From a virus: 59,687 nt of DNA. This document shows, piece after piece, positions 1 to 59,687 of the stretch (position 1 is its first letter; each line of letters starts with the position of its first letter). The notes beneath the pieces were generated by a model that was given only the letters and a program-made list of their open reading frames with translations, had not been told where the DNA came from and searched no databases. The stretch spans positions 1 to 59,687 of the IMG/VR virus record IMGVR_UViG_3300037584_004428. One strand, written 5' to 3'. A program made the translations under genes and the position numbers.

Positions 1-2
1 AC

Positions 3-1217
3 AAACACACTTCACACGTAATTAAGAGCTTAGAGAAACAGTCTAAGAAATTGTCTAAGAAAAGACTGCTTGACGTAGCGACGATCTCATCAAACAATGA
101 CAAAGAGATTGGGAAAATAATATACGATACCTATAATAAAGTAGGTCATGACGGACTTGTCACGGTTGAGAACTCACAAGGTCATAACACGTATAGTGAG
201 GTGACAAAGGGGATCCGTGTTGAAAGGGGATATACATCGAACCTCTTTGTGAACAATCAAAAGAAGGACGAGTGTGTGCTTGAGAACGTAAAGGTGCTAG
301 TAGTTGATCAAGAGATTAACAACATACTTAGTATTGAGAAAATATTGAAACCCATTATCAGTAACGGCGACAAACTTCTGATAGTTGGAAATTGCCATAA
401 CAATGTCGTCAATACCCTAGCAGCAAATGTCGTTCGTAACGGTTTGAAAATTTGTAACATAATGCCTCCACAGTTTGGTTACAAGCAACACGAACTAATG
501 AGCGACATCGCGCTAGCGGTCGGTGCGAAATACTTCAGCGAGAAAACAGGTGATGACTTGTCGTTGATTAGTATGGAGGACTTGGGTCATGCTGCCAAAG
601 TAATAGTAGGTAGAGACAATACCATCATTATAAGAAACAACAATGAGGTTGAGGAGATACCGCAAAGAGTTGAGGAGTTATGGGAGCAACACAAGCATAC
701 AAAAATAAAGTCAGAAAAAGATTTTATCTTGCAACGTATAGCGAGTCTTAGTGGCGGGATCGGTGTAATCTATGTTGGAGGGAACTCTGATGTAGAGCAA
801 AAAGAAAAATTCGACCGCGTTGATGACGCGGTATGTGCAGTGCGTTCCGCACTAGAAGAAGGGATAATAGCTGGGGGTGGAGTACCACTACTAAGATTAT
901 CCAAAGAATTGAAAGCTCAGGGTGAAAGTAAAGAGGAATTAGTAGGCGTTAAGATTTTGAAAGACGCTCTTGCAGTTCCTTGCAAACAAATCTTAAGAAA
1001 CGCTGGGGAAAACGAAGACAATGTCATCAAGTTTTTATTAGATGCAAGAAAAGGTTATGATGTAAAGAATCAAAAATTTGGTGATTTATATAGTATGGGT
1101 GTAATAGACCCATTAAAAGTAACAAAGAATGCGCTTATTAATGCTGTATCTGTTGCAACTACAATATTAAGTACGAATGCAATAGTAACATTAGCGAGAA
1201 CATACGATAATAAATAA
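3..1217 (+). CDS. groEL: GroEL-type chaperonin, C-terminal part (5' end outside window)
   Basis: ATP-driven folding chamber subunit (HSP60). The frame is open to the window edge, so about 130 N-terminal residues, including the first part of the equatorial ATP site, are missing. Visible GroEL landmarks in order: VATISSNNDKEIG and VGHDGLVTVE (E. coli VATISANxDxxIG / VGKDGVITVE), apical RGYTSNLFVNN (GYxSPYF), FDRVDDAVCAVRSALEEG followed by GIIAGGGVPLLR, which holds the catalytic Asp region, then GVIDPLKVTKNALINAVSVA. The C terminus stops at TLARTYDNK with no GGM tail. It is followed closely by a 43-aa ORF and groES, so an operon is likely. A phage-encoded copy probably assists folding of capsid or fibre proteins. 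GC falls along the gene from roughly 49% (481-600) to 32% (1081-1200), hinting at mosaic ancestry. A TTG at 51 is internal and not the true start. Confidence 0.95.
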   Translation, partial: KHTSHVIKSLEKQSKKLSKKRLLDVATISSNNDKEIGKIIYDTYNKVGHDGLVTVENSQGHNTYSEVTKGIRVERGYTSNLFVNNQKKDECVLENVKVLVVDQEINNILSIEKILKPIISNGDKLLIVGNCHNNVVNTLAANVVRNGLKICNIMPPQFGYKQHELMSDIALAVGAKYFSEKTGDDLSLISMEDLGHAAKVIVGRDNTIIIRNNNEVEEIPQRVEELWEQHKHTKIKSEKDFILQRIASLSGGIGVIYVGGNSDVEQKEKFDRVDDAVCAVRSALEEGIIAGGGVPLLRLSKELKAQGESKEELVGVKILKDALAVPCKQILRNAGENEDNVIKFLLDARKGYDVKNQKFGDLYSMGVIDPLKVTKNALINAVSVATTILSTNAIVTLARTYDNK

Positions 1218-1224
1218 TAACAAG

Positions 1225-1356
1225 ATGCCAATATATAACGAAATATTCGAGTCATATCGAAGAAAACAAAACGAACTTAACAAAGCTATAGAGATGTTGG
1301 AGAAACATGGGTATATAGTTTACAACAAAGAAAGAATGCATGAAACCAGTAAATAA
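1225..1356 (+). CDS. Small hypothetical protein (43 aa) between groEL and groES
   Basis: Starts with ATG 7 nt after the groEL stop and ends inside groES, overlapping it by 17 nt in another frame. The product, beginning MPIYNEIFESYRRK, is charged and predicted helical (KQNELNKAIEMLEKHGYIVY). No family was recognised. Tight packing and sensible amphipathic composition support translation, but a non-coding spacer cannot be excluded. Confidence 0.5.
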   Translation: MPIYNEIFESYRRKQNELNKAIEMLEKHGYIVYNKERMHETSK

Positions 1357-1597
1357 ATACATAGTAGTAAGAGAGATAGTAGAGGAATATAAAACAGATT
1401 CCGGGTTATTACTATCCTCACAAGATGTAGATACCTATAGATACAAAAAAGGATTAGTATTAAAAGTAGGTAACAATGTAGAGGTCATTAATGAAAATGA
1501 CGTGATATACTATGATAAAGCTGCAGGACATAAAATATTACTACAAGATGAACCGCTTACGATTATTCAGGAGCGTGATGTTGTAGTTGTTTTGTAG
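1340..1597 (+). CDS. groES: GroES-type co-chaperonin (85 aa)
   Basis: Lid subunit that caps GroEL rings. Visible GroES pattern: N-terminal strand KPVNKYIVVREI (like RPLxDRVIVK), a mobile-loop region with the hydrophobic triplet in SGLLLSS (equivalent of GGIVL), then KKGLVLKVGN (RGEVLAVGN), NDVIYYDKAAG (GDxVIFxxxxG) and the ending TIIQERDVVVVL (VLIMxExDILAIV). At 85 aa it is slightly shorter than bacterial GroES (about 97). Its position downstream of groEL and co-orientation support a functional phage chaperonin pair. The last 35 nt overlap the convergent winged-helix gene. Confidence 0.88.
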   Translation: MKPVNKYIVVREIVEEYKTDSGLLLSSQDVDTYRYKKGLVLKVGNNVEVINENDVIYYDKAAGHKILLQDEPLTIIQERDVVVVL

Positions 1598-2036
1598 ATT
1601 CATTTATTTTTTTTATTGCATTACGATATACCTTGTCGGTGTAAGATACATTTTTGTTGAACAGAGGATTTCTTTCTGAAATCTCCTCTCCATTTAACTT
1701 TTTATAAATAGTGTCTATAATTCGTCTTGTCTTATAGGTAAGCTCGTAAAGAGTAGCTTGATTGCCTTTTCTTTTTCTCCATACATGAATCCATCCGTCT
1801 CTAAGCATTCTATCAAAACGATTCACGTCCCAAGACATCAGCTCTTCGTATTCTTTGAAATCTGTTTTTTTGAATAGTTGCTCACTATAAAGGAACAATA
1901 ACATTTCAAGATCTGGAGTAGTTAGTCCGTATTTTGCTTTTACCCAATACCTAATTACTCTCCAGTATTTTAAGTAATCATTAGTTGGTTCTTTCCTGTC
2001 GTAGTTGTTTCTGATTGTAGATTTAATAGTTGTCAA
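1563..2036 (-). CDS. Winged-helix-like DNA-binding protein (157 aa)
   Basis: Probable small transcription regulator. The central part has the look of a MarR-like winged helix: an entry helix with KYWRVIRYWVKAKYGL, a helix ending LEMLLFLYSEQLF, a recognition-type segment DVNRFDRMLRDGWIHVWRKR, and the turn GNQATLYELTYKTRRIIDTIY corresponding to the wing and following helix. Both tails are polar. It is transcribed leftward against groES, with which its 3' end overlaps by 35 nt, and its start overlaps the upstream 82-aa gene by 14 nt, so the two are probably one unit. The fold assignment rests on pattern only. Confidence 0.55.
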   Translation of the reverse strand: MTTIKSTIRNNYDRKEPTNDYLKYWRVIRYWVKAKYGLTTPDLEMLLFLYSEQLFKKTDFKEYEELMSWDVNRFDRMLRDGWIHVWRKRKGNQATLYELTYKTRRIIDTIYKKLNGEEISERNPLFNKNVSYTDKVYRNAIKKINESTKQLQHHAPE

Positions 2037-2271
2037 GATTTATAGTAGATTTAAAATGTTTTAATACAGCGCACTTTTCAAACTCTTCCTTTTCCTCAAA
2101 ATAATTTATCATATGATTTATATCATCAATGTCAATGTACTCGTTGGTTGGATCGAAAGGCAAAATAACATTATCGAGGAATATAGCAACCTCATCAAAA
2201 GAGTGCTTGCCAATTAACAAACTGTAACCAACATCCATTCCGATGTCGTAAGTTTCTAAAAAATCATCCAT
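2023..2271 (-). CDS. Small acidic hypothetical protein (82 aa)
   Basis: Acidic protein, beginning MDDFLETYDIGMDVGYSLLI, ending with a helix of the form INYFEEKEEFEKCAVLKHF, a pattern seen in many small phage proteins of unknown role (FExxEEYEKCAxL). First gene of the short leftward pair; overlaps the winged-helix gene by 14 nt, suggesting translational coupling. It lies back to back with the rightward 73-aa gene, leaving a 50-nt intergenic region that contains the TATCTTTG promoter element. No function can be assigned. Confidence 0.6.
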   Translation of the reverse strand: MDDFLETYDIGMDVGYSLLIGKHSFDEVAIFLDNVILPFDPTNEYIDIDDINHMINYFEEKEEFEKCAVLKHFKSTINLDNY

Positions 2272-2282
2272 AAAATAATTGT

Positions 2283-2290
2283 TATCTTTG
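2283..2290 (+). promoter_or_regulatory. Bacteroidetes-type -7 element TATCTTTG
   Basis: TATCTTTGTA lies 32 nt upstream of the ATG at 2322 in the gap between divergent genes. It matches the Bacteroidetes housekeeping sigma -7 consensus TAnnTTTG. No clear -33 TTTG was found at the usual distance, so this is a -7-only call. Confidence 0.6.
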
Positions 2291-2321
2291 TAAAGATATT
2301 AATAATTTTAAAATCTTAAAA

Positions 2322-2543
2322 ATGAAACAAGGTTACAACGATAGACTTGACGAGTCAATAGGTGGAAGAGACAAGGGCCCAAAAAAACAATCTATGAAAG
2401 ATAGAAGAGATGAGAGTAAGGCTATGTCTAAAAAAATGTACGGACACTCTTATGGAGCTGATAGCGGAATGTCATACAGACACAAGATTCCAGCACACGT
2501 ACACAACGTAAAAGGACACATATCTTCTCTAATCAAGAAGTAA
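2322..2543 (+). CDS. Small charged phage protein (73 aa)
   Basis: Very hydrophilic protein with a signature start (MKQGYNDRLDESIG) followed by DRRDESKAMSKKMYGH and a His/Lys-rich end. From memory, similar GYNDRLDESLG...DRRDES proteins occur in other marine phages next to structural genes, with unknown role. First gene after the 2283 promoter; its stop overlaps the next start (TAATG). Probably virion-associated or DNA-binding by charge, which is inference. Confidence 0.7.
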   Translation: MKQGYNDRLDESIGGRDKGPKKQSMKDRRDESKAMSKKMYGHSYGADSGMSYRHKIPAHVHNVKGHISSLIKK

Positions 2544-2701
2544 TGGCTGGTGGATTTATACAAAAAGCATTTGCACAAGCTAAAAAAAAAGGCACAATAG
2601 GTAAATGTTCAGGTAAAAAACTAGGAAGCAAATCATGCCCTAAAGGATCAAAGGCATATAATTTTGCTATGACATTAAAAAAACTTAGAAAAAAGAAATA
2701 A
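2543..2701 (+). CDS. Lys-rich mini-protein (52 aa)
   Basis: Starts at an ATG overlapping the preceding stop (TAATG) and ends 2 nt before the next ATG. Product about one-third Lys with two Cys (GKCSGKKLGSKSCPKGSKAY), so a small metal- or disulfide-linked basic peptide is possible. Resembles the basic mini-proteins at 14698-15103 in composition. No family recognised; tight coupling is the main support. Confidence 0.6.
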   Translation: MAGGFIQKAFAQAKKKGTIGKCSGKKLGSKSCPKGSKAYNFAMTLKKLRKKK

Positions 2702-2703
2702 TT

Positions 2704-2841
2704 ATGGGCAAATTATTAGTTAAATTTGGAATGTGGATTCAAAACACTTGGTGCAAAGCACTTTGTTGTTGGAATGCATTACTAGCAAAGTTGACTGTTC
2801 AGGTTGACAGTTGCCCAAATAAATTATGTAAGTGTAAATAA
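2704..2841 (+). CDS. Cys-rich mini-protein (45 aa)
   Basis: Starts 2 nt after the previous stop. Six cysteines in 45 residues (C17, C21, C22, C37, C42, C44): CKALCCW in the first half and CPNKLCKCK at the C terminus, separated by a short hydrophobic stretch. This spacing suggests a metal-binding or disulfide-rich peptide. No signal peptide is obvious. Function unknown. Confidence 0.55.
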   Translation: MGKLLVKFGMWIQNTWCKALCCWNALLAKLTVQVDSCPNKLCKCK

Positions 2842-2843
2842 AA

Positions 2844-3002
2844 ATGAGATCAAGAGGATTAGGAGATACTATTTATAAGACGGCTAAAATGATAGGCGCA
2901 GACAAGGTTGCTAAAGCATACGAAAAAGTGACAGGTAAACCTTGCGGTTGTCAAGAAAGAAGAGACACGTTAAATAGACTCCACCCTTATAAAAATAAAT
3001 AA
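2844..3002 (+). CDS. Small protein with CxCxxRxxxLN motif (52 aa)
   Basis: The C-terminal half contains KPCGCQERRDTLNRLHPY. The short pattern CGCxxRxxxLNxxxPY recurs at the end of many small phage proteins encoded among structural genes; no biochemical role is known to me. The N-terminal half is an amphipathic helix (GDTIYKTAKMIGADKVAKAYEK is the core region at residues 8-29). Starts 2 nt after the preceding stop. Confidence 0.65.
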   Translation: MRSRGLGDTIYKTAKMIGADKVAKAYEKVTGKPCGCQERRDTLNRLHPYKNK

Positions 3003-3010
3003 ATAAAAAA

Positions 3011-3274
3011 ATGGCGTATCAAAAATTACAAGCGTATAGAGCAGCACAGGTAACACCAAGTGACACTGCTGATATTCCTGCAGTATCAACTGCAACCGGT
3101 AAAAATTTCGGTTGTTTATTGTATGTAGGAACAGCAGGCAATGTTAAAATTGAAACAGTTGGTGGAGACGAGGTTACCCTAGTAGGTATCAATACAGGAG
3201 CATTCATCCCTGTTCAAGTAAAAAAAGTTTTTGCAACAGGAACTACTGCATCCAACATTTTAGCACTCTGGTAA
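3011..3274 (+). CDS. Virion-associated small beta protein (87 aa)
   Basis: Matches a widespread phage pattern: N-terminal QAYRAAQVTPSDTADIP followed by GCLLYVGTAGNVKIETVGGD and ending FATGTTASNILALW. From memory this YVGxxGxVxVxTxGGDxV...ATGTTAxxIxALW domain occurs in many phages close to tail or head structural genes and is taken to be a small beta-rich virion component. Eight nt from the previous stop; followed by a 47-aa ORF and then the fibre cluster. Confidence 0.75.
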   Translation: MAYQKLQAYRAAQVTPSDTADIPAVSTATGKNFGCLLYVGTAGNVKIETVGGDEVTLVGINTGAFIPVQVKKVFATGTTASNILALW

Positions 3275-3275
3275 G

Positions 3276-3419
3276 ATGCCTATATTCATAGACATAGGAT
3301 TAAATATCGGAAGGAACGTGCAACCTGGATTCCCACCTCCAGGAAGTGATGAAATTATTTCACAACAATCCATACAGATGGTTGACGAAACAAGTAGTGA
3401 CGATTTAATAACGGAATAA
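3276..3419 (+). CDS. Small hypothetical protein (47 aa)
   Basis: Starts 1 nt after the preceding stop and ends 1 nt before the fibre start. Pro/Gly-rich middle (NVQPGFPPPGSDEI) and an acidic C terminus. The IGLNIGRN...PGFPPPG segment resembles tail-associated linker peptides, but no family was recognised. Confidence 0.5.
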   Translation: MPIFIDIGLNIGRNVQPGFPPPGSDEIISQQSIQMVDETSSDDLITE

Positions 3420-3420
3420 A

Positions 3421-5643
3421 ATGGCAATAAAGTTCTCTCAATTTGTAGTTCAGACTGATGCTTCTACACTTAGTCATATTGTGGGCTATGATGGAGTGGA
3501 CAATATTCAGATAACTCCAACTAATTTTTTAAATTCCCTTCTAACAGGCACAGCCGGACAAGTATTGTATTACGATACTACGGGAGTAGCTGGAGAAAAT
3601 GCTTTTTTCTGGGACAATACAAACAAGAGATTAGGTATTGGAACTACTAATCCAATAGAAAAACTTCAAGTTGTTGGCCAGCTTATTTCAAGTGGAAGTA
3701 GTAGTACATCCGCAACAACGGGTGTTGAAAGAGCCATTATGGATTTATCAAATTATAGCGCTACTGATCACTCAGCAAGATTTGGACACTTTAGAGGGGT
3801 AGAATCAGCAGGAGCTGGTCAATTAAGACTTTATACAGACAGTGTAGAGCGTTTAAGAATAGATGCAAGCGGTAACGTAGGTATTGGAACAGCTACTCCT
3901 TCTTCTAAATTAGAAGTAGACGGTGATATGAGCGTTACACCTGGCGGTGTGATTTTATTACCAGACAGTAGTTTTTTGAGATTTGGTACTAGCTCTGACG
4001 CTACTATATATCATGACGCTACAGATACTTATTTTAAAAATTTTACTGGAGACTTAATAATACAAAACAATAAAGACGATAAAGACATAATATTTCAAAG
4101 TGATAACGGCTCAGGTGGTTTAGATACATACTATCGTATAGATGGAAGCGCGCATGAAAACTCTTTTTTCAAACAAATTCATTTATATGATAATGTAAAA
4201 GCTGTTTTTGGTGCTTCTGCTGATTTAAATATTGTTCACGATGGCGCAGATTCTGTTATACAAAACAATACAGGTGATTTAGAAATTCAAAATAGGCAAG
4301 ACGATGGTGATATTGTGTTTAAGTCAGATGATGGAAGTGGTGGTGTTGCTACATATTTTTATTTAGATGGTGGCCTTGCTTCTGGCGGGTCATTATTTAC
4401 TCGTTTTCCAGATAATTCAAACATAGGATTTGGTGATAGTAATGATTTAAGAATTTATCACAATGGTATTAATTCTAATATTGAAAATTTTACAGGTAAT
4501 TTACAGATTATTAATAACAAGGATGATGGTGATATTATTTTTAGAAGCGATAATGGTTCTGGCGGAACTGCAGAATATTACAAAATTGATGGTGGATCAG
4601 TTTTAAATATATTTTATAAAGATGTTTTTCTAGGAGATAATGTTAAATCTTTATATGGTAATTCATCAGATTTACAAATATATCACGATTCTGCTAATAG
4701 TATTATAAAAAATGATGTAGGTAATCTTACTATAAGAAATGACGCAAATGATAAAGATATTGAACTTGCTTCTGATGACGGCTCGGGTGGAGTTGCTGTA
4801 TATTTCTATTTAGATGGAAGTGATGTTATGACTAGGTTTGACAAAAGACTTAGAATGTCTGACGCAGTAGGTTTACAACTAGGTTCAGGTGGTAATTTTG
4901 AAATGTATCATTTTAATGGTGTTACTACTATGGATAATTTTACAGGTAATTTAAGTATAAGTAATCAAAAAGACGATGGTGATATTATCTTTCAGTGTGA
5001 TGATGGTTCAGGTGGAGTTACTACTTACTTTTTGTTAGATGGAAGTCTCGCTGATGGCACTAATAAATTTACACGTTTTCCAGACAACAGTAGAGTTGTT
5101 TTTGGCACGGCTAGTGATTTACAAATATTTCACAATGGTACAGCTTCTTTTATTAATAATAATACTGGAGATTTAAATATTGCAAATTATGCTAATGATA
5201 AAGATATTAGATTCTTCTGTGATGATGGAAGTGGTGGTGTAGTAGAATACTTTAGATTAAGTGGTAGTACAACCAAAATTCAGATAAATAAAGAAATGCA
5301 ATTCTTTGATAATGTCAATGCAACTTTTGGTAATGCTGCGGACTTAAAAATATATCACGATGGCAATAATAGTTATATTCAAGATTCAGGAACAGGTAGT
5401 TTAAAAATACTTGCACAAGATTTTGATTTAACTAACGCGGCGGAATCAGCTTCAATGATTAGAGCTATTGATGGCGCACAAGTTGAATTATATTATGGCG
5501 GTTCTAAAAAATTAGAAACAAAAAGCACAGGTATAAATATTCAGGGAGTAACTGAATACGCGAATAACACAGCGGCTGTAGCAGCAGGACTAGTAGTGGG
5601 AGATGTTTACAGAACAGGAGACGATTTAAAAATAGTACATTAA
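3421..5643 (+). CDS. Tail fibre/spike protein A1, IYHDG-repeat type (740 aa)
   Basis: Long repetitive beta-structural protein, probably a trimeric fibre. Residues 1-75 form the anchor shared with the next two genes (MAIKFSQFVV, SHIVGYDG, NIQITP, GENAFFWDNTNKRLGIGT). Two GNVGIGT-type repeats follow near residues 70 and 150. From about residue 188 there are six full repeats and one partial of roughly 75 residues with the pattern FGxSxDLxIYHDG...NxTGDLxIxN...DDGDIxFxSDDGSGG...YxxLDGS. The end (about 30 residues) reads VGDVYRTGDDLKIVH, a common fibre terminus in marine phages, and lacks a peptidase S74 chaperone. Followed 3 nt later by paralog A2. Confidence 0.88.
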   Translation: MAIKFSQFVVQTDASTLSHIVGYDGVDNIQITPTNFLNSLLTGTAGQVLYYDTTGVAGENAFFWDNTNKRLGIGTTNPIEKLQVVGQLISSGSSSTSATTGVERAIMDLSNYSATDHSARFGHFRGVESAGAGQLRLYTDSVERLRIDASGNVGIGTATPSSKLEVDGDMSVTPGGVILLPDSSFLRFGTSSDATIYHDATDTYFKNFTGDLIIQNNKDDKDIIFQSDNGSGGLDTYYRIDGSAHENSFFKQIHLYDNVKAVFGASADLNIVHDGADSVIQNNTGDLEIQNRQDDGDIVFKSDDGSGGVATYFYLDGGLASGGSLFTRFPDNSNIGFGDSNDLRIYHNGINSNIENFTGNLQIINNKDDGDIIFRSDNGSGGTAEYYKIDGGSVLNIFYKDVFLGDNVKSLYGNSSDLQIYHDSANSIIKNDVGNLTIRNDANDKDIELASDDGSGGVAVYFYLDGSDVMTRFDKRLRMSDAVGLQLGSGGNFEMYHFNGVTTMDNFTGNLSISNQKDDGDIIFQCDDGSGGVTTYFLLDGSLADGTNKFTRFPDNSRVVFGTASDLQIFHNGTASFINNNTGDLNIANYANDKDIRFFCDDGSGGVVEYFRLSGSTTKIQINKEMQFFDNVNATFGNAADLKIYHDGNNSYIQDSGTGSLKILAQDFDLTNAAESASMIRAIDGAQVELYYGGSKKLETKSTGINIQGVTEYANNTAAVAAGLVVGDVYRTGDDLKIVH
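3982..5420 (+). repeat. Six-and-a-half tandem protein repeats in fibre A1
   Basis: In-frame tandem array of about 220-250 nt units encoding the IYHDG/DDGSGG repeat. Copies differ considerably at DNA level (for example IYHDATDTY, IVHDGADSV, IYHNGINSN, IYHDSANSI, MYHFNGVTT, IFHNGTASF, IYHDGNNSY), so the array is old and not slipping. Boundaries are approximate. Confidence 0.8.
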
Positions 5644-5646
5644 GAT

Positions 5647-8049
5647 ATGGCAATAAAATTTTCACAATTCGTAGTAGAAACTAGCGCATCAACGATGAGC
5701 CATATTGTTGGTTATGATGGGGCGGATAATATACAGATCACACCTAACAATTTCTTTACAAGTTTTGTAACAGGTACAACAGGGCAAGTACCCTTTTTTG
5801 GTAGCACAACCTCATTACTTGGTGACGCTGGATTTAATTGGGACAACACAAACAAAAGATTAGGTATTGGAACGAGTAGTCCTAGTGCTAAATTAGAAAT
5901 AGCAGGAGGTGCTGATAGTATAGTATTAGTTACAGGAACTACAATCGCTTCAAGATTAGACATAAAAACAAATTCACATCATAGATTTTTACAAACAATA
6001 GAATCAGATGGTCGATTTAGATTATTTAATCAAGCTACAAATACAGAACAATTAAGCGTATTAAGCGGGGGTAACGTTGGTATCGGAACTACTAGCCCTG
6101 GGACAACCCTTGATGTTGCCGGGACACTAGCATCGTCAGGCATCACGCAGTTGGGAACAGGAGGGTCTAACGTTTTACTTACTTCTACAGGCGCAGGAAA
6201 TGTAGGTATTGGAAATAATAGCCCTAATAGAAAACTAACTGTTTCATCAAGTGGTGTTATTGCCGATTTCATTTCTTCATCAACATCCTCATATGTTGAT
6301 ATTGTAGGTTCAAGCGCACAATTAAGAGCTGGTGTTTTTGGAGGTGTTGTTGGATTTGCTAACGGAACTGGCACTACAGCTGAATTAGCAATAGATACAT
6401 CAGGAAATGTAGGTATTGGAACTAGTAGTCCTAGTTCTACTTTGACTTTAGGAAATGCCACAGACAACGTTGCTGAATTAAGAGTTTTAAGATCTAACGG
6501 TTCTTCTTCGACTTATGCCTCTGTTAACACGATTGGGGGGACAGGTCAATTTGGTTCAAGCGGATCAACAAGAGTCTACAGCACAGGAAACGAAAAATTA
6601 AACTTAAGAACTAATGGGTCAGATAGATTAACGATACTTTCCGGCGGTAACGTAGGTATAGGAACTACTTCGCCTACCGCTAGATTAAATGTTAAATCTA
6701 GTGGCTCAAATCTTGACGAAATATCTTTAACACATTCGGGTAACACAGTAAATATAGCTTCTCTTGGTCAAGAATCAGGACATGGAAGTTTAGTATTACG
6801 AAATAACAGTGGCGCAATACAAACTAGATTAAGTGCTGGTGGCAATAATTCTTATATTTTAAATTCTAATGTAGGTATTGGAACTAGTAGTCCTGTTACT
6901 AAATTACAAGTAGATAGCGCATCAGATTTTAGTGTTGCTTTATCTAAAAGAGGTTCAACATCTAGTGCTTTAAAATTTACTTTATCTAATCCTGCCACAA
7001 CAACTAATACTTGGAAAATAGAACATGATGCTAGCGAGAATTTAAAAATATTTGGTTATAGCGCAGATAATTTGCTTATTTCTACTAACTCTACTGAAAG
7101 AATGCGTATTACTAGTGCGGGCAACGTAGGTATTGGAACTACTAGTCCTGATCATAAGCTTGAGGTGCAAGGAGTAATATCAAGTGCAGACGCAGGTTTA
7201 CAAAAAGCAACTTTTGCAAATGTTGGTAATGATCTAGTTTTAACAGCAAATGCAGATCAAACAAATGTAACAGCTAAGATATTGTTTAATAGCTCCGGGT
7301 CAGGAGGTGGCGCTGTATCAACTAAAATGATCATTGATGGTGCTGGTAACGTAGGTATCGGGACTCCTAATCCTGCAGGTAAACTTCATGTAAAAGATGT
7401 TGGAGCCATATACACGTCTTTATCTGGTTCTGATTCGACTGTTAATTTTATTGAAAACGGTGGTAATCCATGGCGAATAGGAAACAGATCTTCTGATGAT
7501 AGTTTTAGATTTTCTCAAAGCTCTACTTCATTAGGTACTAACGTTAGGGTTACATTTGCTGACGGTGGCAACGTAGGTATTGGAACTTCTTCACCAAGTG
7601 TTAAAACTCATATACAAGGAGGAAATGCTGTAACAGGAGCATTTTATGATGGCTCAACAGTGTTAGCTGTGGAAGACACAAACCCATATATGCAAATAAT
7701 TGGGACTGATGGCGGCAATCAAGCATCATCACTTATTCTTACAACTGTTCCCGCAGCAGGAACAGGAAATAATAAACATTGGGCAGTTCAACATAGAGGT
7801 ACAACACAAAATGGTAATTTCGGTATTTCTTATGATACAACCTCTGCGTCAGGTCAAGATGGTGCTGATGGTACTGATTTATTTGTTATTAACACTACTG
7901 GTAACGTAGGTATCGGAACAACTAGCCCAACAGCTAAGTTAACAGTAGTAGGTTTAGCAGAACATGCAGATAACGCTGCGGCAATTAGTGCGGGATTAAC
8001 GACTGGTGCTTTTTACAGAACCGGTGATTTATTAAAGGTAGTACATTAA
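5647..8049 (+). CDS. Tail fibre/spike protein A2, NVGIGT-repeat type (800 aa)
   Basis: Shares the A1/A3 anchor (MAIKFSQFVV, SHIVGYDGADNIQITP, WDNTNKRLGIGT). The body is built from about ten GNVGIGTTSPxxKLxV motifs spaced 50-90 residues apart, a turn-rich beta-helix-type sequence common in phage fibres. The end (EHADNAAAISAGL, YRTGDLLKVVH) matches the A1 terminus and has no S74 domain. Codes between A1 and A3 with 3-nt gaps, and the junction sequence around both starts is nearly identical, consistent with gene duplication. Probably host surface recognition. Confidence 0.88.
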   Translation: MAIKFSQFVVETSASTMSHIVGYDGADNIQITPNNFFTSFVTGTTGQVPFFGSTTSLLGDAGFNWDNTNKRLGIGTSSPSAKLEIAGGADSIVLVTGTTIASRLDIKTNSHHRFLQTIESDGRFRLFNQATNTEQLSVLSGGNVGIGTTSPGTTLDVAGTLASSGITQLGTGGSNVLLTSTGAGNVGIGNNSPNRKLTVSSSGVIADFISSSTSSYVDIVGSSAQLRAGVFGGVVGFANGTGTTAELAIDTSGNVGIGTSSPSSTLTLGNATDNVAELRVLRSNGSSSTYASVNTIGGTGQFGSSGSTRVYSTGNEKLNLRTNGSDRLTILSGGNVGIGTTSPTARLNVKSSGSNLDEISLTHSGNTVNIASLGQESGHGSLVLRNNSGAIQTRLSAGGNNSYILNSNVGIGTSSPVTKLQVDSASDFSVALSKRGSTSSALKFTLSNPATTTNTWKIEHDASENLKIFGYSADNLLISTNSTERMRITSAGNVGIGTTSPDHKLEVQGVISSADAGLQKATFANVGNDLVLTANADQTNVTAKILFNSSGSGGGAVSTKMIIDGAGNVGIGTPNPAGKLHVKDVGAIYTSLSGSDSTVNFIENGGNPWRIGNRSSDDSFRFSQSSTSLGTNVRVTFADGGNVGIGTSSPSVKTHIQGGNAVTGAFYDGSTVLAVEDTNPYMQIIGTDGGNQASSLILTTVPAAGTGNNKHWAVQHRGTTQNGNFGISYDTTSASGQDGADGTDLFVINTTGNVGIGTTSPTAKLTVVGLAEHADNAAAISAGLTTGAFYRTGDLLKVVH

Positions 8050-8052
8050 GAT

Positions 8053-11000
8053 ATGGCAATAAAATTTTCACAATTTATAACACAGACAAGCGCTTCTTCA
8101 CTTAGCCATATAGTAGGCTATAATGGGGCCGATAATATTCAAATAACTCCCGCAGACTTTTTCACAAGTTTTGTAACGGGTACAGCAGGACAAGTAGCAT
8201 ACTTTGATCCATCAAACAATTTAGCAGGAGAAAATGCTTTTTTCTGGGATAATACAAACAAGAGATTAGGTATTGGAACAAATAGTCCAAATCACAAAAT
8301 TCATGTGGTAGATGATTCTGTTACAACTGGAACCGGAACACTACTAGAGTTACAAAGTCCACCTATAAATAATGGTGGTAGCTTGAATTTAGATTTCAGA
8401 GTTAGTAGTGCTAATACAGATGATAGATATGTTGCTAGGATTTCAGGAATGAGAGAAGGAAATGGAGCATTAAGTCAATTACAATTTTGGACTGAAAGCT
8501 CAGGTTTATATCAAAGAATGACTATTACTTCTGAAGGTAACGTAGGTATTGGTACTACTAGTCCATCTTCTAAATTACAAGTATCAGGAACTTTAGATGC
8601 AACTGGTATATCACAACTTGGGTCTAGTGGTGCTAATGTATTTTTAACATCTTCTAGCGCAGGAAATGTAGGTGTTGGTACGAGTAGTCCTACAGATAAA
8701 TTAGATATAGCTGGTGCTGCAAGATTTACCTCTAATATAAGTTTTGATAGCGGAAAAGCTGGTAGAATTTATAAAGCTAGTAATCACGGTTTAGCAATAC
8801 ACGGAGTTACGGGAACTGAAAATGACTTTGCAATGTTTACTCCTACAGGTATGCTTAAAATAGTTGTACCAACTGGAACTAATAATTTAATTTTAAATCG
8901 TGATAACGGCAATGTCGGTATTGGAACAACTAGTCCTGATTCTTTATTACACGTTGCTGCAGATGTTAGCAGTGCGAACACAGGTACTATAACAATAGAA
9001 GGTAGGCCAACTGGTTTTTTAGGTGATGATATAGCAACAATTGATTTTCAGAATAACGGTAGTAAACGTGCTGATATTAGAATGGAAAGAGGTAATACAG
9101 CTACTGATTCTCAACTTGTTTTTTCTACTTCTGACGCAGGTACTCTTAATGATACATTAATAATAAATGAGGCAGGTGACGTAGGTATTGGTATTACTAG
9201 TCCTACAGCAAAGTTGCAAATTGCTGCTGATTTTTCTAGCTCACCTCAACCACTTATATTTTTATCTAATAGTGGAGCAAATAACCCTGGTGGAGGTAGT
9301 GAAATTATTTTTGGATCATCAACTTCTGCAACTACATCACTTTATAATGCAAAAATACAAGTTATTAGAAGTAGTTTAGATAATGGATCATCGGATTTGT
9401 TTTTTCAAACAACCCATGTAGCTACATCTCAATCGCCTAGTACAAAAATGACAATTAAATCTGATGGTAATGTCGGTATTGGAACAACTAGTCCAAATAG
9501 AAAATTAACACTAATTGATGATGGCGCAGCTAATGGATCACAAAATATAACCGCACAATTTTCAAATCAAACTTCAGGAGCAACTTCTAGCGCTTTATAT
9601 ATTGGTGCTAGTGCAGGTGCAGATTGGCTTATAGGTAAAAACATATACGGTGTTTCTAGCCAATCATATTTCCAAATAGGTAACCAAGCTGGAACTACAC
9701 CAGCTTTAACAATAAATCATACAACTAACAACGCAACTTTTACAGGAAGCGCAACTATAAGAAAATCTAGTTTAGGTGGCTCAACACCTATGGCTGATGG
9801 AAGTTTAGTTTTGGGTGCAGGGTCAACTGATTATTATAGTTTCAGGTTAGATTCTAATGCTGATTTATATTTAGATAAAATCTTTGGTGGTACTGCTGCT
9901 AATGTTTTAAGTATAGATAGAAGTTCTACTAATGGAAATATAACTTTTGCAGGAAATATTGAAGCATTAGGTTTGACTTTTTCAAATGGTGGAGATAGGT
10001 CTTTAACAGGTCCACAAAATGAAGATTTAATAATTAATGCTAGACCAAATGACACAACAGAGGGTTTGCATTTACAAATAAATGGCACAGATAAATTATT
10101 TATTAAACAAGATGGCTCTTCAACTTTTGCAGGTTTAGTAAAAGCACCTTTTTTTACAACCGATGGTGGTCGTGGATTCAAACAAAATAGTGTAGCTTTT
10201 GTAGGCACATATTCAAATGGCGCCGCTGCTAATGGAGCAAATGATTTAGGTAGTACAACAAATAAATGGCGAGATATTTATATATCAGGAGATATTACTT
10301 CCTCAGCAGGGGGAGCAACTTTTGCAGATGCTATTAATACAACAGGTAAAGTTAATATTAATATACCAAGTGAGGGAAATTATTTTGAAGGTGGCTCTGC
10401 TAGTTTAAGAAGATTAACAATTACAACTGGGACAAACATTTCACCTCACGCATTACATACTTTTAATATTGCATCAAGTAATGGAAAATATAAATTTGAT
10501 GTTAATGGAACAGAGCAATTTTCTATTGACTCAAGTAACGCAACTTTTGCAGGGAATATAACTGTTAGTACAGCAAGTGCTACGTTAAATTTATTATCAG
10601 GCACAAATGGTAATAGTACAATTAATTTTGCGGATCCAGCAGATAACAATGTAGGTCAAATAATATATAGACATAACGGTAATAGCATGGCGTTTGATAC
10701 TAATGACGTGGAAAGAATGCGTATTGATTCTACAGGAAGTTTATTAGTTAATACAACTACAAATCAAGGTGTTGGTGGTGTTAGTATTGATCCTATCACA
10801 GCAGGACTTACAACTATTGTAAGCAATACAAGTAGCTCAGGTGCTGAATTATTTGTCGCAAGATTTAATTCAACTCAAGTAGGTAGTATTACATTAAGTG
10901 GTACAACTGGTACTCAATTTAACACATCCTCTGATTATAGATTAAAAGAAGATTTACAAGATTTTGCAGGATTAGATATGATTTCTAAAATACTTGTTTA

Positions 11001-11202
11001 TGACTTTAAATGGAAATCAGATGACAGTAGGTCTTATGGTGTAATGGCTCACGAACTTGAAGAAGTTTTACCTCAAGCAGTTAGTGGAGAAAAAGATGCA
11101 GAAGAAATGCAAGGAGTAGATTACAGTAAAATAGTACCACTATTAATTAAATCAATACAAGAGCTTAAGGCAGAAGTAGAAGATTTAAAATCAAAAATAT
11201 AA
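8053..11202 (+). CDS. Tail fibre/spike protein A3 with S74 intramolecular chaperone (1049 aa)
   Basis: Third member of the set with the same N-terminal anchor, then many GNVGIGT/NATFAGN-type repeats. Unlike A1 and A2, the last 90 residues form a peptidase S74 (endosialidase-type) chaperone: SDYRLK starting at S960 fits the self-cleavage motif SDxRxK, followed by YDFKWKSD, YGVMAHELEEVLPQAV and a terminal coiled coil (LLIKSIQELKAEVEDLKSKI). Such a domain trimerises the fibre and then cleaves itself off. A TATCTTTG promoter begins 3 nt after the stop. Confidence 0.9.
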   Translation: MAIKFSQFITQTSASSLSHIVGYNGADNIQITPADFFTSFVTGTAGQVAYFDPSNNLAGENAFFWDNTNKRLGIGTNSPNHKIHVVDDSVTTGTGTLLELQSPPINNGGSLNLDFRVSSANTDDRYVARISGMREGNGALSQLQFWTESSGLYQRMTITSEGNVGIGTTSPSSKLQVSGTLDATGISQLGSSGANVFLTSSSAGNVGVGTSSPTDKLDIAGAARFTSNISFDSGKAGRIYKASNHGLAIHGVTGTENDFAMFTPTGMLKIVVPTGTNNLILNRDNGNVGIGTTSPDSLLHVAADVSSANTGTITIEGRPTGFLGDDIATIDFQNNGSKRADIRMERGNTATDSQLVFSTSDAGTLNDTLIINEAGDVGIGITSPTAKLQIAADFSSSPQPLIFLSNSGANNPGGGSEIIFGSSTSATTSLYNAKIQVIRSSLDNGSSDLFFQTTHVATSQSPSTKMTIKSDGNVGIGTTSPNRKLTLIDDGAANGSQNITAQFSNQTSGATSSALYIGASAGADWLIGKNIYGVSSQSYFQIGNQAGTTPALTINHTTNNATFTGSATIRKSSLGGSTPMADGSLVLGAGSTDYYSFRLDSNADLYLDKIFGGTAANVLSIDRSSTNGNITFAGNIEALGLTFSNGGDRSLTGPQNEDLIINARPNDTTEGLHLQINGTDKLFIKQDGSSTFAGLVKAPFFTTDGGRGFKQNSVAFVGTYSNGAAANGANDLGSTTNKWRDIYISGDITSSAGGATFADAINTTGKVNINIPSEGNYFEGGSASLRRLTITTGTNISPHALHTFNIASSNGKYKFDVNGTEQFSIDSSNATFAGNITVSTASATLNLLSGTNGNSTINFADPADNNVGQIIYRHNGNSMAFDTNDVERMRIDSTGSLLVNTTTNQGVGGVSIDPITAGLTTIVSNTSSSGAELFVARFNSTQVGSITLSGTTGTQFNTSSDYRLKEDLQDFAGLDMISKILVYDFKWKSDDSRSYGVMAHELEEVLPQAVSGEKDAEEMQGVDYSKIVPLLIKSIQELKAEVEDLKSKI

Positions 11203-11204
11203 AG

Positions 11205-11212
11205 TATCTTTG
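11205..11212 (+). promoter_or_regulatory. Bacteroidetes-type -7 element TATCTTTG (lysis block)
   Basis: TATCTTTGTAAATA directly after the fibre A3 stop and 90 nt before the first membrane-protein gene (11302). Matches TAnnTTTG. Probably drives the 11302-14693 block. Confidence 0.6.
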
Positions 11213-11301
11213 TAAATATGAAATACACAACAACAACAACTTGGGGTAATGACTTAGAGGTCGAATACAAATATGTATAAATTAATAAATAGAATTGAAC
11301 C

Positions 11302-11715
11302 ATGAAATTCTACACTAAGAAAACAACAGAAGAAATTTTAGCTCAAATAGAGATTGATAAAATCAATGCGAAAAGTACAGCTAAAGAAATTGCATCGAAA
11401 CATTTAGGAAAGCATGCAATTAATTATATAACTATACTCGTTGTAATAGGTGTGGTTAGTTCTCAGTTTTTAGAAGGTGGTGCTTTAACAGCGGTTATTG
11501 GATTGGTTTCTACCGCAGCAATGGCTTTGATAGGTATACTCCAACATATTGTTGGCGCTAAAGAAAAAGAGGAGAAGCCAGAACTAGAGATAATAAAAAG
11601 TTTGATTAAAGAACTTTCAGACAAGGAAGATGACCCTATGCAGGTAGATGTGACTGACACAGATGTTACAGTAACTAAAGGAGAAAGCAAAGTAACAGCA
11701 AGTAAAAAGAAATAA
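11302..11715 (+). CDS. Two-TM membrane protein, holin candidate (137 aa)
   Basis: N-terminal 38 residues polar, then two hydrophobic segments at about 40-54 and 61-82 joined by a short turn (SSQFLEGGAL), then an acidic/Lys-rich cytoplasmic tail ending SKKK. Small size, two membrane spans and its position at the head of a block containing an endolysin are holin-like. It could equally be another inner-membrane lysis regulator. Next gene starts 1 nt downstream. Confidence 0.6.
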   Translation: MKFYTKKTTEEILAQIEIDKINAKSTAKEIASKHLGKHAINYITILVVIGVVSSQFLEGGALTAVIGLVSTAAMALIGILQHIVGAKEKEEKPELEIIKSLIKELSDKEDDPMQVDVTDTDVTVTKGESKVTASKKK

Positions 11716-11716
11716 C

Positions 11717-12022
11717 ATGGCACAAAAAATAAGCGAAGAAACAGAAGTAAGATTAGATTTAAAAACAATAGGAATTATTGTTGGCGGCGTAATCTCTCTT
11801 ACTAGCATGTACTTTGTTTTGAAGTCAGATATAGCATTGGCTATGGAAAGACCAGAGCCTGAAGTTTCTAAAATTGAGTGGTCTTATAAAGACGAGCTTG
11901 TGCGTTCGGAAATATCTAACACTAATGAAAAGGTGCAAGGTTTAGAAAAATCAGTAGAAGAAATAAAACAACAACTAAATAAAATTGACGAAAGACTATA
12001 TGAAATTAGCAAACAAAGATGA
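11717..12022 (+). CDS. Single-TM coiled-coil protein of the lysis block (101 aa)
   Basis: One membrane segment at about residues 17-35 (KTIGIIVGGVISLTSMYFVL), followed by a polar linker and a heptad-patterned coiled coil (residues 65-100, ending DERLYEISKQR). The topology is that of a membrane-anchored rod. Could act with the neighbouring holin candidate or span the periplasm like an inner-membrane spanin; no lipoprotein partner is evident. Ends 4 nt inside the next gene. Confidence 0.55.
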   Translation: MAQKISEETEVRLDLKTIGIIVGGVISLTSMYFVLKSDIALAMERPEPEVSKIEWSYKDELVRSEISNTNEKVQGLEKSVEEIKQQLNKIDERLYEISKQR

Positions 12023-12342
12023 GATGTGCAATAATTGCCTTTTTCCTGACATGTGTCACTTTTGCTCAAACTGATATTGAAATAATTCAGTTTAGCGCCT
12101 CTTTCGTTAAAGATAATGAGATTGAATTAAAAAGTTTTAGATATGATTCTGAAACTATCTATATGTCTGACTCCAAAGACAAATTCAATAAATACAATAT
12201 TAAATACATACCAACCATTATATTATTTTATAATGACGAAGAATACTATAGGGTAGAGTCAGGCATAAGTTTGAAATTGCCGGATAACTCTATTGAATTA
12301 ATAGAAAACAAAATAGAAGAAATTATAGAAAGTAAATTTTAA
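12019..12342 (+). CDS. Secreted thioredoxin-fold protein lacking CxxC (107 aa)
   Basis: A short N-terminal hydrophobic segment with a likely cleavage after FAQ (about residue 16) suggests export. The rest follows a thioredoxin beta-alpha layout: IEIIQFSASF (strand and active-site position), a helix and middle strand TIYMSD, then KYNIKYIPTIILFYNDEEYY with the characteristic cis-proline (P65). The dithiol CxxC is replaced by SASF, so it cannot be an oxidoreductase. Role unknown; possibly a binding or assembly module. Overlaps the preceding gene by 4 nt and lies 2 nt before the barrel protein. Confidence 0.6.
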   Translation: MRCAIIAFFLTCVTFAQTDIEIIQFSASFVKDNEIELKSFRYDSETIYMSDSKDKFNKYNIKYIPTIILFYNDEEYYRVESGISLKLPDNSIELIENKIEEIIESKF

Positions 12343-12344
12343 AT

Positions 12345-13574
12345 ATGAAACAATTAATAACATTAATATTTATACTATCTACATTAAATGTATCATCACA
12401 AGTTATAGATACAGATAAAAAGCTAGAAGATAAGATTGTAAAAAAATATAAAGCAAAAGATTTTTTTAAAAACATTTATAAAGATATTTTTAAATACAGC
12501 ACTGTTTATGTGGCTGGAAACGTAGACAATCCTAAAGAAAATCCTAAAGATTATTTTGTGCGAACCAACCCCGATGGTAACCTATACACTCCACCCGTCG
12601 TAGTTGACGGCACGGACTATTACGACTTTGATTATCGTTATGGTTTTGGAATCCGTAAGTTAGCACGTTTTGATTACGAGATCAAAGGGAAACACTACTA
12701 CGATGGCACAGAAAACAATATTGGACTATCAGCACCTAACTCACCTGTTGATGGCTTAGAGTACACGATTCATTATGAAAAAGAAAGATCTAGAGACGAT
12801 GTCTTTACAAATCATAGATATTTCGTTAAACACAGTGGTAAGTATCACATAGCAAAACTAGAAAGTAGAAAGCAAGGAAAAGTAGATTTTAATTACAAGT
12901 CGGCAGAGTTAAGAGCAAAACTCCCAATAGGTAAAAAACTTTCTTTATCCGCCGGTGCAATTTACAGGACTCATTTGCGTCCTTATGGATACAACCCGGT
13001 AGAAATATGGCTTAATGAAACAGATGAGAATGGATGGCCAATCAACCCTTGGTATTCTTTAGGATTTCAATATGGCTATGATGATATATATTACACACAA
13101 GAAGATCAAAATGGCAATGAAATATCAGATTGGTATTGGGTGAATCCTCAAGGTGAGGTTGTGGCTCATACAGATTTAGAATTTAGAGATACAGTATTTG
13201 CAGATCTAATGAATAGGTATAATGAGGAGATTTGGAGTGAGCTAGATACATTTGGCGTTGTCAGCCCAATTGTCGGATTTGACGTGTACCACTACAAAAG
13301 AAATTTCTGGTTACACGCGTTTGGATCATATTTACTACCTTTTCATAAGTATGTGCAGGGAGACGAATCTTTCAGTTATTTGAATCGAAATAATTGGGGG
13401 CTCGGAGGATTAAGAGAAGATGTAGATTTAGAACAATGGGAGGATTGGCAGGCAGGCATTTCATTTGGATGGAAGCTGTCAAAAAATATTGGGGTATTTG
13501 TTGAGGGAGAATATACAAGGTTTTGGGATTCTGAAATCTATCAATCTTCTGTAGGTATAAACTTTAGATTATGA
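12345..13574 (+). CDS. Secreted protein, probable outer-membrane beta-barrel (409 aa)
   Basis: Begins with a good signal peptide (MKQLITLIFILSTLNVSSQ). The mature part has many alternating aromatic/polar strands (SAELRAKLPIGKKLSLSAGA, FWLHAFGSYLLPFHKY, DWQAGISFGWKLSKNIGVF, VFVEGEYTRFWDSEI) and ends SSVGINFRL, typical of outer-membrane barrel C termini. Not a recognised enzyme. A phage barrel could alter the host surface, for example receptor masking, or take part in outer-membrane disruption. Region 12541-12660 is GC-richer (about 43%) than its flanks, hinting at separate origin. Overlaps the next gene by 4 nt. Confidence 0.6.
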   Translation: MKQLITLIFILSTLNVSSQVIDTDKKLEDKIVKKYKAKDFFKNIYKDIFKYSTVYVAGNVDNPKENPKDYFVRTNPDGNLYTPPVVVDGTDYYDFDYRYGFGIRKLARFDYEIKGKHYYDGTENNIGLSAPNSPVDGLEYTIHYEKERSRDDVFTNHRYFVKHSGKYHIAKLESRKQGKVDFNYKSAELRAKLPIGKKLSLSAGAIYRTHLRPYGYNPVEIWLNETDENGWPINPWYSLGFQYGYDDIYYTQEDQNGNEISDWYWVNPQGEVVAHTDLEFRDTVFADLMNRYNEEIWSELDTFGVVSPIVGFDVYHYKRNFWLHAFGSYLLPFHKYVQGDESFSYLNRNNWGLGGLREDVDLEQWEDWQAGISFGWKLSKNIGVFVEGEYTRFWDSEIYQSSVGINFRL

Positions 13575-13804
13575 TGAATAAAATACCTAACGATAAACTC
13601 CTTCATTTTTTTTGGGGAGGTATATCTGCTTTCCCCTTAATCTATTTATTCTCTATTTACGGATTTATTTTTTCCTTAACTTTGTATGCAGCAAAAGAAA
13701 TCATTTATGATTGGCGAATGGGTAAGGGTAATCCAGAGTTTTTAGATTTTGTTTATTCTAGTGTACCTGCGATATTTTATTTAATATTAAAATTAAATTT
13801 ATGA
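13571..13804 (+). CDS. Small membrane protein, YfiM/VanZ-like pattern (77 aa)
   Basis: Begins MNKIPNDKLLHFFWGG and continues through two membrane segments (about 19-38 and 58-75) with AAKEIIYDWRMGKGNPEFLDF between them. The order DKxxHF..G ... AxKExxxD ... G..E..D is shared by small membrane proteins found next to phage lysins and distantly with YfiM-type lipoproteins. No lipobox. Overlaps both neighbours by 4 nt (ATGA), so it is firmly in the lysis operon. Confidence 0.6.
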   Translation: MMNKIPNDKLLHFFWGGISAFPLIYLFSIYGFIFSLTLYAAKEIIYDWRMGKGNPEFLDFVYSSVPAIFYLILKLNL

Positions 13805-14262
13805 ATAGAATTAGTGATCACATAACGTATGCAGAAGCTATACATTCTAATACGGCTAAAAGAAAGAAGATAGATAACACACCAAACCCCACTCAAATCG
13901 CATCAATGGCAACAGTTGCTGAAATGGTTTTTGAGCCTTTAAGGTCTTGGGTTGGTGGGCCGATAAAAGTAAATTCATTTTTCAGGTCACCATCTTTGAA
14001 TGAAGCTATTGGCGGAGTTAGTTCCAGCCAGCATTGCAAGGGTCAAGCGATTGATTTAGATGATGTTTATGGATACAAATCCAATGCTGAAATGTTCATG
14101 TATATACGAGAGAATTTAGACTTTGATCAATTGATATGGGAGTTTGGAACTGATATGAATCCCAACTGGATTCACGTATCATATGTATCAAAAGATGAAA
14201 ATAGAAACAGATGTTTGAAGGCATATAAAGAAGATGATAAAACTAAATATAAAGTAATATGA
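13801..14262 (+). CDS. Endolysin, peptidase M15-type (153 aa)
   Basis: Zinc peptidase expected to cut peptidoglycan stem peptides in the periplasm during lysis. The M15_3 signature is clear: FFRSPSLNEAIGG (residues 60-72), SSSQHCKGQAIDLD with zinc ligands H78 and D85, LDFDQLIWEFG, and PNWIHVSY with the third ligand H125. No signal peptide, so release depends on a holin encoded nearby (11302 or 14259). Length is typical for single-domain phage M15 lysins. Overlaps neighbours on both sides by 4 nt. Confidence 0.9.
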   Translation: MNRISDHITYAEAIHSNTAKRKKIDNTPNPTQIASMATVAEMVFEPLRSWVGGPIKVNSFFRSPSLNEAIGGVSSSQHCKGQAIDLDDVYGYKSNAEMFMYIRENLDFDQLIWEFGTDMNPNWIHVSYVSKDENRNRCLKAYKEDDKTKYKVI

Positions 14263-14693
14263 GTTCTAAAAAAAAATTTTCTGAAACGAAAGTAGGTTTG
14301 TTTTTAAAAAAAACTGCACCAGGTATATTAGATACTGTGGGAGATGTGTTGCCAGATGCAGGAGTTATGGGATTGGTAAAGAATTTAATTAAAAAAGAAT
14401 CGGATGTAGTTTTGCCAGTTGAGGATAAAGAAAAGGCTATGAAATTATTAGAACTAGATATTATAGAGATGCAGGAAGTTAGTAAAAGATGGACGGCCGA
14501 TATGTCCAGTACATCTTGGATGGCTCAAAATGTAAGGCCAATGACGCTTATATTTTTTTCAGTAGCATATATAGTTGGGTGGTATGCGGGTTATGAATTA
14601 GACAGTGTGGCTGGAGTCCTTTCGCTTATTGTAGGAGCATACTTTGGTTCTAGAGGGATTGAAAAGGTAATGGGTAATAATAAACATAAATAG
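14259..14693 (+). CDS. Holin, 3TM-family-like (144 aa)
   Basis: The segment RWTADMSSTSWMAQNVRPMT (residues 77-96) followed by two hydrophobic helices (about 95-112 and 116-132) is the hallmark of the phage holin family that carries WxxDmxSxSWLxxNxRPxtL. The N-terminal region has an amphipathic segment around residues 28-44. Lies immediately after the endolysin with a 4-nt overlap, which strongly supports the assignment. It would permeabilise the inner membrane to release the M15 lysin. Confidence 0.8.
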   Translation: MSSKKKFSETKVGLFLKKTAPGILDTVGDVLPDAGVMGLVKNLIKKESDVVLPVEDKEKAMKLLELDIIEMQEVSKRWTADMSSTSWMAQNVRPMTLIFFSVAYIVGWYAGYELDSVAGVLSLIVGAYFGSRGIEKVMGNNKHK

Positions 14694-14697
14694 TAAA

Positions 14698-14832
14698 ATG
14701 GCTAGAAGAGTAATAAATCCTATTGAGTACAAAAGAGTAAGAAAAAAAAGACCCGGCATTCACGCTAAGACTAAAATTAGTAAATTAAAAAGTAGTAAAT
14801 TGTATAAAAAATTAAACATAGGTCAAGGATAA
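14698..14832 (+). CDS. Lys/Arg-rich mini-protein (44 aa)
   Basis: Begins MARRVINPIEYKRVRKKRPG and continues with Lys/Ser repeats. Starts 4 nt after the holin stop and its own stop overlaps the next ATG (TAATG). About 40% basic residues. No family recognised; nucleic-acid binding is a guess from charge. Confidence 0.55.
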   Translation: MARRVINPIEYKRVRKKRPGIHAKTKISKLKSSKLYKKLNIGQG

Positions 14833-14987
14833 TGGCAAAAAAAGGAAGAACAAAAGGAAACAAAATATGTCCAGCTGGAATAGCTTGGGCAAAAAGGACT
14901 TTCGATAGATACCCATCAGCTTATGCAAATATGGCTGCGAGTAAATATTGTAAAGACCCCAACTATGCAAAAAAAAGTAAAAAATGA
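14832..14987 (+). CDS. Basic mini-protein with YPSAYAN motif (51 aa)
   Basis: Contains ICPAGIAWAKRTFDRYPSAY and then ANMAASKYC. The pattern AxxKRxFxxYPSAYANxxAxxxC is shared by many small marine-phage proteins (from memory close to the DUF5872 group); function unknown. Two Cys (C13 and C40) may bind metal. Its stop overlaps the next gene's ATG by 2 nt. Confidence 0.7.
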   Translation: MAKKGRTKGNKICPAGIAWAKRTFDRYPSAYANMAASKYCKDPNYAKKSKK

Positions 14988-15103
14988 TAGATAAGAAAAA
15001 ATTAAGAACTATTTCAGCAGAATTAAAAAAAGCTTCAGCTCTTCATAAAGGGCAAGCGGCTAAAATTGACAGGATGCTTAAATCACTTAGTAAAAAAAAA
15101 TAA
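14984..15103 (+). CDS. Basic mini-protein (39 aa)
   Basis: Overlaps the preceding stop (ATGATAG). Product is one amphipathic basic helix (KLRTISAELKKASALHKGQ) ending SKKK. No family recognised. Support comes from tight coupling and the run of similar genes around it. Confidence 0.5.
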   Translation: MIDKKKLRTISAELKKASALHKGQAAKIDRMLKSLSKKK

Positions 15104-15128
15104 TAAATAACAAGTAAAAAAATAAATC

Positions 15129-15509
15129 ATGAAAATGAAAAAAACGATGCTTAATGCTGTGCAAAAAGTAAAAATGGCAATGGGTAAAAAAATGCCTAAG
15201 CTATCTATGGAATATCCAAAAATGAATAAAGGTTTCGATTCACTTCCTTCTGATGTTCAAAATAAGATTATGAAAAAAAAACCTAAAATGACTGAAAAAG
15301 GAATGGCTAAAAGAAAAAAAATAATAGCAGGAGTAAGAAAAGAAGGTGAGGCTAAAATAAGCAAAGAGGCAGAAGAAAGAAATAAGCGTATAGGTGGAAG
15401 AAGTGGAGTGCGTGAACCCCTGCCGCCTAGGATGGTAATGGCTAAAAAGAAGCCTAAAATGGCAATGAGAAAGAAGAAGCCTAAGATGGCAATGAGAAAG
15501 AAAAAGTAA
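15129..15509 (+). CDS. Lys/Met-rich repetitive basic protein (126 aa)
   Basis: Extremely basic: Lys makes up more than a quarter and Met about one-eighth. The C terminus contains an imperfect tandem (KKKPKMAMRK, repeated as KKPKMAMRKKK), and the middle holds GFDSLPSDVQNKIMKKKPKM, where FxxLPxxVQxKI is a pattern I associate with other small phage virion proteins. Protamine- or histone-tail-like composition suggests DNA condensation, but this is inference from composition. Stop overlaps the metallopeptidase ATG by 1 nt. Confidence 0.65.
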   Translation: MKMKKTMLNAVQKVKMAMGKKMPKLSMEYPKMNKGFDSLPSDVQNKIMKKKPKMTEKGMAKRKKIIAGVRKEGEAKISKEAEERNKRIGGRSGVREPLPPRMVMAKKKPKMAMRKKKPKMAMRKKK

Positions 15510-15874
15510 TGGCATTTAACTTAAAAAATATTTATGAGGTTTTCGGACACAATAAAGAATTCTCTAACGGGGATAGAATTGTTGTGGAAAAAAAAATGTC
15601 TAAAAAAGTTTTAGGTCAAATAAATCCCAACGGTGTAATTGAAATAAATAAAGATGCAACACCTGCAAATAAACGCAGGGCGGTAAAGCATGAGCAAGTT
15701 CATTTAGATCAAATTAGATTAGGCTTGTTGCATTTTGATCATAACAATTATCATTATAGAGAAAGCATAACCTCACCAATACAGACAATACCAAGTAGTA
15801 AGATTAACACACACGACAGAAGTTTGCCGTGGGAAATAGAAGCACACAATGGGCGAATTAAAAAAATGGGTTAA
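15509..15874 (+). CDS. Small HEXXH metallopeptidase-like protein (121 aa)
   Basis: Contains RRAVKHEQVHLDQIRLGLLH, a textbook HEXXH zinc site, and a later acidic residue in LPWEIEAH that would be the third ligand of a gluzincin. The preceding strand GVIEINKDATPANK is typical of the edge strand before such helices. At 121 aa it is a minimal catalytic domain. Could process virion proteins or attack host peptides; substrate unknown. It lies among the basic mini-proteins and overlaps the next gene by 26 nt. Confidence 0.65.
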   Translation: MAFNLKNIYEVFGHNKEFSNGDRIVVEKKMSKKVLGQINPNGVIEINKDATPANKRRAVKHEQVHLDQIRLGLLHFDHNNYHYRESITSPIQTIPSSKINTHDRSLPWEIEAHNGRIKKMG

Positions 15875-16088
15875 ACAAAAGTGGGTTCGTATTGGAACCG
15901 ATGGTACAATTAAAGGCCCTTGTGGTACATCTAAAAATAAAAAGAATCCTGACAGGTGCTTACCACTAGCGAAAGCCAGAAGATTAAGTAAAAAACAATT
16001 AGCAGCAACAGCTAAGAAAAAAAAGAGACAAGGCAGAGGTCGTCAATTTGTTTCTAATACTAGTGCTGCAAAAGTAAGAAACGCGTAA
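15849..16088 (+). CDS. Small basic phage protein, KWVxIGTDGxIKGPCG family (79 aa)
   Basis: Recognisable conserved start KWVRIGTDGTIKGPCGTSKN followed by PDRCLPLAKARRLSKKQ and an all-basic tail with QFVSNTSAAKV. Two conserved Cys. From memory this family is common in marine and cyanobacterial phages (annotated as a DUF) with no known function; basic charge suggests DNA or RNA binding. Begins inside the metallopeptidase gene (26-nt overlap) and lies 1 nt before the next gene. Confidence 0.75.
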   Translation: MGELKKWVKQKWVRIGTDGTIKGPCGTSKNKKNPDRCLPLAKARRLSKKQLAATAKKKKRQGRGRQFVSNTSAAKVRNA

Positions 16089-16089
16089 C

Positions 16090-16380
16090 ATGGCAACTAA
16101 AAAAAACATGCCTTGTAATAGAGTGAGGCCGTCTACAAGACCAGGTAAAAAGAAAATGGTAAAAGCTTGTGAGGGTGGTAGAGAGAAGTTAATTCACTTT
16201 GGAGCTAAGGGTTACGGTCATAATTATTCTGCAGCAGCAAGAAAAAGTTTTAGAGCAAGACATAAGTGCGGAACAGCCAAATCAAAACTAACAGCGAGAT
16301 ATTGGGCGTGTAAAAAATTATGGGCAGGTAAGGGTGGCAGCACCAAATCTTCACCTAAAAATAGACAGGGAAAATATTAG
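16090..16380 (+). CDS. Small basic phage protein, GGREKLIHFGAKGYGH family (96 aa)
   Basis: Carries KACEGGREKLIHFGAKGYGH and SFRARHKCGTAKSKLTARYW. The pattern GGxEKxIxFGxxG...RxSFxARH...K..AxYWAxKxxW is abundant in marine phages of several groups; function unknown. Cys residues in the CEGG and HKCG positions plus an extra pair may bind zinc. The TATCTTTG promoter for the next fibre block begins right at its stop. Confidence 0.75.
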   Translation: MATKKNMPCNRVRPSTRPGKKKMVKACEGGREKLIHFGAKGYGHNYSAAARKSFRARHKCGTAKSKLTARYWACKKLWAGKGGSTKSSPKNRQGKY

Positions 16381-16388
16381 TATCTTTG
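16381..16388 (+). promoter_or_regulatory. Bacteroidetes-type -7 element TATCTTTG (fibre set B)
   Basis: TATCTTTGTAAATA immediately after the preceding stop and 30 nt before the ATG at 16418; the 14-nt core is identical to the element at 11205. Expected to drive fibre set B. Confidence 0.62.
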
Positions 16389-16417
16389 TAAATATTTAAT
16401 AATCTAAAAAAACAATC

Positions 16418-17647
16418 ATGGCAATAATTCCGGATGCGCAACAATTCCATACACTGTCATCTACAGTGGATACTACAGAGAGAGGATCAGCATTGGCTAA
16501 TGCAAGTAGAGAGGTATACACAATGCAAGATATTAAGGAGTCAATATCAGCAATAGATGGTTCAGGTGTACAATACGCTGTTCCTGTATTTACAGATGCA
16601 AATACTTTAACTAGCTTACCAATAGGTAGCTCCGGTCAAGTTTTAACTTCAAATGGCTCTGGATCAAACCCTTCATTTCAAGCACTACAAGTAGTTACAA
16701 GTGGAGAAACAGCGTCAAACCCTAAATCATTATTTATTGGAACGCTTGCGTACGCTACAGCTTTAGCAGACGCAGATGTTGCAACGTTTCAAGGCAACTT
16801 GGCAGTTGGCCCTGGTGCTTTACAGACAAGTGTTCTTTCTAATAATGTAACAGGAATAGGTCTTTTTGCTTTTAGAAATCAAAATCAATCTGGTGGCTTA
16901 CCTTTTGCAACTGATGTAGACAGTGTAGCAGTAGGATCATACGCTGGATTTCTTCAAACGACTGCATCTAACAACACCTATGTTGGTCATGAAGCAGGAT
17001 ATTCAAACACCACTAGTAGTAACAACACTGCTATGGGTAATGAAGCATTGAAATCAAACAGTGGCGCTTCAAATACAGCTTTAGGAGGCGATGCTTTAAG
17101 AAATGCAACTGGTGTTAGTAACCACGTGGCTGTAGGTACAGGGGCTGGATCAAATAAAGCAACTGGAGGTAATTGTATTATTATTGGTAGCCAAGCACAA
17201 GCTTCAACTACTAGTATTAGCAATGAAATAACTTTAGGAGATTCTAACATTACATCTTTGAGATGTAATGTGACCTCTATTACATCTTTGTCTGACGAAA
17301 GAGATAAAACAGATATAGAAGATTTAGACACAGGATTAGATTTTATAAAATCATTAAAGCCTCGTAAATTTGTATGGGACAATAGACCTGTTGTTGTTAA
17401 AGAATTTTATAAAGATGAAGAAAATAATCCTCTAGAACGTGAGGTTGAAGTAACAAGCGTTAAAAAAGGTAGTAAGGATATAGGTTTTATAGCTCAAGAA
17501 TTAAAAACTATAGATAACGAATGGAGTCAGTTGGTAAATTCTAATAATCCTGATAAATTAGAAGCGAGTTACGGCAGGCTAATTCCAGTGCTTGTAAAAG
17601 CTATACAGGACTTATCAGCTGAATTAGATAAAAAACAAGATAAATAA
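16418..17647 (+). CDS. Tail fibre B1 with YadA-like repeats and S74 chaperone (409 aa)
   Basis: Anchor MAIIPDAQQFHTLSSTVDT (residues 1-19) is shared with B2 and B3. The body has repeats like NNTYVGHEAGYSN, NNTAMGNEALKSNSG and NTALGGDALRN, the NTAxGxxAL pattern of trimeric autotransporter head domains. A C-terminal S74 chaperone begins around S292 (SDERDK, fitting SDxRxK), with KPRKFVWDNR, DIGFIAQELK and a terminal coiled coil, and should be released after trimerisation. Likely receptor-binding fibre. Confidence 0.9.
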   Translation: MAIIPDAQQFHTLSSTVDTTERGSALANASREVYTMQDIKESISAIDGSGVQYAVPVFTDANTLTSLPIGSSGQVLTSNGSGSNPSFQALQVVTSGETASNPKSLFIGTLAYATALADADVATFQGNLAVGPGALQTSVLSNNVTGIGLFAFRNQNQSGGLPFATDVDSVAVGSYAGFLQTTASNNTYVGHEAGYSNTTSSNNTAMGNEALKSNSGASNTALGGDALRNATGVSNHVAVGTGAGSNKATGGNCIIIGSQAQASTTSISNEITLGDSNITSLRCNVTSITSLSDERDKTDIEDLDTGLDFIKSLKPRKFVWDNRPVVVKEFYKDEENNPLEREVEVTSVKKGSKDIGFIAQELKTIDNEWSQLVNSNNPDKLEASYGRLIPVLVKAIQDLSAELDKKQDK

Positions 17648-17669
17648 AAAACAAGATAAATAATATACT

Positions 17670-19091
17670 ATGGCTATTATACCTACAGGACAACAATTCC
17701 ATACACTGTCATCTACGGTAAGCACACTTGAAAGAGGTTCTGCTTTTGCAAATGCAAGCAGAGAATCATTCACAATGCAAGATATAATAGACACTGTGTC
17801 AGCAGGCGGTGGGGGATTTCCCTTTTTAATAGACACACAATCTTTATATGCTGGTTTTGTTCCTCAGTTTTTATCAGGAAACCCACAAGGAAACACATTT
17901 TTAGGAATCGATACTGGTCAATTTCACACTACAGGTGTGTCTAATACTGCTATAGGCTACAAAGCAATGGTTGGGGGATTTGATGGAGAGGGTGATGAAT
18001 GTGTGTTTATTGGTTATGAAGCAGGGACAGGCAATAATACTCAAGATAGAAACGTCGGTATTGGGTACCAAGCAGCGCTTTCCCCCTCTGGTAATGATAA
18101 CGTAGCTGTAGGTTATAACGCTCAATCAGGAAGTTCTAAAAATGTTTCAATAGGTTCACAAGCAGGAGCTAGTTTAAGTAATGGAGGTGAAAATATATTT
18201 ATGGGAGCAAATGCTGGAGATGCTTTAACATCTGGAGATAGAAACATAGCAATCGGTACTGATGCATTAGGAGCAGCTACTGGATGCAGTGAAAACATAG
18301 CTATAGGAGACGATGCTTTAGCTACAAATAATGTATCTGGTAATTGGAATGTAGGTGTAGGAAAAAGTGCTTTAAAAAAATTAACTAGCGGAGAAAGAAA
18401 TGTCGGTATTGGTGGATATTTTGCTGGTGACGCTTTAACAACGGGGTCGAATAATACAACAGTAGGCTTTTGGAGTTTAAGCGCGGAGCAAACAGGTAGT
18501 GGAAACGTTGCGTTAGGTGAAGCTGCATTAAAAAATCAAAATGCTTCAACATCCACCTCCAATGCAAATATAGGTATAGGATACAGCGCTGGAAGTTCTT
18601 TATCAACAGGAACTAATAATATCGTTATAGGTACTAATGCTCAAGCTTCAAGTGGCACTGTAACAAATGAAATAACTTTAGGTAATTCTAGCATTACAGT
18701 AATAAGGGCAGCTGTAACAAGCATAACTTCTTTATCTGACGAAAGAGATAAAACAGATATACAGGATTTAGATACTGGATTAGATTTCGTGAATGCATTG
18801 AAGCCCCGTAAATTTGTATGGGACAATAGAAGTGAAACTGTAACAGAGCAGCAGATTGATGAAAATGGAGATATTACTGACATAGAAAAAGAATTGATAA
18901 ATTCTAATAGAGGTAAAAAAGACTTTGGATTTATAGCTCAAGAAGTTAAATCATTAGATAATGACACTTTAAGATTAATATACGACGAAAATCCTGACAA
19001 ACTAGAAATGAGTTATGGAAAATTAGTACCAATATTAGTAAAAGCGATACAGGACTTATCAGCTAAAGTAACAGAATTAGAAAATAAATAA
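17670..19091 (+). CDS. Tail fibre B2 with YadA-like repeats and S74 chaperone (473 aa)
   Basis: Same plan as B1: anchor MAIIPTGQQFHTLSSTVST, a longer run of NxAIGxxA repeats (NTAIGYKAM, NVGIGYQAAL, NVAVGYNAQ, NIAIGTDALG, NIAIGDDALA and others), then the S74 domain from S356 (SDERDK), KPRKFVWDNR and DFGFIAQEVK. The 5' coding region contains 87 bp identical to B3 (17709-17795), so duplication or conversion was recent. Set B may allow alternative receptor-binding proteins in one genome. Confidence 0.9.
   Translation: MAIIPTGQQFHTLSSTVSTLERGSAFANASRESFTMQDIIDTVSAGGGGFPFLIDTQSLYAGFVPQFLSGNPQGNTFLGIDTGQFHTTGVSNTAIGYKAMVGGFDGEGDECVFIGYEAGTGNNTQDRNVGIGYQAALSPSGNDNVAVGYNAQSGSSKNVSIGSQAGASLSNGGENIFMGANAGDALTSGDRNIAIGTDALGAATGCSENIAIGDDALATNNVSGNWNVGVGKSALKKLTSGERNVGIGGYFAGDALTTGSNNTTVGFWSLSAEQTGSGNVALGEAALKNQNASTSTSNANIGIGYSAGSSLSTGTNNIVIGTNAQASSGTVTNEITLGNSSITVIRAAVTSITSLSDERDKTDIQDLDTGLDFVNALKPRKFVWDNRSETVTEQQIDENGDITDIEKELINSNRGKKDFGFIAQEVKSLDNDTLRLIYDENPDKLEMSYGKLVPILVKAIQDLSAKVTELENK
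17709..17795 (+). repeat. 87-bp direct repeat, copy 1 (fibre B2 anchor)
   Basis: Identical base for base to 19141-19227, 1432 bp downstream, in the same reading frame of B3. Includes all third codon positions, so it reflects recent duplication or gene conversion and could serve as a recombination site swapping fibre bodies. Confidence 0.9.
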
Positions 19092-19101
19092 ATAATATAC
19101 T

Positions 19102-20616
19102 ATGGCAATAATACCCACAGGACAACAATTTCACACCCTTTCATCTACGGTAAGCACACTTGAAAGAGGTTCTGCTTTTGCAAATGCAAGCAGAGAATCA
19201 TTCACAATGCAAGATATAATAGACACTATCTCAGCAACAGGAGGATCAATTGACGGCTCCGGTACAGCTAGAACAATTCCTTTTTTTACAGATGCAAATA
19301 CTATTGGTGATTCACCTTTAATAGTAAACACTTTTGTCCCTGGTGATGGTTTAGCGCAAATAAAATTTACTGACGGGTATAGGTTTATTATAAATAGGCC
19401 AGCAACTGTAACTAGTGGGGATATGGAATACGCAATTACTCAAGATGATGTTAATAAGGTTTCATTCGGCTGGGATGATGACGGGGGAGGTTTTGGATTT
19501 TTATATAACTGGTCTGGAGATGGCTGGAGAATGGGAGCTGCTGGAAACAATCCTATGCTTGAACTTGTTACAACTTCAGGATCAGAAAGTGTAAACTTGC
19601 ATAAACAGGTTAAATTTATAGATTATGGAAGTGGTACTTATACAGGCACAGCAGCTTATACTCTAGCAGTTGATGCTAGCGGTAATGTAATAGAAGAAAC
19701 TGCTGGAGGCGCCGGAGTTCCTTTTATTTTAGGGGGAACAAATTTTACAGACTCTCTTAAAGTTGGAGATACTACTACCGGTGTTTTAAGTGCTGCACAG
19801 TATAATGTAGGAGTAGGTGTTGCCTCTTTAGATGCTATCACAAGTGCCGATAGTTGTACGGCGGTAGGGTGGAGCAGTCTTGGTAATCTTACATCAGGAC
19901 AAGACAATACAGCTATGGGTAGTTTAGCAGGTGGCGGTATAAGTTCAGGACAGAACAATGTAAATATTGGAGCAAAATCATGTCAAAGTGGTAATATAAA
20001 TTTTAGCACAGGTGTGGGAGCTAGAACTTTGAGGTTTGGAGCAGTAGGAGCAGATAATAATGTAGCAGTAGGATTTAGCGCAGGTATACAAACGGAAGGA
20101 GCTCAAAACACAATGTTAGGAGCCCAAGCTGGAGGTAATTTAACTACAGGGGCTAACAATACAATTGTGGGATATAACGCAGAGCCATCATCCGCTACAG
20201 TGTCCAATGAAATAACTTTAGGTAATTCAAGTGTTTCTGTCATAAGGGCAGCTGTAACAAGTATAACTTCATTATCAGATGAAAGAGATAAAAAAGATAT
20301 AAAAGACATTACATACGGATTAGATTTTGTAAGTAAACTACAACCAAGAGAATTTGTATGGGATAACAGAGTAGAAAAAAGAGTTGTATTAGATGACGAG
20401 GGTAATGTAGAAAGTGAAATAGAGCATTACAGTGATAACAAAAACAAAAAAGATTTTGGGTTTATCGCACAAGAAGTTCAGGCTCATGATGACGATACCT
20501 TAAGATTAATATATGATGCCAATCCTGATAAATTAGAAATGAGTTATGGAAAATTAGTACCAATATTAGTAAAAGCTATTCAAGAATTAAAAGCTGAACT
20601 AGATTTGTTAAAATAA
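19102..20616 (+). CDS. Tail fibre B3 with S74 chaperone (504 aa)
   Basis: Same anchor as B2 (identical over the first 40 or so residues apart from a few). Residues about 75-200 are a distinct non-repetitive insert (VNKVSFGWDDDGGGFGFLYN region) not present in B1 or B2, followed by a shorter YadA-like stretch (NTAMGSLAG, NVAVGFSAG, NTMLGAQAGG) and the S74 chaperone from S392 (SDERDK), LQPREFVWDNR, DFGFIAQEVQ. The insert may be a receptor-binding head. Confidence 0.9.
   Translation: MAIIPTGQQFHTLSSTVSTLERGSAFANASRESFTMQDIIDTISATGGSIDGSGTARTIPFFTDANTIGDSPLIVNTFVPGDGLAQIKFTDGYRFIINRPATVTSGDMEYAITQDDVNKVSFGWDDDGGGFGFLYNWSGDGWRMGAAGNNPMLELVTTSGSESVNLHKQVKFIDYGSGTYTGTAAYTLAVDASGNVIEETAGGAGVPFILGGTNFTDSLKVGDTTTGVLSAAQYNVGVGVASLDAITSADSCTAVGWSSLGNLTSGQDNTAMGSLAGGGISSGQNNVNIGAKSCQSGNINFSTGVGARTLRFGAVGADNNVAVGFSAGIQTEGAQNTMLGAQAGGNLTTGANNTIVGYNAEPSSATVSNEITLGNSSVSVIRAAVTSITSLSDERDKKDIKDITYGLDFVSKLQPREFVWDNRVEKRVVLDDEGNVESEIEHYSDNKNKKDFGFIAQEVQAHDDDTLRLIYDANPDKLEMSYGKLVPILVKAIQELKAELDLLK
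19141..19227 (+). repeat. 87-bp direct repeat, copy 2 (fibre B3 anchor)
   Basis: Second copy of the repeat at 17709-17795. B1 encodes the same anchor with many synonymous differences, so the exact identity is limited to B2 and B3. Confidence 0.9.
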
Positions 20617-20627
20617 ATAATAATATA

Positions 20628-20635
20628 TAAATTTG
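20628..20635 (+). promoter_or_regulatory. Possible -7 element TAAATTTG
   Basis: TAAATTTG fits TAnnTTTG and lies 28 nt upstream of the ATG at 20664, in the only gap after the fibre block. In such AT-rich DNA the match could be chance. Confidence 0.35.
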
Positions 20636-20663
20636 AAAAACATTAATATTAAAATTAAATAAA

Positions 20664-20921
20664 ATGAGTGAACAAGTAAGAAAAGTAAGTGAAGAACATT
20701 TAAGTAAACTTCAAGAATTAAACCAACAATTCACCACCATGCACCAACAAGTTGCTGAGTTAGAAGTAAGGAAATTCCAGGTAGTAGCTGGTATTGAAAC
20801 TTTAAGAGCTGAGTTTAAAACTTTTGAAGGCGAGTTAATTAAAGAATACGGAGACAACGTAGTCATTAATTTACAAACTGGTGAAATAAAAGACAAACCA
20901 GAAGATGGCGAAAATAAGTAA
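20664..20921 (+). CDS. Small coiled-coil protein with YGxxxxINLxTGEI end (85 aa)
   Basis: Residues 8-60 form a continuous coiled coil (LSKLQELNQQFTTMHQQVAE region), and the end reads FEGELIKEYGDNVVINLQTG then EIKDKPED. The motif KYGxxxxIxLxTGEI is common in small proteins of Bacteroidetes phages. Function unknown; possibly a virion or assembly adaptor because it precedes virion genes. Its last 17 nt overlap the next gene. Confidence 0.65.
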   Translation: MSEQVRKVSEEHLSKLQELNQQFTTMHQQVAELEVRKFQVVAGIETLRAEFKTFEGELIKEYGDNVVINLQTGEIKDKPEDGENK

Positions 20922-21453
20922 TATAACAGCATATCCTACAATCAGTAATCTAAATGGAAGCGATTATTTAATCATAACAGATGCAAATAATTCATTAGCA
21001 ACTAAAACCGTAACCCTTTCACAAGTTCAAAGTTTTTTAGGTCTAGCTTCGGATTCTCCTGTAATAGCAAATGTTTCTGTAAGCAGCGCAACCTTATTAA
21101 CATTAGCTACTACTCCAGCAACTCTAGTTGCAGCACCAGGATTAGGAAAGGTTCTTGATATAATAAGCATAATGTGTTATATGGACGCAGGGGCAACTCC
21201 TTATGATTTCACACCTAGCTTGCCAGTTAAAATAGGTTCTGAAACGATAGGATCGGTTTCAAATGGCGCAACAGCTATGAATACAGCGGTGGACGCAGTT
21301 TTTAAACCTGAGACTCCTAATTCCTCTACAGAAATTATAGCGCAAAACACTGCGTTAACTTTACACGCTGGTGGAAGTAATCCTACACAGGGTACAGGAG
21401 TTTTATATGTAAATGTATACTACAGGGTGTTAACTGTCGGTTCAAGCTTCTAA
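20905..21453 (+). CDS. Virion structural protein with fibre-type anchor (182 aa)
   Basis: N terminus carries AYPTISNLNGSDYLIITDAN, then KTVTLSQVQSFLG, an anchor I associate with tail-fibre or tail-attached proteins of marine phages. The remainder is a Thr/Ala-rich beta domain ending in GVLYVNVYYRVLTV. Likely a small tail-attached protein. Starts within the preceding gene, implying translational coupling. Confidence 0.65.
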   Translation: MAKISNITAYPTISNLNGSDYLIITDANNSLATKTVTLSQVQSFLGLASDSPVIANVSVSSATLLTLATTPATLVAAPGLGKVLDIISIMCYMDAGATPYDFTPSLPVKIGSETIGSVSNGATAMNTAVDAVFKPETPNSSTEIIAQNTALTLHAGGSNPTQGTGVLYVNVYYRVLTVGSSF

Positions 21454-21458
21454 TCAAA

Positions 21459-21683
21459 ATGGATATTAGGAAGATTTCAATAGGCTCGGACTATAAGTCT
21501 AGCGCTATGCATTATCTTGTGGGTCAATCAATATTAGGCGGCTCGTATACTATTCATTTAATTCAATACGAAAGCAGTAGTGATTCAATAAAAATATGGA
21601 TAGAAAGGCAAAATGAAATATTGCTATGGAAAGAGTTTAACTCTAACATGCCTATATCTATAGAATATAATATTAATTTTTAA
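21459..21683 (+). CDS. Small conserved-looking phage protein (74 aa)
   Basis: Begins MDIRKISIGSDYKSSAMHYL and ends MPISIEYNINF. The combination IGxDYKxxAMHYxVGQ ... IHLI ... IWIE ... EIxLWKExNxNMPIxIEYNI seems familiar from phages of Bacteroidetes between fibre and terminase genes, but the role is unknown. Stop overlaps the next ATG (TAATG). Confidence 0.6.
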   Translation: MDIRKISIGSDYKSSAMHYLVGQSILGGSYTIHLIQYESSSDSIKIWIERQNEILLWKEFNSNMPISIEYNINF

Positions 21684-22246
21684 TGAAATCCCCACACTAT
21701 TTTATCGTAAAACCTTTGAAGGGTAGAAGGTATGATAATATAAAAAAAATAGGTGGAATAGATTTTTACACTAGCGTATCTCAGGAAGATCATACGGCTA
21801 CAAACAGATTTGCAGAAGTTGTAAGCACCCCTTTAAATTACAAAGGCGATATAGATAAGGGGGATATTCTGCTAGTTCATCATAATGTATTTAAGATATA
21901 TTATGACATGAAGGGTAGGGAGAAAAGCGGTAGAAGTTTTTTCAAAGAGGATTTGTTTTTTATAGACTATGATCAGTTTTATATGTATTGCAAAAATAAT
22001 AAATGGAAAACTCATTCAAAGTATTGTTTTATAAAACCTGTTTCAGTTCGTGAATCCATAATCATGAAGCCAGTTGAAGAAGAACCATTAGTGGGTATTG
22101 TTAAATATACTAATCCAATATTGACAAAACTAGGCGTAAAAGAAAATGATGAAGTGGTGTTTGAGCCAGAATGCGAATATCCATTTTACATAAATGGAGA
22201 GAAGCTCTACAGGATGTTTTGGAATAATATAACTATGGTATTATGA
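21683..22246 (+). CDS. Probable tandem GroES-fold protein (187 aa)
   Basis: Two halves each echo GroES. First half: HYFIVKPLKGRRYDN (like RPLxDRVIVK), RFAEVVSTPLNYKGDIDKGD and ILLVHHNVFK (like GxVLAVG...VKVGDxVxFxxxxG). Second half: YCFIKPVSVRESIIMKP, then VGIVKYTNPILTKLGVKENDEVVF and the ending INGEKLYRMFWNNITMVL (like GxKLxxMxExDILAIL). From memory, related proteins occur in other marine phages near terminase genes. It could be a second co-chaperonin or a barrel used structurally. Located 4 nt overlapping the terminase small-subunit candidate. Confidence 0.5.
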   Translation: MKSPHYFIVKPLKGRRYDNIKKIGGIDFYTSVSQEDHTATNRFAEVVSTPLNYKGDIDKGDILLVHHNVFKIYYDMKGREKSGRSFFKEDLFFIDYDQFYMYCKNNKWKTHSKYCFIKPVSVRESIIMKPVEEEPLVGIVKYTNPILTKLGVKENDEVVFEPECEYPFYINGEKLYRMFWNNITMVL

Positions 22247-22521
22247 AGTCATCAGAAGATTTAAAGTTAGATATAATTAGCGCAGGAAGAGAGGCTGTAG
22301 CTCAACTTATTAAAGTTGCTAAAGAAGATATAATTAAGTACGATAAAGATGATGAGTTGGCGGCAGATAGATTAAAAAATGCAGCGGCTACAAAAAAGCT
22401 AGCTATATTCGATGCATTTGAAATACTAACCAGAATTGAATTAGAAAAAGATTTGTTGAACGGAGTGGAAAAAGAAGAGGAAAAATCAAGACAGGGGTTT
22501 GCAGAAAGAAGGTCAAAATAA
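22243..22521 (+). CDS. Candidate terminase small subunit (92 aa)
   Basis: Small, helical, charged protein directly upstream of the large terminase and overlapping its start by 23 nt. The central helix KYDKDDELAADRLKNAAATK followed by KLAIFDAFEILTRIE resembles the oligomerisation helices of small terminases. No HTH is obvious. Assignment is mainly by position and size. Confidence 0.5.
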   Translation: MKSSEDLKLDIISAGREAVAQLIKVAKEDIIKYDKDDELAADRLKNAAATKKLAIFDAFEILTRIELEKDLLNGVEKEEEKSRQGFAERRSK

Positions 22522-24745
22522 ATTATACAAAGTAGTTGATAATCATATATCTAAGCAGTCTATGCTTAAGATGAATCAAAATAAATCTTGGCAATATGGA
22601 TACAATCCAAAACACGATTTAGTTGTAATTAGTAAAGACGGCACCATAGGTGAAATTTATAATATAAATGGTTTACTAATAGGATTACCTAAAGCGCCTA
22701 AAAACATACATAAAAATTCAAAAAAATCAGTCGATCAATATTGGCTTGCATTTAAATATCCTAAATCATTATCTCGAATAAATTCAATATTTCAATGGCA
22801 TGAAATGAGTAGTGAATTTAAAAATGAATGGGTAAATTATATAGAGTCTGAGTTTGATAGAAGGGAAGAAGGTTTTTGGTTTTATAATAATGGCACGCCT
22901 ACATATATTACAGGCACGCACTACATGTATTTACAGTGGACTAAAATAGATATAGGAAAGCCAGAGTTTAGGGAAGCCAATAGAATATTTTATATATTTT
23001 GGGAGGCGTGTAAAGCAGACAAAAGAAGTTTTGGAATGTGTTACCTTAAAATTAGACGTTCGGGGTTTTCTTTTATGGGGTCTTGTGAAGCTGTTAATAC
23101 CGCTACAATTAGCAAGGACGCAAGAGTGGGTATACTATCTAAAACAGGATCCGATGCAAAAAAAATGTTTACTGACAAAGTAGTGCCCATCTCCAACAAC
23201 TATCCTTTCTTTTTCAAGCCTATACAGGATGGTATGGATAGACCTAAAACAGAATTGGCTTACAGGGTGCCCGCTTCTAAGATAACAAAAAAGAATATGT
23301 TTGAAACAGAAGATGAAGAGCTGGAGGGGTTAGATACAACTATCGACTGGAAAAATACTGCAGATAACAGTTATGATGGTGAGAAACTAAAATTACTAAT
23401 TCATGATGAATCAGGTAAATGGCTCAAGCCAGATAACATTATAAATAACTGGAATGTTACTAAAACTTGTTTAAGATTAGGTAGTAAAGTTATAGGAAAA
23501 TGTATGATGGGCTCCACTTCAAACGCCTTGGATAAGGGGGGTGAAAATTTTAAAAAACTATTCTACAATTCAGATGTAACTAAGAGAAATCAAAACGGTC
23601 AAACAAAAAGTGGATTATACAATTTGTTCATACCTATGGAATGGAACTTTGAAGGCTATATAGATAAGTATGGCATGCCAGTATTTAATACACCTGACAC
23701 GGGAGTAGAGGGTTCGGATGGTGAATTAATATATCAAGGCGCATTAAATTATTGGGAAAATGAAGTTGAGTCTTTAAAAAAAGATCCAGATGTATTAAAT
23801 GAATTTTACAGGCAGTTTCCAAGAACAGACTCTCATGCGTTTAGAGACGAGAGTAAGCAATCTTTATTTAATCTAACTAAAATTTATCAGCAAATAGATT
23901 ACAATGATTCTTTAATTAAAGAGCACTATTTAACAAGAGGTAGATTTAGTTGGAAGGATGGAATAAAAGACACTAAGGTAGTTTGGTCACCTGACAATAG
24001 AGGTAGGTTTTTAGTATCATGGATACCAGAAAAGAACTTACAAAACTGTAGGGTGAATCAAAATGGAAAGTATCTCCCAGGTAACGAACACTTAGGTAGC
24101 TTTGGTTGTGATTCCTATGATATATCCGGAACAGTTGGTGGTGGAGGATCAAACGGCGCTTTACATGGACTAACAAAATTCAATATGGATAACGCTCCTA
24201 GTAATGAATTTTTTTTAGAATACGTAGCTAGACCTCAAACAGCAGAATTATTTTTTGAAGATGTTTTAATGGCTTGTGTTTTTTATGGAATGCCTATATT
24301 AGTAGAAAATAACAAACCGAGATTGTTGTATCATTTCAAAAACAGAGGTTATAGAAAATATTGTATGAATCGACCAGATAAAGTATACAACAAACTTTCT
24401 AAGTCTGAAAAAGAAATAGGAGGTATACCTAATTCCTCCGAAGAGGTAAAGCAAGCTCATGCAAGTGCGATTGAAAGTTATATAGAAAAACATGTAGGGA
24501 TGGATATGGATGGTATGTTTAGAGAAAAATTAGACATGGGTTCTATGTATTTTAACAGAACTTTAGAGGATTGGGCAAGGTTTAATATTAATAACCGAAC
24601 TAAGTTTGATGCAACTATTAGCTCTGGGTTAGCTATTATGGCTAATCAAAAGCACTTATATACACCACAAAAAAAAGAGTCAAAAATAAAGATTAACTTT
24701 GCAAGGTATAATAATAAAGGATTATATAGCGAAATACGCAATTAA
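22499..24745 (+). CDS. terL: Terminase large subunit (748 aa)
   Basis: DNA-packaging motor ATPase and nuclease. ATPase centre: a degenerate Walker A KIRRSGFS (residues 184-191), Walker B LLIHDE (298-303) and a coupling segment MMGSTSNALDKGG. C-terminal nuclease: GCDSYDISGTVGGGGSNGAL contains the first catalytic Asp region. The listed start is TTG at 22499, overlapping the small gene; an ATG at 22562 (MLKMNQNKSWQYGYNP) is the alternative. I prefer the TTG because residues before the ATG (YKVVDNHISKQS) look conserved from memory. At about 750 aa it is long, like crAss-like terminases. Stop overlaps the portal ATG. Confidence 0.92.
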   Translation: MQKEGQNKLYKVVDNHISKQSMLKMNQNKSWQYGYNPKHDLVVISKDGTIGEIYNINGLLIGLPKAPKNIHKNSKKSVDQYWLAFKYPKSLSRINSIFQWHEMSSEFKNEWVNYIESEFDRREEGFWFYNNGTPTYITGTHYMYLQWTKIDIGKPEFREANRIFYIFWEACKADKRSFGMCYLKIRRSGFSFMGSCEAVNTATISKDARVGILSKTGSDAKKMFTDKVVPISNNYPFFFKPIQDGMDRPKTELAYRVPASKITKKNMFETEDEELEGLDTTIDWKNTADNSYDGEKLKLLIHDESGKWLKPDNIINNWNVTKTCLRLGSKVIGKCMMGSTSNALDKGGENFKKLFYNSDVTKRNQNGQTKSGLYNLFIPMEWNFEGYIDKYGMPVFNTPDTGVEGSDGELIYQGALNYWENEVESLKKDPDVLNEFYRQFPRTDSHAFRDESKQSLFNLTKIYQQIDYNDSLIKEHYLTRGRFSWKDGIKDTKVVWSPDNRGRFLVSWIPEKNLQNCRVNQNGKYLPGNEHLGSFGCDSYDISGTVGGGGSNGALHGLTKFNMDNAPSNEFFLEYVARPQTAELFFEDVLMACVFYGMPILVENNKPRLLYHFKNRGYRKYCMNRPDKVYNKLSKSEKEIGGIPNSSEEVKQAHASAIESYIEKHVGMDMDGMFREKLDMGSMYFNRTLEDWARFNINNRTKFDATISSGLAIMANQKHLYTPQKKESKIKINFARYNNKGLYSEIRN

Positions 24746-27180
24746 TGGTAGATGTTAAAATTGATATAAACCCAGTTGGGTTTCCGGATTTATTTGTTTC
24801 TGATAGTGAAAAAGATACAGTAGAGTATGGATTGCAAATTGGACAGGCAATTCAGTACGAATGGTTTCGTAAAGATAGTAGCACTTGTAGGTTTTATTCT
24901 CAATGGAGAGATTACCATAGACTACGACTTTATGCTAGAGGCGAACAGTCAGTTCAGAAATATAAAAATGAATTAGCAATTGATGGAGATTTAAGTTATT
25001 TAAACTTAGATTGGACTCCAGTTCCTATCATTCCAAAGTTTGTAGACATTGTTGTAAATGGTATGTCGGACAGATTATTTAAGGTACAAGCGTATGCTCA
25101 AGATGCCTTGTCTGCAGAAAAAAGATCTTCCTTTCAAGACATGATCGAATCAGACATGGTTGCTAAACCTATACTTTCTCAAATACAAAAAGGCTTTGGA
25201 GTAAATCCTTTTGCTACTGATCCTGATGAACTTCCAAACAATGATGAAGAACTGGCTTTATACATGCAATTAAATTACAAGCCAGGGATAGAGATAGCTG
25301 AAGAAGAGGCTATAAATACTTTGTTTGAAGAAAATCATTATTCACATATTAGAAGACGCGTTGATTATGACATTACAGTATTAGGTATTGGAATTACTAA
25401 ACAGTATTTTTTACCGGGTGAGGGTGTAAAAATAGATTATGTGGATCCTGCAAATGTAGTGTACAGTTATACTGAAGACCCTTACTTCAAAGATTGTTTT
25501 TATTGGGGTGAAATAAAAACTGTTCCAATGACTGAGCTTCCTAAAATAGACCCTACGTTGACAAATGAAGATTTAGAGGAGATAGCAAAATATAGTCAAG
25601 CTTGGTATGATTATTATAATGTAGCTCAGTTTTATGAAAACAGTGTTTTTTATAGAGACACAGCAACCTTGTTATACTTTAATTATAAAACTACAAATTC
25701 AATAGTATACAAAAAGAAAAAATTAGACGGTGGAGGCGCTAGGGTTATTGAGAAAAACGATGAGTTCAACCCTCCAGAAGAAATGATGGAAGAAGGCAAC
25801 TTTGAAAAAGTTGAAAAGAAAATTGATGTTTGGTATGAGGGTGTTATGGTAATGGGTACAAACATAGTGTTACAGTGGAAAAAAATGGAGAACATGGTTA
25901 GACCTCAATCGGCTTCTCAACACGCTATGCCTAATTACATCGCTTGTGCCCCAAGAATGTATAAGGGAATTATAGAGTCTTTGGTAAGACGTATGATTAC
26001 GTTTGCTGATTTAATACAGATGACTCACTTAAAATTACAACAGGTAATTGCTAGAACTGTGCCAGATGGTGTGTTCATTGATGCAGATGGATTAAATGAG
26101 GTTGATTTAGGAACAGGAAACGCTTATAACCCACAAGACGCATTAAGGTTGTATTTTCAAACAGGTTCTGTAATAGGAAGAAGTTACACTCAAGATGGGG
26201 AGTTTAATAATGCTAGAGTGCCAATACAGCAATTAACAGCTAGTAGTGGTCAGGGAAAAATAAATAGTTTGGTTGGTACGTACAATCATTATATGGATAT
26301 GTTAAGAAGTGTAACCGGATTGAATGAAGCGAGAGACGGAACTAAGCCAGATCCTTATGCGTTAGTAGGTGTTCAAAAATTAGCAGCATTAAATTCAAAT
26401 ACTGCAACTAGACATATTCTACAAGGTAGCTTATATATTACGCAAACATTAGCTGAAGCCCTGTCTATTAGAGTAGCTGATATTTTACAATATGCAGAAT
26501 TCAAAGAAGAGTTTAAAATGCAGATAGGTAAATATAATGTAGGAATCCTGGAGGAGATAAATGATTTATACATATATGACTTTGGTATATTTATAGAGGT
26601 TGCTCCTGACGAAGAAGAGAAAGCTCAATTAGAGCAAAACATTCAGATGGCATTATCTAAAAACGATATTAACTTAGAAGATGCAATAGATATAAGAGAG
26701 CTTAAAAACATAAAGTTAGCTAATCAATTACTAAAAGTAAAAAGACAAAAGAAACAAGAAAAAGATCAGCAGTTTGCCATGACTCAAAAACAAATGGATG
26801 CGCAGACAAAAATGCAGGTTCAACAAATGCAGGCCGAACAAGAAATGAGAAAGATACAAATGGAAGGTCAAATGCAAATGCAAGCTAAACAGGCTGAAGT
26901 AGCTTTTGATATAGAGAAGTTGAAAAACGAAGCAATGTTAAAACGTGAGTTGATGCAAGTAGAGTTCGATTTCAACATGCAGTTAAAGGGTAGAGAAGAG
27001 CAGGCTATAGATAAAAGAGAACAGGAAAGGGAAAAAGCTAAAAACAAACGAATTAGTCAAGCTAACACTGAGCAGTCACAATTGATTCAGCAAAGAAAAA
27101 ACAATCTACCGCCGATTAGCTTTGAATCAAATGAAGATACACTGGATGGATTTGACTTAGCAGAATTCGAGCCTAGATAA
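24745..27180 (+). CDS. Portal protein (811 aa)
   Basis: Dodecameric portal vertex protein through which DNA enters and leaves. Identified by position right after TerL and by its body: DWTPVPIIPKFVDIVVNGMS (clip/wing entry), AEEEAINTLFEENHYSHIRR, DPANVVYSYTEDPYFKDCFY and the later crown segment SSGQGKINSLVGTYNHYMDM. Residues about 640-760 are a Gln/Met/Glu-rich coiled coil (KQMDAQTKMQVQQMQAEQEM), matching the barrel/crown tail of large podoviral portals. Length near that of crAss-like portals. Stop overlaps the PAP2 gene start by 1 nt. Confidence 0.88.
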   Translation: MVDVKIDINPVGFPDLFVSDSEKDTVEYGLQIGQAIQYEWFRKDSSTCRFYSQWRDYHRLRLYARGEQSVQKYKNELAIDGDLSYLNLDWTPVPIIPKFVDIVVNGMSDRLFKVQAYAQDALSAEKRSSFQDMIESDMVAKPILSQIQKGFGVNPFATDPDELPNNDEELALYMQLNYKPGIEIAEEEAINTLFEENHYSHIRRRVDYDITVLGIGITKQYFLPGEGVKIDYVDPANVVYSYTEDPYFKDCFYWGEIKTVPMTELPKIDPTLTNEDLEEIAKYSQAWYDYYNVAQFYENSVFYRDTATLLYFNYKTTNSIVYKKKKLDGGGARVIEKNDEFNPPEEMMEEGNFEKVEKKIDVWYEGVMVMGTNIVLQWKKMENMVRPQSASQHAMPNYIACAPRMYKGIIESLVRRMITFADLIQMTHLKLQQVIARTVPDGVFIDADGLNEVDLGTGNAYNPQDALRLYFQTGSVIGRSYTQDGEFNNARVPIQQLTASSGQGKINSLVGTYNHYMDMLRSVTGLNEARDGTKPDPYALVGVQKLAALNSNTATRHILQGSLYITQTLAEALSIRVADILQYAEFKEEFKMQIGKYNVGILEEINDLYIYDFGIFIEVAPDEEEKAQLEQNIQMALSKNDINLEDAIDIRELKNIKLANQLLKVKRQKKQEKDQQFAMTQKQMDAQTKMQVQQMQAEQEMRKIQMEGQMQMQAKQAEVAFDIEKLKNEAMLKRELMQVEFDFNMQLKGREEQAIDKREQEREKAKNKRISQANTEQSQLIQQRKNNLPPISFESNEDTLDGFDLAEFEPR

Positions 27181-27725
27181 TGTTTGATAATTTTAATATT
27201 GAGAAATACAAGCAAATTAGTTTCCCTAAAGACAACTCCTTAAGAACATTGGGCGAAATAAAAAAATTAAAACTAATGCCATTAAATAAAGTTTTGCCAT
27301 TTAAATATGACGATATAGGTAATGTATTTCAAAATATTTTTTCACACCGAGCAGAATCTTTTCCATACAGGGTGGTGCAAAAATTGATAGAAGAATCTGA
27401 GCCTGTAATTAAAAAAATAAAAAACTATCATAATAGACCAAGGCCTAATGTAAATGCAAAAAAATTTAAGATTGATTTAGATTATTTAAAAATGAAAAGT
27501 GCACAAACGCCAGCATTTCCATCAGGTCACTCAGCGCAATCAAAATTAGTGGCATTAGCATTAACAGATATTTACCCTCATTTAAAAAGAGAATTTGATA
27601 AAGCCGCTGAAAATATATCTAATAGTAGAATAGTTGCAAGAGTGCATTATGAATCAGATAAAACAGTGGGGGAAAAATTAGGAGTAGATCTTTATAACCA
27701 TATAAAGCATCTTAAATATATTTAG
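27180..27725 (+). CDS. PAP2/vanadium-haloperoxidase-type acid phosphatase (181 aa)
   Basis: All three signature blocks are intact and correctly spaced: K79-x6-R86-P87 (KIKNYHNRP), PSGH at 114-117, and SR149-150-x5-H156-x3-D160 (SRIVARVHYESD). The family removes phosphate from lipid phosphates or small phosphomonoesters, or performs vanadate haloperoxidation. No membrane helices or signal peptide were seen, so it is likely soluble or virion-associated. Placement between portal and scaffold, overlapping the portal stop, is unusual and suggests packaging with the head. Confidence 0.88.
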   Translation: MFDNFNIEKYKQISFPKDNSLRTLGEIKKLKLMPLNKVLPFKYDDIGNVFQNIFSHRAESFPYRVVQKLIEESEPVIKKIKNYHNRPRPNVNAKKFKIDLDYLKMKSAQTPAFPSGHSAQSKLVALALTDIYPHLKREFDKAAENISNSRIVARVHYESDKTVGEKLGVDLYNHIKHLKYI

Positions 27726-27735
27726 AATTATTGTT

Positions 27736-27743
27736 TAACTTTG
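27736..27743 (+). promoter_or_regulatory. Bacteroidetes-type -7 element TAACTTTG (head genes)
   Basis: TAACTTTGTAAAAA lies 16 nt before the scaffold ATG, between the PAP2 stop and the scaffold gene. Fits TAnnTTTG, with a TTG at 27731. Would boost scaffold and capsid transcription. Confidence 0.55.
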
Positions 27744-27758
27744 TAAAAATTAAATCAA

Positions 27759-28928
27759 ATGGAAATAAAAGTAAGAGATTTAGGTGAAATAGAATCTAAG
27801 TCAACACAAGAAATCGAAAAACAACTATTGGAGAAACACGAAGCTCAACAAGAGTCGATGGATAATCCAAAGCCACAAGACGAGGTTCAACGAGTAAACC
27901 TCCAAGAGACTCCAAAGGAAACTCCCAAGGAAGAAAAAGTGGTTGAAGAAAAAATTGAAGAACCTGTTGTAGAAGCACCTAGTGAGCCTACACCAGAGAT
28001 GTCTGAAAATGACGTTCTTTCATATATTGCAAACAAGTATGGCGAAGAAGTAAGTTCGCTAGACGACTTCATTGTAAAGCGAAGTTCATCTGAAGAATTA
28101 CCGGAGGATGTAAAAGCTTACTTTGATTATAAAAAAGAAACAGGAAGAGGAATAGATGATTTTGTTAGATTACAACAAGATTATGATTCAATGAATCCTG
28201 ATTCTTTGATTGCTAATTATTATTCTGCAACAGAAGAAGGATTAGATTCAGAGGATATTAAATATCTAATGGATGATAAATTTGGATTTGATGAAGAATT
28301 AGATGATGAAAAAGAAAAAAAGAAAAAACAATTAGCAAAAAAAAGAGAGCTATCTAAAGCTAAGAAATACTTTAAAGAGCAAAAAGAAAAATACAAACTA
28401 CCTCTTGAGTCAAGAGAAGTTGTTTCTGAAAGCAATAAAAAGGAAGTCGAAGCTTATAGAAAGTACATAGAGGAAAATGCTGCGTATGAAAAAGATGCAG
28501 CGCAGAAGCTACAGTGGTTCAAAGAAGAAACTAATAAAGTCTTTAATAAAGATTTCAAAGGTTTTGAGTTTGTTATTAACGAAAAGAAAATTTCTTATTT
28601 ACCTGGGTCTGTAGAGGAGGTTAAAAATAGTCAATCAAGTATCGAAAATTTTATTGGAAGATATGTTGACGATAAAGGATTGGTTAAAAACACCTCGCAG
28701 TATCATAGGGCTTTATCTATGGCAATGAATCCGGACAAGTACGCCAAGTTCTTTTACGAGCAAGGCAAGGCGGATGCAGTAGACAGTATATCTAAAAAAA
28801 CAAAAAATATAAATATGGATGTAAGGTCTGCTCCACAAGTCACATCAAAATCTGGATTTAAAGTAAGATCATTAAATCAAGACTCAGGTCGAGGTTTGAA
28901 GATCAGGAGTATAAAAAAAAGTAATTAA
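27759..28928 (+). CDS. Probable scaffolding protein (389 aa)
   Basis: Directly upstream of the major capsid gene. Highly charged and largely helical: Glu/Pro-rich N terminus (residues 20-85), acidic segments (ATEEGLDSEDIKYLMDDKFG), a long Lys/Glu coiled coil from about 185 to 260, and a basic C terminus (SGRGLKIRSIKKSN), the usual scaffold hook to capsid protein. Contains GRGIDDFVRLQQDYDSMNPD and SQYHRALSMAMNPDKYAKFF, patterns I associate with podoviral scaffolds. No protease domain. Confidence 0.72.
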   Translation: MEIKVRDLGEIESKSTQEIEKQLLEKHEAQQESMDNPKPQDEVQRVNLQETPKETPKEEKVVEEKIEEPVVEAPSEPTPEMSENDVLSYIANKYGEEVSSLDDFIVKRSSSEELPEDVKAYFDYKKETGRGIDDFVRLQQDYDSMNPDSLIANYYSATEEGLDSEDIKYLMDDKFGFDEELDDEKEKKKKQLAKKRELSKAKKYFKEQKEKYKLPLESREVVSESNKKEVEAYRKYIEENAAYEKDAAQKLQWFKEETNKVFNKDFKGFEFVINEKKISYLPGSVEEVKNSQSSIENFIGRYVDDKGLVKNTSQYHRALSMAMNPDKYAKFFYEQGKADAVDSISKKTKNINMDVRSAPQVTSKSGFKVRSLNQDSGRGLKIRSIKKSN

Positions 28929-28951
28929 TAACAATTTAAAAATTAAAAATT

Positions 28952-30382
28952 ATGGCTGGTTCAGTTAAAGCTACTCCTACTTTTGCATTACAACCTAGTG
29001 CAGAAAGAGTAGCCGTACAATCAAACTATATAACTAACTTTAACTTCTTAAATCAGTATCTACCGGATACTTATGAAAAGGAGTTTGAGAGATACGGGAA
29101 TAGAACAGTGGCATCATTCTTAAGAATGGTAGGCGCTGAAATGCCTTCTAACTCTGACCTTATCAAATGGGCGGAGCAAGGAAGATTACACACTAAATAC
29201 ACTAACGTTACTTCAGGTGCGGCAGCAGCTCAAGACGTAGCTACATTAACAGTTAATGACGCACTTGTACCAGGTACAGGCGGAATTGCTATTAGAGTAG
29301 GTCAAACATTTATGTTATCTGACAGTTCAATTGGTTCTACTAACAGCAACAAAGGTATCGTTACTGCAGTAAACTATGGTGCAGGTACTATTGATGTTGC
29401 ATACTATGAAGCAGGTGGTCAGACAATGGCTGCAGGTGTACAGTGTTCATTATTTATCTATGGTTCTGAATTCCAAAAAGGTTCAGTTGCTATGGCTAAT
29501 TCATTAGAGGCTGATGACGTGATCTTCAGCAATAGCCCAATTATCATTAAAGATCTTTACGAAGTATCTGGTTCTGATATGGCGCAAATCGGATGGATTG
29601 AAGTAACTACTGAAAATGGAGCTACAGGATACCTATGGTATTTAAAATCAGAGCATGAAACAAGACTAAGATTTGAAGATTACCTAGAGACAGCAATGGT
29701 GGAAGCAGTTCCAGCAGAAGCAGGTTCTGGTGTGGCAGCTATCGCGGCTGGTGTAGCATCAGGTACAGGTAACAAAGGATCTGAAGGATTATTTTATGTA
29801 TTAGGTCAAAGAGGAAATGTATGGGGCGGTGGAATTCCAGCGGCTTTAGCAGACTTTGACGCTGTTATTCAGAGATTAGATAAGCAAGGTGCTATCGAAG
29901 AAAATGTATTATTCGTGAACAGAGAGTTTTCTTTTGACATTGATGATATGTTAGCTGCACAGAATTCATACGGTGCAGGTGGTAGTTCTTACGGATTATT
30001 TGATAATGACGAAGAAATGGCATTGAATTTAGGATTCTCTGGGTTCAGAAGAGGTTATGACTTCTACAAAACAGATTGGAAATACCTTAACGATCCTACT
30101 ATGAGAGGAGATATTGTTGGAGGAAAAATCAACGGTGTACTTGTACCTGCTGGTTCTACTTCAGTATATGATCAAATCTTAGGTAAGAACGCTAAGAGAC
30201 CATTCTTACACGTAAGATATAGAGCTTCTGAAACTGAAGATAGAAGATACAAAACATGGATTACTGGTTCTGCTGGTGGCGCTGCTACTTCAGGAACTGA
30301 CGTAATGCAGGTTAACTTCTTATCAGAAAGAGCGCTTTGTACTTTAGGTGCAAACAACTTCTTCTTATTCCAAAATGCATAA
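28952..30382 (+). CDS. Major capsid protein (476 aa)
   Basis: Large abundant-type protein in the expected place after the scaffold. N-terminal region FLNQYLPDTYEKEFERYGNR and FLRMVGAEMPSNSDLIKWAE resembles the E-loop/N-arm area of podoviral capsid proteins from Bacteroidetes phages; from memory a close pattern occurs in crAss-like capsids. The remainder is an HK97-type mix with repeated Gly/Ala-rich strands. Codon third positions are unusually C-rich compared with neighbours, consistent with high expression. Followed by a strong hairpin terminator. Confidence 0.85.
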   Translation: MAGSVKATPTFALQPSAERVAVQSNYITNFNFLNQYLPDTYEKEFERYGNRTVASFLRMVGAEMPSNSDLIKWAEQGRLHTKYTNVTSGAAAAQDVATLTVNDALVPGTGGIAIRVGQTFMLSDSSIGSTNSNKGIVTAVNYGAGTIDVAYYEAGGQTMAAGVQCSLFIYGSEFQKGSVAMANSLEADDVIFSNSPIIIKDLYEVSGSDMAQIGWIEVTTENGATGYLWYLKSEHETRLRFEDYLETAMVEAVPAEAGSGVAAIAAGVASGTGNKGSEGLFYVLGQRGNVWGGGIPAALADFDAVIQRLDKQGAIEENVLFVNREFSFDIDDMLAAQNSYGAGGSSYGLFDNDEEMALNLGFSGFRRGYDFYKTDWKYLNDPTMRGDIVGGKINGVLVPAGSTSVYDQILGKNAKRPFLHVRYRASETEDRRYKTWITGSAGGAATSGTDVMQVNFLSERALCTLGANNFFLFQNA

Positions 30383-30401
30383 TAAGTAGTTTAATAATAT
30401 C

Positions 30402-30422
30402 AGGGGGTGATTTTCACCCCCT
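30402..30422 (+). terminator. Hairpin terminator after the capsid gene
   Basis: Perfect 9-bp inverted repeat AGGGGGTGA / TCACCCCCT (30402-30410 with 30414-30422), 3-nt loop TTT, followed by an A/T-rich stretch without a long pure T run. Located 19 nt after the capsid stop. Acts as terminator or 3'-end stabiliser for the capsid message. Confidence 0.75.
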
Positions 30423-30454
30423 AGATATTTTACATAAATTTTAAATTAAATCAA

Positions 30455-31207
30455 ATGAAAAAAATAAAAAAAGTATACGAAGATAAAGTATACAGACTTA
30501 GAAGGGATGCAGCACCTCTTTCTTACATGCTGTCAACTAAACACACTAAAAGAAAAGCATTATTATATTTTGACGAAGAGACGGGAGTCAATAGAGCTTT
30601 GCGTTATGCTAGAAATCAAAAATCAGTTTTTGAAGATGAGCAAGATGGCAACGCCATATTAGAGCCTATAATTTTTGAAGAAGGAATGCTTAGAGTCGCA
30701 AGACAAAACCAAATACTACAAGAGTTTCTTTCATTACATCCAGGTAATGGTAATATTTTTTATGAAGTAAATAATGAAAAAGACGCAAATGCTGACATGG
30801 AAGCTATGAACTTTGAATTAGAAGCTCAGGTCGCTGCACGCGATTTAAGCCTATCTAAGCTCGAAAGTATCTCTAGGGTTATATTAGGGGTAAGAGCGGA
30901 TAAAATGACGACAGCGGAGCTTAAAAGAGATATTATGATATTTGCTAGAAGAGATCCTCAAGAATTTTTAGATCTTATAAATGATCCTATGGTTGAACTA
31001 CAGGATGAAGTGGTTAGATTTTTTAGTGCCACTTTGCTTCAAATGAGAAATAAAAATAGAGATGTGTATTTTAATTTAAAGAAAAATAAAACTAAAATGC
31101 TTACTGTTCCTCATGGGGAAGAGCCATCTTATATTGTAGCGTCATATTTTCAAACAGATGAAGGAGTAGAATCTTACAAGTTGTTAAAGAAAATGTTAGA
31201 CAAATAA
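30455..31207 (+). CDS. Phage protein with RLRRDAAPLSYML start (250 aa)
   Basis: N terminus KVYRLRRDAAPLSYML and LRYARNQKSVFEDEQDGNAI are highly characteristic of a protein I recall from several marine phage groups, encoded just after the capsid gene. The C terminus EPSYIVASYFQTDEGVESYK is also conserved. Helical middle part with LSKLESISRVILGVRADKMT. Function not known; possibly a head-associated or late regulatory protein. Independent expression is suggested by the terminator before it and the promoter after it. Confidence 0.7.
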   Translation: MKKIKKVYEDKVYRLRRDAAPLSYMLSTKHTKRKALLYFDEETGVNRALRYARNQKSVFEDEQDGNAILEPIIFEEGMLRVARQNQILQEFLSLHPGNGNIFYEVNNEKDANADMEAMNFELEAQVAARDLSLSKLESISRVILGVRADKMTTAELKRDIMIFARRDPQEFLDLINDPMVELQDEVVRFFSATLLQMRNKNRDVYFNLKKNKTKMLTVPHGEEPSYIVASYFQTDEGVESYKLLKKMLDK

Positions 31208-31249
31208 AGGAGTATATCCTCGAATAAATCAAATCGTCTTTTTTTTATG

Positions 31250-31257
31250 TATCTTTG
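31250..31257 (+). promoter_or_regulatory. Bacteroidetes-type -7 element TATCTTTG (connector/tail genes)
   Basis: TATCTTTGTATAAA lies 17 nt upstream of the ATG at 31275, preceded by a T-rich tract. Same core as the other elements in the window. Confidence 0.6.
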
Positions 31258-31274
31258 TATAAACACGTGATACG

Positions 31275-32225
31275 ATGATAAACGAAGTACGAAATGCAGT
31301 CATGGCTGTAATAAATAAAAATAACTACGGATATATTTCTCCCAGTGATTTTAATTTATTTGCAGAGCAAGCTCAACTTGATATATTCGAGGATTATTTC
31401 TATTTATATAACAATCAGCTAAATGCTGAGGTGATGCGTAAATCCGGAACGGGATATGCAAATATCACTAAAGGTATTATTGAAGTTATAGATAGTTTTT
31501 CTGTTAACACATTTTTAACTCAAGCTAACGCCAACACCTACACATTACCTAGTGATTATTATTTAGTAGATAAAATATTTTACTACTCAAACGTACTAAC
31601 GTCAGGGGTTTCAGACACCTCTGGTGCATTTGATCTTACAGATATTAATCAGACTTTTAAAAGTACAGTTCAGGTTGGAAACCTAGTGGTTAACACGACA
31701 GACAAAACACAAGCTTTTGTTACAATAGTTGCAAGCGACAAACAAATTCGTTTAAGTGAAGATATTTTAAGCACTGCAGGAAAAAATTATGTTATTTACT
31801 CAAACACTCACATAAGAGAAGTAGAAAGAGTTACACAAAATAAAATATTTTATCTAACCAATTCTAATATTGCTGCTCCTACTACTATGTTCCCAGCATA
31901 TGTATTAGATAGTGCAACTGGAACGGCATTAGGGAATACAGTTACCGTTTACCCTACAACTATCACTGGAGCAGCGGATATACATGCACAATATGTCAGG
32001 TATCCATTAGCGCCGAAATGGACGTTTACTACTTTATCAGGAGGTGAGCCAGTGTTTAATGCGTCTGCAGCAGACTACCAAGATTTTGAACTACCTACCT
32101 CAGACATGAATGGCTTAGTAAATAAAATATTACAATACGCAGGCGTCTCAATAAGAGAGGTAGATGTAGCTAAGTTTGGGCAATCATTAGAATCAGAAGA
32201 TAGATTAACAGAAACCACACAATAA
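31275..32225 (+). CDS. Head-tail connector-type structural protein (316 aa)
   Basis: Begins MINEVRNAVMAVINKNNYGY and ISPSDFNLFAEQAQLDIFED, a start I associate with adaptor proteins of crAss-like and other Bacteroidetes podoviruses. The body is a beta-rich domain (residues 85-240) and the end is helical (DMNGLVNKILQYAGVSIREV). Position after the capsid genes and before the two tubular proteins supports a ring-shaped connector role. Confidence 0.68.
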   Translation: MINEVRNAVMAVINKNNYGYISPSDFNLFAEQAQLDIFEDYFYLYNNQLNAEVMRKSGTGYANITKGIIEVIDSFSVNTFLTQANANTYTLPSDYYLVDKIFYYSNVLTSGVSDTSGAFDLTDINQTFKSTVQVGNLVVNTTDKTQAFVTIVASDKQIRLSEDILSTAGKNYVIYSNTHIREVERVTQNKIFYLTNSNIAAPTTMFPAYVLDSATGTALGNTVTVYPTTITGAADIHAQYVRYPLAPKWTFTTLSGGEPVFNASAADYQDFELPTSDMNGLVNKILQYAGVSIREVDVAKFGQSLESEDRLTETTQ

Positions 32226-32229
32226 GATT

Positions 32230-33150
32230 ATGGCATACTTAACAGGTTATCAATATTATGAAAATTCAGGAACCGCTCCTACAAATCAAAACTGGGGTAG
32301 CTATCAATATGTTTCATTGGAAGATATTGTAAACAACTTCATGCTTATATACAATGACAATCTTCAGCTTATTAATAATGTTACTAGGTATCAAGTTTTG
32401 TTTTTTGCAAAACGAGCTATTCAAGAATTAAATTACGATGCATTCAAAGAAGTAAAAGTTTTAGAGCTAGATGTTAGTGATCAACTACGTTTTGTTTTAC
32501 CACCAGATTTTGTAAACTACGTAAGAATATCAATGTTTAAAGATGGAATGCTTTATCCATTAAGTGAGAACATACAAATTAACTCAGCCACAAGTTATCT
32601 GCAGGATAACAATTGTGATATTTTATTTGATGTAAATGGAAATATTTTGCAAGCTGAATTTTCTACAGTAGATAGAGAAAGAATTGCTGGTACAAAAAAA
32701 TCAATCTACTTAGGTCACGGCCCTTACAACGGAAGAGAAGGGTTCTGCGTGGATGGATGCTGGTATTTTAACTACAGAATTGGAGCTAGATTTGGATTGA
32801 ATACTGAAACAGCAAACATAAATCCAACATATAGAATAGATAAAAAAGCAGGTGTAATTAATTTTAGTTCAGGTATGGCTAATCAATTATGTGTACTAGA
32901 GTATGTTTCTGATGGAATGGAAAACGGAGATGACAGCGCTGTGAGTGTTAACAAATTATTTGAAGACTATATATATGCATATATTAAATACGCTATATTG
33001 AATTCAAAGCTAGGAGTACAAGAGTATATAGTTAATAGAGTAAGAAAAGATAAATCAGCTCTTCTAAGAAATGCAAAAATTCGCCTAAGCGACATACATC
33101 CAGGTAGGCTTTTAATGAATCTTAGAGGTCAAGCAAAGTGGATTAAATGA
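32230..33150 (+). CDS. Tail tubular protein A-like connector (306 aa)
   Basis: Contains SLEDIVNNFMLIYNDNLQLI and RYQVLFFAKRAIQELNYDAF, then VLELDVSDQLRFVLPPDFVN. That order (helical entry then LxLPPDFV) is the pattern of T7 gp11-type gatekeepers and their crAss-like counterparts. The end is basic and helical. It would plug the portal-proximal tail. Overlaps the next gene by 4 nt. Confidence 0.72.
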   Translation: MAYLTGYQYYENSGTAPTNQNWGSYQYVSLEDIVNNFMLIYNDNLQLINNVTRYQVLFFAKRAIQELNYDAFKEVKVLELDVSDQLRFVLPPDFVNYVRISMFKDGMLYPLSENIQINSATSYLQDNNCDILFDVNGNILQAEFSTVDRERIAGTKKSIYLGHGPYNGREGFCVDGCWYFNYRIGARFGLNTETANINPTYRIDKKAGVINFSSGMANQLCVLEYVSDGMENGDDSAVSVNKLFEDYIYAYIKYAILNSKLGVQEYIVNRVRKDKSALLRNAKIRLSDIHPGRLLMNLRGQAKWIK

Positions 33151-36100
33151 CAGTAATACAAACTAATTTTATTAAAGGCCGAATGAATAAATCGGTCGAT
33201 GAAAGATTACTTCCGCCGGGAGAATATGTAGATGCACTGAATGTAAGGCTTGGGTCTACTGAAGATACAGAAATAGGTTCTGTAGAAAATTCCAAAGGAA
33301 ACTCTATATTAGCTACTCTCTCTTATAATGGAGTGAACTTAGATCCTCAGGTTACGGATACAAGATGCATTGGAACCTTGGAGGATGGAGTAAATAACAC
33401 GATTTATTGGTTTGTTCACTCGATAGACAAAACACTAACTATATTGCCAACAGGGAAAGCTGACATGATTGTGTCATACAATGTGATAAACAATAACTTA
33501 ATATACCATGTAATATCTACAAGTGTTTTAAATTTTGATTCTTCGTATTTGATTAACGCAGTAAATAAAATTGACAACCTTTTGTTTTTTACAGATAATA
33601 TAAACCCTCCTAGGTGTATTAATGTAGAAAGAACTTATTTGCCGCCAACCGCTTTGAATGTAGATCAAATTACAGCCGCAGAATTAAATGTTATCAAGGC
33701 GCCACCAATGAGCGCCCCTACTGTAAATCTTTTGCAGTCAGGACAAGAAGAAAATTTTCTTAAAAAAAACATAATTAGTTTTGCTTACAGGTATCAATAC
33801 TTAGACAACGAATACTCCGCTATATCTCAATTTAGTGACATCGCTTTTGTGCCTGACTTTTTTAGTTTAAATACCAGTGATTTATCTAATTCAGGGATGC
33901 AGAACGTGTTCAATACCGCAGAGATTTCATTTAATACAGGAAGTAAATTAGTCAAAGAAATAGATTTGCTGTTTAAATATGCAAATCAACCCGGTGTGTA
34001 TGTTATTGAAAAATTTAACAAAGGTATTTTAGGGTGGTCTAATAATATAACTAGAACACAAAGTTTTAGACACAACCAAATATATACTGCATTAGCCGAC
34101 AATCAACTAACAAGACTATTTGACAATGTTCCTAGAACAGCTAAGTCACAAACGATTATGGCCAATAGATTGATGTACGGTAATTATGTTGATGGATACA
34201 ATGTAAATAGCCAGCTGAATTATACCGTTGCATTAAACAGAGAGTTAATTAATCTAAATGAATTTACAGGCGTATTGTCAAATGGCGCTTATACTATAGA
34301 CATTAGCAAAACAATAACTAATTCAGTTGTCACATTTGATTACACAGATATTGATAGTCCAGACTCATTAAAGAAAGATTCCCAAATCGGTTTTCAATTT
34401 AATTTTAGATCAGCTGATTTTGATGCGCCGGGCGGAGGGGCTCCCCCAGGTACACCGAATCAAGGTTTAACTGAAATTACTTTTACCATTACACTTAATC
34501 AAGACTACAATAGTATTTATGACTTCTTTAATGGAACTTTTGTAGCCCAGCAAGTAAGCTCAGGGGTTGCAGGCCCATTTATGACTAACAATCCTTGTAA
34601 CGAAACTACCTTTACAGATATTTTAAATTGCGCTATTGCAGATCAATCTTCATTCTTACACTCATATTCTGGTATAGACAATAGAGATGAGGGTATAAAA
34701 ATTACAACCAGTCCGGGTAGCTCATCAGTTAGTTTACAATTAGTAGCGGCTGAATTTGACGACTCTTCATCGGGTGCCGCAACTACTGATATGTATGGGT
34801 ACTATCAATTTACAGCTGCACAATCAGATTACTCTTCAAAAGGAAATAGAAAAAGTCTACATAGCAATAGAAATTATGATGTGGGAATAGTGTACATGGA
34901 TGAATATTTAAGAAGCACCACAGCTTTAACTTCTCCAAATAACACAATTTATGTGCAGCCCTCGAGCTCGATAACAGCAAACAGCTTAAAGGTTACAATA
35001 CCTACTACAATGAATCCGCCAAGTTGGGCAAGCAAATATAAGTTTGTGGTGAAAAGGGCGGAAGATACTTATGAAACAATATATTCAGTAATTGCATTTG
35101 ATGACGACTCTACTAATTCAGTGTGGATTAGGCTTGAAGGTGATAATCAAGTAAAAACAAAGAAAGGGGACACATTAGTTGTAAAAGCAGATGTTAGTGG
35201 CCCTCTAAACACAATAGTAACCACTAAGGTATTAGCGATAGAGTCAAAAGCAAATAACTTTTTGACACCCGAAGCATCACAAGGTATTGGTAGCAACGCG
35301 CCATTTATTTCAGAGCCTGCGGGATTATACATGAACCTTAAACCTCAAGGCTTTACAATAACTGATGATGTGAATGGATTTTTTGATAGCGGTCAAATAG
35401 GTGGTAGAAGTGGTAAAAGAGGTGGGCCGGCGGCAAAAGCAGGGATTCCATGTTTTAAAGAAGTTATAGATGCAGGAACTGGAGCAACACAAGTTGAAAA
35501 TATAGATATACCTGAAGGATCATTAGTAAACTTTGCGTTAAGATTTAATAGAAATGCAAGTGACGGCGGATTTTTGGTGGGTAGTTCAGAACAAAAAACA
35601 TATGACTACAATAGAACAGTAGTTGCCTCTCAAGATTACAATTCAATGTTTGAATTTGTTAACGGTGAAGGTATTGATTTTACAGAAGGTGTAGCATCAG
35701 GAACTGGAACACAACCGACTAATGTATATACTAACACTATTGGTAATTTAGCGAATGATTTTGACAATATTACTTTTCAACCTAATGGTGAAAATAAATA
35801 TAGATTTTATACGGTAAACGCTACAAATCCACCTGCTCCAGGGGCAGTGGCACCCACAGATAATGGAGCAAAACTTACCCTTGGGCTTGTAAGTGGAAAT
35901 GGAGGGGATAGTGGTCAAAGAACTAGAATAGAAGGTCAGATAACAATTAATATAGGTACAGCTTCACTGATATTAGAAACAGAGCCCTTGAACGCTGACT
36001 TAGATATATACTATGAAAACAACGAAGTGTTTGAAATTACAGGAGGCTTTCATCAATCTGGAAGTAAAACAGGAGATCAAAACCAAACTGGATCGCAAGC

Positions 36101-38117
36101 AGCTATTGTAAACCTAGGATTTTTTGACTGTTTTTCATTTGGTAATGGAGTTGAAAGCTATAAATATTTAGACGATCTTGATGGCTCAAGCTTTAACCTT
36201 GGTCAAAGAACTACTTCGGTTTCCGAAGAAGATTACAAGGAGGCAAATAGATATGCAGGGGTAACATATAGTGGCTTGTATAACGCAAACACAAACATTA
36301 ATAGGTTTAACGAGTTTAATTTAAGCGACGGAAACTTTAAAGATTTAGAAAAATCATTTGGAGATATTCAGGTTCTTCATTCATTTGAAACAAACCTATT
36401 AGTATTACAAGAAGATAAAATCTCAAATGTATTGCTTAGTAAACAAGCTCTGCAAGCAGCTGAAGGATCAGGGATTGTAGCTACATCTACCGCAGTATTA
36501 GGAACTCAGGTAGCTAGAATAGAAGAATATGGAATTAGTAATAACCCGGAGAGTTTTGCTGCATACGGAGATAGTAGATATTTTACAGACACCAAGAGGG
36601 GGGCTGTTATACAGCTTAAAGGAACAGGTGGCGTAAGTGATAGGTTAAATTTAATCTCAGAACTTGGAATGAGAAGTTATTTTAGAGATAACTTCATCAC
36701 CTATCCTGATACACAAAAAATTGGAGGATTTGATCCTTATATGAATGAGTATGTATTAAGTTCTAATACAGTTGGATTACCTAATGCTTATCAAGCAACT
36801 ACAGAAATACCTGTTAGTTGTGGTGCTGTTTTTGGCCCTGCTGAGTATAGCGACCCTATTATATACAATGTCGATTTAGGAGAGGCGCAAGGTAATGTTG
36901 TAGTGGATTATAAAATTACAGGAACTGTGGCAATCGCATATGAGTGGAGCTCAGTCACAGGAAGTGTTCCTGCGGCAACAGGTGTGGGTAGTTTTAATTT
37001 TAACAAGACCACGTCTACACCAACTAATTTAAAAATTACAATAACCCCAACAGGATCCTACACAGCAAGAATACAAGTGGCTTGTCCAACTGTTAGTGAA
37101 TTAACTATCGTGAATGTAGCGCTGGGATCAGTATCAGATGATGGGTTGTTTATACACGATGAATTTTATTGGAGTGATGGAACAACAACAAGCCCAGTAG
37201 AAAGCACTCAAACCTCATTTAGCTTTTCACCTTTTAGCACAAACAGACTGGCAAGATATACAAGCATTACAGGATTGGAGTCTGAAGGTATATTCCCTCC
37301 TAGTGGAGCAGCCGTGCGCATGGCTTCAAACAAAATAGATTTTGATACTTTAAACTTCACACCCTCTGCAGGTTACTCTGGTTCTATTCCACCGGCAGCA
37401 GATAAGTTTTCGTTTTTAGTCTCCAATACATTATACACATCTTCGCAAGCAGACATCAATGCATTAGTGGCTGCAGCTACAGATATAACCACGGTTACCA
37501 ATCCTTCAACAGGATACTATGAGGCTAGCTTTACATACAACAACCCAAGTAATCAAACGTATTTATATTTAATATACAATTACGCAGGAGTAGCTTCAAC
37601 TACTTTAACATTTGGCGCAACATCATTGATCGCTTGTTGTACAGGTGCTAACGGAACATACTATTTAAATAGCACAAGTTTTGCAACTGCAACTTCAATA
37701 TTCACTGACTCAGGGTTAACAACTCTAGCCACCGATGGTTTCTACAAAAGCGGATCAACTGTAAGAGAGTTATCAAGTGGAGTTCTTGGAACTGCGGCTA
37801 CTTGCTCAACTTGTAATTATATTTACATAACTGGTGCTCGAACAAATAAATCTGATTTTTGTAGTGGAACTAGTTACATAATGTCGCAACAAGCACAGAC
37901 AACAAATAATCATAATTTTGCAAGTGTAACAATTGGTGATGTGTTCAGTGAGCTTCCATCAGGCGCTGGCCCTGGCACTAAATATGTAGCATATAGCGCA
38001 GTAAGCGGTGAATCCACACCATCGGGTACAACATACAGAATAGCTGAAATAAATGCTAGTGGTCTAATAACAGGATTATTCTTTGGAGGTACAGGAACAT
38101 GTGGTAATCCATTATAA
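33147..38117 (+). CDS. Tail tubular protein B-like, long nozzle protein (1656 aa)
   Basis: N-terminal KGRMNKSVDERLLPPGEYVD and ALNVRLGSTEDTEIGSVENS match the start of tail-tube/nozzle proteins in crAss-like and related phages; the propeller-like middle includes repeated beta segments (SGIDNRDEGIKITTS area). Residues about 1130-1290 contain LEKSFGDIQVLHSFETNLLV and YGDSRYFTDTKRGAVIQLKG, a conserved nozzle region. The C terminus has several small Cys-containing domains (LIACCTGANGTYYLN, CSTCNYIYITGARTN) that may be add-on binding modules. At 1656 aa it is double the T7 gp12 size. Confidence 0.78.
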   Translation: MTVIQTNFIKGRMNKSVDERLLPPGEYVDALNVRLGSTEDTEIGSVENSKGNSILATLSYNGVNLDPQVTDTRCIGTLEDGVNNTIYWFVHSIDKTLTILPTGKADMIVSYNVINNNLIYHVISTSVLNFDSSYLINAVNKIDNLLFFTDNINPPRCINVERTYLPPTALNVDQITAAELNVIKAPPMSAPTVNLLQSGQEENFLKKNIISFAYRYQYLDNEYSAISQFSDIAFVPDFFSLNTSDLSNSGMQNVFNTAEISFNTGSKLVKEIDLLFKYANQPGVYVIEKFNKGILGWSNNITRTQSFRHNQIYTALADNQLTRLFDNVPRTAKSQTIMANRLMYGNYVDGYNVNSQLNYTVALNRELINLNEFTGVLSNGAYTIDISKTITNSVVTFDYTDIDSPDSLKKDSQIGFQFNFRSADFDAPGGGAPPGTPNQGLTEITFTITLNQDYNSIYDFFNGTFVAQQVSSGVAGPFMTNNPCNETTFTDILNCAIADQSSFLHSYSGIDNRDEGIKITTSPGSSSVSLQLVAAEFDDSSSGAATTDMYGYYQFTAAQSDYSSKGNRKSLHSNRNYDVGIVYMDEYLRSTTALTSPNNTIYVQPSSSITANSLKVTIPTTMNPPSWASKYKFVVKRAEDTYETIYSVIAFDDDSTNSVWIRLEGDNQVKTKKGDTLVVKADVSGPLNTIVTTKVLAIESKANNFLTPEASQGIGSNAPFISEPAGLYMNLKPQGFTITDDVNGFFDSGQIGGRSGKRGGPAAKAGIPCFKEVIDAGTGATQVENIDIPEGSLVNFALRFNRNASDGGFLVGSSEQKTYDYNRTVVASQDYNSMFEFVNGEGIDFTEGVASGTGTQPTNVYTNTIGNLANDFDNITFQPNGENKYRFYTVNATNPPAPGAVAPTDNGAKLTLGLVSGNGGDSGQRTRIEGQITINIGTASLILETEPLNADLDIYYENNEVFEITGGFHQSGSKTGDQNQTGSQAAIVNLGFFDCFSFGNGVESYKYLDDLDGSSFNLGQRTTSVSEEDYKEANRYAGVTYSGLYNANTNINRFNEFNLSDGNFKDLEKSFGDIQVLHSFETNLLVLQEDKISNVLLSKQALQAAEGSGIVATSTAVLGTQVARIEEYGISNNPESFAAYGDSRYFTDTKRGAVIQLKGTGGVSDRLNLISELGMRSYFRDNFITYPDTQKIGGFDPYMNEYVLSSNTVGLPNAYQATTEIPVSCGAVFGPAEYSDPIIYNVDLGEAQGNVVVDYKITGTVAIAYEWSSVTGSVPAATGVGSFNFNKTTSTPTNLKITITPTGSYTARIQVACPTVSELTIVNVALGSVSDDGLFIHDEFYWSDGTTTSPVESTQTSFSFSPFSTNRLARYTSITGLESEGIFPPSGAAVRMASNKIDFDTLNFTPSAGYSGSIPPAADKFSFLVSNTLYTSSQADINALVAAATDITTVTNPSTGYYEASFTYNNPSNQTYLYLIYNYAGVASTTLTFGATSLIACCTGANGTYYLNSTSFATATSIFTDSGLTTLATDGFYKSGSTVRELSSGVLGTAATCSTCNYIYITGARTNKSDFCSGTSYIMSQQAQTTNNHNFASVTIGDVFSELPSGAGPGTKYVAYSAVSGESTPSGTTYRIAEINASGLITGLFFGGTGTCGNPL

Positions 38118-38126
38118 AATAAAAAT

Positions 38127-38888
38127 ATGGGAGCAGTAACATTAACATATAGCGAAACTTCAAAAGGATGGCCATCCTTTTATTCATTCATTCCTGAAAA
38201 AGTAATTGGAATGAACAACTACCTTTATTCATTTAAAGACGGCAATCTGTATAGACACAATACTAATACCCTTAGAAATAATTACTATGGAGTTCAATAC
38301 AGTTCTAGTATATCTAGTGTATTTAATATAAAACCTCTAGAAGTTAAATTATTCAAAACTATATCATTAGAATCAGATAGTGCGTGGTCGGCAACCTACA
38401 ACACAGACATGCATAATCCAGGTGGGGATTTATTAGCTTCTTACTTTGTACAAAAAGAAACTGATTGGTACTCATTTATTAGATCAGCTACCCATACAGT
38501 TAATTTTAATTTAAGATCTGCAAATGGATTAGGTGATGTGAGCAGTGTCGATTCAAGTGTGGCCGCAGCGGTTGTGCTTACATTTGCATTTAACATAGGA
38601 TCAATTATTTCTATTGGAGACAAAGCATATCACGGAAACACACCTACGTTTGCAGGAACGGTAGTGGCAACAACTACTAACACGATAACTATTGATACCA
38701 CAATAGGCGGATCGGTTCCTCCAGGGGGAGCGTTTATTTGCTACATAAAAGATAGTGTGGCGGAATCACATGGAATAAGAGGTCATTACTTAGAGTTTAT
38801 TCTAAAGAATGGCCCTACTGAAAATCCAAGTGCAAGTGCGGTTGAACTATTTGCTGTCAAAAGCAGCATGTTTAAAAGTTACCCTTAA
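38127..38888 (+). CDS. Tail protein completing the nozzle (253 aa)
   Basis: Starts 9 nt after the nozzle gene. The N-terminal 70 residues (SETSKGWPSFYSFIPEKVIG, MNNYLYSFKDGNLYRHNTNT, NYYGVQYSSSISSVFN) look like the C-terminal continuation of tubular B proteins in other phages, where they are fused. Residues 130-225 form an inserted beta domain (VAAAVVLTFAFNIGSIISIG). So this may be a split-off domain of the nozzle protein. Confidence 0.68.
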   Translation: MGAVTLTYSETSKGWPSFYSFIPEKVIGMNNYLYSFKDGNLYRHNTNTLRNNYYGVQYSSSISSVFNIKPLEVKLFKTISLESDSAWSATYNTDMHNPGGDLLASYFVQKETDWYSFIRSATHTVNFNLRSANGLGDVSSVDSSVAAAVVLTFAFNIGSIISIGDKAYHGNTPTFAGTVVATTTNTITIDTTIGGSVPPGGAFICYIKDSVAESHGIRGHYLEFILKNGPTENPSASAVELFAVKSSMFKSYP

Positions 38889-38894
38889 AATTTG

Positions 38895-38902
38895 TATCTT
38901 TG
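38895..38902 (+). promoter_or_regulatory. Bacteroidetes-type -7 element TATCTTTG (internal proteins)
   Basis: TATCTTTGTTGTTA lies 25 nt upstream of the ATG at 38928 and just after the stop of the nozzle-completing gene. Would drive the three internal virion protein genes. Confidence 0.6.
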
Positions 38903-38927
38903 TTGTTAATATTTTAAATTTATCAAT

Positions 38928-39743
38928 ATGGCAGACGGAAAATTTGCACAAGCAATGTCAAATGCATCAGCAGCTTTAGGTGTTGTAGGTGCGGCATTTG
39001 GATTAGCTGGAAGTATTTCTCAGTTTACTACAGCTAACAGAGCTTTAGAAAGAGCAAATAAAGAAGCGGCTTTAGCTGTTGCTCAAGCCAGAGATAAGAT
39101 TAGTAAGATCCCTATGTTAGAAAAGGGTATACCTGCAATAGCCACAGAACAAATACAAAAAGATGCGTTAAGACAAAGAAAACAATTGCTTGATGCAGTT
39201 AGAGGTTCAGGTCAAAGAAGTGTGTTAGGAGCAGCTCCAACAATCGGAGAACAAATATTAAAAGAAAAAGAAACGCAAAGAGGGGCTATTGAAAAACAAT
39301 TACAAGCTCGTGAGGATGAGATAGTTAAAGCTAAACAAGCTCAACAAGATACAGAGCTTGAGATGTTAACCGCAGCAGGCACAGCGGCTCAACAAAGAGC
39401 GGCGGCCGCAGCAAATCAAAAAGCAGCAGCAGTTGGATCTGCTGTTTCTTCAGCAGGAGCATTGACTGGATCCCTAATGGAAGCCGCAAATTTATATGGA
39501 GGCGAAGATAGATTCCAAAGAAATGTAGATAAATTTTTAGCAGAAAAAAACCCTGGTGAAAATTTTGATAGAGATGGGTTTGTTTCGTTTGTAGAAGAGA
39601 AAGCGGGATTCGGTGTTGATTCAGGTGCTACATATGGAGACGCAACTGATTTAATTAAATCGGGAGAGGTGGATGATTTATATGAATTATTTTTACAAGA
39701 AAATCCTTCTGATGAATCAGGGTTTGAGGTAAGCAGAATATAA
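38928..39743 (+). CDS. Internal virion protein, small (271 aa)
   Basis: First of three long co-directed genes at the end of the structural region. N terminus has an Ala/Gly-rich hydrophobic segment (AALGVVGAAFGLAGSISQF), followed by long Ala/Gln-rich coiled coils (residues 45-170), then an acidic C terminus. This resembles T7 gp14-type ejection proteins, which insert in the host outer membrane. No enzymatic motif. Spacing to the next gene is 1 nt. Confidence 0.65.
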   Translation: MADGKFAQAMSNASAALGVVGAAFGLAGSISQFTTANRALERANKEAALAVAQARDKISKIPMLEKGIPAIATEQIQKDALRQRKQLLDAVRGSGQRSVLGAAPTIGEQILKEKETQRGAIEKQLQAREDEIVKAKQAQQDTELEMLTAAGTAAQQRAAAAANQKAAAVGSAVSSAGALTGSLMEAANLYGGEDRFQRNVDKFLAEKNPGENFDRDGFVSFVEEKAGFGVDSGATYGDATDLIKSGEVDDLYELFLQENPSDESGFEVSRI

Positions 39744-39744
39744 T

Positions 39745-41577
39745 ATGGCAAGCAATAAAACTTATTACAACCGAGGTGGCAATAGATTTACAGGGATGTT
39801 TGATTCCGGTGAGCAATTTGTTCCAGTAGACTGGTCTAAGATAACAGGTGATATTGTAGATGAACTACAAACTATTCAGTCTGAGAAACAAAAAAAACGA
39901 GACGACATCCAAACAAAAACGGATGAGCTACTTACAGATCTTAGAGATTATCAAGCAGGAGGAAACAATACGTTTAACGGATATGTATTAGACGGATCAA
40001 AGCAGGTTAAAGATTACATGCTGATGCAAAACAAACTATTAAAGCAAGGTAAGTTAGATCCAAACTCTTATACAAGAAGCCAGCAATTGCTTCAAGATGA
40101 CTGGAATTCTTTTCAAGCTGCGGCTGAAACTTTCAATACAGATTATGCAGAGGCTATGAAAGCAGCGAATGCAGGTGATACTTCAAAGCTAGGTATGCTT
40201 AGTTTTGATAAACTACAAAGCGCTACAGATATTCAGAAAAGTAGATTAGTAATTAACACAGATGGTAGATTGTATTCACAAACTGGTGAAGGTCAACTGA
40301 TTGGTTTTACCAATATGAATGCTAGGCAAAAAGATATTCCTAAAAACTATAACATAATAGAAGGAACTAAAGCTTTTGCATCTACGCTAGGGACATATAG
40401 AGAAGCTAATCCTAATTTAACGATAGAAGACATTACAAAACAACCTGCATTTACAAAAGCTAGAGATACATTTATAGAGGGTGTACTTAATCAAGGAACG
40501 GGTAGAGATTTTTTAAGTATACTTACTCAAAATGGATACGAGCTAACAGAAAATCCTGATGAAGTAAACGAGAATACAATACTAGTAAAAGCAGACTCAA
40601 ACGGCATGCTTCAACCCGATAAAGATTCTTTAAATAAACACAGAGATGCTGCTAAGAAAATATTACAAGAAGCGATTGGGGCGCAACTAGATTATAAAGA
40701 ATCACCGGGTACTAAAACTGCTCAAGAAAGAATTATAGAAAAAGGAGAGGCAGAGAAAATAAAAAGTGCAGGAGATAATTATGCGTTAACCGCGCAATTG
40801 TTTAGCACAAACGGTGACTTGAATGAGTCTGCAGCTACTGAATTAGCACAAGCAAATCCAAACATAGATAGAATTCAATTAACAAAAGATGGTATTAATA
40901 TTGAGCTAGCAACAGGTCAACCCCCTATTCCTGTTAAATTTAAAAATGATGATGGTTCTTTCAAGACACCTTCAAACTTAACAAATGAAGTGTTTGCTGT
41001 ATTTTATCGTGGTGATAATGCTTTAACAGGCACACAGCTTGAGGAAGTAGAGTCATCTTACTTTGATGGTTTAAGTGAAAGTGCTACTACTGCGTTTGCT
41101 GGAACTGAATATGATATTGCTGAGTTGAGTGAAAACATACCAGGTTTCTTGTTTGATGTAAAAAGGGCTAAAAAATTAGCTAGGTTTGATTTTGAAAAAA
41201 TAAAAATTGGAGGATTAGATAGTGGAACAGCTGTAAATAATCACAACAAAGATGTTACTAAAATAAATAATACAGATAGTTCAGAAGCTGAGAAAAAAAA
41301 TCAAATAAAACAAGCTAATCTATCAATGATGAATTTATTGATGCCTAGTTTGAAATACACTGATGCTCAAACAAAAAAACAAACCCTATTGCCTATAGAG
41401 CAATTTAATGATGGTGCCGTGGTGTACGTAGATGATGCTGGAAAAACACAAACAATTATAGACACAAATGGTCAAGTTAACACAACCTTGCTGTCAAATA
41501 TTATAAATCAAAAACAAGTAGATCCGGGGACAACAGGTGTGTCTGAAGGCATTGATACTTCAAAATATGATAAATAG
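39745..41577 (+). CDS. Internal virion protein, middle (610 aa)
   Basis: Begins with NKTYYNRGGNRFTGMFDSGE, a pattern I have seen in internal proteins of other podoviruses. The body is helical and polar (DDIQTKTDELLTDLRDYQAG; SQQLLQDDWNSFQAAAETFN), with no membrane segment or catalytic motif. Position between the gp14-like and giant internal proteins suggests the T7 gp15 role. Followed 3 nt later by the giant gene. Confidence 0.62.
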   Translation: MASNKTYYNRGGNRFTGMFDSGEQFVPVDWSKITGDIVDELQTIQSEKQKKRDDIQTKTDELLTDLRDYQAGGNNTFNGYVLDGSKQVKDYMLMQNKLLKQGKLDPNSYTRSQQLLQDDWNSFQAAAETFNTDYAEAMKAANAGDTSKLGMLSFDKLQSATDIQKSRLVINTDGRLYSQTGEGQLIGFTNMNARQKDIPKNYNIIEGTKAFASTLGTYREANPNLTIEDITKQPAFTKARDTFIEGVLNQGTGRDFLSILTQNGYELTENPDEVNENTILVKADSNGMLQPDKDSLNKHRDAAKKILQEAIGAQLDYKESPGTKTAQERIIEKGEAEKIKSAGDNYALTAQLFSTNGDLNESAATELAQANPNIDRIQLTKDGINIELATGQPPIPVKFKNDDGSFKTPSNLTNEVFAVFYRGDNALTGTQLEEVESSYFDGLSESATTAFAGTEYDIAELSENIPGFLFDVKRAKKLARFDFEKIKIGGLDSGTAVNNHNKDVTKINNTDSSEAEKKNQIKQANLSMMNLLMPSLKYTDAQTKKQTLLPIEQFNDGAVVYVDDAGKTQTIIDTNGQVNTTLLSNIINQKQVDPGTTGVSEGIDTSKYDK

Positions 41578-41580
41578 AAT

Positions 41581-44500
41581 ATGAATGAAGAAGCTTTACA
41601 AGATGCGTATAGGTTGTTTTCCAATGGCGGTTACAGTGGTTCTCTAGAAGAATTTAAAGTTTTAATTGATTCAAATCCAGAGGCCCTAAATGATTCTTAC
41701 AAATTGTTTAGAGGTGGAGGTTATTCTGGAGACTTTGAAGCCTACAAAACCTTGATAGGTCAAAAAAAAAAAGAAGAAATTACCGAAGAACTTTCAGACT
41801 CAACTTCGGAAGATTCTCTATTGGATTCACAATTTTCTATCACCGAAAGTAAAACCGCAAAAGGTGTAAATAAAGGTATTGATGTAGTTACTGATGCTAT
41901 TACAGGGTTTAATCCCACGAATCCCATATCCACAATTACTAATCTGTTAACAAAGCCTAAAAACATTTCAAAAATATTTGATATTGTTTCTGAGCCAGGT
42001 GTTAGTAGTGAGGTAAAAGAAAAAAAAGAAACTACAGAAGAGCCTAAGTTTACAGACCCAACTATCCTTAGCAAATCTTTTGAAGAAGATGCAGGGGTAA
42101 ATGTTGAGACGGATGAAACCAAACTTAATATGGTTCAAGATTTGTATAGTGGAATGTCAGGTTTGAACTTAGATGAACTATCTAGATACCTGGATTCAGA
42201 TGTAGAATATGAAGGTGTTAAATCAAAAAGAAATCGTATTATAGATCAGGCCCTAGCTGGCACTATAGACAGTGATGCAAAACTTGAAAGCTTGCAAGAA
42301 GATTTTAAGGACTTGTCTGATGCGGGTATATACGCTGACATGAAAAGACAAGAGGCTTTAAGTGTATACACTAAAGATAAAGTCAACTATATAAATAAAA
42401 AAATTCAAGCCATTGATTCCTTGATGGCGGAAGGCAAAGAAGATTACGAAGGATTAAACTTATTAGATACTAAACAAAACTTAATCAACGAAAGAACCTC
42501 TTTAATAAAATCTGTCAACAGATTTTCCAGACAGTATCTTCCCTTCTTTAATAAGTACATGCAAGATAAGAAACAAGATTTAGCTAATAAATATGTTTCT
42601 GGAGATATGGGATTATATAACATGGGGGACATTACCTCTGGTATTGGAACTGGGTTGTCAAAATTTGAACAAGGGGCCGGCAAAGCAGTTAGTGATGTAA
42701 CAAGCGTTGTGTTTGACGCAATTGGATTGGATAATGTGGCGGACAGAATAAGAAAGAATAGCGAAATGGAGGAATTAAAAAAACTAGATCCGTCTTCTTT
42801 TATGATCGCTAGAGGTAAAGTTGTAAACCATGAGGGTAAAAAATATATTGTCACTCCTGAAGGTCAAATTATAGATGAAGAAAGAGAGGTAGATGTATCC
42901 TTTTTTGGTGAGCAAGCAGGTATAGATTTAGGGGCCATACGTAATAAAGCCAAAGAATCAAATGAATTAGAAACAACTTCTAGTTTCTATGGTATGATGA
43001 CAGGTAGCTCTAATGTCTTAGGTAATTTAGCCGTTCAAATAATAGGAATGAAGGGTAGTGGTAAGGTTTTAAAAGCCGGTGGCAAATATGTGACTAAACC
43101 ACTAACCGGTTTAGCATTAGGAAAACAAGCTACAATGCGTGCAAACGCTATGCTTAGTACAGGAGCTATAGTTTACAGTGGTACGTATAACCAGACATAC
43201 CAAGAGGCTTTGGATCTAGGGTTGAATGATGCGCAAGCACAAGTATTGGCGGATGACATTGCAGATGTAACCGGTATTGTAGGTGGGTTAACTGCAGTTT
43301 TAATATCTCCAAACATTGGTGGTCAAAAACTACTTGACAAAATAAGCGTTAAAGAAATGACTAAACGAGTTGTTGAAGGTAAAACCACAAATACTAGAAA
43401 ACAAATAGCTTTAGATTTTATAAAAGGAGCTTTGCCTGAAGGTACATTAGAAGCAGTGCAAGAAAACCTTGAATTAGTTGCTGAAGATTATGGAAGGAAA
43501 AAAGCAAACTTAAAATTGGGTGATGAAATATTTAAACCTGTATTAACAACCAACAGTGTACTTAATAATTCCGCAGCGGCATTTGCTACCGCGGGTCTTT
43601 TAGGTGGTGCGGGTAATGTAGGTAAGTCAAAAATTGTATTATACAATAGATTAGGAAGTAGTCAGGAATTGTTTCAGAAGTACATGAAAATGTATGTGAA
43701 TCAAGATAGAATATCTCAGCCAGAAGCTGACAGGATAGTTAAGGAAGTTGAGAGTTATCATCAATTTAAAAACTCAGTTCCATCTAACATAAGAAATAAG
43801 CCGGAGGCTATTGAAATAACCAACTTGCTTGCACAAAAAAATCAACTGAAAGATAAATTAAAAACACAAGATGAAGTTTTTCATGAGGGAATTAATAAAG
43901 AAATTAGTGAGATAGATGCGCAGATACAAACATTAACAAATCAATCTACATCTACAACTAAAGAACCTGAAGTAGAACCTAAAACAACAGAACAAGATGC
44001 CAGTACGAAGCCGAGCGCAGTGGCGCAAACTAGCCCAGACGAATCCACAACTACTGAGGAAGTGGTTGAAGGAGTATCCAGTGAGGTTCAGCAACCTACC
44101 GGAACGAGTCAAACCCAAACTGACAGTGACGTCGACACGACAACGCAGGAGGAAATAACACCTGAAGATGAATTAACTGCTGAAGTAGAAGTGGTGACTG
44201 AACAAGAAGCAGAACAGGAGTTAGACGAACTTCTTAATGAAGCTGAGGCTAAAAATCAAAATGTTACAACTGTAGGTACTGAAGGTAGAAATAGAAGTAT
44301 ATCTACTAAAGCAAGTGCGCAAACAAAAGCTGAAGGATTTAACACTAGGACGCCACAAGGAAAAAGAAGATTTAATAAAATTAAAAGTGAAATAACACAG
44401 GCTTTTAACAAAAAATTAAGAACATTAACTAGAGCATCAAATTTATTAACTAAAATTTTACCAAACACTAAAATTATTTTTGCAGAAACAAAAGCTGACT

Positions 44501-47500
44501 ATAACAGGTTAAGAGGCAAAGATTCTAATTCAGTAGGAGTTTTTAGGGTTACGGATGATGGAAAGACTGCTATATTTATTGACGTTAGCGCTCTCAGCAC
44601 TGATAAAGGTATAGAGACTTTAGCCCACGAATTATTTCATGCGGTATTATATAAGAAATTCGGCACAGACAAGGCAAAGATTAGAAGAGTGACTAACAAG
44701 ATGGTCAAAGAACTTCAAAAAACTTTACAGAATTCTAATGATCAAGAGCTTAAAGATGTGGGTAATGCGTTAGTTAAATTTAGTAAACAGTATCCAGAGG
44801 CAAAACAAACAGAAGAGTTCTTATCAGAAACTTTAGGTTATCTGGCTGAAAAATTTGATGCGGTACGAAGAGATTCAAAAGCTTTAAAAATTGTAACTGA
44901 TTTTGTAAATAAAATTAGTAACCTTTTAGGTTTAGGTAAAGTAAAAAAAGAATTAGCTAAGGATCCTGACAGAGTGTTAAGAGCTTTAGCTTTGGTCGCT
45001 AAAAAACTTCAGAGCGGTGAAGTACTACAGGATACAGACTTTGATATTATAAACGAGATAGAAACAGAGGTGGATCAAGAAGGGGTCGATGCGCCTATAG
45101 TTACAGGTGCAGTAGACTTTGTTAGTGATACAGATACAACCACAGATGAAGAAGTAACTGTTACCGTGCTCGAAGATGTTGAGGTAGATGAAACAACTAC
45201 GGAAGACAGAGTAGTTGAAAAAAAGAAAAAGCCTACGACCACTGATGCCACATCAACTACATTGCTTAGAAAAATATCTACTGAAATTAAAAAGGCAATC
45301 AAACAAGCAAAGAGCCAACAAAAGAAAATTAAAAGAGAAGTGGCTTTAGCTATAAGAGAATCCGTAAAGCAAGGTACACTGTCAGCAAAGCAAGCCTTGG
45401 TACTCGCCAAGAGAGCTTTGACCTTGAATGTAGATAGCCCCTTAGCCGTTGAAAGATTTATCTTATATACAAAGAAAGCTTTTGCTGATGCAGATAGTAT
45501 ATTCAAATTAAAAACAGCAAACACATTTAGAAAACAATTAAAGAAAATTGGTAATAGTAAAACTATAGATGCAGCTATTGCGGCATCTGCAAAAAACTTT
45601 TCACTTATGGATCCTATCTATGTAGAGGATCTTGACCTATACAATCAGTTAGCGAAAGAACTTATTGATGGATCTAAATCTAGTAGAGTATTAAAAGGTG
45701 AAGTAAAACAAAAGAGAACCGCTGACCTTGCAAAGATAAACGCATTTGCTGACAACCAACTTGAAAAAGAAAAAGTTGAAATAGAGGCTACAATGAGAGA
45801 TGAGTTTGAAGCCATGACTGGCATCGACGCAAAGGATATGACTTATGCACAGATGAAAAGTTATTTAGATGATAAAACTCCAGCACCTAGTGAACAAGAT
45901 GAATCGATCATTCGTAAAGCTGTAACAACTATGTTCAATAAATATTCCGAAACCATCAAACAAATGTTATCAAGTGGTGTGGATGCGGCGACAGGAAACC
46001 CCTTAGACTTAAGTACGAATCAAAAATCTATTGTGAAAGAGTTTATGGATATGGACTTATCAGTAATGGGAATCAAAGATGTTATAAGATCAGTTGATGC
46101 ATTAAATAATTTTATTGTTAACAGAAACACTGGCGGTATGGAAACAGTGGTAAAAAACAATACTGGAGCTTCTAACGTATCACAAATGGTGAAGGATAAT
46201 AAAACCGTTAAGCCCAGAATCAAATTTAAAGAGTTATACGAAGGTGTAGTTATTCCTTATTTTAAACAAATTGCAACAATGCCTATGACACTTAAGACTG
46301 TGTTGGGTAGCTTAGATAATTACATAGATCTTCAAATTAAAAGTGGGCTAAGAGATTTTATTAGCGGTCAAGCCAAGGCTATAGTTAATACCAATAATAT
46401 GGTAAAAGATTATGTGAAAAAGTTTGGCGATTTAAAACCAAATAATGAAGTATTTGATTCGACAAGAAACAATATAGAAAGGGGTTTATATGCGTTTTTA
46501 GCTAGAACTACTAGTGGGGATTTAGATTCTAGTAAAAAAGAATTTAAAAGAAGGTTAAGATTGGTAGAGCAATCTATAGCAAAATATCAAAGAGGCGATA
46601 AAGAGCAGAAAGAAACAGCAGAGATTTTACAAAACATATATGACAAAATTAAAGATGCTAATAGTTCATCTGAAATAGAAAATTCTTTTGAACAAGTTAA
46701 CAAAGATGCAGTTCTTTTCTGGCAAAATGAATGGGCAAAAGTTTATCCAACATTAGCTCAAACAAGTTACAATATATATAATCAGATATTAGGCAATGAT
46801 GTTAACTATACACCAGATAAATTTTCAGTATTTGAAGCTGATGTAGAAGTTGACTTAGACAATGAAAGTGCGTTTGGATCTTTTTCAGGGACTTTGTTTA
46901 ATAAAAAAGCAGGAGTATTATTTGAATCAACAAAACCACAGCAATTACCAAAAAATAGAATTATTAACTTTAACTTTGATTCTAATATGTCAAACTCTAT
47001 GGAGGCTGCTCAAATGGATGTACAAACAGCTCCAGCTTATAATCAAATAAAGGGATTCGTTCAATCACCTGAGCTAAATAAACTAATTCCTGATGAAAGC
47101 GTAAGAAAATTAGTTGTTGATAAGATAGTCAGTTTTATTAACACCGCAAAAAAACAAAAATATTTACCTAAAGAAGAAGCGGGGGCGGTGTCTAAAGGAC
47201 TTGATTTCCTTGCAAACCTTGGTGTGGGTAGAGCTTTGATACAAGTATTTCAACCTGTAAAACAAGTATTACCTGTTGCACTGAACACCATTATAAATTC
47301 TAAAGGAAATCTAGATATTGCTTCTTTTACCAACGTACCTCTTCAGAAATGGATTGACTCTGTTGGCACATCTATAGCTATAAGAGGCGGTTTATCAAGC
47401 GCTGATTTAGCAAAGCTTGAAAATTTTACAAATAGCATGGAATTTTTGGAATTACTTAAAGATATTAAATTAAATCCTGTAAAAAGTTCTATAAAATTAA

Positions 47501-48435
47501 TTAAAAAATTAAACACTTTAGGTTTAGAAATATTTTTAGTGAAACCAGATAAAGCAATTGCCAGGGTCTCTTTCATTACATATTACAAACAAAAATTAAA
47601 AGAAAAAGGAGTTGATGTTAACACTATTGATTGGGAAACACACAAGGCAGATAAAGAAGCGTTAGCATATGCAGAAGCTCAAGTTGATTTACAACAAAAT
47701 ATTTCTAGCTCTGACATGTTTGGTGAATTTTTTAAGTCAGATAACTTTTACAAAAAAAATCTCAGAAGAATATTTCTCTCTTTTGCATCTTTCGCAATGA
47801 ATTTAAAAACCAGGATATATACAGATCTACCTGTGTTGTTTAGCAAGACCGCTAGTAAATCAGAAAAGCAAAGAGCTGCGCTGTCTATTGCTTCAGCAGG
47901 CGTAGAGATAGCGGCTTTTCAAGCTATCGGAGGATTAATAAGCGCTATGATGTCTAAAATTGGATATGATGATGATGAGAAAAAAAGAAAAAAACGAATT
48001 GACAATATAATAAAAGGAAGAAAAGGAAATATAGTTACGGAATTTTTAAATCCCGTTGCTCATCCACTTGTTGATGATTATGTTTTAAAAGGAATAAATG
48101 AAACCATGAGCCTTATTACCGGAGATGATGAGAAGATATTTTTTGACAGTGACACTGGCAACATAGAGGTAAGTACTGTAACCGGTCAATTCGGTATTGC
48201 AATTAGTCGTGGTACTGAAATTATAAGGATGGGCATGCTTGCATTTGGAGATGGAGTGTTTACAAATCGATTTGGAAATAAAAGAAAGATAAGTAAAGAG
48301 TCTCAAGAAAAATTAAAACCATTACTAATACCTGCATTGTTATACAACCTTGGTTTGTTGCCGGCAGAGGCAGGCACTTATACAAGGTACCAAGTAAGAG
48401 AAGCTAAAAGCAAAAATACTACGAAGGCTAAATAA
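41581..48435 (+). CDS. Giant internal (ejected) virion protein with zincin motif (2284 aa)
   Basis: N terminus has two tandem repeats (ALQDAYRLFSNGGYSGSLEE and ALNDSYKLFRGGGYSGDFEA). A hydrophobic stretch follows around residues 480-590 (LGNLAVQIIGMKGSGKVLKA; GIVGGLTAVLISPN). Residues 780-890 are a low-complexity Thr/Glu linker. A zinc-peptidase site HELFH lies at 1016-1020 with ETLGYLAEKF downstream. A second Thr/Glu-rich linker is near 1180-1220. The C-terminal third is helical with a membrane-like segment (VEIAAFQAIGGLISAMM near 2105). It fits a T7 gp16-like ejection protein that crosses the envelope, with peptidase in place of transglycosylase. Its last 8 nt overlap the convergent phosphoesterase. 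Confidence 0.75.
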   Translation: MNEEALQDAYRLFSNGGYSGSLEEFKVLIDSNPEALNDSYKLFRGGGYSGDFEAYKTLIGQKKKEEITEELSDSTSEDSLLDSQFSITESKTAKGVNKGIDVVTDAITGFNPTNPISTITNLLTKPKNISKIFDIVSEPGVSSEVKEKKETTEEPKFTDPTILSKSFEEDAGVNVETDETKLNMVQDLYSGMSGLNLDELSRYLDSDVEYEGVKSKRNRIIDQALAGTIDSDAKLESLQEDFKDLSDAGIYADMKRQEALSVYTKDKVNYINKKIQAIDSLMAEGKEDYEGLNLLDTKQNLINERTSLIKSVNRFSRQYLPFFNKYMQDKKQDLANKYVSGDMGLYNMGDITSGIGTGLSKFEQGAGKAVSDVTSVVFDAIGLDNVADRIRKNSEMEELKKLDPSSFMIARGKVVNHEGKKYIVTPEGQIIDEEREVDVSFFGEQAGIDLGAIRNKAKESNELETTSSFYGMMTGSSNVLGNLAVQIIGMKGSGKVLKAGGKYVTKPLTGLALGKQATMRANAMLSTGAIVYSGTYNQTYQEALDLGLNDAQAQVLADDIADVTGIVGGLTAVLISPNIGGQKLLDKISVKEMTKRVVEGKTTNTRKQIALDFIKGALPEGTLEAVQENLELVAEDYGRKKANLKLGDEIFKPVLTTNSVLNNSAAAFATAGLLGGAGNVGKSKIVLYNRLGSSQELFQKYMKMYVNQDRISQPEADRIVKEVESYHQFKNSVPSNIRNKPEAIEITNLLAQKNQLKDKLKTQDEVFHEGINKEISEIDAQIQTLTNQSTSTTKEPEVEPKTTEQDASTKPSAVAQTSPDESTTTEEVVEGVSSEVQQPTGTSQTQTDSDVDTTTQEEITPEDELTAEVEVVTEQEAEQELDELLNEAEAKNQNVTTVGTEGRNRSISTKASAQTKAEGFNTRTPQGKRRFNKIKSEITQAFNKKLRTLTRASNLLTKILPNTKIIFAETKADYNRLRGKDSNSVGVFRVTDDGKTAIFIDVSALSTDKGIETLAHELFHAVLYKKFGTDKAKIRRVTNKMVKELQKTLQNSNDQELKDVGNALVKFSKQYPEAKQTEEFLSETLGYLAEKFDAVRRDSKALKIVTDFVNKISNLLGLGKVKKELAKDPDRVLRALALVAKKLQSGEVLQDTDFDIINEIETEVDQEGVDAPIVTGAVDFVSDTDTTTDEEVTVTVLEDVEVDETTTEDRVVEKKKKPTTTDATSTTLLRKISTEIKKAIKQAKSQQKKIKREVALAIRESVKQGTLSAKQALVLAKRALTLNVDSPLAVERFILYTKKAFADADSIFKLKTANTFRKQLKKIGNSKTIDAAIAASAKNFSLMDPIYVEDLDLYNQLAKELIDGSKSSRVLKGEVKQKRTADLAKINAFADNQLEKEKVEIEATMRDEFEAMTGIDAKDMTYAQMKSYLDDKTPAPSEQDESIIRKAVTTMFNKYSETIKQMLSSGVDAATGNPLDLSTNQKSIVKEFMDMDLSVMGIKDVIRSVDALNNFIVNRNTGGMETVVKNNTGASNVSQMVKDNKTVKPRIKFKELYEGVVIPYFKQIATMPMTLKTVLGSLDNYIDLQIKSGLRDFISGQAKAIVNTNNMVKDYVKKFGDLKPNNEVFDSTRNNIERGLYAFLARTTSGDLDSSKKEFKRRLRLVEQSIAKYQRGDKEQKETAEILQNIYDKIKDANSSSEIENSFEQVNKDAVLFWQNEWAKVYPTLAQTSYNIYNQILGNDVNYTPDKFSVFEADVEVDLDNESAFGSFSGTLFNKKAGVLFESTKPQQLPKNRIINFNFDSNMSNSMEAAQMDVQTAPAYNQIKGFVQSPELNKLIPDESVRKLVVDKIVSFINTAKKQKYLPKEEAGAVSKGLDFLANLGVGRALIQVFQPVKQVLPVALNTIINSKGNLDIASFTNVPLQKWIDSVGTSIAIRGGLSSADLAKLENFTNSMEFLELLKDIKLNPVKSSIKLIKKLNTLGLEIFLVKPDKAIARVSFITYYKQKLKEKGVDVNTIDWETHKADKEALAYAEAQVDLQQNISSSDMFGEFFKSDNFYKKNLRRIFLSFASFAMNLKTRIYTDLPVLFSKTASKSEKQRAALSIASAGVEIAAFQAIGGLISAMMSKIGYDDDEKKRKKRIDNIIKGRKGNIVTEFLNPVAHPLVDDYVLKGINETMSLITGDDEKIFFDSDTGNIEVSTVTGQFGIAISRGTEIIRMGMLAFGDGVFTNRFGNKRKISKESQEKLKPLLIPALLYNLGLLPAEAGTYTRYQVREAKSKNTTKAK

Positions 48436-49546
48436 AGTAATGAGTAAGCCTAGCTACTTGTCCGTGCTCTAGGTGATGAACAAATCCTTCAACGGCTTTA
48501 GGAGATCCAGTGTATCCTTTGCGACTATGCCAGCTATCTGCAGACGAAGGACTTCTTAAATACTCTACAGTCACCCCAACAAAATCTTTTCCGTCTAGCC
48601 ATTTGTGTTTTACTTTGTGGTGCAAATGATGTAAGTACCAATATCTTCTTTTAGCTTGCGCCCACATCATAGGTTTTTCTTGAGCCATCAGCAAAGGTAG
48701 ATCAGAAAGTTTAGCGCCATCGCCATGCTCTAATCCAATCAAAGAATTACCATACTGATAATACTTTCTATGGTTTACTGTTATGTCAAACTTAATATCC
48801 TTGGCCTTTCTAAACCATGCTTGTAATGTATGAGCTAAATGAAAACCGGATTGATAATCATGATTACTCATACTATGCACCACGTCGACAGGTGCAATGG
48901 CTCTAAGCATTTCAATACACTTCACATATAACTTCAAAGCTATTTCATAATGCTCCCACCACTTACCATCTGTATCTTGTCTTGTACCTTTGGTTGTGGT
49001 ATTATATACATTATCTACATGAAGCACGTCATTACCAATACAGAATAATATTTTATCTATGTCAAATCCAATTGATTTAGCAAGCAATCCTTTTACACCT
49101 TCAATAACTCTTTCACATGCAACATCAGTGTTGTATACTTCACCAGTCTCAACTTCTTGTGCGTACTTACCAATATGTATGTCAGCTGGATTTACAACTA
49201 ATAGATGTGGATCCTTGCTTTTAGACCTTCTAATACTTTTATATGTAGGTGCATGATCGTGAATAAATTTATTTACATTCTTCATCATCTGACCTTCATC
49301 TAAACCATAGTCATCTTTGGTGACTATAGAAAACCTATACTCACCTGATGCGCTCTGCCAATGCTTTACGCTTACTACTGATTCTGGATCTATACCTCTT
49401 TCATGAAGATGTTTAGATAACTCAGAGTTTTCATTTTCATTTACATTTACAAATGTATTAGAGCGATATTCAAGTATCAACTCTTCTTCTTGTGGTGAAA
49501 GACGTAGCCTTCTACCATATGTTTTTTTCTCAGATTTAGATTTCAT
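48428..49546 (-). CDS. Calcineurin-like metallophosphoesterase, Mre11/SbcD-type (372 aa)
   Basis: The two-metal phosphoesterase motifs are all present: D122-x-H124 (PADIHIGKYA), GND 171-173 (CIGNDVLHVDN), NHD 228-230 (SMSNHDYQSGF), then a His-rich block HHLHHKVKH and EHGDG around 273-277. The N terminus (SPQEEELILEYR) is HTH-like. Such proteins act as DNA nucleases in phage recombination. Ends convergently with the giant virion gene and has an 11-nt overlap with the upstream 62-aa gene. Last gene of the leftward operon. Confidence 0.85.
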   Translation of the reverse strand: MKSKSEKKTYGRRLRLSPQEEELILEYRSNTFVNVNENENSELSKHLHERGIDPESVVSVKHWQSASGEYRFSIVTKDDYGLDEGQMMKNVNKFIHDHAPTYKSIRRSKSKDPHLLVVNPADIHIGKYAQEVETGEVYNTDVACERVIEGVKGLLAKSIGFDIDKILFCIGNDVLHVDNVYNTTTKGTRQDTDGKWWEHYEIALKLYVKCIEMLRAIAPVDVVHSMSNHDYQSGFHLAHTLQAWFRKAKDIKFDITVNHRKYYQYGNSLIGLEHGDGAKLSDLPLLMAQEKPMMWAQAKRRYWYLHHLHHKVKHKWLDGKDFVGVTVEYLRSPSSADSWHSRKGYTGSPKAVEGFVHHLEHGQVARLTHYFI

Positions 49547-49724
49547 CCTGGTAGTTTAATTGGGTTTGTTTGAGTAGTTGAATCAAAGAAGTAATGTTGT
49601 GATCTAAGGTTATATAATCTTGATCAGCAAGTGATTCGTAAATTTCGTCAGAGTGGTCGTGAATTTCCTCCATCAACTTATTGATGTAAGTAAAGTTAAC
49701 TTTTGAAGGATTATTAAAGGTCAT
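49536..49724 (-). CDS. Small helical hypothetical protein (62 aa)
   Basis: Acidic two-helix protein (FTYINKLMEEIHDHSDEIYE; ITSLIQLLKQTQLNYQDEI). Overlaps the phosphoesterase start by 11 nt, suggesting coupling. No family recognised. A 75-nt gap separates it from the upstream gene, in which nothing was identified. Confidence 0.6.
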   Translation of the reverse strand: MTFNNPSKVNFTYINKLMEEIHDHSDEIYESLADQDYITLDHNITSLIQLLKQTQLNYQDEI

Positions 49725-49799
49725 TTAATCTACGTCCATAATGAAACAATAGTAATTTCCCGATTTAATATGTGTTTTGCTAAGTGTTAGATATGTAAG

Positions 49800-50168
49800 T
49801 TAGTAAAATAATATGATTAAAACACAAAAAATAGAAGAATATTTTGCAAATTCCTTGATACCTAGGTTTGTTGTAATGTAAAACCTCTCTAATTGCGTTA
49901 AATCATCGTCAGTAAAAACTGTTTTTTGTTTTATTTTAATTGTTTTTTCCGAACCATTGTCTGAAAAAAGATAAAAGGTATTATCATCACTAAGACTTGA
50001 AGACATACATATATCATAATAAGCTACGTTTTGTGTGTGATAGTCTGCAATGACTCCTTTAACATAATACTCAGAGCTATTGGTTAAAGCGCATATATTT
50101 TGTATAGGCATTTTAGGATCCTCTTTATATAAATCTAATATCTTAAAACGTTTGGTTGCTTTTCTCAT
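49800..50168 (-). CDS. HTH-containing hypothetical protein (122 aa)
   Basis: N-terminal RFKILDLYKEDPKMPIQNIC followed by ALTNSSEYYVKGVIADYH reads as a helix-turn-helix of the homeodomain/resolvase type (spacing of helix, turn at TNSS, recognition helix). The middle is polar and the last 12 residues are hydrophobic (SIFCVLIILFY), which is unusual for a regulator and might mean membrane contact or a frameshifted tail. Overlaps the upstream gene by 26 nt. Confidence 0.5.
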   Translation of the reverse strand: MRKATKRFKILDLYKEDPKMPIQNICALTNSSEYYVKGVIADYHTQNVAYYDICMSSSLSDDNTFYLFSDNGSEKTIKIKQKTVFTDDDLTQLERFYITTNLGIKEFAKYSSIFCVLIILFY

Positions 50169-50478
50169 AATGTAAATAGTATCCTGCGTTTATATAGTCT
50201 AAATAATCATTTACGTCTATCTCACGGATGTTTATTAAAATTAGTGAATTTGGTAGATATTTCAAAAATTCTATCTCAAAATATAATATTTCTGATTTAA
50301 TTTTTAAAGCGCCCGCAATAATTTGTTCTTGATCATCCACCTCAACTTGATTGATCATGTCTTCTAGGTACCTAGAGATAGGTATGGCTCTTTTGATTCC
50401 AAAATTTCTTATGTTTTCAATAAATAAATCTTCTACTTCAACGTTTTTCTCCTCTATATACCTCGACTGTAAACCCAT
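50143..50478 (-). CDS. Hypothetical protein (111 aa)
   Basis: Acidic protein with no recognised motif. Helical segments VEVEDLFIENIRNFGIKRAI and LKIKSEILYFEIEFLKYLPN, ending IDVNDYLDYINAGYYLHY. Its start lies inside the VRR-NUC gene (41-nt overlap); no in-frame ATG nearer to that stop exists before residue 41. Overlaps the HTH gene downstream by 26 nt. Confidence 0.55.
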   Translation of the reverse strand: MGLQSRYIEEKNVEVEDLFIENIRNFGIKRAIPISRYLEDMINQVEVDDQEQIIAGALKIKSEILYFEIEFLKYLPNSLILINIREIDVNDYLDYINAGYYLHYEKSNQTF

Positions 50479-50686
50479 AATCCTCTAATTCTTTTAGTCT
50501 ATATTCTTGTAGCTTTGATACTTTACCATTGGGTTTTTTTATTTCAGAAAAAATAACATCCGCGCCATGTGGTATAGCTATCACATCGGGGATACCATTC
50601 TTATTTGTTTTAATTAATTTAATTACGTAGTAACCAGCTGACTCTAACTGCTTAATTCTCTTGGCTTGAATTTGCTGTTCAGTCAT
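50438..50686 (-). CDS. VRR-NUC domain nuclease (82 aa)
   Basis: Stand-alone VRR-NUC (PD-(D/E)XK) domain. Motifs: KRIKQLESAGYYVIKLIKTN, NGIPDVIAIPHG (catalytic Asp), FSEIKKPNGKVSKLQEYRLK (ExK plus conserved Gln) and the final GFTVEVY. The start is placed at the ATG at 50686 (MTEQQIQAKR), 1 nt after the helicase stop; a longer version would run far into the helicase gene. Members act as structure-specific nucleases and in phages usually sit next to SNF2-type helicases, as here. Confidence 0.9.
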   Translation of the reverse strand: MTEQQIQAKRIKQLESAGYYVIKLIKTNKNGIPDVIAIPHGADVIFSEIKKPNGKVSKLQEYRLKELEDYGFTVEVYRGEKR

Positions 50687-50687
50687 A

Positions 50688-51932
50688 TTATAAAGATAAT
50701 AAATCTCTTTTGAAATGTTGAAGTGTGTAGTCTTTCTTTTTGGATACAGCTTTGTAAATCTGATCTTCGATTCCACCCTCGCTGAAAATCCAGTAGATGT
50801 CGTTTTTTAATCTATCCTTGGTTGTCATCCTATCTCTTGACTGCCAATAAGATGTGGCGCTAAAGTCAATATTATAATACACTAAGCAATCAGCTTGCTT
50901 CAAACTGATACCTTCTCTTCCGCTCACAATTTGTAGAGCAATATTTTTATTTGTGGCTTCAAACTCAGTCAACTCTGTGCATAGACTATCGCCAAATTCC
51001 TCCTTCAATGCTTTTAATTCTGCAGTAAATTTATAGAAGATTCCAATCTTTTTATTCTTAAATCTTTTCTTAATAAACTTAGCTTTACTTGAATCAATTA
51101 CCATAGACTTACCGCTTTCAAATTTAACTGTGCCAGAATACATTTGATGCAACTTACTCATTAGCTTTACACCAGTGTCAGCTAAAATAACTTCATCCTT
51201 CCCTTGTATAACTAGATCTTTTCTTAATCTTTTGCATAAGCTATAAGTAGACTTTAACATTGTCACCTTCAATACACTTTCTTTTGTTTGGACTTTATAC
51301 CCTGCTTCTTTTTGAGTATATGAAATTGTATATGGTTTCATCGCATCAACAATACCAATCATTCCATCTGAATAATCTTTGGTGTTAAATCCGTGTAAAT
51401 ATCTTAAGGTTATGTTTACATACAGCCTAGCAAACTTATAAAAAGTAGAATATTTTTTGAAAGGATTATTGGGATGCCCATAAATTTGATGATACATTTG
51501 AGAATAAGATTCAGGTGTTGGGGTACCTGATAATAAAATATAATAAGGATTGTTTATCTGTATTAATTCTTTAACTTGCTTTGCTCGTTTGCTAGGTTTC
51601 GGATAAGCCCCCATACTATGAGCCTCATCGCATACTATTACATCCCATCCTCTTTTTTTTATTTTATGTAAACTTTCGTAATTAATAACTTGAAGTTCAA
51701 AACCAGGTAGTAGCATTCGATAATCGTTTTCAATACTACTTATTGCTTTTTTCTTGGTAATAAATAAAACATTATCAATATATAAATTATTACATATACC
51801 CAAACTGGTAAGCGTTTTACCTGTCCTTACCTCCATAGCTAAATAAAGTAATCTATCACGAATTAAAATACCTGTTCCTTGATTGATTATTTTTTTCTGA
51901 TAATCTCTATATTCAAATGGTCTTAACCTCAT
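50688..51932 (-). CDS. SNF2-like superfamily 2 helicase/ATPase (414 aa)
   Basis: Motif I RTGKT (residues 36-40 in MEVRTGKTLTSL), motif Ia VLFITKKKAISS, motif II DEAH (102-105), motif III LSGTP (134-138) and motif VI-like QSRDRMTTKDR near residue 370, all in order. Length is the core two RecA domains with little else, as in phage SNF2-like proteins. Coupled with VRR-NUC downstream. Role in recombination or replication fork remodelling. Overlaps the upstream 101-aa gene by 20 nt. Confidence 0.9.
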   Translation of the reverse strand: MRLRPFEYRDYQKKIINQGTGILIRDRLLYLAMEVRTGKTLTSLGICNNLYIDNVLFITKKKAISSIENDYRMLLPGFELQVINYESLHKIKKRGWDVIVCDEAHSMGAYPKPSKRAKQVKELIQINNPYYILLSGTPTPESYSQMYHQIYGHPNNPFKKYSTFYKFARLYVNITLRYLHGFNTKDYSDGMIGIVDAMKPYTISYTQKEAGYKVQTKESVLKVTMLKSTYSLCKRLRKDLVIQGKDEVILADTGVKLMSKLHQMYSGTVKFESGKSMVIDSSKAKFIKKRFKNKKIGIFYKFTAELKALKEEFGDSLCTELTEFEATNKNIALQIVSGREGISLKQADCLVYYNIDFSATSYWQSRDRMTTKDRLKNDIYWIFSEGGIEDQIYKAVSKKKDYTLQHFKRDLLSL

Positions 51933-52218
51933 ATTTATTTCTTATTTGCTTATATACATTTTTTAAATTAAGCATTGCTTCTTTCTGAGTCTTATATAAT
52001 TTTGATCCAACAATCTCACTACTATAATATTCTGTCCCATAAACATCTCTTCTAAAATCCTTACCATGAGCTGTAATACCGCCCTTACGTATGGCAATCC
52101 TGTGATCTTTATATGTTCCAGGTATTATATATACCTGCCAATCATTATCCACACACCAATTAAAATCAGAAATCCAACTGGGATCTTGCCTCATCAGTAA
52201 TTTGTTTTGTTTCGTCAT
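51913..52218 (-). CDS. Hypothetical protein (101 or 93 aa)
   Basis: No recognised family. Aromatic-rich beginning (DPSWISDFNWCVDNDWQVYI) then a basic beta segment (DHRIAIRKGGITAHGKDFRR) and a helical end (QKEAMLNLKNVYKQIRNKY). Start either at 52218 or, more economically, at 52194 (MRQDPSW), overlapping the primase end by 53 or 29 nt. Confidence 0.6.
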   Translation of the reverse strand: MTKQNKLLMRQDPSWISDFNWCVDNDWQVYIIPGTYKDHRIAIRKGGITAHGKDFRRDVYGTEYYSSEIVGSKLYKTQKEAMLNLKNVYKQIRNKYEVKTI

Positions 52219-54595
52219 TAAATAATATCCATCTACTCTTACTATCTCTACCCTCTTCTGGGTTTACACCTGTGGCATACATGCCATACGAAACCAACCA
52301 TTGATAAAACTTTACTCTTGATACAGTCATCTTTGCCTTGGGGGCAAAGTCAGGATTGTCTTGTATGAAATCAATATATAGTTCATGTTTATAAAGCTTT
52401 TCATTAAATCTTAGTTTGTCAGAACCTGGTGTGCCGGCAAGCAAACCGCACCACTCAATAAATTCATGACAGGTTTCCGCAGATAACTTTCTAATCTTAA
52501 GGTTTACAAATTCACTTTTGATTAATCCGCTTTTTAAATATAATTGCAAGGATTCAATCATGTAATTGTCAAATGCACACCATTCATTCTCATTCCAATC
52601 ACCAAAAAATAATTTTCCAAACTCCATGTAAGGAGTATTGGTTGTTGTGTAATGTTGTTTAAATTCTAACTCCCATTTTCTCCTTTCAAAACTTTGACCA
52701 GCTCCTTTCACAGCATAGTTAGTTGTAAGAATAAGTTTTGGAGATTTTTCAAATGGTATTTTAATTGCGTCTTTGTTTTTCTTTTCTAATGTAATACCTT
52801 CGGTAACAACACTAAACAATCTTTCAAATTCAAAATGTTTTTTTATATCATCAAAGCATAAAAGCTGAGTGTCAGCAGAGACTAACTGATATGCAAAGGA
52901 TCTTTCAAAGGCAAAAGCCTTACCATCTATTATAACTAATTTTTTCATTTGACCTAAAGCGTTGACTAACAACGACTTACCCGTACCGCCATTGGGTTGA
53001 TCTGAAATCACCTCATCATTAAGAATGACAGCTGGTGAATAGGATAGGTTTTTATGACCATGTAGTAAATAACCCAGGGTACTTTCCATAGATTTTATTC
53101 TCACTGCATCTGTACTGCATACGTTAGAAATAAAAGTTTTGAAATCACAATGCGTGTCTTCACACTCTGTATATGTTCTGTGTATGACATGATCTTTCCA
53201 AACAAATCCTTCAAGATCTAGGTAATCAATTATGGTTGTTGTTTCTTTATCAATTTTAACTGCACAATTTTGAAAATATAAATAAGCAGTATCTTTTGTG
53301 TCAGCAATAAAGTATACATCAACTGATTTCAACATTGACAAGAAGTCGTCTTTAAAATACCTGGTCTTGTCAGCAAAAAAATTATACACTGATTTATCTT
53401 CTAATGAATCAAGGTATTGTAAAACAAAATCTTTAATCTCATCCTCACTTGTATGGTCAATCAAATTGTTTTCAACTCTAACAAATATAGAGCTCTTACT
53501 ACCTTCAGGTGTATATTTATAAAAACCGTTAAGGTGTAGAAAGTCTCTAAATAAGTTATGGATGATAGTTATTTTACCTTTTTCACTTTTGTGCCAAAAA
53601 ATTTTATTAGAACTTTTAGTATCAAAATCATATATGATTTGATCAATGGCTTCAGTGCTTACATTCTGTGATTTTAAGAATTGTCTTACTTGTTGCTTAG
53701 ACTCTCCGCTTTTTAATTTTTTTTTTACGTTATTTATTTTTGATTCATCTTCGTAAAACTTAGTACCAAAGTTTGATACGTTTCGATAAGCCGAGTCAAT
53801 GGTCGTTTGTATTTCAACAGCAGAAAATGAAGAGCTTTCAAAATCTTTCATAATATATTCTGCTAAATTTTTATTAACTCCAAAGTCATTAAAGGCGGCG
53901 GCCAGTATATATACATTATTATTTCTTTCACCTTCAATCAATCCATACTTTTTTACCCACCACTTCATTAGTATTTCCACAATTTTATTTTCATTCTTAA
54001 TTGGAAACACCGGGACACTTGTATAAGTGTTTTTTTCTTCAAAGTCTTCTTCTATTATTTCATCAAATACTTTGCTGTCTTCATTTATATATATAAAAGG
54101 GTCGTATGATTCATAACATACCCTACTAATATTTTTACTTGTTGAGTCAAAATATTCATTATTAAATTGTTTAGATAATGCCTTGAAATAATTTGTGTGG
54201 TTGTCAGGGTCTATTGGAACTTTAATTAAAACTTTTAATCCGTAGCCACTAGGAGAATGAAATGCACTATGTACAAATTCATTATCCATTAAAGATATTT
54301 TATAATCTTCTAAATCTTTTTTTGTTTTAAATCCGTCAAAGTCTAAGCAGATAATACCGCTATACTCAACCAATGAATCGTCATTTCTTTTTTGAAACTT
54401 ACCAGAAAAACATATTGCTGGTAGTTCTTGCTTTAATAAATTTCTTTTTGTTTTATCTTTTTCTTTACGAATTCTTTGAATCAAATCTTTTGACTTACCT
54501 AACTCAATCCTTTGAAGAATGAAAGAGAGTGGTCGGTAGAAAGGAGTAGAAGTATCCTTTATATTTTTAAATATTGTTATTTCTATTTGATTCAA
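52166..54595 (-). CDS. Primase-helicase: BT4734-type N domain plus SF3-like ATPase (809 aa)
   Basis: Residues 20-125 carry a BT4734/VirE-N-like primase region: RPLSFILQRIELGK, then GIICLDFDGF (D85-x-D87 metal ligands) and FHSPSGYGLKVLIKV. A PriCT-like helical region follows near 205-275 (EGERNNNVYILAAAFNDFGV). The C-terminal ATPase has Walker A GGTGKS (536-541), Walker B LLCFDD (578-583) and an arginine-finger region ERRKWELEF. This is the main replication protein candidate, making primers and unwinding DNA. A highly structured intergenic region lies directly upstream (54614-54675). Confidence 0.88.
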   Translation of the reverse strand: MNQIEITIFKNIKDTSTPFYRPLSFILQRIELGKSKDLIQRIRKEKDKTKRNLLKQELPAICFSGKFQKRNDDSLVEYSGIICLDFDGFKTKKDLEDYKISLMDNEFVHSAFHSPSGYGLKVLIKVPIDPDNHTNYFKALSKQFNNEYFDSTSKNISRVCYESYDPFIYINEDSKVFDEIIEEDFEEKNTYTSVPVFPIKNENKIVEILMKWWVKKYGLIEGERNNNVYILAAAFNDFGVNKNLAEYIMKDFESSSFSAVEIQTTIDSAYRNVSNFGTKFYEDESKINNVKKKLKSGESKQQVRQFLKSQNVSTEAIDQIIYDFDTKSSNKIFWHKSEKGKITIIHNLFRDFLHLNGFYKYTPEGSKSSIFVRVENNLIDHTSEDEIKDFVLQYLDSLEDKSVYNFFADKTRYFKDDFLSMLKSVDVYFIADTKDTAYLYFQNCAVKIDKETTTIIDYLDLEGFVWKDHVIHRTYTECEDTHCDFKTFISNVCSTDAVRIKSMESTLGYLLHGHKNLSYSPAVILNDEVISDQPNGGTGKSLLVNALGQMKKLVIIDGKAFAFERSFAYQLVSADTQLLCFDDIKKHFEFERLFSVVTEGITLEKKNKDAIKIPFEKSPKLILTTNYAVKGAGQSFERRKWELEFKQHYTTTNTPYMEFGKLFFGDWNENEWCAFDNYMIESLQLYLKSGLIKSEFVNLKIRKLSAETCHEFIEWCGLLAGTPGSDKLRFNEKLYKHELYIDFIQDNPDFAPKAKMTVSRVKFYQWLVSYGMYATGVNPEEGRDSKSRWILFNDETKQITDEARSQLDF

Positions 54596-54613
54596 TTGTT
54601 ATGATTTAATAAA

Positions 54614-54675
54614 AGGGATGCAAGTTAGTGTAACTTAATTGTGATGCATCACAGTTTCCTATTTCTTACATCCCT
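54614..54675. promoter_or_regulatory. Nested palindromes upstream of the primase (three-way-junction-like)
   Basis: Between the SSB-like stop and primase start. Outer inverted repeat AGGGATG (54614-54620) with CATCCCT (54669-54675); inside it AAGTTA-gtg-TAACTT (54622-54636) and the perfect 14-bp palindrome TGTGATGCATCACA (54640-54653). Together they can fold as a closing stem with two internal hairpins. Candidate replication origin, operator or structured leader for the primase. Confidence 0.55.
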
Positions 54676-54690
54676 AATGATTAACTAAAT

Positions 54691-54951
54691 TTAGAAGTCG
54701 ATTGATAAATCATCTTCTGGTGTGCCCACACTCGGTGCCGTTTGCTCTACCTTTGGCTTTGGTGTTTGAAAATTCAAACTTAGATAAGTTTTTTTGCCGT
54801 CTTGAGATTTTGCTTTCCATGCTGAGATTTGCCAATCTACTCCGTTCGGATCCTTACAACTACCTGTATAATGTGGTTGGTTGTTTTCCTCTGTTCTATT
54901 CTCGTTTACAAAAATACTACCTTTTCCAGTTTTATGTACGTATGTACTCAT
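54691..54951 (-). CDS. SSB-like single-stranded DNA-binding protein candidate (86 aa)
   Basis: N-terminal HKTGKGSIFVNENR and PHYTGSCKDPNGVDWQISAW suggest a compact beta (OB-like) fold with Trp and aromatic residues, then KTYLSLNFQTPKPK. The C terminus is acidic and ends EDDLSIDF, the kind of tail SSB proteins use to recruit partners (DDDIPF in E. coli). Genes for primase downstream and exonuclease upstream fit. Length is shorter than classic SSBs. Starts at ATGA overlapping the 50-aa gene stop. Confidence 0.6.
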   Translation of the reverse strand: MSTYVHKTGKGSIFVNENRTEENNQPHYTGSCKDPNGVDWQISAWKAKSQDGKKTYLSLNFQTPKPKVEQTAPSVGTPEDDLSIDF

Positions 54952-55100
54952 TTTTTTACTTTTATGTTACGCTCCAATAAATCCATTAAGGTTAAGATTA
55001 TATCTGTCTTATCCTCATTTGATTCGCAGGTCATTGGAACTTTAACCCACAATTCAAATCTATTTCTTCTGTAAAACCAATTATAAATCTTGTTCCACAT
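54948..55100 (-). CDS. Small coupled protein (50 aa) between exonuclease and SSB-like gene
   Basis: Fits exactly: ATG at 55100 overlaps the exonuclease end by 20 nt and the TGA at 54948-54950 overlaps the SSB-like ATG (ATGA). Product begins MWNKIYNWFYRRNRFELWVK with four Trp/Tyr aromatics near the N terminus and an acidic middle, ending in a basic helix. No family known. Coupling at both ends strongly supports expression. Confidence 0.65.
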   Translation of the reverse strand: MWNKIYNWFYRRNRFELWVKVPMTCESNEDKTDIILTLMDLLERNIKVKK

Positions 55101-55812
55101 AGAATGTTTCATTTCCAATTACATATTTGTTATAATAATCAATTGCCTGTAATACTTTATCTTCTCCATGCTGTCTTGCCCAATCAGATGATACTTGAAA
55201 CTTGCCAAGTATTTTATTTTTTTTACATACAACGAAGAACAACATTGGTTTACCAAACATTTTTTCATACAACCACGCCTGACATGAATAATAGTAGTCG
55301 GTAAAACTATACTTAAACCTATGTATGTTACTAGTTGTCTTCAAGTCTATGACATGATAAGGAGAAATAACATCGGCTTTCCCTTTCCAAATTGTATTTT
55401 GAATCTTAATCAGCCCAGGTTTTTCATATTCGTTTTGATCGTCATATATATATGGTGCAAACTCATCATTGCTTTGCATTATGTTTGCTAACTCCATTGC
55501 CAATTCACTTTCTTCAATAGTTAAAATCTTTTTATTAGATTTCCACGCTTCTTCAAATTTTTTAGTACGTCTTGATTTTACATCAATAAAATCATATAGT
55601 TTAGCTTTGTATGGCTCCAGCATTAACGCATGAAAATAAATTCCAAACTCAAAATTAGCAATAGACAAGTGATCATGATCTACTTTCTTGTAAAATTCGT
55701 AGGGTGCGTTAAGTATCGTGCCTATTTTAGATTGAGATAGGTACTGACTTCCAAACTCACCATAGTAGTCCTCATCATTATCGAGTCTTTTAAGAATTTC
55801 TTCTTCTGTCAT
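55081..55812 (-). CDS. PD-(D/E)XK exonuclease, RecB/Exo-VIII-like (243 aa)
   Basis: Nuclease core: SQSKIGTILNAPYEFYKKV at the start, H61 in FGIYFHALMLEP, then WKGKADVISPYHVIDLKTT with D147, D156 and K158 as the PD-(D/E)XK residues, and YSCQAWLYEKMFGKP (conserved Gln-Tyr helix). This is the layout of phage 5'-3' exonucleases that pair with single-strand annealing proteins. The annealing-protein gene is just upstream (55872), a classic two-component recombination system. The 59-nt gap between them holds nothing identifiable. Confidence 0.88.
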   Translation of the reverse strand: MTEEEILKRLDNDEDYYGEFGSQYLSQSKIGTILNAPYEFYKKVDHDHLSIANFEFGIYFHALMLEPYKAKLYDFIDVKSRRTKKFEEAWKSNKKILTIEESELAMELANIMQSNDEFAPYIYDDQNEYEKPGLIKIQNTIWKGKADVISPYHVIDLKTTSNIHRFKYSFTDYYYSCQAWLYEKMFGKPMLFFVVCKKNKILGKFQVSSDWARQHGEDKVLQAIDYYNKYVIGNETFYVEQDL

Positions 55813-55871
55813 GTCTTTCTAATATTAGATTTATGTTTGATTTCATTATCCAATCTGTCTTTTGCTCTATT

Positions 55872-56525
55872 TTATTTAACAGATTTTGTATTTCCTTTAA
55901 CTTTTTCTTGTTCATTTTTAATTTTGTTGAGTTCTTGTTTTAATTTTTTTAATGTAGCTACATCAGGGTTATGTCTTTTTTTAACTTGTGCCATAACTGA
56001 TTCAATACTATGCTCCATGTTTTGCTTATATACTTTTAAAGTATTTGAAAACTTTTCTGAGCCATACATATATGCATCACCAATCTTTTCAACCTTGACA
56101 GGTTTAACTGCAATTACTTTATCGCTAACATCAACCAGATCTTCCCCCGCCCATAATGACAATCCTAATCCATGCATTGCGATTGCTTTTACTGTACTTC
56201 TTTGTATGGTTTTATTGACATGAAACGAACTAACTCTATCAATTGTAAGTGAGTTGTTTCTATTATCCATGACAGGAAGATAATCGATATGCTCTACGTC
56301 ATTGATCGTAACACCTACTTTAACGTAAGCAGTTTTTCCGTCAGTAAAATAATTTAAACCTGTGTGTTCACTTTCGTAAACCTTTCTTGTGCTATCAGGA
56401 TATTTATCTTTAACTATTGCCCAAGCATATGCCCAAGACAAATAACTAAATCCCCCTTTGCTTTTTAACTTATCGTCTATACTTATAGCCGTAAGTTCTT
56501 TAAACGTTGATTTCATTTTTCCCAT
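55872..56525 (-). CDS. Single-strand annealing protein, DUF1071/Sak-type (217 aa)
   Basis: Conserved core LSWAYAWAIVKDKYPDS (residues 28-45), then TAYVKVGVTIND, DYLPVMDNRNNSLTI and QRSTVKAIAMHGLGLSLWAG, the signature of DUF1071 annealing proteins related to Rad52/Sak. The C-terminal third is a Lys-rich helical tail. Binds ssDNA and anneals complementary strands, working with the adjacent exonuclease. Start overlaps the upstream gene by 26 nt. Confidence 0.88.
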   Translation of the reverse strand: MGKMKSTFKELTAISIDDKLKSKGGFSYLSWAYAWAIVKDKYPDSTRKVYESEHTGLNYFTDGKTAYVKVGVTINDVEHIDYLPVMDNRNNSLTIDRVSSFHVNKTIQRSTVKAIAMHGLGLSLWAGEDLVDVSDKVIAVKPVKVEKIGDAYMYGSEKFSNTLKVYKQNMEHSIESVMAQVKKRHNPDVATLKKLKQELNKIKNEQEKVKGNTKSVK

Positions 56526-56925
56526 TATTAATTAATTTTTCTTTATAATTTTTAGCATGAAGAAACTTCTGCAATACTTTACTTCTCATTTCTTTTAATG
56601 CATTGAAATGTCTTGCGTTATTTCTTATGTTAATTTCTAGTTGAATTTTGTTTGTTATTCTTTGTAAACTATTTTGAAGGTTGTCAGTCATGACATTGTA
56701 AACTCCATACTCAAAGCCGTAGGTTTCAAACATTTCATATTGATCTTCAGTTATTTCCTGATAGAAATCTCCTTTCATCTTAGTATTAAATATTCTGTAC
56801 AACCCATCACACTTCATAATCTTTATACCTTTATATATATATGAGTCGCATTCTCTATCCATTACAGATGCAATGCCGTGTTGTCTACTTGCCTGTTCCC
56901 AAACCTCTTTCCTAGTCATTTGCAA
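56500..56925 (-). CDS. Hypothetical protein with N-terminal compact domain and coiled coil (141 aa)
   Basis: No family recognised. Residues 1-70 mix charged and aromatic residues (MDRECDSYIYKGIKIMKCDG), residues 75-140 are a helical coiled coil (LQNSLQRITNKIQLEINIRN; KEMRSKVLQKFLHAKNYKEK). Position just before the annealing protein suggests a replication/recombination accessory role. An alternative start at M3 reduces the overlap with the upstream gene from 14 to 8 nt. Confidence 0.6.
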   Translation of the reverse strand: MQMTRKEVWEQASRQHGIASVMDRECDSYIYKGIKIMKCDGLYRIFNTKMKGDFYQEITEDQYEMFETYGFEYGVYNVMTDNLQNSLQRITNKIQLEINIRNNARHFNALKEMRSKVLQKFLHAKNYKEKLINNGKNEINV

Positions 56926-57205
56926 TGTTGTTTATTAATTCTTTCCAATCAGGATCCGTATTAATTAACTCCTCCATTTTTGCTTTACCTCTAGTGATCT
57001 GGCTATCATCTAAGTCTAGTCCGTATTCTCTACACCTATCCAAGATGAAATTGCCTCGCATATTTCTTTGCGAACACAGGTAAAATAATAAATCTCTGGC
57101 TTCAACATTCTCCCTCTTTCTTGTCTTAGTGAAAATGTCATCTTTAGAAATTTCAAGTGCGTCTTCCACTACTTCAACGTACTTGTCAAATATTTTTCTT
57201 TTCAT
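56912..57205 (-). CDS. DnaA-domain-IV-like DNA-binding protein (97 aa)
   Basis: Reads like the C-terminal DNA-binding domain of DnaA: VVEDALEISKDDIFTKTRKR (helix and basic loop), ENVEARDLLFYLCSQRNMRG (the ARxxxxYL motif) and GLDLDDSQITRGKAKMEELI in the place of the IGxxFGxRDHSTV recognition region, but without the classic DHST. A free-standing domain IV could bind origin-like or promoter sites. Transcribed upstream of the recombination genes; preceded by a small hairpin at 57225-57244. Confidence 0.68.
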   Translation of the reverse strand: MKRKIFDKYVEVVEDALEISKDDIFTKTRKRENVEARDLLFYLCSQRNMRGNFILDRCREYGLDLDDSQITRGKAKMEELINTDPDWKELINNIAND

Positions 57206-57224
57206 TTAATTAAATTTAATTCAA

Positions 57225-57244
57225 GCAAAATACAATTATTTTGC
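57225..57244. promoter_or_regulatory. 8-bp perfect hairpin upstream of the DnaA-like gene
   Basis: GCAAAATA (57225-57232) and TATTTTGC (57237-57244) with loop CAAT, inside the 57-nt gap before the DnaA-like start. No T tract follows on either strand, so it is more likely an operator or RNA-processing site than a terminator. Confidence 0.4.
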
Positions 57245-57262
57245 AACAAGACAAAATTTATA

Positions 57263-57406
57263 TTACATTAAATCTGCCTCAAAACATGCGTCAGAACAAT
57301 AACCTTTTCGTTCTATTGGTTTTTCACAATGCATACAGGTATGGTCTGGCTCATTCCAACCTCTTTGGTCATGTTCTTGCCAGACTAACCAATTATCGTA
57401 GTCCAT
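57263..57406 (-). CDS. Small zinc-ribbon-like protein (47 aa)
   Basis: CMHCEKPIERKGYCSDACFE gives four Cys in CxxC...CxxxC order, typical of a small treble-clef zinc finger found in phage proteins. Preceded by MDYDNWLVWQEHDQRGWNEP. Start taken at 57406 because upstream residues fall inside the previous gene; this leaves a 22-nt overlap. Confidence 0.65.
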   Translation of the reverse strand: MDYDNWLVWQEHDQRGWNEPDHTCMHCEKPIERKGYCSDACFEADLM

Positions 57407-57612
57407 AGTTGATATATAAAATAAATTAATACAATACTTATACTGCCTAGAAGACTTATTGCACAACCTGTCGTATCTTTCCCCCTTTCAATCTTTCTTT
57501 CTGTTTTTATTCGTATAGTTTTAAGATCACGAATAATTTGTTGCATCTTTTTTCTATCCCTAGTATCAATTAAGTCTAATGATTGTTGAAGAGTTTGAAT
57601 TATTTTTTTCAT
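57385..57612 (-). CDS. Small coiled-coil membrane protein (75 aa)
   Basis: Residues 1-45 form a basic coiled coil (LQQSLDLIDTRDRKKMQQII), residues 50-70 a membrane segment (CAISLLGSISIVLIYFIYQL). Tail-anchored topology. Unknown role; could be an early host-membrane interaction protein. Overlaps the upstream gene by 4 nt (ATGA). Confidence 0.6.
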   Translation of the reverse strand: MKKIIQTLQQSLDLIDTRDRKKMQQIIRDLKTIRIKTERKIERGKDTTGCAISLLGSISIVLIYFIYQLWTTIIG

Positions 57613-57821
57613 AGCTCATCATCATTATCAAAGTTCTCCTCATATTCCTCATCTCCATCTGCATAACCGCATGCCTCTGCATCAACATTTCGGTTTACCT
57701 GAGCGACATATTGTCCATAAGTCCTGAACCAATCTAATTCGCTAGATAGTTTTTCGTTTTCCTCTTGCAATGCTTTAATCATTTGCATGTATTGTTGTAT
57801 TAAGTCTTCAGTTCCTGTCAT
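57609..57821 (-). CDS. Small acidic coiled-coil protein (70 aa)
   Basis: Begins MTGTEDLIQQYMQMIKALQE and continues to ELDWFRTYGQYVAQVNRN; the last 20 residues are almost all Asp/Glu. Highly acidic small early proteins may act as DNA mimics or protein inhibitors, but nothing specific was recognised. First gene after the 57822-58019 intergenic region; overlaps the next gene by 4 nt. Confidence 0.6.
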   Translation of the reverse strand: MTGTEDLIQQYMQMIKALQEENEKLSSELDWFRTYGQYVAQVNRNVDAEACGYADGDEEYEENFDNDDEL

Positions 57822-57852
57822 AATTTTAAATTTATTTTTTTATTAATGTTAC

Positions 57853-57934
57853 GTTAGTTTTAAGATACTCCCCCTCTACTATTATGATGAAAATTAACTA
57901 TTTATTATGAAAAGAGGGGGAAATATCAACTAAC
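57853..57934. repeat. Long imperfect inverted repeat in the intergenic region
   Basis: Left arm GTTAGTT (57853-57859), GATA (57864-57867), CCCCCTCT (57870-57877); right arm AGAGGGGG (57913-57920), TATC (57924-57927), AACTAAC (57928-57934). Blocks pair in order, with a 35-nt AT-rich centre. It lies in the longest intergenic stretch of the window (57822-58019) upstream of the acidic gene at 57821. Minus-strand TATCTT beside the left arm resembles a promoter core. Operator, leader structure or origin are all possible. Confidence 0.6.
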
Positions 57935-57999
57935 AATTAAACTAAACATATCATGAAAATCACAATAATTCTTTTGAGTTATAAATGTAATGTATTTGT

Positions 58000-58020
58000 A
58001 ACTTGTTTGCAAGTTTTTTT
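58000..58020 (+). terminator. Rho-independent terminator-like hairpin, rightward
   Basis: AACTTG (58000-58005), loop TTTG, CAAGTT (58010-58015), followed by TTTTT. A 6-bp stem plus T tract fits intrinsic termination on the plus strand, yet no plus-strand gene is known here apart from a doubtful 30-aa ORF. It also sits just past the stop of the leftward 54-aa gene. Confidence 0.4.
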
Positions 58021-58184
58021 TAATAAATTTTATTTGTATGTATAATTTCTTCTATATGCCTGATTAATCTATCCAGACCATCAACAACACCTTTGTGCTG
58101 TGCAAAAGTATGGCTATCATTTACCCATTCTTTGTCTTCCTTAATATCTTTTGCGATATTTTTAATTTGTTCTAGTGTTATCAT
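58020..58184 (-). CDS. Small hypothetical protein (54 aa)
   Basis: Starts at ATG 58184 in a leader (AAATAACTATG) almost identical to that of the gene at 58390. Product is a charged helical peptide (MITLEQIKNIAKDIKEDKEW; HKGVVDGLDRLIRHIEEIIH). No family recognised; conserved leader, spacing of 2 nt to the neighbour and composition support it as real. Confidence 0.6.
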   Translation of the reverse strand: MITLEQIKNIAKDIKEDKEWVNDSHTFAQHKGVVDGLDRLIRHIEEIIHTNKIY

Positions 58185-58186
58185 AG

Positions 58187-58390
58187 TTATTTATTTAAAT
58201 TAAAGTTATGACAGAACACTTCTGCCTTTTTTTCTGTTTCAAAATATTTCCAATCAGTACCTGACTCTATAAAATTTTCGTCATGGTCATAAACATCAAG
58301 ACACACACCATAAGGTCTGTCGCCATAATGTTCATCTCCAACCATGTCAAAATCAGGCACTCGGATTGCTTTTAATTTATATTTACTCAT
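58187..58390 (-). CDS. Small hypothetical protein (67 aa)
   Basis: Compact alternating pattern: KYKLKAIRVPDFDMVGDEHY, then RPYGVCLDVYDHDENFIESG, ending KKAEVFCHNFNLNK. Beta-beta-alpha order is likely, similar to small early phage proteins of unknown role. Start is 13 nt downstream of the previous gene's stop. Confidence 0.6.
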   Translation of the reverse strand: MSKYKLKAIRVPDFDMVGDEHYGDRPYGVCLDVYDHDENFIESGTDWKYFETEKKAEVFCHNFNLNK

Positions 58391-58403
58391 AGTTATTTAA
58401 TTA

Positions 58404-58580
58404 TTAGTAATTATTTTTAATAAAGTTTATTATTTCTTTCAATGTTAAATTTTCGTATCCGTTGGCTTTAATATCCTCCATAACTTGCTGAGGATTTATA
58501 AAATATTCTGAACAGATTGAGTTTAATAATAATCTGTTTTGCCTTTTTTGATCTACTCCTAAAAATCTTCTAGTTCCCAT
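58404..58580 (-). CDS. Small hypothetical protein (58 aa)
   Basis: Start placed at ATG 58580 (MGTRRFLGVDQKRQNRLLLN), giving an 11-nt overlap with the upstream gene instead of 80 nt for a longer version. The rest, CSEYFINPQQVMEDIKANGY then ENLTLKEIINFIKNN, is helical. No family recognised. Confidence 0.55.
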   Translation of the reverse strand: MGTRRFLGVDQKRQNRLLLNSICSEYFINPQQVMEDIKANGYENLTLKEIINFIKNNY

Positions 58581-58785
58581 ATATAATTCTTTTAATGTCT
58601 TCTGATTTATAATTTCTTTGTTTAGGGTAATTGATATATCTGGTTTCAATGTCCCTAGCTTTTAATATTTCCTCATTCCATAACCTTTGATCTATTTTAT
58701 AATAAGTATAAAACACACCAGAAAAGAAACAGAATCCGCCCAACAAGGCACAGCATATTAAACGCTCTAATGTTTTAGTTTTCAT
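58570..58785 (-). CDS. Small membrane protein (71 aa)
   Basis: N-terminal membrane segment with cysteines (LERLICCALLGGFCFFSGVF), then a charged helical domain (LWNEEILKARDIETRYINYP). Single-pass, N-in or N-out unclear; may be a signal anchor. Overlaps the upstream gene by 4 nt. Confidence 0.58.
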   Translation of the reverse strand: MKTKTLERLICCALLGGFCFFSGVFYTYYKIDQRLWNEEILKARDIETRYINYPKQRNYKSEDIKRIIYGN

Positions 58786-59030
58786 AGTTCTTCTTTATTG
58801 TCAATTTTATAAATTCCTTTATTATATATGAATAAAGCTTCTTTAATTGAATTTACAGGTGTTGTGTTTAGAATCTCACCTCCTACCTCAAATGTTATTT
58901 CATTTTTTGCGGTTAATACATATTTACCGAAATCATAATCCCAAACACCTTTATTGAATTGAATTTTACAATGCCCCTGTAATTCTAACTCCCCTTTGGT
59001 TTTTACTTTTTTTAATATGATTTTTTCCAT
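58782..59030 (-). CDS. Hypothetical beta-rich protein (82 aa)
   Basis: MEKIILKKVKTKGELELQGH followed by short strands (YDFGKYVLTAKNEITFEVGG) and NSIKEALFIYNKGIYKI. No family recognised. Its start codon lies in the first copy of the 24-bp leader repeat, and tRNA-like element 1 lies immediately upstream. Confidence 0.6.
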   Translation of the reverse strand: MEKIILKKVKTKGELELQGHCKIQFNKGVWDYDFGKYVLTAKNEITFEVGGEILNTTPVNSIKEALFIYNKGIYKIDNKEEL

Positions 59031-59051
59031 AATATTAATTTTAATTGTTAG
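59028..59051 (-). repeat. 24-bp leader repeat, copy 1
   Basis: Plus-strand CATAATATTAATTTTAATTG followed by TTAG; identical to 59251-59274 and 59502-59525. On the coding strand it is CTAACAATTAAAATTAATAT then TATG, ending with the start codon. Probably a translation-initiation leader used repeatedly. Confidence 0.9.
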
Positions 59052-59053
59052 TT

Positions 59054-59092
59054 AGTGTGGGCGGAATCGAACCGCCCTACAACCATTACACC
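59054..59092 (-). ncRNA. tRNA-elbow-like RNA element 1 (39 nt)
   Basis: On the minus strand: GGTGT, unpaired AATGGTTGTA, GGGCGG, loop TTCGATT, CCGCCC, ACACT. The hairpin GGGCGG-TTCGATT-CCGCCC has an exact tRNA T-loop (7 nt, TTCRANN), the outer GGTGT/ACACT stem stacks like an acceptor (one G-U pair), and ATGGTT resembles a D-loop with G18-G19. D-stem, anticodon arm and CCA are absent, so it is not a tRNA. Located between the 52-aa and 82-aa genes. Confidence 0.65.
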
Positions 59093-59094
59093 TT

Positions 59095-59253
59095 TTAATA
59101 TCCGCTATAAAATCCGCCCTCAAAATCAAAATAGGTTGGGAGTTCTTTTTTCTCTAGCTTTGCAATCTTCTTTTTAAGTTTGGCTATTTTCTTTTTTCTA
59201 TTTTTTTCAATTCGATCTAAATACGCTAAATATCTTTTAAATTTATCATTCAT
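59095..59253 (-). CDS. Small basic coiled-coil protein (52 aa)
   Basis: Very basic N-terminal helix (YLAYLDRIEKNRKKKIAKLK) continuing as heptads, then KELPTYFDFEGGFYSGY. Starts with the second copy of the 24-bp leader; the TAA stop leads straight (TAAAAG) into tRNA-like element 1. No family recognised; nucleic-acid binding is possible by charge. Confidence 0.6.
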   Translation of the reverse strand: MNDKFKRYLAYLDRIEKNRKKKIAKLKKKIAKLEKKELPTYFDFEGGFYSGY

Positions 59254-59274
59254 AATATTAATTTTAATTGTTAG
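59251..59274 (-). repeat. 24-bp leader repeat, copy 2
   Basis: Identical to the copies at 59028 and 59502. Here it follows the previous gene directly, the stop codon TAA lying inside the repeat, with no tRNA-like element between the genes. Confidence 0.9.
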
Positions 59275-59504
59275 TAATCTCCTTTTTTAATTTGTTCCGC
59301 TTTATATTGTGCCTCAAACAAAAGATCAACCAATTCGTCGAGGGCTTCAGTTTTAGAAGTATAATGACAGCCTTTGTCGCTATATTCCCAACCCTCCCAC
59401 TTATCGATTTGGTTATCTGTTTGTTCCTCTCTATCGTAAATCTCATCTTTGATTTTTTCAATGTGATTTTCCAATTGAGTTATAATTTTGGTTAATTGTG
59501 CCAT
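59271..59504 (-). CDS. Small acidic coiled-coil protein (77 aa)
   Basis: Start set at ATG 59504 because it sits in the third 24-bp leader; a longer in-frame version would cross tRNA-like element 2. MAQLTKIITQLENHIEKIKD is coiled coil, then a middle segment with EGWEYSDKGCHYTSKTEALD and a helical end. No family recognised. Confidence 0.62.
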   Translation of the reverse strand: MAQLTKIITQLENHIEKIKDEIYDREEQTDNQIDKWEGWEYSDKGCHYTSKTEALDELVDLLFEAQYKAEQIKKGDY

Positions 59505-59525
59505 AATATTAATTTTAATTGTTAG
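59502..59525 (-). repeat. 24-bp leader repeat, copy 3
   Basis: Identical third copy, covering the start codon of the 77-aa gene and adjoining tRNA-like element 2. Confidence 0.9.
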
Positions 59526-59527
59526 AT

Positions 59528-59567
59528 GATAAAGGGGGAATCGAACCCCCTCGAGAACCATTTTATC
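59528..59567 (-). ncRNA. tRNA-elbow-like RNA element 2 (40 nt)
   Basis: On the minus strand: GATAAA, unpaired ATGGTTCTCGA, GGGGG, loop TTCGATT, CCCCC, TTTATC. Same plan as element 1: a T-arm with identical T-loop, a closing stem (6 perfect pairs) and an unpaired ATGGTT. Both stems have entirely different sequences from element 1 but keep pairing, which argues for a selected RNA structure. Located between the 37-aa and 77-aa genes, following TAAAAG. Confidence 0.68.
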
Positions 59568-59569
59568 TT

Positions 59570-59683
59570 TTAAAATACCCTTATTAAGTGGCTAACTAGC
59601 ACAAGCAAACCGCACACAAAGAGCGAGGCTAAACCCATTAATAAGCCGTTAATAATTCCGTTTAGTAAAGTTTTATTTTTCAT
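59570..59683 (-). CDS. Small single-TM protein (37 aa)
   Basis: One hydrophobic helix (LLNGIINGLLMGLASLFVCG region, residues 6-30) with short polar ends (MKNKT; SHLIRVF). Starts 5 nt from the window edge; upstream context missing. Its stop runs into tRNA-like element 2. No family recognised. Confidence 0.5.
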   Translation of the reverse strand: MKNKTLLNGIINGLLMGLASLFVCGLLVLVSHLIRVF

Positions 59684-59687
59684 AATT

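Follow-up and report, generated by a model that had tools for sequence, protein, structure and literature searches.

In tRNA, G18 and G19 dock onto the T-loop, and RNase P measures the elbow together with the acceptor/T helix. The mascRNA and menRNA of mammalian MALAT1 and NEAT1 are tRNA-like and are processed by RNase P and RNase Z, but they are not used as tRNAs. In mitochondrial 'tRNA punctuation', full tRNAs are cut by RNase P and RNase Z. Phage RNAs that are cut by host RNase P include the C4 antisense RNA of P1 and P7, the M3 RNA and the T4 pre-tRNAs (PMC11143913). In phage Wildcat, RNA-seq revealed 'shark-tooth' dips at gaps of approximately 100 bp in the region that forms the highest-expressed early block; only partial motifs were described for these gaps, promoters and terminators were not found, and the pattern was left unexplained (PMC7474061). 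The SAS/ESAS elements of cluster K mycobacteriophages combine an intergenic inverted repeat with a strongly conserved ribosome-binding sequence before small genes, although their authors doubted that the repeat forms an RNA hairpin (PMC3203893).

We analyzed an IMG/VR virus record of 59,687 bases, the whole of which is referred to here as the window. A sequence-only reading had proposed that it contains two compact RNAs with constant loops and rebuilt but still paired stems, and inspection of the sequence confirmed this: both elements lie on the minus strand, and their order, coordinates and stems match the first description. Element 1, from 59092 to 59054, reads GGTGT-AATGGTTGTA-GGGCGG-TTCGATT-CCGCCC-ACACT, in which the outer stem GGTGT/ACACT (59092-59088 paired with 59058-59054) encloses the linker AATGGTTGTA and a T-arm of stem GGGCGG/CCGCCC and loop TTCGATT. 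Element 2, from 59567 to 59528, has the same arrangement, GATAAA-ATGGTTCTCGA-GGGGG-TTCGATT-CCCCC-TTTATC, with outer stem GATAAA/TTTATC, linker ATGGTTCTCGA, T-stem GGGGG/CCCCC and an identical T-loop. A composite pattern of the two occurred at only these 2 sites in the window and at none in dinucleotide shuffles, and a structural scan similarly returned 2 matches as compared to 0 in 100 dinucleotide shuffles. When each element was folded by itself at minimum energy and with no constraints (z of -1.2 to -2.3), the T-arm was recovered and the full outer stem was not; support for the outer stem therefore comes from the comparative evidence, and this is strong.

Beyond what the first description gave, the start of either element is exactly 2 nt past a stop codon, and the next ATG follows after approximately 24 nt (Table 1). 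Directly after each element, an exact 23-nt repeat, the leader TAACAATTAAAATTAATATTATG, runs into the start codon of the next gene. Judging from their size and position, the flanking genes are probably early genes, and family searches with them returned nothing informative.

Table 1. Features of the window around the two mini-tRNA elements.
Feature	Position	Strand	Evidence or remark
Mini-tRNA element 1	59054..59092	(-)	sequence; R1 covariance match
Mini-tRNA element 2	59528..59567	(-)	sequence; R1 covariance match; 40/40 in relative L350
Leader TAACAATTAAAATTAATATTATG after element 1	59028..59050	(-)	exact repeat; includes 82-aa gene start codon
Leader TAACAATTAAAATTAATATTATG after element 2	59502..59524	(-)	exact repeat; includes 77-aa gene start codon
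Leader TAACAATTAAAATTAATATTATG, third copy, before 52-aa gene, no mini-tRNA	59251..59273	(-)	exact repeat
37-aa ORF, membrane-like	59570..59683	(-)	element 2 starts 2 nt past its stop codon
77-aa gene downstream of element 2	59271..59504	(-)	no known family
52-aa gene	59095..59253	(-)	element 1 starts 2 nt past its stop codon
82-aa gene downstream of element 1	58782..59030	(-)	no known family

The terminase relatives of the window infect Flavobacterium, Cellulophaga, Maribacter and Tenacibaculum. In the closest relative (L350), the 77-aa protein is 91% identical and element 2 is identical, while the cassette with element 1 is absent. Both elements are missing from more distant relatives; no mini-tRNA copy was found in MW202828 (72% terminase identity), and no relatives of the 82-aa gene were found in viral contigs or phage records. 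Since one element or both are missing even from the closest relatives, the elements are not essential at a given gene, and this presence and absence indicates that they are gained and lost along with small accessory genes. Comparison of the leader junction with that of L350 suggests that cassettes of genes have been gained or lost beside ACTAAC. Elsewhere, the window carries a chaperonin (Cpn60) gene at 51-1217, probably truncated by the contig edge, and MW202828 likewise has groEL and a GroES-like gene. The stretch 3421-20616 encodes several long proteins that resemble tail fibres and consist of repeated GNVGIGTTSP motifs; some of these proteins end in an SDERDK...RKFVW chaperone-like C-terminus.

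To look for further copies, viral contigs were scanned with the loop pattern alone, applying no stem criterion; the counts from the viral and bacterial contig scans refer to the matches listed. Many sites were found at which stems of unrelated sequence surround constant loops, with a shared architecture of an acceptor-like stem of 5-7 bp, a strand of approximately 10 nt (AAYGGTT...), a T-stem of 5-6 bp and the loop TTCGATT. Pairing was tested, by permutation of flanks, on 124 unique viral matches, among the matches listed, to AATGGTTN{2,8}GGTTCGATTCC. A T-stem of at least 4 bp was present in 121/124 of these viral matches listed, as compared to 21.6 expected (3' flanks permuted), and an outer stem of at least 5 bp in 101/124 of the listed matches, as compared to 7.4 expected (maximum 15). 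In the same flank-permutation test, 48 of the 119 matches listed from bacterial contigs had such an outer stem, with 3.9 expected. In the fetched loci, a structural scanner returned 257 matches, and none in dinucleotide-shuffled or reversed sequence. Because these loci had been picked by pattern, the 84 of the 257 matches that lack the search motif represent the more independent evidence.

For a covariance model (R1), 31 elements were used, those of the window being left out. In its alignment (A2), 93% of cells were paired, the covariation score was 1.075 as compared to 0.197 when shuffled, and both sides changed in 12/13 pairs; the rows had been preselected for pairing, and the flank-permutation test (101/124) is therefore the cleaner result. 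R1 nevertheless found element 1 with 46.3 bits (E 5.6e-11) and element 2 with 35.6 bits (E 8.6e-8). The scans, the covariance model and the Rfam comparison together yielded many more copies than the two in the window, with stems that covary, and no recognition by Rfam models, tmRNA included; the alternative outcomes named in the sequence-only reading, two isolated copies, stems without covariation and decayed tRNAs, did not appear.

Among the matches listed, the phages and likely prophages that carry elements have hosts in Bacteroidota, Bacillota, Actinobacteria and Spirochaetes, with one archaeal contig in addition; several of the bacterial contigs are MAG bins, and their hosts are uncertain. 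Many phages among these matches have 5-12 copies on the coding strand with different stems and the same loops, and a Lachnospiraceae-binned contig has 9 copies at consecutive gene boundaries within 7 kb. The archaeal site (L251:5476-5514, in a Haloferax marinum contig) is a good canonical element in a haloarchaeal chromosome, located before a 164-aa ORF and followed by a second hairpin, and may belong to an archaeal virus or provirus. The families searched for the neighbour genes at this site and at L343 gave nothing informative.

The conserved parts of the elements are those that form the elbow in tRNA. The T-loop is TTCGATT in most copies, with the variants TTCGAGT, TTCGACT and TTCAACT. In the 73 copies that lack ATGGTT, were found by their stems only and have a linker of 10-11 nt, GG was present at linker positions 4-5 in 47/73, and no further position reached more than 9 within a single linker class. 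This GG corresponds to G18-G19 of tRNA. The stacked helix was 11-13 bp in 66/73 unselected matches with a bulge-free outer stem; that of tRNA is 12 bp. Thus, the elements share with tRNA (RF00005) a TTCRANN T-arm stacked on an acceptor helix, approximately 12 bp in total, and the D-loop GG, and they have the geometry of an RNase P substrate, an elbow with a coaxial acceptor/T helix of fitting length. An anticodon arm is absent, as the 10-nt linker gives no space for it. The widespread covariation, the GG register and the 11-13-bp helix therefore lend strong support to the proposal of a compact tRNA mimic that lacks both the anticodon arm and the D-stem, and we regard it as nearly certain that the elements form a genuine family of tRNA-elbow RNAs.

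ARAGORN and Rfam called no tRNA in the window or in the multi-copy loci. At relaxed E-values, Rfam returned only a weak similarity to the tmRNA T-arm (13-14 bits, with a cut-off of 47). A tmRNA, with a tRNA-like domain and a tag-peptide ORF, was considered and rejected on these grounds, ARAGORN having found none. It might also be supposed that the elements are decayed tRNA genes or remnants of integration (att) sites, since T-arm and acceptor remnants are common at prophage ends (PMC9897764). However, this is refuted by the covariation of multiple copies, up to 12 per phage, whose stems vary and are kept paired by compensation; the copies are on the sense strand only and away from genome ends, and no tRNA was recognized. 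We give this explanation scarcely any credence. An encoded 3' CCA was expected after the element and was nearly absent (NCCA in 5/227). Many bacteria do not encode CCA, and its absence is thus weak evidence against tRNA likeness.

Placement relative to genes was determined for 219 elements, with ORFs called mechanically. A sense ORF ended between -12 and +15 nt from the element 5' end in 50%, as compared to 8% for antisense and 7% for random positions, and a stop before the element combined with a start at most 70 nt after it occurred in 27%, as compared to 2%. In the Mycobacterium phages Cuke, Fowlmouth, MrMiyagi and Indlulamithi, a canonical element was present in 30 of the 45 gene gaps of 75-125 nt, typically 8-10 nt past the stop codon and 35-53 nt upstream of the next start, and the structural scanner found no antisense elements in the annotated Mycobacterium phages. 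In the gap after the same gene, the stem was swapped with pairing kept (CCGGGG/CCCCGG in Cuke, CCCTGG/CCAGGG in MrMiyagi). The elements therefore sit, on the coding strand, at the junctions of neighbouring genes within a transcription unit, as in tRNA punctuation.

A hairpin between genes could also be an intrinsic terminator or a promoter. For a terminator, the U-run is missing (TTTT follows the element in only 8/252, so that 97% of copies have no T-run), the downstream flank is A-rich, and termination needs no conserved loops; we regard terminators or promoters as highly improbable. The ESAS of cluster K phages (17-bp conserved inverted repeats with a 4-13 bp spacer, beside SAS) was likewise rejected as an identity for the elements, whose stems covary and enclose a 10-nt linker and the whole T-arm, approximately 29 nt.

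The flanks of the elements are structured as well. A second, smaller hairpin begins 1-4 nt 3' of the element (84 position counts, with approximately 14 expected), and an upstream hairpin ends 0-4 nt 5' of it (48 elements, with approximately 19 expected). The second hairpin is often followed by a Shine-Dalgarno sequence and then ATG; in Cuke, the stop codon is followed by the mini-tRNA, ACG, the hairpin, AAAGGATGGAA and ATG. In the window, neither copy has a second hairpin, and the A/T-rich leader follows directly. The flanking hairpins are what excision of a mini-tRNA would need in order to protect both new mRNA ends. A site right after the stop codon and flanking hairpins would also suit a structural insulator or stabilizer that is not cut, a compact tRNA-like knot that blocks 3'-5' exonucleases or separates the translation of neighbouring genes. 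A plain hairpin would suffice for such a role, which leaves unexplained why the tRNA elbow is preserved exactly across hosts, with its GG register, TTCRANN loop and 11-13 bp, and why a second hairpin lies 1-4 nt past the 3' end, and we consider it unlikely. End protection, which had been suggested for these elements, survives solely as a part of processing.

Related folds occur in the group in which RNA-seq is available. MaryV (L356), which is classified as Mycobacterium virus Wildcat, has gaps of approximately 105 nt among its leftward genes. In at least 5 of them, the sequence folds into an acceptor of 7 bp, a hairpin of 5-6 bp, a joint of 5 nt and a T-arm of 5 bp whose 7-nt loop is UUCGAAC or UUCAAAC, a fold that amounts to a tRNA minus the anticodon arm; these folds likewise precede a hairpin and Shine-Dalgarno sequence. 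R1 found two canonical elements in MaryV; most of its gaps depart from the canonical form and have the three-way variant or just a plain hairpin. Two of the leftward gaps contain, in place of a tRNA-like fold, a 10-bp hairpin with the loop GGAACTAGGYCAAA, perhaps a second kind of punctuation and probably motif 2 of PMC7474061. The Wildcat dips are consistent with processing and do not prove it, as they could arise from library or folding effects instead.

Some copies form arrays. At L216:1550-2860 (-), at least ten tRNA-like units, some with the T-loop motif GGTGCAAATCC, are each followed by a second hairpin, with no evident genes between them; their helices are longer than the tRNA ruler, at 15 bp. 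At L128:900-1850 (-), six near-identical mini-tRNAs are spaced by approximately 150 nt in low-complexity, G-poor, A/C-rich DNA without ORFs, and CTGAAG follows each except the last. These forms may have another role, such as the release of small RNAs. Such arrays would also suit the binding of tRNA-handling proteins without processing (enzymes that modify the T-arm, such as TrmA/TruB, the CCA-adding enzyme, EF-Tu or a phage protein), whether as a decoy or for control of the downstream gene, and T-arm enzymes do act on T-arm minihelices. However, a decoy needs no fixed stop-start position in nearly every gap, and anticodon nucleases are excluded as a target because there is no anticodon loop. 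We find protein binding of this kind quite improbable, and the earlier suggestion of a decoy for tRNA-handling enzymes gained no support.

The observations to be explained are the sequence family, its covariation, the conserved elbow, the helix length, the strand, the position and the flanking hairpins. They are best accounted for, with a probability that we put at roughly 0.6, by cis-acting tRNA-like punctuation that is processed by host RNase P together with RNase Z or a similar activity. The element would be an anticodon-less tRNA mimic, with an acceptor/T-arm helix of approximately 12 bp and a D-loop remnant able to form the elbow; it would lie in cis within polycistronic phage mRNA, on the coding strand, past the stop codon of one gene and ahead of the next ribosome-binding site. 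Host RNase P would read the elbow and the 12-bp helix and cut at the element's 5' end, thereby releasing the 3' end of the upstream message just past its stop codon, and the 3' side would probably be released by RNase Z or a different activity that processes tRNA 3' ends. The outcome would be messages of one gene each, with ends that are defined and in many cases capped by small flanking hairpins, and from this we infer an effect on the stability of the mRNAs or on independent dosage of the genes.

What RNase P measures in its substrates makes it the best candidate, the breadth of hosts favours a universal host enzyme as the reader, and the CCA-less 3' ends make RNase Z a natural partner. Against this explanation count the near absence of encoded CCA, which bacterial RNase P often favours, the lack of one or both elements in the closest relatives of the window, the 15-bp helices of the L216 array, the arrays without evident genes between copies (L128, L216), the non-canonical form of most MaryV gaps and the other possible causes of the Wildcat dips. 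The suggestion of a mark for cleavage between genes has the placement, strand, flanking hairpins and RNA-seq dips in the group with related elements in its favour, and cleavage itself is the part that we infer. We lean slightly towards a broader reading, a genome-wide punctuation of phage RNA. In this reading, minimal tRNA mimics that lack an anticodon, and that in many cases follow the majority of genes in an early operon, would let the universal tRNA-trimming enzymes of the host divide a long early transcript into single-gene mRNAs with defined, hairpin-protected ends. It would extend to phages from many phyla of bacteria and perhaps to viruses of archaea.

These results extend the structured RNAs of phage genomes by a widespread family and offer a mechanism for a puzzle, namely how early transcript levels can differ gene by gene across gaps of approximately 100 bp without detectable promoters or terminators. 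Processing of this kind predicts that RNase P shapes phage mRNA, and the elements would serve as small, naturally occurring minimal substrates of RNase P and RNase Z; laboratory phages such as Cuke and MaryV on M. smegmatis mc2 155 offer a simple genetic handle.

A literature search that covered mainly openly available journal articles turned up no account of elements of this kind. Closest in setting are Wildcat intergenic motifs 1 and 2, which lie in early-gene gaps of approximately 100 bp with RNA-seq dips, the corresponding gaps of MaryV, of the same species, being tRNA-like; the motifs were given as partial sequence motifs, with no structure in the main text (PMC7474061). SAS/ESAS resemble the second hairpin and Shine-Dalgarno sequence beside the mini-tRNAs, whereas no T-loop/acceptor architecture was described for them and the sequence of their inverted repeat is conserved, not covarying (PMC3203893). 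The C4, M3 and T4 substrates of RNase P are a single antisense RNA or true tRNAs, unlike repeated intergenic mini-tRNAs (PMC11143913). Plant-virus tRNA-like structures and armless mitochondrial tRNAs are likewise reduced tRNA shapes that are read by tRNA enzymes; they are genome 3' ends or working tRNAs, with no sign of common descent with the phage elements. The mascRNA and menRNA share the tRNA-like shape and differ in being larger, single-locus 3' ends of mammalian lncRNAs with no known sequence relation. In mitochondrial punctuation, as proposed here, tRNA-shaped units lie between genes of a polycistronic transcript and their excision frees the mRNAs; the phage elements, known here from sequence, are in contrast phage-encoded, have no anticodon arm and are not tRNAs. 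The working principle thus has precedents in mitochondrial punctuation and mascRNA, while the elements fit no known family and their setting is not described in the literature searched.
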